NCBI GenBank assembly: GCA_001577715.1
Contig: LQAA01000065.1
Coordinates: 1-33,649, forward strand
Reading direction: 5' to 3'
Origin: Candidatus Adiutrix intracellularis
GTDB lineage: Bacteria > Desulfobacterota > Desulfarculia > Adiutricales > Adiutricaceae
DNA length: 33,649 bases
In this document: piece by piece, positions 1-33,649 of the stretch
Layout of the letters: each line of letters begins with the position of its first letter
How positions within the stretch are numbered: position 1 is the stretch's first letter
Notes under the pieces: model-generated
The model's database searches: none
Told to the model about the DNA's origin: nothing
What the model saw: only the letters and a program-made list of their open reading frames with translations
Program-made: the position numbers and the translations under genes

Positions 1-1
1 A

Positions 2-253
2 GCGGGCGGTTCCAGCCGCAACGGACGCGACACTATCGGTAAACGCCGTGGAGTTAAACGCTATGCCGGGCAGATCGTCAGGGCGGGCAATATTTTAGTG
101 CGTCAATTAGGTACCAAAATTCACCCCGGCCAAAATGTTGGCCTAGGACGCGATTACACCCTCTTCGCTCTAGTTGACGGCGTGGTCAAATTTGAGCATT
201 ACGGGGCCAACCGAAAAAAAGTTAGCATTTATCCACGGGAGAATGTAGCTTAA
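2..253 (+). CDS. rpmA: 50S ribosomal protein L27 (3' part)
   Basis: The frame opens at the window edge and gives 84 codons ending in TAA. It starts with [20 protein letters not shown], the conserved N-terminal part of L27, which sits near the peptidyl-transferase centre. Later segments [15 protein letters not shown] and [15 protein letters not shown] are also L27 hallmarks. Only the first few codons are missing; they lie upstream of the window, where rplU would normally be found. In many bacteria obgE follows rpmA, but here a strong terminator follows at once and then kilobases of decayed DNA, so the usual rplU-rpmA-obgE linkage is broken. The assignment is secure. Confidence 0.97.
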
Positions 254-284
254 TTCAAAAAATTGCTGACTTTCCTTTTACGTT

Positions 285-321
285 AACAGGCCGCCTCTAG
301 GCAAGAGGCGGCCTGTTTTTT
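285..321 (+). terminator. Rho-independent terminator of rpmA
   Basis: A perfect 14-bp inverted repeat (285-298 with 304-317) around a 5-nt loop is followed by a T run to 321. It lies 31 nt after the rpmA stop codon. The stem is GC-rich (core ggccgcctct) in an AT-rich background, so it has evidently been kept by selection. Confidence 0.93.
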
Positions 322-390
322 AGCCTTGAATCCGAAAGGGCGGCCGGTTAGGTAATAAGCAAGACATATCCTTTAAGCTAAAGCTCCATG

Positions 391-560
391 ACTGATTAAG
401 ATTATTTGTTAATTATTTAAAAAACTAATATTTAATTACTGGCTACGATTTATGGATTGGAGCAAATTAAAATCTTTTTATTACAGTGAGGTGACTAAAT
501 CTATCAGAATAAATGCAGCACTTTTACTGGCTTAGCTCTGAGAATTCCCGTTCACCTACT
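391..560. repeat. Dispersed degenerate repeat, copy 1
   Basis: This stretch aligns with 9161-9331 at roughly three quarters identity, including an ATGGAT at 452 (9225 in copy 2). A plus-strand reading from that ATG gives MDWSKLKSFYYSEVTKS here and MDRNKIKAFYYDEVNKS in copy 2. However, both copies then hit stops at matching positions, and differences fall about equally on all three codon positions over 36 codons. That argues against recent protein-level selection. It is probably the remnant of a once-mobile or duplicated element. Confidence 0.7.
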
Positions 561-1790
561 CACTCTTACCCTAGATTAAAAATGTGCTAATAGAAGCTAA
601 ATAGAATTTCACTGATTTAGAGAGTAAATCGATGGCAACTAGTAGTTTCTCTCTGATGTTGGCCACTTATCGGTCAGGAATGGATTGCGGCAGGCTATCA
701 GTCTCTCTCCAGAATATTCGTCCAGCGTAAAAAACCTAAAAAATTTGTTTCTTTAAAAGAGTTAGTTATATTTTACGATTATCAAGTAACCCCTATATAG
801 GCGTAAATTTTAAGGTTATTATCCAGTCTATATCTTCCACAACTCGCAGAAGAATTATAATTTTTAACTCCCATTATCCCTTGGTTCCCTACGGTCACTG
901 TTTTACCTAGCCTTAATTTAGCTCTACCTTTTTCAATTATCAGGATGAGTATAGTTAAATCAGAAGCATTGCTAGGCTAGGCATTTATAGATATTTTCTC
1001 CCCCCGTCTCTATCGATCAGCAAACTATAGTTTATCTAGCGCTTACCTCTCTTTTTATAAAGTGAATAGACGAAACGTCCAAAAGAGCAATGTTCACCTT
1101 CAACATAGCTTAATAATAGATAATAAGATATAGTATCATTATCATAAAAATAACGTTTGACCGATCTGGCTTTAATAATCCCTATTTATCTAGCAGCCAG
1201 TCCATAGCTACGTAAAACTTATTCTCATAAACACTGATAAGATTTAATCTAACGAACAAGATCGTCTGTCTTCAGCTAGTTGCAATGGCTAACCTACTCT
1301 TGGGATACAAGAGACGAGAGCCACTATAGTAAGAACTAGATCACATTCTATGAATAAACGTGAAGAAGTGACAGAACCTAGGTTAAGCCTTTTTATAGTC
1401 GTCATGATCATCAAAATATGATCGTGTTATTTATAATTGATATTTTAGAATAATTCTCTAGTAGAAACAAAAGACTCATCTTTGAGCTATCTTTTGATAA
1501 GGTCAATAGTTTCCGAATCAAGACAAGAAAGATTAACCAGGGCCTTTTTCTTAATCTTCCCGTTATCCCGGTAAAATTCGCACAAAAAACACCGGGGTAA
1601 AATTACAATTTAGAACGATCTCTATATATATTAATATATAATAACTAATTAATATTAATATTTTAAACGGAACACGATACTTATATAGACACATTCTTAC
1701 TATAACAATATTGCTTTATTGTCGTAATGTTAATTTTTTATTGTACTTTTGCTTATGAATTTCTAGTTTAAAACTAATTTTATCAATCGA
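561..1790. other. Gene-free decayed DNA, nothing identified
   Basis: This is AT-rich sequence with stops in all frames. One plus-strand segment at about 660-780 reads coherently (LIGQEWIAAGYQSLSRIF, then KKPKKFVSLKELV) and may be the tail of the dead gene or element that begins at the repeat. I do not recognise it. The stretch around 1620-1760 is almost pure A+T with nested short palindromes such as attaatatta. No origin-like iterons were seen. Confidence 0.5.
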
Positions 1791-1799
1791 AACCGGATT

Positions 1800-2640
1800 A
1801 CCAGCGCCTGGGGGTTCACGGGGCCAGCGGCGGTACTGATCGAGCGAAATCGGTAAACTACTATTCTCCCACCGTCTGGGATGAAAATACCGGATTTATT
1901 GTGGTTTCATGGGCACTATTCTCAACGGTTATCTTATTAACCGGCGCGACCCGGTCCACCACTTTACGAATTCCAGACGTTTTGTACGATCAGTACCTAT
2001 CCAACCCTATAGCCGCTTTGAAGCTTATGCGGGCCGAGGCTAAGCAAGCATATTAGCGTTCTAACTTCCCTAGCCGACCTCAGGATAGAACGAACTCTAG
2101 GCCGGGGGTCACTCCGATTATCTTTCTAGTGATACGCAAAAAAGTTAAATTAAGCTACCTTTAAAAACTATATTACTCTTCGTTTCCAATAATAACTAAA
2201 TACACAAAAGTTTCTATGCGAGGTCGACCTAAGCCAGGCTCTACAGTGCCTTAATATAATCCGCCTTTATGAACTCAATCACTATGGAGGTATCTATTTT
2301 GTTCTGATAGAATACTACCCGGGCGGTTTCAGCAAAAAATAACGGCCAAGGCCATGAGGGACGGCAACTTTCACTAAAGATGGCTTTACCAGCCCTTTTG
2401 TCTACTTTAGACAGCCTAAAATATATTCATAATATCCATCTCACCCCTATTCTCGCTTCAGAGCGAAGCAAACAAAATATGGAGATTTAATTAACCTAAT
2501 TCACCGCGATTTAAAGCCAGCCAATATTTTTTTAAGCGCTACACATAAGCAGGTCGCTGAGTTAAAACCAGTTTTGCCGGAGGCCATTAAAGACACCGGT
2601 ATTTTTATTTAATCTCCGGTCGGTTCCTAAGTAGGCAGCA
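1800..2640 (+). pseudogene. Decayed eukaryotic-type Ser/Thr protein kinase(s)
   Basis: Kinase subdomains appear in order but broken by stops and frameshifts. At about 1975-2055, DQYLSNPIAALKLMRAEAKQ resembles strand beta3 to helix alphaC. At 2220-2327, EVDLSQALQCLNIIRLYE and GGIYFVLIEYYPGG match the end of alphaC, strands beta4-beta5 and the hinge. At about 2400-2430, LDSLKYIHNIHL matches alphaE. At 2496-2531, LIHRDLKPANIF is the catalytic loop with the HRD aspartate. These are Hanks-type kinases that phosphorylate proteins on Ser/Thr. Two alphaC-like segments lie about 200 nt apart, so this may be the wreck of two tandem kinases. The HRDLKPAN loop makes the family assignment safe; the boundaries are approximate. 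Confidence 0.85.
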
Positions 2641-3089
2641 TGGCTGTGGTCATCCCCCACCTCACCCTCTAGCTTACAGAGCCAGTTATTAATATTGAAC
2701 CGGACTAATTTCAACCACCTCCCTTCCTAGCAAAAATGCAATCAGAATTTTTATATTCTACCCAAGTCTTTAAATCCGCCTACCGTACTTACTCTAGATA
2801 ATCCGTTCAAAATAGCTCCTCACCCCTAGTTAGGCATCTGTAATTGGATCTACGACCGAGCCAAACTGTGACTAAAAATTTTTAGTCGTTCAACCTCTAG
2901 ACTAGAACGGTTTAACCCGGATTTTTAAGATTAGAGATATTAAGAGGCAGCTGAATCTAGCTATCAAACTATCTTTGGCCGAGACTTTCAAACGCCTTAC
3001 GCTCCATATCTTCGCCGGTAAGACCGTAGCCTAGTTTAGACCTATTCCTCACTCCAACCTAATTACCTGTAACTAAGTTCGGATAATTG

Positions 3090-3645
3090 GAAGATAACCA
3101 ATTGTTTTTATATAATTTATCGACGGTCTGAAGTTTTCGGGTCTTGCAGCCGGAGGAGGCAAGATTCTTTATCAAGGAGCTCCTACAACCTGAGTTTTAA
3201 AACTTTTGGATATATTTATTCAACTAGCCCAAGGTCTGGGCTACGCCTACAGCCTGAGGCTAGCCAAGCTCGATATTAACCCTTGCAATATTTTAATGAA
3301 AAAAAATAACTAAGTTCTGATCAGTAATTACGATCCTTTAAGCTCCAGGCTAGAGACCATTTTACCGATTAAACACGATTTAGAGCTTATCCCCGACAAG
3401 AACTAAGTCCAGAAAAAAGCTACCTCTATCACCGGAAACCACCTTATCGGTACCCCCTATATTTTCCATTGGAACCGACCTCGAGGTAGAACGACTCGGT
3501 CGACTCTTCCAACTTATGGGCTCTACCCTTAATCGCTCTCGGATATTTTCTTAGGCAGCCGCCCCTAAAAATAAGCTCAGTAATTACCCGAGCTCTAGAG
3601 CAGTATCTGACTGCCCCTAAACCCGCAACCCCCATTCCACCGAAA
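3090..3645 (+). pseudogene. Second decayed Ser/Thr protein kinase
   Basis: After about 500 nt of unreadable sequence a second kinase C-lobe can be followed in one frame. It shows FLKLLDIFIQLAQGLGYAYS (helix alphaE) and then AKLDINPCNILMKK, a catalytic loop in which the usual HRD is KLD. About 120 nt later comes ITGNHLIGTPYIFHW, which matches the activation-segment end (GTPxYxxPE). A degraded alphaF region follows. In-frame TAA and TAG codons interrupt it. It sits tandem to the first kinase ghost on the same strand, suggesting a former kinase gene cluster. The family is clear; the substrate is unknown. Confidence 0.75.
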
Positions 3646-3799
3646 GCACTCTGAAGGGCAATTATAAAAAATTAGCCGCGCAACTCTACCTCCAAAACTA
3701 AAGTTTAGTCGTAGGCGAAAACAAAAAAACACCTAGCCCACAAAAATACTTCATCTACGAAACTGAGTCATCTAGATTTAATCCTAAAGGCTTAATATT

Positions 3800-3995
3800 T
3801 TCTAATGTTTATCCTCTTTGATATCGATATTCTCAAGAAAAGTATACTAGTCAATCGTTCTAGAGGAGGTTCCTAAAGCGCTTTCGAACTGCATACGGCT
3901 AGAACCTCCAAAGCTATTTGATTGGCGTAGAAAAAGAAAGTAAAATCATAGGATAGGCGGACAAAGATTAGAATTATCTAAACTAACACTATTGT
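3800..3995 (+). pseudogene. Possible HAD-family phosphatase ghost
   Basis: The translation FIMFILFDIDILKKSILVNR, then SRGGS-stop-SAFELHTARTS, resembles the N-terminus of HAD hydrolases (LFDxDGTLL, where the first Asp is the nucleophile). A later G-stop-ADKD could match the GxTD element. The GT after FDID is replaced by IL, so it would be inactive. The same DNA may overlap the 3' end of the recG ghost on the other strand. This is a weak call from one motif. Confidence 0.25.
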
Positions 3996-5887
3996 AGCTC
4001 TACTTTTTCACCCGGACTACGCATTTAAAAATCCAATTCGGCTAGGTCTAGCTCATCATAAACTTGAATTAGAATCATCAGGCATTAAGCAGCAATCAAG
4101 ATCAAATTACGGGGGAATAGGAAGCAACAACCCTCCTTCTATTCCGTCGCGTCCGACACGACCGTACAATATATAAAAAACAGCCAGACTGAAGCCTTCG
4201 ACCCCATAACGATGGCTACCAGAATAAGGATACTTCCCTGGCGAAAAGCACTCCGAGCTTTCTTGCGAGCTGCAGCTTCCATCCAACTATGGTAGACAAC
4301 CAATTTTCATTTCCCCACAGGCCAGGATATGAAAGTTAGACTGAATTTTATTAAATAAAGGCCTGGCAATTTCTAGGATTTCGGCGGAACTGCTGCAAAA
4401 GATAACCATAATTACTCACCCGCCTGCCCGTACTAATTCCAGAAAGCACTAATAAACGGCGAATCGATCCTCTAGTTTAAAGATTATGGTTTTAACCGGG
4501 CGTCGGTTGGGTAAGAAACTAACGCAATACAATGAATCTAGATCGCCATAAAGCATTGGACTCAAACCACAGAGGATAATGGTAGCGAAGAGGCTAAAAT
4601 ATAAACTTGAGTGTTTTGGCGGTACAAGGCTAGACATTAATTAACCTCAAAGCGGTGCTATTCGTCAATAACCATAAGAATAAATTTATTAAAGACAGTA
4701 ACAGGGGAAATAAGAGCCTGAGATCCGACGACTAATTGGTACCGCCCTCTAAGCTAAAGCCTTATAAAAGATAGATAGTTCCCAAAAAAAGAGAATCAAT
4801 CAGGAAAACCGGGTCAACCCCAAAAACCTCAACAAAATTACTCAAAAATTGGAACTGCTGGTGGACCAAGATATCGATAGGGGCCACAAAAACAACCTAA
4901 ACTCCCCGCCCCAAGTTGAAAAAGATAACGGTGGCAATCATGGTAATTTTTCTACCCCATGTCTCACCTTGAAGAAGGTGAGACATGGGACGATCAGCCG
5001 ATAAATTAGCAGTGATTTCTTTAAATCCTCTTAGTTATTCTAAACTAGGATCAAAAGACAGAGTACGCTAAAAAGCTGCCTAAATAGTCTAGTCAGTCAA
5101 GCCCTGGACCTGATCAGAGTGAATTATAATTTTCCAGCTTTGCTTCTAGTCTCGAGCATCACCAGACGCCAAAACATCGGTTCAAATAAAAATTATTGCC
5201 TGTAGGCTAGGAATTAATCCGTAGCTTAACCGATGCGCCCATTCTTCGACAGGGTATAAAGATTAATTAGGGTAGCAACCGAATCAAGCAACCGATGCTC
5301 ATTCAACCAAGCGCCGGGTAAAAAGAACAAACGCCGGACAACAGCGACAAAATCTAACCCAACAATTTTTTAATTAAACCGAGAGAGCTTCCCTTCAAGA
5401 TCGAGTAACCCACCCGCAATCCCTTTAAGTCGAAATCGATTTCCCAATCTAGTAGAACCTCCAGATCCGAATAAATTATGACTGGACACCAATTAAAGCT
5501 GACCTAGCCAAAAACATTAGTCTATCACCCCCGATTAAATATTTTGAGCAGATAAGTCTGAAAATTTAACTAAATTAAAGTTAAAGCGTCTCCAACGACG
5601 TCAATGGCCTTAGCGGCTAAAAACTACGGCTGCTTTGATCGAAACGACACAAACCCAGCTGAAATTATTTCGACTTTAATCAGAGTTTCTTAACATAGGA
5701 AAAGTTCGACTACAGAGATAGGATGACGTCGATCCTGCTAGAGACGGGAAAGTAGGGTCAAAAGATCGCCCGTTATTTTAAAGCTTTTATCTATCAATTA
5801 GACCAGGATTTTAGAACCAACGCCAGCTAGTTAAACAAGGGGATATCAAACATCGGGTATTGGGACCAAAAAACATGGTGACTCTAG
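3900..5887 (-). pseudogene. recG: Decayed ATP-dependent DNA helicase RecG
   Basis: The minus strand reads as RecG in pieces across three frames. TANLSADRPMSHLLQGETWG (about 4950-5010) corresponds to the DLxxxxPMxRLLQGDVGSGKT segment, with the Walker A residues destroyed. VVFVAPIDILVHQQFQFLS matches the MAPTEILAEQH motif. VVGSQALISPVTVF and LMVIDEQHRFEV carry the DExH box. LSPMLYGDLDSL and LPNRRPVKTIIFKLEDRFAV (4449-4637) match the TLYGDLD and PPGRxPVKT region. ILYGRVGRDGIEGG matches the QLRGRVGR arginine-finger motif. The most 5' part (about 5000-5880) resembles the wedge and N-terminal domains only weakly. RecG remodels stalled forks; it is certainly non-functional here. It lies directly behind mreB in the same direction. 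Confidence 0.88.
4956..4989. repeat. Perfect 15-bp inverted repeat with 4-nt loop
   Basis: The left arm 4956-4970 (cccatgtctcacctt) is exactly complementary to 4975-4989, with loop gaag. Neither strand has a T run directly after the stem, so it is not a standard terminator. It falls on the Walker A stretch of the recG ghost, between ...RPMSHLLQG and the former P-loop. Confidence 0.8.
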
Positions 5888-6901
5888 TCAGTTAACAAAC
5901 ACAGATTTAAAATAAGACATGTTTTCTAGAACCTCGCCGAGACCTAGCGCTACTGAAAGCAAAGGGTTCTCTGGAACATGAACCGGAAGTCCTATTTCCT
6001 GAGAGAGGCGCTTATCCAGACCTTTTAAAAGGCTACCCCCACCGGTTAGATTCAACCCATCCCGGCTAAGATCGATCGCAAGCTCCGGCGGAGTCTGGCT
6101 GAGCAGCAATTTGATTAAGTTGACGAATTCGGCAGTAATATCCACCAAGGCTTCGCGGATATCTTCGCTGGTGAGATTAACCATTTTAGGTATACCGGTG
6201 TGAACTTCTTTCCCCCGGCATTGAAAACTTTGAGTTTCTTCAAGCGGTATCGCCGAACCTATAGTCATTTTGATGCGTTCAGCCATATTTTCGCCCACAA
6301 CCAGATTATATTTACGCCTCAGATATCGAGCGATAGCCAAAGTGGATTCGTCCCCAGCTACCCGACAAGATTCGATAACAACTATCGTCCCCAGAGAAAT
6401 AATAACACCTTCTGAGGTGCCACCACCCAAATCCAGAACTAGTCGGGCCACCGGTTCGGTTGTTTTAATTCCCAAGCCGATAGCGGCCGCCAGAAGTTCA
6501 TCCACTAAATGAATGCTTTTACCCCCGGCCTCTTTAGCCGCTTCTACGATAGCTCTTTTTTCCAATTGGGTAACCCCCATCGGTACCCCTACCATAATTT
6601 TAGGGCGAAAGAAGCAACGCTTAGCTCCGGCCTGAACTAAAAAATGTTTGATCATCTCTTGAGCCACAACAAAATTACTTATGATCCCACTTCTCAAGGG
6701 ACGAACGACCTCTAAGCCTTTAGGAGTGCGTCCTAGGTAGTTTTTAGCCTCCTGCCCCACTGCCAACACCCGGCGAGATTCCGTTTCTAGCGCCACCATA
6801 GAGGGTTCATTGACTACAATACCATCACCTTTACGATAAATCAGAGTATTAGCTGTACCCAGATCCATGGCCAAGCCACCGGTTAAAGATAAGACTGACA
6901 T
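5888..6901 (-). CDS. mreB: Rod shape-determining protein MreB
   Basis: MreB is a bacterial actin that polymerises under the inner membrane and directs lateral cell-wall synthesis. The protein (337 aa from the ATG at 6901) has the actin ATPase signatures: phosphate-1 loop LAMDLGTANTLIY, connect-1 region KIMVGVPMGVT, phosphate-2 loop LVLDLGGGTSEG and the adenosine motif NLTGGGSLLKGL. Length is normal. The ATG lies 8 bp after the upstream stop. A GTG at 6913 overlaps that stop (GTGA) and is an alternative start adding four residues; I prefer the ATG because MSVLSLTGG aligns better with MreB N-termini. Oddities: VDELLAAAIG where most MreB have EPMAAAIG, and SEG for TEV after the GGG. No mreC/mreD follow; a recG ghost does. 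Confidence 0.94.
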   Translation of the reverse strand: MSVLSLTGGLAMDLGTANTLIYRKGDGIVVNEPSMVALETESRRVLAVGQEAKNYLGRTPKGLEVVRPLRSGIISNFVVAQEMIKHFLVQAGAKRCFFRPKIMVGVPMGVTQLEKRAIVEAAKEAGGKSIHLVDELLAAAIGLGIKTTEPVARLVLDLGGGTSEGVIISLGTIVVIESCRVAGDESTLAIARYLRRKYNLVVGENMAERIKMTIGSAIPLEETQSFQCRGKEVHTGIPKMVNLTSEDIREALVDITAEFVNLIKLLLSQTPPELAIDLSRDGLNLTGGGSLLKGLDKRLSQEIGLPVHVPENPLLSVALGLGEVLENMSYFKSVFVN

Positions 6902-6909
6902 AAAATACG

Positions 6910-8019
6910 TCACCCGTCGTCGTTATCGTCGTCAGCCAGAGCCGTCAAGGCGATTTCTAAAAGTTGCTCGGGACTTAGCCCGTCACAAGGATAGGTAGCC
7001 ATGGCCGGAAAAAGGCCCAGCTCGGCCCGGCCGCTAGTCCCGATTAAAGGCCAGTTTTCCAGGTTTTTTTTAAACCTAATAATAAAAGCTTTAGCTTCAG
7101 CCGCATCAGCAGTGGGGGCGGCCAGGGTAAATACACCATAAGAGATATGCCCTAATCGCCAGGTTGATCTAAGATCTTCTTTAAGCTGGGCAGCAATAGA
7201 TTTAAGCAGGCTCCCGGCCGCTTCCTGACCCTGACGGGTAGCAAATTCCCCCAAGCCAGAAGTGGCTAAAACATATAAATCTACTCCTTCACCTTTGATA
7301 TCAGCTACTTCCATCATGTGATGAAGACTTTCCAAAAACTGGCCGCGATGAGGCAAGGAAGTTTGAGAATCAACCTGATCCAATTCCATTACCTTAAGAA
7401 TAAGCCGATCCATGTGCAATCGAGCAGCTAAACGATCCACTATACATTCCAAAGCTTCCGTAAAGATGGGGTTTAAGGTTTCTCCGTCAACGCCGGCTAA
7501 GATCAAAGCCCCTCTAGGTTGGTCGTTATATAAAACTGGCCAGCCATAAAACGAACGAAAACTATTTAAGGGCTCATTTTTCTGAAAAATAAAAGATTTT
7601 TGACTATTAGTTTTAAAGCGGTCGATGGTCAAGGGTTTAAGTTTAGTATGAACCCAGCCGGCCAGGCCTGACGATAACAGATATTTGGTGGGTATTGTCT
7701 TTGGAACGTTATTGCTAGTAGCCGCTAGATAATAATGTTTTTTATCGTGACCTTTGAGTACAGTGAGAAAGACCCAGGTTAGACCGGTAAAATTACGGAT
7801 CAGTTCCAAAGCTGAAGTTAGACCGCCGCCCTCATGGTCAGAACGCGACAGACAGAATTCGAACCTTTTGCACAAGGTGCAGATTTTGCCGCCTAGGGAA
7901 GCGAGTGGATCGGCCGAATTGGCCGACGCGTCACCACCGGCAACCCCGCTAATTTTGCGTGGGGATACTCCCCCGACTAGACGCTGCAAAACGCGGGCTA
8001 TGATTTGACCAAATTGCAT
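6910..8019 (-). CDS. GAF domain protein with degenerate GGDEF domain
   Basis: This 369-residue soluble protein is encoded just upstream of mreB, with the stop overlapping a possible GTG start of mreB. Residues about 70-210 have a GAF-like sensory fold: SALELIRNFTG..., a central SSGLAGWVHTKLKPL and GWPVLYNDQPRGALIL. Residues about 215-369 follow the GGDEF layout, with DQVDSQTSLPHRGQFLE where cyclases have D.LTGL.NR..F. The signature turn reads RLGHISYGVFTL instead of RxGGDEFxxL, so diguanylate cyclase activity is very unlikely. Near the N-terminus CTLCKRFEFC (C47, C50, C56) could be a metal site or remnant. Context suggests control of or scaffolding for MreB, which is inference. The start ATG at 8019 is supported by AAGAG about 14 nt upstream. 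Confidence 0.8.
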   Translation of the reverse strand: MQFGQIIARVLQRLVGGVSPRKISGVAGGDASANSADPLASLGGKICTLCKRFEFCLSRSDHEGGGLTSALELIRNFTGLTWVFLTVLKGHDKKHYYLAATSNNVPKTIPTKYLLSSGLAGWVHTKLKPLTIDRFKTNSQKSFIFQKNEPLNSFRSFYGWPVLYNDQPRGALILAGVDGETLNPIFTEALECIVDRLAARLHMDRLILKVMELDQVDSQTSLPHRGQFLESLHHMMEVADIKGEGVDLYVLATSGLGEFATRQGQEAAGSLLKSIAAQLKEDLRSTWRLGHISYGVFTLAAPTADAAEAKAFIIRFKKNLENWPLIGTSGRAELGLFPAMATYPCDGLSPEQLLEIALTALADDDNDDG

Positions 8020-8104
8020 AAATAATTCGTAACTCTTATCTGTAAAAATATAGCGTTGTTTAAAATTAGTGCCACTATCCCAAAAATATCCGACAGGGGT
8101 ATAA

Positions 8105-8500
8105 CCATGAAAAACTTTAGTCCCTCACCACAGGTATAAAACGAAAGTCATTCAAATTCAAAAGTAACCTGATCTATATTAACCGGCTGACCGAGTTATG
8201 TATTTTCAGTTCAGAAGCCCATCACGAAGCTGAATTAGAGCCGTTTGATTCATATTTTTAGAAAGGCTTCATATACGTTCGAAAATTGAAAGGATGGCCC
8301 TTATAATCAGTCATAAACAGGATAATATCATAATTACTTAAATCGATGAAATAATTATCTAATATAATTTTAAACTCAGGATCGTCTCCAGGATTATGGC
8401 TTTGCAGCGATGTTATATTGGCCGGTATCTCTTTTAATCTTAGGCACCAATTATTAAAATACTCCTCTTTAAAAAGTTATTTTTTAGTGTAGCATATTGT
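8105..8500 (-). pseudogene. Unidentified decayed gene upstream of the GAF gene
   Basis: The minus strand gives a coherent stretch of about 70 residues with protein-like composition: WCLRLKEIPANITSLQSHNP, GDDPEFKIILDNYFIDLSNY and DIILFMTDYKGHPFNFRTYM in succession. After that there are stops and a degraded tail toward 8105. A good ribosome-binding sequence (AAAGAGGAG, about 8475) precedes it but no start codon is properly placed. I do not recognise the family. It points the same way as the GAF gene and mreB and may once have led that transcript. Confidence 0.5.
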
Positions 8501-8529
8501 TCCTCTAAGTTAAACCCCTCAAAAATTAT

Positions 8530-8560
8530 AAGGATGCACAAAAAAATAAGCATCCTTTTT
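8530..8560 (+). terminator. Rho-independent terminator, possibly bidirectional
   Basis: The arms aaggatgc (8530-8537) and gcatcctt (8550-8557) enclose a 12-nt A-rich loop, followed by T residues on the plus strand. On the minus strand the stem is followed by ATAATTTTT, so it could also stop transcripts from the transposase ghost above it. No intact gene ends here on either strand, so it is a leftover of lost genes. Confidence 0.65.
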
Positions 8561-8579
8561 CTTTAACTTATCTACCCAT

Positions 8580-8760
8580 TTCAAGCTTAAAATGCCTAAA
8601 GAGAACCTCTTCAAGATTTTATTTTTAAAATCCACTCCTGGCTTTGGACATTAAGGTTAGAGTGTACTTGCCACTTTAACATCCCATTGCATCGCAGGTT
8701 GCTTTAAACGTCGCTGGAATACGATTTTATTTTCGTTCTCAATGGCTCCGTTACTAATAA
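8580..8760 (-). mobile_element. Decayed transposase C-terminus, ISKra4-like
   Basis: The minus strand reads NKIVFQRRLKQPAMQWDVKV, then ASTL-stop and SKARSGF, preceded by a broken GxIEN-like segment. This pattern (G.IE.xxK.IV..R.KQ.GM.W...GA..LL.LR) is typical of the C-terminal end of ISKra4-family and related transposases. Only the last 50-60 codons are recognisable, with stops and a frameshift. The N-terminal part would lie between 8760 and about 9150, where I can follow nothing. Confidence 0.55.
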
Positions 8761-9160
8761 GTCAACCTTTTCTATATCTATTTAGCTAGTTCAATTAATA
8801 AGTAGCTAAAGTCAAGAAAATTTTTATAGAAGAATAAATTAAAGGCTATTTAAGTTTCATACACTTTGCTGATTTGGTAGTACCTCTCGCCTTTATTGTC
8901 CAGCACTTACTTAGCTTGATCTTTTTTTCGCAACAGTTAATTTTTACCTATTGAAGCGTCTTCGTTCATTTTTAACCTTTCATCGAACAGTGGTCTTAAA
9001 TCTAAGTTTTTTTATTTTCCTAAGGTCGTAATATAATATTTTCCATATGCACTACAATCAAAAAATATTTGGCCTCGACCTTTCACTGCTCAATTTTTTT
9101 CATAAAGTTAAAAAGGCTATCAAGGAACTTTATAATGATTTCCGAATTGAGTCTTTCTAA

Positions 9161-9331
9161 CCTGATTGAAATTATTTATTTCAATATATTACTAAAAGAT
9201 ACTATTTATTACTGGACACTACTTATGGATCGGAACAAAATAAAGGCTTTTTATTACGACGAAGTGAATAAATCTGTCTAAGTAAATGTAGCCCTTTTAC
9301 TGGCTTAATTCTGAGTATCCCTATTCATTTA
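9161..9331. repeat. Dispersed degenerate repeat, copy 2
   Basis: This is the homologue of 391-560. From the ATG at 9225 it reads MDRNKIKAFYYDEVNKSV before a TAA. The similarity also covers about 60 nt upstream of that ATG, and ends on both sides without an obvious terminal inverted repeat or target duplication. It lies about 400 nt beyond the recognisable transposase remnant at 8580-8760, so it might belong to the same dead insertion element. Confidence 0.7.
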
Positions 9332-9814
9332 GCAAAGGAATAAGCTATTAAAGCTCTAAATAAGAAGACTGTCTGAATTTTTTTCTTCTTAAAACTTTTA
9401 GCCAGCTACCCTCTAATTTTCAGCTAGGCTAACTGGAGTCCGGTATTCTTTAGCTTCTGTTTCCCCATCGGCAAAGGACAGTTCCCGCCAAGCCTCACAC
9501 ATATGCCACTCGACATAACAAGTTAGCCTACACAAAAAGATATAAGCCCCGACTCTTTGTTCTAGCCAATAATGTATAGGCTATATTCTTAATATCAACC
9601 CTCTTTATCATTCTAAAAATCTACTCTATCCGGGAAAAATTTGTTAGCGCGAGCACATTCCTCCAGGCTCATCTCATCTTTATTAATTAATGTTTTAATT
9701 ATATAGATTCCATTCAATATTAACTCCTGCTCTATACTAAAATGTAGCGATATGAGCTAGATGAGGCTTCATCAATTTTAAGAATAAAATATTTTTAGCT
9801 TTTTTACAATTTAT
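9332..9814. other. Gene-free decayed DNA, nothing identified
   Basis: AT-rich sequence with stops in all frames between repeat copy 2 and the cheB ghost. I recognise no gene, RNA or regulatory structure in it. Confidence 0.5.
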
Positions 9815-10250
9815 CTTATACCTGACAGTCAAACAGGTAATAACTCGGCCATAATTCTTAATCTATTAAACAAAGTTATGACCGACAAACCAAACATCAG
9901 TATCATCATGTAGGTCAAAAACATCTTTAAAGCCCGAAAAATACTTCTGGAATTGAGCTAAGATGTGCTGACCCTGGATATCATCATACCCAAAATGGAT
10001 AGCGTGAACTTTTTAAAAAACTCATGATTTACCGCCCTCTACCGATCATAATCTATTTCACCATCGCTAAGAGCGGTAGCCAGACGAAGTACCACAGCGA
10101 CAGGATTAGGGCCGCGGACATCATCAACAAAAGAAAGACCTAATCTTTACAAAAGTAGCTGAACACGGTTAAGAAGGTATATATCCAAAATTTAGTCCGC
10201 CGCAAAAATACCATTAGCCATAAGTATAAAGAAGAAATAACCAATATCTG
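9815..10250 (+). pseudogene. cheB: Decayed chemotaxis methylesterase CheB, receiver domain
   Basis: One plus-strand frame runs about 70 codons with only two stops. LIPDSQTGNNSAIILNLLNK corresponds to the receiver N-terminus (VDDSxxxRxxL), NISIIM-stop-VKNIFKARKI to the A.DP..AR region, and DVLTLDIIIPKMDSVNFLK to the phospho-acceptor loop (the Asp of TLD). After a frameshift, PLPIIIYFTIAKSGSQT matches PVIMVSSLTxxGSxxT and ADIINKRKT matches the end of the receiver. CheB demethylates chemoreceptors; its C-terminal methylesterase domain is absent because the reading stops at the 3' end of pcm. It implies that chemotaxis has been lost. Confidence 0.85.
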
Positions 10251-10252
10251 AA

Positions 10253-10981
10253 TCAACCCAAGGGTTCGGGCTGCCAGCCGTAGCGGCCGACAAGAGCCAC
10301 AAAACGGCAGTCGCCCAAAAAGCGGCGTTCAGCCAATTGGCCAGCCTGATCTTTGACTAGCAGAGTCAGTTTCTGGCTCGCAGCGCTGGGGCCGACGGGA
10401 ATAATTAAGCGACCACCAGGGGCCAGCTGTTCCATAAGGGGCTGCGGCACGCGAGGGGCCCCAGCGGAAACAATAATGGCGTTATAAGGGGCCATCTCCG
10501 ACCAACCCCAGGTACCGTCAGCGAGTATTGAATAAATATTTTTAAAATCCAGGCGGCTTAAATTATCCCGGCCCTTATTAAATAAAGGTTCCAGACGTTC
10601 AACCGCAAAGACCTCGGCCGCAAGGCTAGCTAAAATAGCCGTCTGATAACAGGAACCGGAACCAACTTCCAACACCCGGTCAGAAGGTACAAGGCGTAAG
10701 GAAGCCACCATTAAAGCCACTATATAAGGCTGAGAAATGGTCTGCCCATAACCGAGGGGTAGGGACCTGTCACTATAGGACTGAGCGGCCTGAGCCTCAT
10801 CGACAAAAAAATGTCGGGGAATAGCGGCCATAACTTCCAGAACACGCGGATCTTGAAGCCCACGCCTTTTTATTTGCTGAGCTACCATTTTGCGACGGGC
10901 AATGCGGTAATCCTCGGCTTTAACGCGGCCGACGGCCGATACGGAGCCAGTCAAAGATCCATTCCGCTGGCTAACAAACAT
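10253..10981 (-). CDS. pcm: Protein-L-isoaspartate O-methyltransferase
   Basis: Pcm uses S-adenosylmethionine to methylate isoaspartyl residues in aged proteins, starting their repair. The 242-residue product has the family's IPRHFFVDE and the substrate-side SYSDRSLPLGYGQTISQP, SAM motif I VLEVGSGSCYQTAILA, the acidic end AVERLEPL and the later PYNAIIVSAGAPRVP and LAPGGRLIIPVG. The N-terminus is about 25 residues longer than the E. coli enzyme. The ATG at 10981 overlaps the 3' end of the DUF2786 gene by 31 bp, with GGATGG upstream; an internal ATG at M32 (MVAQQIKRRG) is the alternative. It is the last gene of the efp operon. No terminator is visible after it; a plus-strand cheB ghost converges on it. 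Confidence 0.95.
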   Translation of the reverse strand: MFVSQRNGSLTGSVSAVGRVKAEDYRIARRKMVAQQIKRRGLQDPRVLEVMAAIPRHFFVDEAQAAQSYSDRSLPLGYGQTISQPYIVALMVASLRLVPSDRVLEVGSGSCYQTAILASLAAEVFAVERLEPLFNKGRDNLSRLDFKNIYSILADGTWGWSEMAPYNAIIVSAGAPRVPQPLMEQLAPGGRLIIPVGPSAASQKLTLLVKDQAGQLAERRFLGDCRFVALVGRYGWQPEPLG

Positions 10982-12138
10982 GGGCTAGACACCATCCGGA
11001 TCGGACCGCCTTCCACCGGCATATTTAAAGTAAGACCCCGGCCAACAACTGCCCCAGCCAAGGAGCTTTCCAAACAAAACCGCCGCCCCCCGGCGCCACG
11101 GATGTTGGTAACATGAGGATGACGCCGCCGAAAATAAACGTTTAACCCCTGGTCCCGAGCCAGCACCAATGCCGAAAAACCGTCTACAGCGGTCTTTGCC
11201 CCCGCGGCAACACTCAGCTTCTGATCAAAGCCACACAAAAGTCCGCTAAAAAAAGAATTGCGGGCGGGTAACCCGCCCCCCCGATGAGTCCGGCGATAGT
11301 TCTGCCACAAGCTTTCTGTACGTTCCATCAAAAAATGGAAGACATGCTCGGCCAAACACACATTTTCCGGCCACCCCAACAACTCTAAATCCTGCCCTTC
11401 AGTATCCGTCTGGGGGGTGTAGGTAGGCACAAAAATAGCTCGAACGAAATAATGGCGGCCCAGAATATGAACGATCCAAACTAGGCGCTGATCAATGCGG
11501 CGTAAGTTTAAGTTGAGCTGACGGTATTCATAAGCGACCGAGCCGATCTGAAGTTCAGGGTCTTCTAATCGCTCCAAGTTATGGCGGGCCATAAGGCGGG
11601 CGGCAGCATCCATAGCCGCCTGGGCCTCAGCTTCAACCGGCGAGCCGGTTAGAGCCAAAATTTTACGCACTTTCTCTAGAATCCGCCGCCCCGGGTCCGA
11701 AAACGAAGCTGCCTCGCGAACAGGGCAGGGGCAACGGTCTTTCAAATCCACCGCACCACTCATATAAAAAGGGTCCACCCCCAAAAATTCCCCCATACGC
11801 CTAAAAGCCGGGCCATGAGGCAGCTGACCGACCTTCGCCTCTGGGATAACCAGATCACTAACCAATTGATGGGCTGTTTCATGGCCTAAAACACCTAGTA
11901 CCGCCGACCAGGGATACTCCAGAAGCAGTTCTTCGCTTAAGAGCAAACGTCTGTCCTTCTCTAGCCAGATCCCCCAGGCCGCCTGGCCCTTCATCAAACC
12001 AAAAGTAACGGGGGCTTTAAGCCGAACCCCTTTGCACCACAAAAGAGTTTGGTAAGCCTTTTCAATCCGTCGCAGCCAGGCCGCCCTGAAACGGCAACTT
12101 TCCTGCTTGAACTCAAAATTATCTTTCCTCCCACGCAT
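10951..12138 (-). CDS. SprT-like zinc metallopeptidase / DUF2786 protein
   Basis: This 395-residue protein has two parts. Residues about 75-115 contain VLGVLGHETAHQLVSDL, an HExxH zinc-protease motif (H86, E87, H90), and a downstream H in PHGPAF (H108) placed as the third ligand is in SprT-like and related peptidases. Residues about 150-190 (ILEKVRKILALTGSPVEAEA, then AAMDAAARLMARHNLE) form a DUF2786 domain, a short helical domain of unknown role. The C-terminal half is uncharacterised. A CPCP pair lies at the domain junction. The start is the ATG at 12138, which shares one base with the yhhQ stop (TGATG); a TTG at 12141 also exists. The tight coupling implies co-expression with yhhQ and pcm. 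A role in protein quality control is inference. Confidence 0.8.
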   Translation of the reverse strand: MRGRKDNFEFKQESCRFRAAWLRRIEKAYQTLLWCKGVRLKAPVTFGLMKGQAAWGIWLEKDRRLLLSEELLLEYPWSAVLGVLGHETAHQLVSDLVIPEAKVGQLPHGPAFRRMGEFLGVDPFYMSGAVDLKDRCPCPVREAASFSDPGRRILEKVRKILALTGSPVEAEAQAAMDAAARLMARHNLERLEDPELQIGSVAYEYRQLNLNLRRIDQRLVWIVHILGRHYFVRAIFVPTYTPQTDTEGQDLELLGWPENVCLAEHVFHFLMERTESLWQNYRRTHRGGGLPARNSFFSGLLCGFDQKLSVAAGAKTAVDGFSALVLARDQGLNVYFRRRHPHVTNIRGAGGRRFCLESSLAGAVVGRGLTLNMPVEGGPIRMVSSPCLLASGMDL

Positions 12139-12821
12139 CAATCGCCCCAGTGGAAGGGAGAAAAACTGGTGTCCCGATCATAGACATCAGCATTTTCCGT
12201 CCGCTTCACTTTCCGCACCACCATCAGGGTAAAGGGCAGCAGCAGTAATTCAATCCCCACTTTAAAAACATAGTTGGACCAGACCAAGTTCCACCACAGC
12301 CCCCACCCCAGAACACCCATAAAAGCTATCGAAGCAAAAAGAAGAGTATCCAGAATCTGCCCCGCAGCGGTGGAAGCGATAAGGCGAAACCAGAGATGGC
12401 GGCCCTCGGTTTTAACCTTAACGCGGGCTAGAACATAAGAATTGGTAAATTCACCCACGAAATAGGCCACTAGACTGGCCATCACGATACGAGGTACCTG
12501 CCCCATAACAGCTTTCCAAGCCGCGGCTTCTCTCCAATCTTCCGCCGGATCAAATAAGCCGACCAGAGCAATGGTAGCAGCAGCAACAATAAGAGCCAGA
12601 AAGCCAATCCAAATAACTCTACGGCTCCGTTTATAACCATAGACTTCGGTTAAAAGGTCGTTAAAAATATAGGTAAAGGGAAACATCAGGGTACCGGCAT
12701 CGAAATTTAGGTCTCCAATAAAGTGAATAATGCGAGTAGAAATCAAATTGGAGACTATAAACAAAGTGATAAAAAGGCCGGTTATAAGATCCAGATATTT
12801 GAATGATCGCGCTTCAGTCAT
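12138..12821 (-). CDS. yhhQ: Queuosine precursor transporter YhhQ/QPTR (VUT family)
   Basis: This is a multi-pass inner-membrane protein of 227 residues. The family imports queuosine precursors (preQ0/preQ1) for modification of the tRNA wobble base. Family signatures are visible: FIVSNLISTRIIHF, AGTLMFPFTYIFNDLLTEVY (the conserved N-DLLTEVYGY element), VASLVAYFVGEFTNSYVLA and a C-terminal VWSNYVFKVGIELLLLPFT. I start it at the ATG at 12821, 23 bp after the uppP stop; an upstream frame extension to 12896 would overlap uppP and lacks homology. The C-terminus ends RDTSFSPFHWGD. Retention of a salvage transporter suggests precursors are obtained from host or neighbours. Confidence 0.9.
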   Translation of the reverse strand: MTEARSFKYLDLITGLFITLFIVSNLISTRIIHFIGDLNFDAGTLMFPFTYIFNDLLTEVYGYKRSRRVIWIGFLALIVAAATIALVGLFDPAEDWREAAAWKAVMGQVPRIVMASLVAYFVGEFTNSYVLARVKVKTEGRHLWFRLIASTAAGQILDTLLFASIAFMGVLGWGLWWNLVWSNYVFKVGIELLLLPFTLMVVRKVKRTENADVYDRDTSFSPFHWGD

Positions 12822-12844
12822 AGTCGTCAAACCCTTTCCGACTT

Positions 12845-13675
12845 CTAAAATAAAGCGGCTGAAGCCATAGTCAAAAGACCAACAGCCCAACACCACCAGG
12901 AAAAAACACTGAAATCATCTTTTTTCAAAAATTTGATCAAAAGCGCTAGAGCTAAATAGCCGCTAACGGCGGCCACAACCACGCCAACCACAAACTGGAG
13001 GGCGGTAAAGCTACTTTCCAACCTACCCTTAGCCTCTAAAATAACGGCCCCAAAAATAGCCGGAATAGAGAGTAAAAAAGAAAAGCGCGCCGCCGTCAGC
13101 CGTGATAGACCAAGGAAAAGACCGGCACAAATGGTAAAGCCGCTACGAGAAAAGCCGGGAACAATGGCCACACTCTGAGCCAGACCAATTAAAAAAGCGT
13201 CGCTGATAGTCATGTATTCGGCCTCACGCCCATTTCGACCCCGTCGGCCGGCTAAACGCAAAACTATACCCGTAATGACCAGGGCCGCTCCCACACCGCC
13301 AGTTGAATCAAAACTTTTTTCCAAAATATCTTTAAAAAATAAACCGATTAGAGTGACCGGCAGAGTCCCGATTATAAGCAGAAGACCAAAACGAAAGTCG
13401 GGCCTGGTCTGGTAAAGGGTTTTTAAGCGAACCGGACACACAAGAACCCCGGGTAGAAAGCGTAATTCCAGAAAAAGAACAGTCAAAGTTTTACGGTAAA
13501 AAATAAAAACAACTGCTAAAGTACCCAGATGCAAGGCTACGTCAAAGGCTACTTCCGACCCGACCAGCCCAAAAAGAATCTGAACCAACACTAGGTGACC
13601 AGAAGAAGATATGGGTATAAATTCCCCCAGACCCTGAATCAAACCCAGAATGACCGCCTTAACCAACAAAGGCAT
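12845..13675 (-). CDS. uppP: Undecaprenyl-diphosphatase UppP (BacA)
   Basis: UppP removes a phosphate from undecaprenyl pyrophosphate at the inner membrane so the lipid carrier can be reused for peptidoglycan and other glycans. The 276 residues are the usual family length. The catalytic motifs are intact: LIQGLGEFIPISSSGHLVL near the N-terminus and VPGFSRSGFTI (PGxSRSGxT) in the middle. Around eight hydrophobic segments follow the BacA pattern. The ATG at 13675 is 18 bp after the efp stop. It is the one clear intact gene here that ends in TAG. Its product works in the same envelope pathway that MreB organises. Confidence 0.97.
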   Translation of the reverse strand: MPLLVKAVILGLIQGLGEFIPISSSGHLVLVQILFGLVGSEVAFDVALHLGTLAVVFIFYRKTLTVLFLELRFLPGVLVCPVRLKTLYQTRPDFRFGLLLIIGTLPVTLIGLFFKDILEKSFDSTGGVGAALVITGIVLRLAGRRGRNGREAEYMTISDAFLIGLAQSVAIVPGFSRSGFTICAGLFLGLSRLTAARFSFLLSIPAIFGAVILEAKGRLESSFTALQFVVGVVVAAVSGYLALALLIKFLKKDDFSVFSWWCWAVGLLTMASAALF

Positions 13676-13693
13676 AACCCGCCGTCCCGGCTC

Positions 13694-14257
13694 TTACTTA
13701 ACCCGCTCTATATATTCACCGCTACGAGTATCTATCTTTAAAATATCGCCCTCATTAATAAAAAGAGGTACCTGCACGATCAAACCAGTAGAAAGGGTAG
13801 CTGGTTTAATAGCGCCAGTAGCGGTGTCACCTTTAAGACCAGGGTCACTTTTAGTAACTTCCAGATTAACAGTAGTGGGGAAGTCCAGGCCGATGGGCTG
13901 GCCCTTATAGAGATTGATCGTGAGATTCATATTTTCTAGAAGGTAAAAACGGCTGTCACCAACCTGAGATTCGGTAAGATGAAGCTGTTCATAGGTGGTT
14001 TCATCCATAAAAACATAGCCATCCTTGGCGTCGGAATAGAGATACTGAACATTTTTTTCTTCTAAATCAGGACGATTCAGTTTTTCGCCGGATCGGAAAG
14101 TTTCTTCCAACACCCGGCCAGTGAGCAAATTTTTTATTTTAGTGCGAACGAAAGCGCCTCCCTTACCAGGTTTAACATGCTGAAACTCAACTATAATATA
14201 GGGTTCACCCTTAAACTGAACTTTGAGACCGCGACGGAAGTCACTAGTTAAATACAT
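13694..14257 (-). CDS. efp: Elongation factor P
   Basis: EF-P binds between the P and E sites of stalled ribosomes and speeds peptide-bond formation at polyproline runs. The 187 residues have the normal three-domain layout. The loop HVKPGKGGAFVRTK carries the lysine at the domain I tip (K32, equivalent to E. coli K34), the position that is post-translationally modified in many bacteria. VTKSDPGLKGDTATGAIKPA and the C-terminal EGDILKIDTRSGEYIERV are classic. AGGAG sits 8-9 nt before the ATG, the best ribosome-binding site in the window. It heads the efp-uppP-yhhQ-DUF2786-pcm operon. No modification enzyme is encoded nearby. Confidence 0.98.
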   Translation of the reverse strand: MYLTSDFRRGLKVQFKGEPYIIVEFQHVKPGKGGAFVRTKIKNLLTGRVLEETFRSGEKLNRPDLEEKNVQYLYSDAKDGYVFMDETTYEQLHLTESQVGDSRFYLLENMNLTINLYKGQPIGLDFPTTVNLEVTKSDPGLKGDTATGAIKPATLSTGLIVQVPLFINEGDILKIDTRSGEYIERVK

Positions 14258-14980
14258 AGTTCTGGCTCCTAAAGCAAATATAATTTACTAAAAATTATTT
14301 TAGAATAAAGTATCACAAATTAATATGAAATCAAATAGTTTTTTAAATTAAGACCCGCCGGGAATATAATTCTGAACCCACCTCAAAGACTTGTTTTAAG
14401 TTATGTTGATTGTCTCCTCATACATCTCCCAAAAAAAGAAGCATCTCGATCTAATTTCTAAGGTAAATTCCGGACTAGAAGGTCAAAATTATACTATAAT
14501 TAATATGATTACTCAATTAAAAATCAAATGCTTCATATGTTTTTAAGGACCGACTAAATATATCGGCGTAAGGTAGATCCTTCAACGCAAAAGTTTATCC
14601 CCTTGGCTAAGTACTCCAAGACCTTGTGAGGGTTGTCAATCGCTTTAAACTTGAAGCTTCCAAGCAGATTATCATTATCTGCGATTAAAATTAGACTATC
14701 TTTTTAACCGATAAGACCTTTTATAAATTTTTAGAACCTAGAAACCAAACGATAAGGTTAAGGTAAAAGTAATTTTTTAAGTTATCATACATTCGTCGTA
14801 AAACTCAGCCGATATAAATTTTCCACATGTAAAGTATACGCTATTCTACAAGCTTAAAATATACTAGATCAAAATATATAAGCAGAGGTATCGCTAATGC
14901 GGAAGACTAATACTCAACTTAATAAAATAATATAAACATTGAGACCTCTTTTTTTGGTTACTTGGGTTTGATGCCAGACT
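14258..14980. other. efp upstream region and unreadable decayed DNA
   Basis: The first 80-100 nt upstream of efp are very AT-rich and should hold the operon promoter; TTGATT with TACTTT 16 nt downstream (minus strand, about 14300-14330) is a possible but weak match. Beyond that I recognise no gene. A short GCAGAT...ATCTGC inverted repeat lies near 14665-14685. The 5' part of the transposase ghost may begin within this stretch. Confidence 0.35.
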
Positions 14981-14984
14981 ATCC

Positions 14985-16232
14985 AAGAAACTTAGCTTAG
15001 TAAATCTTTTTGATAAACTTATGCCGAAGACTCAAGTTTATAAGATCATTCATACAGAAGATAACTTTAGCTTTCGTCTTAAACGGGTTTTTGTTGCAAC
15101 GCAGGTAACTTTATTTTTTTCCTACAACCAGGCTTTATCCAAGATGTCGGCGCCAGCGACTTAAATAAAGCCGTGATAAGTAAACTATTGGATAAAATTT
15201 ACAACTTTGGCCCAAACTAAGCTTTTTTAACTGACGCTACTCCGCATATTAACTAAAATACGAAAAAACGACCTAACTAGTTTCCATACGAACACCACTA
15301 AGACTCTAACGGAGTTAGAAGCCTTGTTTTATTAGGAAAATAAATTAACGGCTAGCGAAAACGACGAGCGTTATTCGTTTTATAAAATAACTTCTAACTA
15401 CGTTAAAACCAGGCAAAGATAGTTTCCCAGCTACTCTCTAGAAATAGTGAAGAAAAAAGAAATAATCTTTAAAGTTTATTTAAAGAAGTAGTTTTTAAAG
15501 GCCCAAGAGACATTAATTAATTTGAAAATAGATAGTTCGCTTATGCAGTTAATGCGCGAGCAGAATCCACAAAAAGGATTAAGTTGTATGAGTTGCTAGA
15601 GTTTGAAGTCAATGTCCATCATGGAAATAACTACGCTACAGATCAAAAGGGATATCCCAAAAAAAATAAAGCCCTGCGGAAAATTTATTTTATTAAGGCT
15701 AAATTACACGAAAACGCTGAGGCGATAGCTCGGAAACTGCGTAGTTTGTACAGTTTATTTTAGCCAATAATTATGTGTTCTTGTCTGATCCAGAGTTATT
15801 AAAAATCTACAAGGAATAGGGATAGGCAGGTTAAACAAAATTTTTTAAAGAGAGAGGAACATATTGCAACGTTAGCTTTCATAATGGTGCTGTAGTTAAC
15901 ACTCTATATTCTCTATTAGAGATAAAGTTACGGAAAGACTTATATAGCAAAGGCTTAGCAGTTCCAAATAGCCTAAAAAAGATACCTAATAACCTACACC
16001 GAAATAGGCAACCAGCTTTTTTTGCGCAAATATACGAAACGAAGATTTTATTTAATAGAGTTCTCATTAAAATCAACCTGATCCGTATAAAACAGGACAA
16101 CTCAACCCCTACTATTTTAAATGTATTTAGGAATAATTTTAAAAAAGTATCTTCTTGCGAAAGCTCTTGATAAGTGTGTACTTCAAGAATAATTATCGAG
16201 GATAAGCACACATTCGTTAGGAGAAATTTCAC
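14985..16232 (+). mobile_element. Decayed IS1634-family (IS4-like) transposase
   Basis: Plus-strand fragments line up with the C-terminal half of IS1634-type transposases. LRKIYFIKAKLHENAEAIAR is followed, after a frameshift, by FILANNYVFLSDPELLKIYK (family: FILATN..LS..ELL..YK.Q), then broken VE..F sequence. One long open stretch from about 15880 then has FHNGAVVNTLYSLLEIKLRK and GLAVPNSLKKIPNNL (family: LVYSLAQxxLRxxL...xxIPNQLxKP) and ends with VFRNNFKKVSSCESS. Upstream, DLTSFHTNTT may be the DxTxF region. Numerous stops and shifts make it inactive. The boundaries and terminal repeats cannot be fixed by eye. Confidence 0.75.
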
Positions 16233-16642
16233 AGTTAGGCTTTCTTACTCACCAAATAAATTTAAAATCATAACTAAAAGGATATTTTACTATAAAATAT
16301 TATAATCACTCATAAGAATAAGAAACTTATTTTTGTCTAATTTTTCTGACTGCCTAAAAAATTAATTAATATTTTGGAAGCCTAATTAGCATAATAAGAA
16401 GCAAATAAATCTATTCTAATAGATTAATACTATAACTATGTAACATTGTTATATAATTTTTAGTACCCCCCTGAAAAGTAAAAAACCTAAAACCACTCCT
16501 ATCAAATATATAATGAAGATGTGGAAAGCCTATAAAAACACGGTGATAGAATTTAAAAAACCAACTCTGGAATTGAACGTATTTAAGGATACTTCATTAA
16601 TATTCCTAAAATTAAAGCGCTTATTGTCGACACCGAAAATGG
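16233..16642. other. AT-rich stretch behind recN, nothing identified
   Basis: There is no recognisable gene. A plus-strand reading near 16590-16630 gives YFINIPKIKALIVDTENG, which looks protein-like but is too short to assign and is broken upstream. No terminator for recN is evident. Confidence 0.4.
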
Positions 16643-18361
16643 CTAATTAGAATTATCAGCGTTTATATCAGGTGCCGAAACCAACATTTTATCGGCCAGA
16701 GCTAAAGCTTCAGGGCCAGGGACGGTTCCACCCAGCATACGGGCCAGTTCCTGAGCGCGCTCGGCCTGGCTGAGCCTAGTTATAGTAGTAAGGGTGCGGC
16801 CGGTCACCGGGTCGGTTTCTTTAGCCACCACGAAATGGCGGCCAGAAAGAGCGGCCACTTGAGGTAAATGAGTAATGACTATGAGCTGCTGCCGGTTGGC
16901 TAGAGTCGCCAAGCTCTCGGCCACGGCCCCGGTGACGCCCCCCCCCAAGCCCGCATCAATTTCATCGAAAACTACTAACTGATCACTGGGGTGGTTTTCC
17001 AGAATTTTTAAAGCTAAAAGAATTCTAGACAACTCACCCCCGGAGACGATTTTGGCCAGAGAACTTTTCCCTTCACCTGGATTAGGGCTGAATAAAAAAT
17101 TAACCCGATCAAAACCGTTGACACTAATCTGCTTTTCAACTTCCTCTGAGTCATCCGCCTTAGACGGAGCTTCCACCGTTACCTCAATTTCAATTTCCGG
17201 AAAACCCAATTTTTTAAGGTTACAAACCAGAAGAACGACCAGACCGCAGCTAGCTATCTGCCGGGCCTGATGAAGTTTTTGAGCCGCGCTCACCGCTTTA
17301 TCTAAAGCAGCTGCTTTCTCCCTAGCCATATTAACTAGATCTAGACCAGTCCGGTCTAGCCGGTTAAGAGTTTCCGTCAAATAGCGACCGCGTTCGATAA
17401 TGTCGCCCAAAGATAACCCATACTTGCGCTTAAGCTTAGCTAGAGCGTTTAAACGTTCATCTACCCATTCCAAACGTTCAGAGGAGATTGTGAAATTACG
17501 ATTGAAGATTTCCAGATCGGCCGACAAGTCGACCAACTGATAATACGCTTCGTCCACTATGGTCAGAAAAACATTCAACCGCGAGTCTAAGGCAGCTGCT
17601 TTTTCAAGATGGCGGCGAATATGGTCAAGTTTTTCCACCACATGGCCCGGTTCACCATTCAAACTTTTAGCGGTAGCAATCAAATTTTCAGCCAGGCAAC
17701 CGCTATCTTTAGCCGCATTTTTTTCTGCTAAAAGAGCTAAATCTTCTTCCGGTCCAGGGGCAAGCTTCTTTATTTCATCACGCTGGTACTCATATAGATC
17801 GCGTTTTTCTTCGATTTCTTCAAATTCAGCTTTTATTTTACTCAGTTTAGAGGCTGCTTTAGTTAGGTTTTGTCTGGCCGACCGCATTTCCGCCAATAAA
17901 TCGCGGTGGCCACCGAAGCGATCTAAAAAATCTAAAAGACGACCAGGCTTAATCAAAGCTTGCTGATCATGTTGACCGGAAATACTAAAAAGTTCTTCGC
18001 CTAAGACAGTCAATTGAGACAAAGTCACTGGAATGTCTCCCACATAGGCCCGGCTCCGACCGGTAGTAGTCAAGACCCGGCGCAAAATAATCTCTCCGGT
18101 AAGTGTACTTCCCAAAACTTTTAAGCAAGGGTCTAAAGATTTCGGCTTGTCCAAATAAAAAAGACCAATTATTTCAGCTTTATCAGCCCCGATTCGCACT
18201 AAATCAGCAGTCCCCCGACGACCCATTAATAAACTAAGGGCTCCCACCAGAATACTCTTACCCGCCCCGGTTTCACCAGTCAGTATATTAATCCCAGCAG
18301 CGAAGTTAATAACCAACGATTCAATAATGGCCAGATTTTTAACGGTAAGTTTAATTAACAC
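16643..18361 (-). CDS. recN: DNA repair protein RecN
   Basis: RecN is an SMC-like ATPase that acts early in double-strand break repair, tethering DNA ends. The 572 residues match the family length. Walker A ILTGETGAGKSILV is at residues about 27-40, a QHDQQALIKPG segment follows, and a long coiled-coil middle (IKAEFEEIEEKRDLYEYQRD) separates it from the C-terminal head with ABC signature KIVSGGELSRILLA and Walker B LVVFDEIDAGLGG. THLPQVAALSGRHF and the C-terminal LARMLGG are also diagnostic. The start is GTG at 18361, only 3 bp after the upstream stop, with GAGG about 10 nt before it, so it is translationally coupled to the methyltransferase gene. It is kept although recG is dead. Confidence 0.97.
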   Translation of the reverse strand: MLIKLTVKNLAIIESLVINFAAGINILTGETGAGKSILVGALSLLMGRRGTADLVRIGADKAEIIGLFYLDKPKSLDPCLKVLGSTLTGEIILRRVLTTTGRSRAYVGDIPVTLSQLTVLGEELFSISGQHDQQALIKPGRLLDFLDRFGGHRDLLAEMRSARQNLTKAASKLSKIKAEFEEIEEKRDLYEYQRDEIKKLAPGPEEDLALLAEKNAAKDSGCLAENLIATAKSLNGEPGHVVEKLDHIRRHLEKAAALDSRLNVFLTIVDEAYYQLVDLSADLEIFNRNFTISSERLEWVDERLNALAKLKRKYGLSLGDIIERGRYLTETLNRLDRTGLDLVNMAREKAAALDKAVSAAQKLHQARQIASCGLVVLLVCNLKKLGFPEIEIEVTVEAPSKADDSEEVEKQISVNGFDRVNFLFSPNPGEGKSSLAKIVSGGELSRILLALKILENHPSDQLVVFDEIDAGLGGGVTGAVAESLATLANRQQLIVITHLPQVAALSGRHFVVAKETDPVTGRTLTTITRLSQAERAQELARMLGGTVPGPEALALADKMLVSAPDINADNSN

Positions 18362-18364
18362 GTC

Positions 18365-19408
18365 TCAACCTCGACGCTCCTGCAAAATCCGGGATACGGA
18401 ACTTGTCATTTCTGTGGCGGCTCGAGCCAGGTCTTCGGGCAAAGTTCCTAGACCACAGGCAGTGGTGATAAGAGCCCGCCCGGTCAGAAGTTCTCCAGGT
18501 ACACCGTTATGCTCTAAGCCTTTCCAGGCGTCCAACAGTTTACGGACTAAAAAATCAGAGCTTAGATTCAAGCTGAAACTAGTAGCCGGGACTATGCCCC
18601 AGGCAATAAAACCACCTCGCTCCAAAAAGGATCGGATTTGTTTTGGATATAAACAAAACTGTTCCATGACTGTAAAAGCATCGAAGTTTATGATGTCTAG
18701 ATCCATTTCCATCATCATAGCCCAATCAGTGTTGCCGCAGACATGACAACCTATGAGAGCCGGGCCATCTTCGCGAATTATCGCCCCAACCCAGTTCATA
18801 GTTTCCTTAACTATATCAGCGGAGAGATTGGAGAAGGCCGAGCCAAAACTAGTCAACCCAGGCTCATCAATAAAAACCACCGGAATGCGGCCAAGGGCTC
18901 GTATCCGAGCCGCCTCCCAAGCAGCTTTGCCGCCGAGTCCCAGAGCCATCACTTCCCGCAATTCCGGGTCATCTATCAGCGTACTCTCACCATCTTCCAT
19001 CTGAATCATTTGACCGAAAGTCACCGGACCGATTACCTGTACTTTTAAAAATTCCGGACCAAAAGCCGGGTTTTGGGTAGCCTGCTGTAAAAAAGCCTCA
19101 AAGCTTAGACTAGCCTCTGGAGATAAGGCCAGAAAATCACGTTCACCGATCAAAAATTTGGCATAGAAATCAACTAAATCATTTTCCCGCCAATACCGCT
19201 TAGCCCGTATTTTCCGCTGGGCGGGGTTAATTAAAAGAGCGGGCAACCCAGCCAGAGCGCTCCAAAACATATCTTCCCAAAAATTTATTTTAACTAATTG
19301 AGGGGTGGCCGGAATATCTAATTTACTAGCATTCGCCAAGGCCTCGGCCACGCTACCGTAAGGTACAGAACCAATAGCGGTAGTAGCGAAAGGTTTTGGT
19401 TCAAGCAT
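18365..19408 (-). CDS. Core-MetE-like zinc methyltransferase (COG0620)
   Basis: The 347-residue protein is a single barrel related to the C-terminal catalytic half of cobalamin-independent methionine synthase MetE and to the short core-MetE enzymes that use methylated corrinoids. It has the N-terminal TTAIGSVPYGS, the conserved VVFIDEPGLTSFGSAF and a zinc site: H222 and C224 in GCHVCGN and C318 in TTACGLGTL. The third MetE ligand, a Glu about 22 residues after the HxC, is replaced in the segment DLDIINFDAF by Asp or its neighbour (D243). It therefore probably transfers methyl groups to a thiol, but its substrate may not be homocysteine. AGGAGAG lies 8 nt before the ATG. It forms a two-gene transcript with recN, which is unusual. 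Confidence 0.72.
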   Translation of the reverse strand: MLEPKPFATTAIGSVPYGSVAEALANASKLDIPATPQLVKINFWEDMFWSALAGLPALLINPAQRKIRAKRYWRENDLVDFYAKFLIGERDFLALSPEASLSFEAFLQQATQNPAFGPEFLKVQVIGPVTFGQMIQMEDGESTLIDDPELREVMALGLGGKAAWEAARIRALGRIPVVFIDEPGLTSFGSAFSNLSADIVKETMNWVGAIIREDGPALIGCHVCGNTDWAMMMEMDLDIINFDAFTVMEQFCLYPKQIRSFLERGGFIAWGIVPATSFSLNLSSDFLVRKLLDAWKGLEHNGVPGELLTGRALITTACGLGTLPEDLARAATEMTSSVSRILQERRG

Positions 19409-19420
19409 AGCGAATCTCTC

Positions 19421-19846
19421 CTAAAGAAAGTTTATTTGAATCGACCAGACGGAAAAAAGATCTCTACCAGCAGCATTAAGGATCTTGTTAAAAAGCGAAA
19501 GTTTGAACATTCTGACATTGAAAAAAATATTCCCGGACAGGCAACGGACGACCAATTTGTGAGGATGCCCATTTTGACTAGGCCACCGGGGTTTAATATA
19601 TTGGCTAATAAAATTGATTAAACAATTGGGAGCTAATTTTTTAAAAGAAGGAAAATAAACCAGGCGGCCAACGAATTCGGGTGAGGTGGTATTAACAGCT
19701 AGAATAGCTTTACATTCCAAAAGGCTCAAATGCCTGATTAAAACTTGATCTAAACCCCCAGATTCAACTACAAGATCAAAGTAAAGGTATTCCCAAAAAC
19801 CACCCTCGCCAGTTTTGAAATAGACAACGTTTTTCATCGAGGTCAT
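19421..19846 (-). CDS. Orphan 141-residue protein, possibly a truncated ParA/MinD-like ATPase
   Basis: I do not recognise this gene securely. The first 80 residues look coding: a cluster FWEYLYFDLVVESGGLDQVL, then IRHLSLLECKAILAVNTTSP followed by EFVGR and LINFISQYIKPRWP. This order resembles the central part of MinD/ParA-type ATPases, where YDxxxxDxxxGLxxxVxxxL, ILVVxTPE and a NQ segment follow each other. A Walker A motif is missing, so it would be an inactive remnant. The last 40 residues are of low quality and run into the ribosome-binding site of the next gene. A start at M4 (ATG, 19837) is equally possible. It may be a decaying gene whose frame is still open. Confidence 0.4.
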   Translation of the reverse strand: MTSMKNVVYFKTGEGGFWEYLYFDLVVESGGLDQVLIRHLSLLECKAILAVNTTSPEFVGRLVYFPSFKKLAPNCLINFISQYIKPRWPSQNGHPHKLVVRCLSGNIFFNVRMFKLSLFNKILNAAGRDLFSVWSIQINFL

Positions 19847-19849
19847 GAT

Positions 19850-20340
19850 CCATTCCGATTCCAGATTTTTTCCGGCTAAAGCTGAAAAGGCTCGGGGTAT
19901 TCAAACCGAGAGACAGCCGATACCTCCAGCCCAATTATAACCAACGACCCGGCTAAGAATAGACTGAAAAGACTACGACAGGCCGCTTTTCTTACTCCTT
20001 CAAGAAACTAGCACCCCAGAGCAAAACCCTCACTATTCCGGGCCTAATCGATAAGGCTTAATTCTTCAGCCAAAACTTCTAACTTAACTAAAATATCAAT
20101 TATAACTTGAACCATCTCTAAGATCTTAGAAATTAAAATCTAACACAAGATCGGCAGTTTATCCTTGTATTTTTCTAGTTAACGGATACACATCTGACGC
20201 CAAAAAAGTTCTTTAGTCAAAACGTCCACCTGACAGGTCTAGCGATTGAATTTTGTTTTCAACACTCCTACCTAGTCTCCAGTCTTAGCCCCTATTAATT
20301 AATAACCGCCCCGGCCGCTTTCAGACGACTATTATTCTTA
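19850..20340 (-). other. Decayed DNA upstream of the orphan gene
   Basis: Minus-strand snippets such as MVQVIIDILVKLEVLAEELS and LFSLFLAGSLVIIGLEVSA read like helices or a membrane segment but are separated by stops. They may be the missing 5' part of the orphan gene or another ghost. No function can be assigned. Confidence 0.35.
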
Positions 20341-20399
20341 GCCGAATCGTAATTCGCCTAAATAAATTCACTTTTGAAAGTAGCTATTTCCATTATTTT

Positions 20400-23300
20400 T
20401 TGCTGAAACTTCCTATTCTATTCAGTCATATTTTTTCTAGTCGGGCTAGTTGCTCTCTGATCCGAGCTAACTCAGTCACTACTTTTACAAACGAATCGGC
20501 CAGGAAAGCCATTAGCGGGCGGAGTTCATCCAATCAATATTTTAAAAAAGGAGGTGCCACCTCAAGGGGCATTGTTCCAACTGAACCCATTATAATGACG
20601 CTAGTTTCATCTTTCAAATAATAATCCAGATCGGGGAAGTTAGTTAATCCTCAGCTTTTTCCAGCCGTTGACCAAAAGTTAACTACCAGAAGCTCCACCT
20701 TAGCCAGACTAATTTTTTGCTTTTCCAGTTCCCCTAATGAGGTCCCACAAGCCATTGAAGCCCCTCCTTCCTCCACCTAACGACCTCATTTAATCGTTTA
20801 CGATAACGTTCGCTGCGTAAATTCCAAGGTCGTGCTCATCTTTTAGAACGATGCTTAAAGCGGATTTTATTTTTGTTTAATCCCTGATTTAAGCAGGTTT
20901 TATGGCAACTTTTCTCGATTAGGGCGCGTAACTCTTTCCCGGAGCAGACCCAGATAACTACTTAATATTCTGGGTTTTTTCAACTACCACTAACTAACCT
21001 AAACAGTTCCGATGATCTCTATTTCTCTGGCGATCACATCTAGCCTCAGGTTAACTTCCCACAGATTAGTTTTAAATTTAAGTTGTTCGGTAAAAATTTC
21101 CATCGCCGTCCTTCCCCGAACTAACTGATATTCGCTGCGCCAAAGAATTCCGGCCAAAATTCTAATAAAAGGAAGCAATTAATCAGCAATATTTTCTTCC
21201 AATTCAGCCAGCTGATTAGCCACCTGGTCTTTCTGAACTTTAATATTGGCCAGCTAAACGGTCAATTACCATTTTTCTTCTTACAGTTATCCGTTTCTGG
21301 CGGTCAGAATCTTTTTCCCCTCTGCCGCAAATTGAGCCAATTCTGACAGTCTGGCTTGATCCTCCTATACTTCTTTCAGATCGTTCCGTTCTTTTTTCAG
21401 GTTATCCCGTTCTTTTTCCAAAGCGACTAGATTAGAACGCAAATTTTCTTCCCCCCTAACCAGATTCGACAGCCGTTTAAGAACCACCTTTTTTCTTCAG
21501 CCAGGGCAGCTAGGTAAGTGACCAGATAATTTCCAACCTGATCTACAGCCAAGATTTCACGGCGAGCCTGATCTAATTAGACTAGAATCTTATTTCGCTC
21601 TCTTTCCATATCAACCGTTTTCAACCATACCGAACCTAGTTTGACCCTTAATTTTTGACGGGTTACAACCAAATGTAAAAGATTATGTTTCTAGCGGATC
21701 AAAGTGATATTCATAAGTTCCCATTTAATCTCTAATTAGGACAGCCACCGGTATCCGTGGCTGATGGTCTTTTTTAGCGAAATGTGGTCTAGCTCAAAAG
21801 ATACAGCTGTCGTCTGAGAACGGCCGCAACCTCGTTCAAATCTGGGCAAATACGGCTGGTTTAAACTAATTTCTCTTGATAACGGTCTAATCCTGCAGGC
21901 GGAGATTCAACCTTAGCTAAGGTGGAGGCCAGACGGAGGGGCTAAACCTACATTAGGGTCGCTACCTTTTGCATTCTTTATTTAAATTTTTTCAACCCCC
22001 GCGAAGCTCTTCTAGACGACTAGATAATTTCCGACGCGCGGCTGCTAATTTTTACCGTTCTTTGCCTTTAACATCTTTAAATACAATTTAATTTTTTTAT
22101 ACCGCGAGCGAGCCTGAGTGAAAAAAGCAGCCAGGGTTGAATCTTTACGAGCTAATTCAATCCACTCAAGCCTTAGTTATTCTTTTTCTTTAATCAAGTT
22201 CAGCCGCTTAAAGTTAATTTCTTTAAAAAAACAACTTCGCAATCTAAAGCTTTGAGCAGACTATTTTTTAAATACCTCACCTCTCCCATAGTTTCCCGAG
22301 CTATAGCTAATTGTTCGTCCAGATGTTCTTCCTCAACTACAACCGTATCAAGATCCCCAAACCAAACGTTAATTTCGGTCCCCCATTCAAAGCGAGGTTC
22401 ACTGAGGTTTTCTCGTTATCAAACTGCCAAAAAGAGGCTGCAGAGACGGCATCTGACTATTTTAGTTTTAGTCTAGCATGAAATTACGCATCGTAACGCT
22501 TCAAGAAGTTCCAAAGCTTTATTTAAAAGTTTCTAAATAATTTACAACCACTCTCCGGTTAGGAGTAGATGATACAACAAATCTCCCAGGAGTAACTGTG
22601 CGCGACTAAACGAACGGACGGTGGCTAGAAAAAAATTTTCAAAACTAACGAAGTATCTCAAGCGAACGGTCAGGACAAAATATAATTGAACCATTCCCCG
22701 GCACCGTTCTATAGTGGGCCGACACAACGACAGAGCGCCCCGAATTACGGTTTCCAGACAATAACTAATTTCCACGGCCCCGCCGCCCAGTTAGGCGCCG
22801 TTTCATATCCATTAAAAAAGTTAAGGGCTTTTTATAGTAGAAATAATTTTGGTCACTTTCCCAATCAAATTTTTCTCCGTCAAGCTTAGTTTAGCCAGAC
22901 AGCGCCCCAGACTGATCTAATCCCGATTCAATTCGGATTCATCCATCATTGAGACCAGAAGGTCACCAAAATCAATAACTACAGAAGCGAGTCCATCTAA
23001 ACAACAGTAGCCCTCGCTGAGAAGAACTCAGGTTGAAAGCAGGACGGTTTTTAAATTATGGGGCGCTCTGATTAAAGTTCCCTGGTAATAAGTTCCCCGA
23101 TCCAACCTCCTATTTTCGCTAATTTTAGGCACGGCTTTAAGGAGTAAGTTAACAACTTTTTCCACGCAGTGAGCTTTACTCCACAGACGTTTAGCTTCCC
23201 GAAGCTAATCGAAAGCCTCATTTTGAAGGGGGGAGGCAGAGACGGACGGCTCGCAGAAGGTCAACCCGGTTAACTGATAACTCTTACAGGCGACTTTCAA

Positions 23301-23660
23301 GAAAATTTATAGTCGCATCGAAACTAGGACTTTTAATGGGCTAGTTCTGTTACAAATCGTTTACAACCCGCCTAACCCGTTTAAAATCTACCTCTAAAAC
23401 CATCAGCACGGACTAGTTTAATTCCAGCCTCTGAGAAAAATACTCTTACCGGGTCACCCTAAAATAACCCCTCCTCCTGAAATTGACTATCCAGGACCAG
23501 AATTAAGTAATCTTTCAATGAAGTAGCCCCCAGATATCAAAATATTTCCAAGTTTAAAATTCCTGAGGCGAGAACAGGAACGAAATATAGCCTTGAACAG
23601 GGGGAGAAGAATTGCGGAAAAGCCGACCGATTTCTTTGGCTAAGGTCCAAAAGACAGTAA
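20400..23660 (-). pseudogene. Large decayed coiled-coil protein gene
   Basis: Across about 3.2 kb the minus strand yields coding-like fragments in changing frames, rich in E, K, R, L and A heptad patterns. From the 5' side these include DSQFQEEGLF and DPVRVFFSEAGIKLVRADGF, then a long open stretch at 22542-22775 with ALSLCRPTIERCRGMVQLYF, then FGDLDTVVVEEEHLDEQLAI and GEVRYLKNSLLKALDCEV. Further on come NLVRGEENLRSNLVALEKER and, near the 3' end, FVKVVTELARIREQLARLEK. The size suggests an ancestral protein of about 1000 residues, such as an SMC-like or cytoskeletal coiled-coil protein. No Walker motif could be found. I cannot name the family, and it could be more than one gene. Confidence 0.5.
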
Positions 23661-23889
23661 AGTCTGTTTTTTATTTTTTCATTGGGAAACCAAGGAGGGT
23701 ACGGCCGAAGTTTCCCATAAAGTCCCATCCGCCAATAGTCTTAAGATTGTCCTAGTCTGCAGTACAAAGCCGGATCATAACCAAATATATACTTACAGTT
23801 TGAATAAAAATAGAGCGTCCGTTCAACCTGAGTAGCCGAGCATTAAAAAGTGGCATTATTATAATATATCATAAGTGATTAAAAACAAC

Positions 23890-23917
23890 GTAAAAAATAA
23901 AAAACCGGCTACCAACT
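23890..23917 (-). terminator. Possible weak terminator after serA
   Basis: On the minus strand, just after the serA stop, AGTTGG-TAG-CCGGTT can form six pairs (several G-U) followed by T-rich sequence TTTTTTATTTTTT. It may be a terminator weakened by mutation. Confidence 0.35.
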
Positions 23918-23921
23918 AATT

Positions 23922-24848
23922 TTAAATCAGTGTCTTAAAAAAACTAACCATCTGTTGAGCAATATTTACAGCTACATTAACTTGAGCTTCGGCCGTAGAA
24001 GCCCCCAAGTGAGGCGTGGTGACAAAATTGTCTAAAGCCAGAAGGGGATGGTTTAAAGCCGGCGGTTCAGTTGCAAAAACATCCATCGCGGCCCCAGCAA
24101 GGCGACCCGAAACAAGGGCTTCGGCTAGAGCGGTCTCATCGACCAAACCACCCCGGGCACAGTTAATTAAAATAGCTCCGGGTTTCATATGAGTCATAAT
24201 AACTTCACGATTGATAAGCCCCGTAGTCGTGAGGGTTTTAGGTAAATGCAAAGTCACAAAATTACTATCACCCAGAATTTCACCGAATGTGGCGGGTCTG
24301 GCTCCGCCAGCAGATATTTGGAGGTCGGTTAAAAGTGGGTCATGGGCCAGAATATTTAGACCGAAGGCGCGAGTCAATTCAGCCACCCGGCGGCCAACCG
24401 CGCCAAAACCGATAATACCGATAGTCTTACCGAAAAGTTCGGTACCGGCCAGTTTGGATTTTTCCCAACGGCCGGCTCGGATCGATTTATCGGCTATCGG
24501 GATGTGGCGCACCAGGGCTAGAAGAAGACCGATAACTAACTCAGCCACGGCATTGGCGTTCTGGCCCGGGGTATTAAGAACAGTAACACCCCGTTCTCTA
24601 GCCGCATCCACGTCAATGTTATCCAACCCGGCTCCGGCCCGACCCACAACTTTCAGTTTATCGGCTTTGAAGAAAATTTCGGCGGTCACTTTAGTTAAAC
24701 TTCTAACCACCAAACCGTCATAAACAGCTATAATTTCTTTAAGGTCACCAGCTGAAAGTTCAGGACGATGATCGACAGTAAAGCCAGCGGCTTTAAAGAT
24801 ATTCGAGCAGCTAAGGTCGATTTTTTCACAAATGAGAATTTTAAACAT
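23922..24848 (-). CDS. serA: D-3-phosphoglycerate dehydrogenase, short form
   Basis: SerA oxidises 3-phosphoglycerate to 3-phosphohydroxypyruvate with NAD, the first step of serine synthesis. The 308 residues hold only the two catalytic domains; the ASB and ACT domains that give serine feedback inhibition in long forms are absent. Key sites are intact: VGRAGAGLDNIDVDAA, the nucleotide-binding GIIGFGAVGRRVAEL, the catalytic Arg in INCARGGLVDE, Glu in FATEPP and His in TPHLGAST. I start at the ATG at 24848, preceded by AAGGAAG; an upstream TTG at 24884 that overlaps serC has no support. Loss of the regulatory domain suggests constitutive flux, though short SerA forms also occur normally in other bacteria. 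Confidence 0.94.
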   Translation of the reverse strand: MFKILICEKIDLSCSNIFKAAGFTVDHRPELSAGDLKEIIAVYDGLVVRSLTKVTAEIFFKADKLKVVGRAGAGLDNIDVDAARERGVTVLNTPGQNANAVAELVIGLLLALVRHIPIADKSIRAGRWEKSKLAGTELFGKTIGIIGFGAVGRRVAELTRAFGLNILAHDPLLTDLQISAGGARPATFGEILGDSNFVTLHLPKTLTTTGLINREVIMTHMKPGAILINCARGGLVDETALAEALVSGRLAGAAMDVFATEPPALNHPLLALDNFVTTPHLGASTAEAQVNVAVNIAQQMVSFFKTLI

Positions 24849-24880
24849 GACGCTTCCTTTTTGATCGTAGGGCCGGTTAT

Positions 24881-25960
24881 TCAACCATTTTTACGTTTAA
24901 ATTCAGCCATAAATTCAACTAGGGTCTGAACATCAGCCAAGGTTACAGCATTATATAAAGAAGCCCTGAGACCACCTACACTACGGTGCCCACCCAAGCC
25001 GACCAAACCCGTCCCTGCGGATTCTTTTTTAAATTTATCATTAAGTTCAACCCTAGGAAGACGAAAAGTGACGTTCATCAGCGAACGGCTGCTGGATTTA
25101 GCTGTACCCCGATAAAAGCCGCCACTGTCATCAATAGCCCGATAGAGGGTCTCTGCCTTAGCTTGGTTTAACTCGGTCATGGCCTTAAGGCCCCCGATGG
25201 TATTTCTAATCCATTTACAGGTCAGACCAGCAACATAAACAGACCAAACCGGAGGTGTATTGTACATACTCTGGTGCTTGATATAGACGGGATAACTGAG
25301 CATATTAGGAACATCTAACCGAGCCCGGTCGGCCATTTCGCGCCGGAGAGCCACTACTGTCAAACCGGCCGGCCCCACATTTTTTTGAGCCCCAGCGTAG
25401 ATTAGAGCGAAGCGGGATAGATCAATCGACCGGGACAAAAATTCCGAGGACATATCAGCGATTAAAGGGGCCGGAGCCTTAGGGAAAGTTGACCACTGGG
25501 TACCACGAACAGTATTATTAGCTGTAAGATAGACGTATTTAGCTTCTGGATCAAAGTCAAAAACTTCTGGAATATAGGTAAAGTCATCATCTTCAGAACT
25601 AGCGGCAAGGCGAGGTTTGGCCCCACAGATTTTGGCCTCTTTATAAGCCTTGGTGGCCCATAGGCCGGTATTTATATAATCACAATGGCCACCGGGACCA
25701 GCAAAATTTAAGGCGATCATAGCAAATTGGAGACTAGCCCCACCCTGACAAAAAATTACTGCCCATTCTTCATCCAACCCCAGAAGGGCCTTTAGATCAG
25801 CCTCAGCTTCAGCCATCATAGCTATAACTTCTTTACCACGGTGACTGTTTTCCATAACTGACATGCCGCTACCCCGCCAGTCAAGCATATCGCGAGCAGC
25901 TTCTTCCAGCACTTCCAACGGTAGAGCCCCGGGGCCTCCATTAAAATTAGCAACTCTCAT
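24881..25960 (-). CDS. serC: Phosphoserine aminotransferase
   Basis: SerC transfers an amino group from glutamate to 3-phosphohydroxypyruvate, giving phosphoserine; it can also serve pyridoxal phosphate synthesis. The 359 residues match the class V aminotransferase SerC: start VANFNGGPGALPLEVLEE, GSGMSVMENSHRGKE, the cofactor-binding FCQGGASLQFAMI and the PLP lysine in YAGAQKNVGPAG (K193). It ends with SVGGLRASLYNAVTLADVQT. GGGAG precedes the ATG. The serA start lies 32 bp after its stop codon, so the two consecutive enzymes are co-transcribed. A serB phosphatase is not in the window. Confidence 0.97.
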   Translation of the reverse strand: MRVANFNGGPGALPLEVLEEAARDMLDWRGSGMSVMENSHRGKEVIAMMAEAEADLKALLGLDEEWAVIFCQGGASLQFAMIALNFAGPGGHCDYINTGLWATKAYKEAKICGAKPRLAASSEDDDFTYIPEVFDFDPEAKYVYLTANNTVRGTQWSTFPKAPAPLIADMSSEFLSRSIDLSRFALIYAGAQKNVGPAGLTVVALRREMADRARLDVPNMLSYPVYIKHQSMYNTPPVWSVYVAGLTCKWIRNTIGGLKAMTELNQAKAETLYRAIDDSGGFYRGTAKSSSRSLMNVTFRLPRVELNDKFKKESAGTGLVGLGGHRSVGGLRASLYNAVTLADVQTLVEFMAEFKRKNG

Positions 25961-26640
25961 TTCACACTCCCAAAGACGACCTCTTTATTTAATAACGCCT
26001 GTTTTATGGCTGAGTTTCATTCTAAAAACAACCGAAAAATACTATAGAATACACGCTTATAGACGTCAAGAATTTTCCGCGCCTCTACCTTCTATTTTCT
26101 ATTTTTAGCGATTAATTTTTATGTCCCAAACCACATCCGCCGCTAACTTAACTCTTCCCACACCTTAATATGGCCGCTGATCCGGCAGTTTTGGTCAAAA
26201 GTAGGGGGAGAAATATGAAAATTATAGCAAGGTAATTGGAACTATAGAAGTTTCTCTAAATATACCTAATTTAGCTGGGTTAGTCAATGAGCATAACATT
26301 TCCGTCATATTCCAAATTCTGAAATACCTTAAAATTTTTTGCTGTACTTTTTTATCTTTCGAAGGTTATTTCTAACTAAGTTATTAGTAAAGAGCTCATC
26401 TTTGCGGGTCGTGAACCAAAAGGTGTCGTCTTAATAAGCTCATAGCTACACTCTTAAAACTGCGTGATTTTGACTAAGCCACTTGACCTATTTTACCTAG
26501 TGATCATATTTATCTCCGGGCCTTTCAGCCCAGCATTTTCTATATTCCTCCAGTACCAAATCCGCCCAAAAAAGCAGATCTGCCTTGGCAGGGTGTACTA
26601 ACAGACCTGACCGCTGCAACTATTCTCACTGGTTTCCATT
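25961..26640. other. Decayed DNA upstream of serC
   Basis: No intact gene. The plus strand at about 26205-26340 reads SKVIGTIEVSLNIPNLAGLV, then NEHNISVIFQILKYLKIF, which resembles a soluble-to-membrane transition of a dead gene. By position it could belong to a permease such as FTR1 or to the 5' part of the DUF2318 gene that follows, but no REGLE-type motif was seen. The serC promoter should lie just upstream of 25976 on the minus strand; no convincing boxes are visible. Confidence 0.35.
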
Positions 26641-26649
26641 TTGGTACCG

Positions 26650-27655
26650 AGTGGGCGATCAAATTAATTATACGTTTGGAGTTACCTCCCCTCCATCGTC
26701 ATGGCCCTAATCTAGTTAGCCCCCTTTAAAGGCATCTTACTTAAGCCTGGCCCCAAAAAGTATTTATCCTACTAACATCGATAGTTATTCCGCACCTATG
26801 ATTAACCATTTATCTACCAAATATTTTTCTGTTGTCCCCTGAATTTAGCGTGGTTATAAATAATATTTTAATTTAGATATTTATTTAAAATTATTGGCTA
26901 TCTTATAACTCTGAGGATACTTTTGCTACTGGATTAGTTAATTTTCAAAATAGTTGGCTAGATCCCTCAGTCAATTTTGCCGATCATTATCCTTCTAACT
27001 ACGGGGGTTTTATTTTATCATAACCTCTAGAAACCACCCAGATGATAGTGGTCAGAGGTATACTACTCCGTCCCAGATAGTTTTTCTCCTAGTCTACCTT
27101 AATTGATTTTTATGTCTTAATAGCTATTATAGGCATTCTAGCCCTAGAACCGATGGTCAGGGCGCATTTTGCCTCCATGACCGAGACCATACCAACTAAG
27201 CGTAATAAAATGAGGGGCGCCCATCGCTGCTGTTTACATTATAGCGTCGTCACACTACTTTATCGCGGTTTTTCTCTTCTAAACATTACCCTTTTCAAAG
27301 CCACCGCCAAACGAATGGTAGAAATATCTCCGGTCGAAAAAATTAAACCCGCATACGGGTGTCTAGCCATCAAGCTTAATGAAATCAATAACAGCAATTT
27401 ATATTAACTTCAATATATCATTGAAAATGGAATACCCATACGTTTCATCATTATCAAAAAAACTAACCCACCTACGATCTAGACCAGTTAGTACCAGCGC
27501 AAAAACCAAGTCATCTGCAAACTATGTGACACGGTCATAGATAAATCCACCATCGGATTTCCCAAGGGCTGCACCCTGTACCTCTAAATTTTATCATCTC
27601 CTAAGGAATTGTGCTCATAAAAACCCAGGTTCTGAAAAACGAAAAATACTAACTT
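26650..27655 (+). pseudogene. Decayed DUF2318 membrane protein (P19-type iron system)
   Basis: DUF2318 proteins are membrane proteins with a C-terminal periplasmic domain, encoded with iron-transport ABC genes (Cj1660 in Campylobacter). Here a membrane stretch DFYVLIAIIGILALEP is followed by GCLAIKLNEINNSNLY, QYIIENGIPIRFIIIKK and QVICKLCDTVIDKSTIG, which match the family order ..iplsei.dg.Lh.f.y...g..irFfvI....viC..C...i...TIG. The ending GCTLYL becomes GCNPVPLNFI, the family's hallmark, if one base near 27565 is restored. In the expected acceptor segment, TGG-to-TAG type stops replace residues, and the first CxxC of the family is lost. It heads the dead ABC cassette to 30531. Confidence 0.75.
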
Positions 27656-27659
27656 AAAT

Positions 27660-28642
27660 AACGGAAGAACAATTACGGCTATATTTTAAAAGATGTTGAA
27701 AGGAGCCCTGACCCAGTATTGAGGTATGACCTAGAGAATACAACCAAAGATACGATCTATATAACTGAAAAGGACCTGAGTAAAATGAAAATATTTTTTA
27801 GGACTTACAACATAGTTAAATTTACTCACTACCTAAAAACCAGAGTCAACAGCGCGGCCGGAGACCTAACTCTAATGGGTACCTAGTTTGATCGGTCCCT
27901 AGTCCTACCCACCGATAACAAAGCCAACGTCAGAATAAAGGCTCTAAAGGCATGGTGAGATATAAGTGATTTAAAAGGCGACAACTCCCAGCTTACAAGT
28001 ACCCTAGGGAGGTAGTTTCTAGCTAAGTAGCCAAAAATTACGGAGGGCAGCAAGTTTACGACTAACTTAGCTAATGGCAATCCGGTAGAACTTATAACTA
28101 GAGGTGTTTTTCATAGTGGCGGCCCCGAAGACACTTAGACTTTTGTACCTTTAAAACTGGTTCAGAAATTTTCCAGGCGCCCCGGACTAAAAACCAGATT
28201 AACCCATCGGGCCGCTCAAGATCCGGATAGTTTATACCCAAATAAAAAAGGTACTTAGTATTGCACTGGTTACATTAGTCCTGTAACTCGCCAGATTGAA
28301 GAAATAATTCTGAGAACACAAGTCAAAGCCGTCTTATAGGTAGCCGAGTCATAGAACTCGATTCTTTCCAAAACTTAGTCTCTGTTGATAATTTTAACTG
28401 TTTTAGCTTTAATTTACTCAATTTTGATTATTTCTAGCCTGGTAACCACCAGCATTATGAAGCTCAGCGGAAAAATTAACCTGCTTAAAACCTTAAGGGC
28501 TACTACCTTAACTATATCTTCTTTGATTTTATTTGAAATTCTGCTCACTACTCTAGTCGGAGGAATTTTAGATTGTTTTTTGGCCCTGGAATTTACCAAG
28601 ATCATCGGACAGAGCGTTTCCAAAGCATCCGTTTCGGTTTAA
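27660..28642 (+). pseudogene. Decayed FtsX-like ABC permease 1 (Cj1661 type)
   Basis: The start region reads KMLKGALTQY, followed abruptly by periplasmic-domain sequence DTIYITEKDLSKMKIFFRTY and NIVKFTHYLKTRV, so the first membrane helix seems deleted. LMGT-stop-FDRSL shows a Trp lost to TAG (family: GTWFD). Later GVFHSGGPEDT matches the FtsX-like VTGILxSGGxED element. The C-terminal membrane domain (28385-28642) is still open: LVTTSIMKLSGKINLLKTLR, then ATTLTISSLILFEILLTTLV and GGILD, the MacB/FtsX pattern with the ExxLLKALGA coupling helix. In P19 systems two such permeases form the membrane core. It is inactive because of stops, the deletion and frameshifts. Confidence 0.8.
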
Positions 28643-28754
28643 CTACTAGTCATCCCTTTAGCGATTTTTTGGTTCTAGGGATACTCTCCTATGGAGCCTG
28701 TCGACTATTCACTATTTTCTGGTTCTCCGGTCCAAGAGAGTTCTACATAGATAA

Positions 28755-29860
28755 TGAACATAAAAAAAATAATCCATTTATACTTAATTGCTACTCCTCT
28801 ATTTGTTGTACCACCACAGCCGTATTCTAATGGCTTTGATTAAGGTAGCCATCCGAACACGGTTCTTCTGGGCATAATCACTCTCTCTTACAATACACCC
28901 AGATAGATGAACCGGAGGATCCGCGCCTATGAAGCCAAGCTGATTTCTATTGGTTCCACCAGGAAAGAGCTTCTTGAGAACAAACTCTAATGCAATCACC
29001 AAAGCTGCTATTACCGGAAAGACTAGTGGGGCTGGTCCCTTATCGCTATAAAACGGTACATAGCAATCTTTCACTTTACCCAGCCATTGGCACCAGTTTC
29101 GAGAAAATAAAAAAAGACCAATCTCTACTAGCAGATCGATAGCCTCTAACCTACCTGGTCAAGGGAGATTCTTATTAAGGGTGACTTCGCTAAAACTAAC
29201 AACCAGGAATAAAAGCCTGGCCGCTAAATTAATCTAGATAACTAAAATCAAAACTAAATCCACTATATAGCCGCTTTAACCATATCCAGTCTAGCTTGAA
29301 CCGACGATATAGAAAATAAATTTATTTTCATAGATTTAAGCGATATGGAGAGGATAACCAAAGAATTCAACTAAATCGAAACGGTCTATATCAACCTCAC
29401 CGCAGATGAACAAGAACTGATGGTTATTATCGAGCAGGTGCGAACCGAAACCGAAACACCCAGGCTAAGACACCACAACAGCGCCTAGTCAATCTGGTAA
29501 CCCAAACGCGGTCTTGAGCAAACTCAAAGTCCTGATCTATCTAATCACCCTGGTGATGCTAATTCTAACTATGACCTACACGATTACTATTATAATGACC
29601 GTAGCTAAGGAGCAGCATCGGGAAACTAATTTGGGGGAAACCCTTAACGCGGAAACAACCGCAGTACCCGGGAATTTCTAGCCAAAAACCTAATTCTGGA
29701 CTTTATAAAAGGGAAACTAAGCTGCGGCTGCGATCTTATTTTCGCCTAGATAATTTTTGTAAATGTTTTACACTACTCTATTTCCGCTACCGTAGCTATT
29801 GCTATTGTACCTTACCTAATACTAATTAAAAAATTATAGCCTTTAAAGCAGTCTTAATTT
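28755..29860 (+). pseudogene. Decayed FtsX-like ABC permease 2 (Cj1662 type)
   Basis: The recognisable parts are RAYEAKLISIGSTRKELLE near the N-terminus (family: VRxYGANL...), FIFIDLSDMERITKEFN and ETVYINLTADEQELMVIIEQ of the periplasmic domain, and a membrane helix KVLIYLITLVMLILTMTYTI running into IIMTVAKEQHRETNLGETLN, the coupling-helix region (family: vMeRrxExGLxKALGA). Frameshifts and stops separate these blocks. It follows permease 1 in the same direction and precedes the ATPase, as in Campylobacter Cj1661-Cj1663. The assignment rests on order plus the membrane and coupling-helix pattern. Confidence 0.7.
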
Positions 29861-29892
29861 TAAGAGAGTAATAAAATAAGTATTCTATTTTT

Positions 29893-30531
29893 TGTAAATA
29901 TATCTAAAAATTATAATTTTCTCAAGGCCTTAAACGAAGTCAACCTGGCGATGGTCCCCAGCGAATAAATCGTTATCATTAAGCCGAACGGTTCCAATAA
30001 AATCATTTTAATAAGCACAATCAGCTGTCTAGATAAACCCACTAATAGTTCAATAATTTTAGACGGCGAAAATCTAGCTAGCCTTTCTTAAAATAAATTA
30101 ACTCTATGTGCCACGACAAGATTAGCTTTATTTTTCAATAGTTTAATCTAATTAACTATCTTACCAGTCTAGAAAACATCATAATCATCCATATTACCAT
30201 AGTTTGATAGATGAAATGGAAACTCTGGCCACTCTGAATCAGGTGAGGTTAAAAGATCGAGCCAGATATCTACCCCACTAGCTTCCCAGCGGCTAGCAAC
30301 AACAAGTCTATACCGCCCGGGCCCCTCAATAATTACACGAAATTTGTTATGGTCGATGACCCCACCGGCGATCTGAATAAAACTAACGATCGAAGGATCC
30401 TGAATATTTTGCACCAGTTGCATCGGAAAGGCAGCACTATAGTCTTAGTCACCTATGTTCCCAAGGTAGCTGCCCACACGAAAAAAAATATTGCTTTGGA
30501 ATATAACCGTATCGCTAGATTTATCATCTAG
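29893..30531 (+). pseudogene. Decayed MacB/LolD-like ABC transporter ATPase
   Basis: All landmarks of a MacB-type ATPase are visible but damaged. ALNEVNLAMVPSE is followed by a TAA. The Walker A region is IIKPNGSNKIIL instead of I.GPSGSGKSTL. SCLDKPTNSSIILDGENLAS matches the region after it, and LALFFNSLI matches the Q-loop IGFIFQSFNLL. LKDRARYLPH-stop-LPSG-stop-QQQV is the LSGGQQQRV signature with Q and other codons now TAG. From 30349 the frame is open: MVDDPTGDLNKTNDRRILNI and KGSTIVLVTYVPKVAAHTKK, where Walker B Asp is kept but DEPTG is DDPTG and the H-loop His is Tyr (VTY). It powers the two permeases in the ancestral iron transporter. Confidence 0.87.
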
Positions 30532-30557
30532 AACCAACCCTAATCCAACGTTGACCC

Positions 30558-31028
30558 TTACACTACTGGTTTAACTTCCGGTCCTATTTCCGGTAATGAC
30601 GAAATCTCTGTTTTGATTAAGCCGTGAATAATTAGACAGGTTTGAGGGGCCAGAGGATCATTGGTCAGAACCCAGGCCGTCCGACGGAACTGTAATCCTG
30701 CCCATTGTTGGTAAACAGTTATCGCTAGAGTGATCCGTCCGGTTCCGCCAGGTAGAATAATATGGTCGTAGCTAACTACAGAACAACTACAGCCAGGTTT
30801 AACTTGCATGATTTCTAGAGGAGCGTCGCCTTCGTTTTTAAAGACAAAAGTATGTTCCGCCACCTGACCAGGAATAAGGTTGTCACTTTCAAAAACTACC
30901 CCGTCAATCAGCAAACGAGGTTGCGGCCCAGAACTTTCTCCGCTCCAAAGAGGTGTAGCCATTAGCAACAAGACCAGAGCCAAAAACAAGAGAATAATCT
31001 TTTTCAACTTAAAAATAATTAAGCCCAT
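30558..31028 (-). CDS. Exported DUF1573-domain protein
   Basis: The 156-residue product has a signal-peptide-like N-terminus (positive FKLKK then LLFLALVLLLMATPLW), followed by a beta-rich DUF1573 / ASH-like domain: VFESDNLIPGQVAEHTFVFK, NEGDAPLEIMQVKPGCSCSV and RTAWVLTNDPLAPQTCLIIH. The GCSC motif and the tNDPxxPxxxLxxxG ending are typical. Such proteins are periplasmic or surface-exposed and have no known catalytic role. The start ATG overlaps the 3' end of the glycosyltransferase ghost by 10 bp, so it was part of that transcript. It ends in PEVKPVV-stop. It appears intact although its upstream partner is frameshifted. Confidence 0.83.
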   Translation of the reverse strand: MGLIIFKLKKIILLFLALVLLLMATPLWSGESSGPQPRLLIDGVVFESDNLIPGQVAEHTFVFKNEGDAPLEIMQVKPGCSCSVVSYDHIILPGGTGRITLAITVYQQWAGLQFRRTAWVLTNDPLAPQTCLIIHGLIKTEISSLPEIGPEVKPVV

Positions 31029-32256
31029 AAATCTAATAGTTCTTTTTTATTTTTTTCAAAATTAAGAGCTTCACTTTCGACTAGAGCGTTAAGCTGGCGT
31101 TCGTCAAAATTACGCGAATTTTCAATAGTCGAAAAATATTTTGCTGAAAATATAGGGGTTAGTGCCTTGACCAGGGCCGATTTAGTGGTGGCATCAGCGA
31201 ATCTGTAAGTAGCGGAGGCTTCGTACAAACTCCGCCGCCACAAATTCACATTTATCCGAGGAAGAGCCCCATGGATGGCCGCAGTCAGTTCTGAATTCAG
31301 ACCTTCGGCCAAATCGGGGGGAAAGTACCGTTCCCAAAGTTTCCGATATTTTTGCCCGGATCAACAAAATTTCGAGTGAGGCTAGTTGGATCTACTTTCT
31401 GTTGAGAGGACTGGGTTAGAAGCGGTTGTCCCATGCCAAACAAGGCGGTGGGACGGGAACGAATAATCTTTTTCCAAAAATTATCCGTTGTAGTCATCAA
31501 ATCAAAGATAGCGTTTACAACGCAAGCTAAAGCTCGAGGTAAATCATCGCCCCATTTATCTCCCTGACCGAAAATTCTAGGGTACCTCATTAGAGATTGG
31601 CAAATGTGGGCTTGATTAATTATAGCTAAATATAACATTTTAAGGTCGGATTTATAACCCAGATCATCCGTTTCCCAATTTTCGTTTTTGTATATTTCGA
31701 TTAACCGATTGGAAACGGCATGATCAATCCCGACCGGTTGGAGTACCCGCCGACCAAACAAGGTACGCATCAGGGGATAGACCAAAAGTCGGGTAAGCGG
31801 AGCCTCATTTTTTTTCCACACATACATTGGGGCTACATATTCCGCCTGCCCACCAATAATAGGTTCAAAGAGACTCTTAACCCAGGCAGTCTTAACACTA
31901 ACCAAATTAGCGTCCAAAATAATTAGAGCCCTAACCCTCAGCTGAGCGGCTAGAGTAAAAGCATTATTAATAATTGCTCCGCGACCGGAAATTCCAGGTG
32001 GGGAACAGGCATACAGGCGGGGGACCTCACTTTCGACGCCGAAGAAAGCTTCCCTGGTCCCACCCTGGGAACAGGCATCACAATTTATAATAACTTTTTT
32101 AAAATTAGGATAAAATTTGGTTAGACCAGCTGCTGCTTTAATAGTCGTACGGGTAATGTCTTGAGTCGCCGTTTGCGAAATTATTGCAACCGCTAAATCA
32201 GCCTCGGTGAGATCAGCAGGGTTAACTATTTCATAAATAAAGTCTATCGTAACTAT
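31019..32256 (-). pseudogene. Frameshifted glycosyltransferase (mannosylglycerate/glucosylglycerate synthase-like)
   Basis: Two adjoining reading frames form one protein of about 410 residues. Frame 1 (32256-31297) has NPADLTEADLAVAIISQTAT, INCDACSQGGTREAF, SPPGISGRGAIINNAF, LIILDANLVSVKTAWVKSLF and AEYVAPMYVW...LLVYPLMRTLFGRRVLQPVG, the pattern of GT2/GT81-like sugar transferases acting on phosphoglycerate-type acceptors. The metal-binding DAD appears as DAN. Frame 2 (31312-31019) carries the C-terminus from LAEGLNSELTAAIHGALPR to LLDLWA. They join at a run of six C (31316-31321), where one extra base would restore the frame. No ATG, GTG or TTG precedes the conserved N-terminus; the expected start is ATA at 32254-32256 after GAAGG. 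It is probably a recent pseudogene, or relies on slippage. Confidence 0.78.
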
Positions 32257-32417
32257 GCCTTCGGCTCTTTTAAATTATAGTACATATTTTAAAATACTAC
32301 ATTTTCCGACTCTAGTCAAAGTATTTCCAAAAAATAGAAATATTTCCCCCTACGCCTTAAATTAAGTCCGTAAGAGCTAATATATTTGGGGGGATACTAT
32401 TAAAAAAATGGTCAGGG

Positions 32418-32738
32418 TTATTGCCGAACGGCAAAAAGGGTAATGTAGGATTTAATACGATCTAGAGAGGCAGAAATCAAATCCCAATCTACATACATAA
32501 TAACTTCTTTACCCACGCGCTCGCCTTTTAGAATGCCGGCATCCTGTAAGACGCTTATATGGTGAACAACCGCAGTTCGCGACAGATTAAATTGATCAGC
32601 AATGCATTTAATATTCAATCGCTCCCCAGGTTCAAAAAGCATGATGATCCGTTGCCGGGTGACGGAACCTAAAGCGGTCATAACCGGACCTACAACTTTC
32701 CACTGTTCAGTGACTTCGTTGGAAAAATCTGTTTTCAT
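32418..32738 (-). CDS. ArsR-family winged-helix transcriptional regulator
   Basis: This 106-residue protein has the ArsR/SmtB fold: VMTALGSVTRQRIIMLFEPG (first helices), LNIKCIADQFNLSRTAVVHH with the recognition helix, ISVLQDAGILKGERVGKEVI and the beta wing VIMYVDWDL. These repressors usually bind DNA as dimers and respond to metals or other signals. The family's CxC metal motif in helix alpha3 (ELCVCD) is absent (NIKCIAD has a single Cys), so metal sensing of the ArsR type is unlikely. It diverges from zapB and lies 160 bp upstream of the glycosyltransferase ghost on the same strand, which may have been its target. It is one of the few regulators left in the window. Confidence 0.85.
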   Translation of the reverse strand: MKTDFSNEVTEQWKVVGPVMTALGSVTRQRIIMLFEPGERLNIKCIADQFNLSRTAVVHHISVLQDAGILKGERVGKEVIMYVDWDLISASLDRIKSYITLFAVRQ

Positions 32739-33098
32739 GATCTGAACTCGTCTACTTTATAGTAACAAACGAGGGGCACCCCCCATTAAATATACGTAGT
32801 TAATTTTTTGAATCTTTACTTATTAATTTTTAATATAAAGCATCATGATTAAAATGTCAATCATAAATATCAGTTTTTTTTATAAACATTTCAAACCTAT
32901 TCCCGAATATTCGGACTGCGCCCCTTTGAAGCTCCCTTCATATATAGCGATAAATCCACCGACTTTCGGTGAACGAATAAATTTAAAATTAATCCAAGTC
33001 ATGCGGTTTTTTTGCTTGATTTTGTAACTAAATAATGGTTATTCTAGGAAAGCTCTTTCATATTTACTGAATTAATATCGACAATAAAGGTGGTTGAA
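32739..33098. other. Intergenic region between arsR-type gene and zapB
   Basis: This divergent 360-bp AT-rich region must hold promoters for both sides. It contains a perfect 12-bp palindrome ccgaatattcgg at 32903-32914 and an inverted repeat ggggcacccc at about 32773-32782, close to the ArsR-type gene, either of which could be an operator. A plus-strand open frame at 32845-33027 lacks protein-like character and is not called. Confidence 0.45.
33016..33045 (+). promoter_or_regulatory. Candidate promoter of zapB-zapA
   Basis: TTGATT (33016-33021) and TATTCT (33040-33045) are separated by 18 bp and lie 54 bp before the zapB start. It is a plausible but unproven sigma-70-type promoter. Confidence 0.3.
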
Positions 33099-33332
33099 AT
33101 GGATCTGACCAAATTTGAGGCTTTGGAAAACAAGGTCACCGCTATGCTAAACAAGCAGGCCGCTCTGACCAGAAATAACGAGGAATTGGAAGAAAACTTG
33201 GCTAAAACAAAAAATTATCTAGCCAAAACTCAGGACGATCTGGACGCGGCCGAAAGCCTGATTAAGGAACTTCAAGCTGAACGTGAAGCCATTTTAATTA
33301 AAGTGGACACTATTATAGATCGGCTGGAATAA
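33099..33332 (+). CDS. zapB: Small coiled-coil cell-division protein, ZapB-like
   Basis: This 77-residue protein is almost entirely a coiled coil with leucine/alanine heptads (FEALENKVTAMLNKQAALTR, then NNEELEENLAKTKNYLAKTQ and DDLDAAESLIKELQAEREAI) and ends IIDRLE. ZapB proteins are about 80-residue coiled coils that join ZapA and FtsZ at the division ring. The name rests on size, fold and position: it ends 2 bp before zapA. In many delta-proteobacteria such a small coiled-coil gene directly precedes zapA. AAAGGTGG lies just before the ATG at 33099; a GTG at 33090 would lie inside it and is rejected. Sequence identity to E. coli ZapB would be low. Confidence 0.72.
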   Translation: MDLTKFEALENKVTAMLNKQAALTRNNEELEENLAKTKNYLAKTQDDLDAAESLIKELQAEREAILIKVDTIIDRLE

Positions 33333-33334
33333 AA

Positions 33335-33649
33335 ATGCAGCGTTTGATGAACGAAAATAATTTGATGAACCATCAAGTATCCGCTCCTGAGAACGCAAGT
33401 AAGACCGGTTCTTTATTCGGTGAGTCCCGGATGGTCTCTGTTAGAATGTTCGAACGTGAATATCAAATTAGGAGCGACCAGCCGGAACTAGTTGAACTTC
33501 TAGCTGCCGAAGTTAATCGAGAAGCCAAAAAGCTTCAGGAAGTCAGTCCAGCTAAAATGGGCCCGGGTCATTTCGACTGGCCAGTTCAAGTGGCCTTCTG
33601 CTTAGCTCTAAGCCGTAATCGCACTCAGGAATCTTATAATACCCTCAAA
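33335..33649 (+). CDS. zapA: Cell division protein ZapA (5' part)
   Basis: The gene starts at the ATG at 33335, 2 bp after the zapB stop, and is cut by the window end after 105 codons. An N-terminal extension of about 30 residues (MQRLMNENNLMNHQ...) precedes a ZapA-like domain: MVSVRMFEREYQIRSDQPEL (family: V.V.I.G..Y.I.s....), VELLAAEVNREAKKLQEVSP and QVAFCLALSRNRTQESYNTL. ZapA cross-links FtsZ protofilaments and stabilises the Z-ring. The long N-terminus is unusual; later starts at M5 or M11 would shorten it. With mreB and uppP it shows that cell-wall growth and division are retained. Confidence 0.8.
   Translation, partial: MQRLMNENNLMNHQVSAPENASKTGSLFGESRMVSVRMFEREYQIRSDQPELVELLAAEVNREAKKLQEVSPAKMGPGHFDWPVQVAFCLALSRNRTQESYNTLK

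Follow-up and report, generated by a model that had tools for sequence, protein, structure and literature searches.

A segment at about 26814-30519 of the window (the whole 33,649-nucleotide stretch of DNA analyzed here) is almost certainly a decayed, 5′-truncated remnant of a P19/FTR1-type iron-uptake operon in a Candidatus Adiutrix genome, where an intact FeoAB system plausibly made the operon redundant. Four collinear relics lie on the plus strand and correspond, in order, to a DUF2318/FtrD-like protein, two FtsX-like permeases, and a MacB-type ATPase. Cassette proteins of intact relatives matched the segment in this order and on one strand by tblastn, which is the arrangement of a P19/FTR1-type locus, present here as pseudogenes. 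The longest open frame on the plus strand of 26000-30540 is at most 85 codons, and a full-length protein could not be read from any of the four genes that remain. Open frames with intact ATPase and CxxC motifs were not found; the locus is a relic, a nonworking member of its family. Here a known transporter has been lost through ordinary reductive decay, and the locus does not represent a new system. The earlier note, which called the segment a dead P19-type iron cassette, was right on this point: it is a Cj1658-Cj1663-like pseudogene locus, in which 1178 matched codons are interrupted by 32 in-frame stops and about 15 frame breaks.

Each relic was read by frameshift-aware alignment against profiles of 7 to 8 intact relatives, in which the break count varies with the penalties used. 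The DUF2318/FtrD-like membrane protein pseudogene (26814-27649, plus strand) covers residues ~116 to 411 of 414 (tblastn E = 5e-29 with a congener), and its 280 matched codons contain 8 stops and about 4 frame breaks. Its first CxxC motif (GLDACDIC) was lost in a 10-codon deletion, and the second (CKLC) can still be read. The first FtsX/MacB-like permease pseudogene (27758-28748, plus strand) covers residues ~85 to 428 of 430 (tblastn E = 2e-68; 44% identity over 331 amino acids), with 10 stops and about 2 frame breaks in 331 codons; in the genome search it scored 262.6 bits, again with 10 stops. Only 108 nucleotides separate these two relics, in contrast with the ~290 nucleotides expected, and this stretch has therefore undergone a deletion in which the first ~84 residues of the permease were lost. 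The second FtsX/MacB-like permease pseudogene (28765-29836, plus strand; residues ~3 to 354 of 379; tblastn E = 4e-33) has 9 stops and about 6 frame breaks in 352 codons.

The MacB-type ABC ATPase pseudogene (29876-30519, plus strand; residues 1 to 215 of 236; tblastn E = 2e-31) has 215 matched codons, 5 stops, and about 3 frame breaks. Its frameshift-aware score was 460, compared with a shuffle maximum of 36. The Walker A motif GPSGSGKTT has become KPNGSNKII, LSGGE has become LPSG followed by a stop, and the catalytic DE of Walker B has become DD. Diagnostic residues had previously been said to survive in this cassette; some motifs do persist in eroded form, but Walker A and the first CxxC of DUF2318 are gone. 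The tblastn matches confirmed the strand, gene order, and gene families proposed earlier. Pfam profiles, which had been suggested as a check, matched weakly because the genes are decayed: in raw frames, PF10080 (E = 0.012) and ABC_tran (E = 0.041) were the only Pfam matches at E ≤ 1. A whole-genome search with PF10080 returned this place alone (E = 9e-4, below the cutoff).

The cassette had also been described as complete, and this does not hold. The intact order, FTR1-P19-DUF2318-FtsX-FtsX-ATPase, was seen in both cassette-bearing congeners and, among named loci with sufficient flanking sequence, in nearly all; bee-gut Gilliamella is among the carriers of all six genes. The P19 protein of a congener matches solved P19/FtrA structures. 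In the window, FTR1 and P19 (two of the six cassette genes) are absent, and the starts of DUF2318 and the first permease are undetectable. Positions 25961-26813, where the intact gene order places FTR1, P19, and the DUF2318 N terminus, hold no recognizable relic; of the span 26650-30531 assigned earlier, the relic occupies the part from 26814 onward, and 26650-26813 has no recognizable content. Searches of this upstream region by tblastn found no match to FTR1 or P19 above chance. The frameshift-aware P19 profile score there was 27.2, within the range of shuffled sequences (mean, 26.4; maximum, 38.4; 54 of 150 reached 27.2), and that for DUF2318 residues 1 to 115 was 25.0, a value reached by 12 of 150 shuffles. 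A candidate P19 remnant just upstream, proposed from a weak match of a relative's open reading frame (L028_11015_11668) to 25961-26820, was rejected, because this open reading frame does not encode P19 and the P19 profile score lies within the shuffles. At E ≤ 0.1, neither PF10634 (the periplasmic iron-binding P19) nor PF03239 (the FTR1-family iron permease) matched anywhere in the genome, whereas congeners carry P19 beside DUF2318 and FTR1 in the same operon. The genome is a draft of 154 contigs, 91.6% complete, and the lack of FTR1 and P19 holds only to that extent.

The ATPase frames also match the NCBIfam LolD, MacB, and related exporter models. That the relic derives from a LolCDE-type lipoprotein exporter or a MacAB-type efflux pump and not from a P19 iron cassette is nevertheless very improbable. 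A DUF2318 relic adjoins the permeases, and each of the four genes has its match in the iron cassette. The closest relatives of the ATPase and the first permease are cassette proteins of Candidatus Adiutrix sp. Gx485_bin45 (JAISFR010000130.1), whose cassette is intact (51% and 47% identity, respectively), but another FtsX-linked ATPase of this congener is only 22% identical over 77 amino acids. The ATPase relic scored 31 and 27 bits with the LolD profile and 110 plus 72 bits with the cassette ATPase of the congener, and no better-matching ATPase or permease family was found outside the cassette. With a DUF2318 match present and an ATPase closer to cassette ATPases than to LolD, the iron-cassette assignment stands.

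Across the four relics, the 32 in-frame stops comprise 20 TAG, 10 TAA, and 2 TGA codons, and the residues found in relatives at these sites include W, Q, E, R, K, Y, G, and L. Sites that are invariant in relatives were kept at 61, 61, 44, and 55% in the DUF2318, first permease, second permease, and ATPase relics, respectively, and variable sites (kept meaning a residue seen in some relative) at 61, 57, 60, and 65%. Intact control rows tested likewise kept 85 to 99% of invariant positions. Since invariant sites are kept no better than variable ones, the segment is evolving without constraint. In trees, the relic branch measures 2.7 to 3.1 changes per site, in contrast with a median of 0.11 to 0.16.

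We also considered whether the genes could be functional through stop codon reassignment or readthrough, given that most stops (20 of 32) are TAG and that long stretches, such as the first permease, align with few frame breaks. This is exceedingly improbable, and we rejected it. TAG falls alike on invariant W, Q, E, and Y sites, TAA and TGA are present too, and the reading frames are broken about 15 times. Walker A is destroyed, the first CxxC is deleted, invariant sites show no excess conservation, and the live genes of the same window follow the standard code. Where the window is poor in ORFs, CTA and TAG abound on either strand and in every frame, and the TAG excess therefore looks compositional. 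The 4 kb of the cassette (26550-30540) contain 126 CTA and 85 TAG trinucleotides; the genome is rich in CTA, TAG, and CTAG, unlike the GC-rich congeners, in which CTAG is depleted. As judged from sequence composition, the preponderance of TAG among the stops may be explained in this way, and decay remains the preferred reading of the locus.

The surroundings are also poor in genes. Recognizable intact genes make up only ~40% of the window, and 1-5880, 8020-10250, 14260-16640, and 19850-23920 are long stretches nearly without open frames; the window looks rich in pseudogenes or noncoding DNA. Pfam searches of the minus-strand frames of 1-5880 and 19850-23930 gave no match. The DUF1573 protein beside the cassette (30558-31028) is only 40 to 48% identical to its nearest congener matches, and SerC, on the other side, is 75 to 80% identical to congeners; a search of named genomes with SerC gave no match. 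Contig C148 carries a further DUF1573 gene (6611-7018).

Loss of the transporter had been taken to imply that iron comes from the host cell or another importer. A search of the rest of the genome for feoB, as had been proposed, found an intact pair on contig C84, where FeoA (86 amino acids; 3645-3905) is directly followed by FeoB (747 amino acids; 3902-6145), both uninterrupted. The G domain, gates, and C-terminal domain of FeoB are all present. Five of the six congeners also have FeoB, and the one in which it was not found is an 81% complete genome. The genome of the window further encodes three uninterrupted FecCD-type permeases, and an ABC ATPase gene follows one of these. Another importer therefore suffices, and host supply is not implied because FeoAB is intact and the three FecCD-type permeases are kept. 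Loss of the cassette because the host cell delivers iron, leaving a dedicated importer unneeded, would fit a genus that includes an endosymbiont of termite-gut flagellates and a genome that looks reduced. We consider this explanation unlikely, however, since FeoAB is intact, the FecCD-type permeases remain, and a 4.7-Mb congener also lacks the cassette. Downstream of its P19 cassette, the Gx485_bin45 genome (G003) carries a ferric-type ABC importer (ATPase, permease, and binding protein; locus L022, 2098-5440, minus strand), whose binding protein had no match in the genome of the window, in a search run without a positive control.

The source genome falls within Candidatus Adiutrix, a genus placed in Candidatus Adiutricaceae, and the two congeners with intact cassettes are, by their records, Candidatus Adiutrix metagenome-assembled genomes (MAGs). 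Termite-gut flagellates harbor Candidatus Adiutrix intracellularis as an endosymbiont (PMC7608387), and we infer that the source organism is itself such an endosymbiont. Of six congeners, two have DUF2318 and a full-length permease in an intact cassette, and searches of the other four detected neither. Three congeners are at least 90% complete, and two of them (93 and 95%) lack the cassette, have no detectable relic, and keep FeoB. The ATPase tree placed the relic with G003 and an Accumulibacter-labeled MAG (support, 90/91), apart from the other cassette-bearing congener (G004) and the rest of the family, and the FtsX-1 tree did not settle its placement owing to the long branch. From the sequences, this grouping suggests that the relic and G003 had a common cassette type, which later decayed here. 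The G003 cassette proteins group with the Accumulibacter-labeled MAG, near Desulfovibrio, and not with G004 or the family, suggesting that the iron cassette moved horizontally between gut bacteria or that contigs were misbinned. It is possible, although rather doubtful, that this cassette type, which differs from that of G004 and of the family, was gained within the genus by horizontal transfer from other gut bacteria and then lost here, in a cycle of gain and loss of an iron importer within a symbiont lineage.

Judging from the family, P19 in a working cassette would capture ferrous iron in the periplasm and the FTR1 permease would move it inward, with the DUF2318 protein and the exporter-type complex of FtsX permeases and ATPase assisting FTR1 import. 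Here, FTR1, P19, and two gene starts have been lost (as far as the 91.6% complete draft extends), and the remainder drifts without selection. FeoAB, with iron as its presumed load, plausibly covers iron uptake and would have made the operon redundant. The locus illustrates clearly how a redundant metal importer decays in a genome close to termite-gut symbionts, with intact congener versions for comparison. Retention of FeoAB corrects the inference of obligatory host iron; knowledge of the transporter itself is unchanged.

Compared by gene names and order, the Campylobacter jejuni locus Cj1658-p19-Cj1660-Cj1661-Cj1662-Cj1663 (PMC6338021) has the same DUF2318-permease-permease-ATPase order on one strand, and its full order, FTR1 and P19 included, recurs in the intact cassette of the congener. 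Unlike the C. jejuni P19 locus, the window has the last four genes only, all of them broken. The Gx485_bin45 cassette likewise differs in having six open, uninterrupted genes, a GC content of 61% (39% in the relic), and other flanking genes. Reductive evolution with many pseudogenes is shared with other genomes of termite-gut protist symbionts, such as that of Candidatus Desulfovibrio trichonymphae (PMC7608387), which belongs to another lineage.
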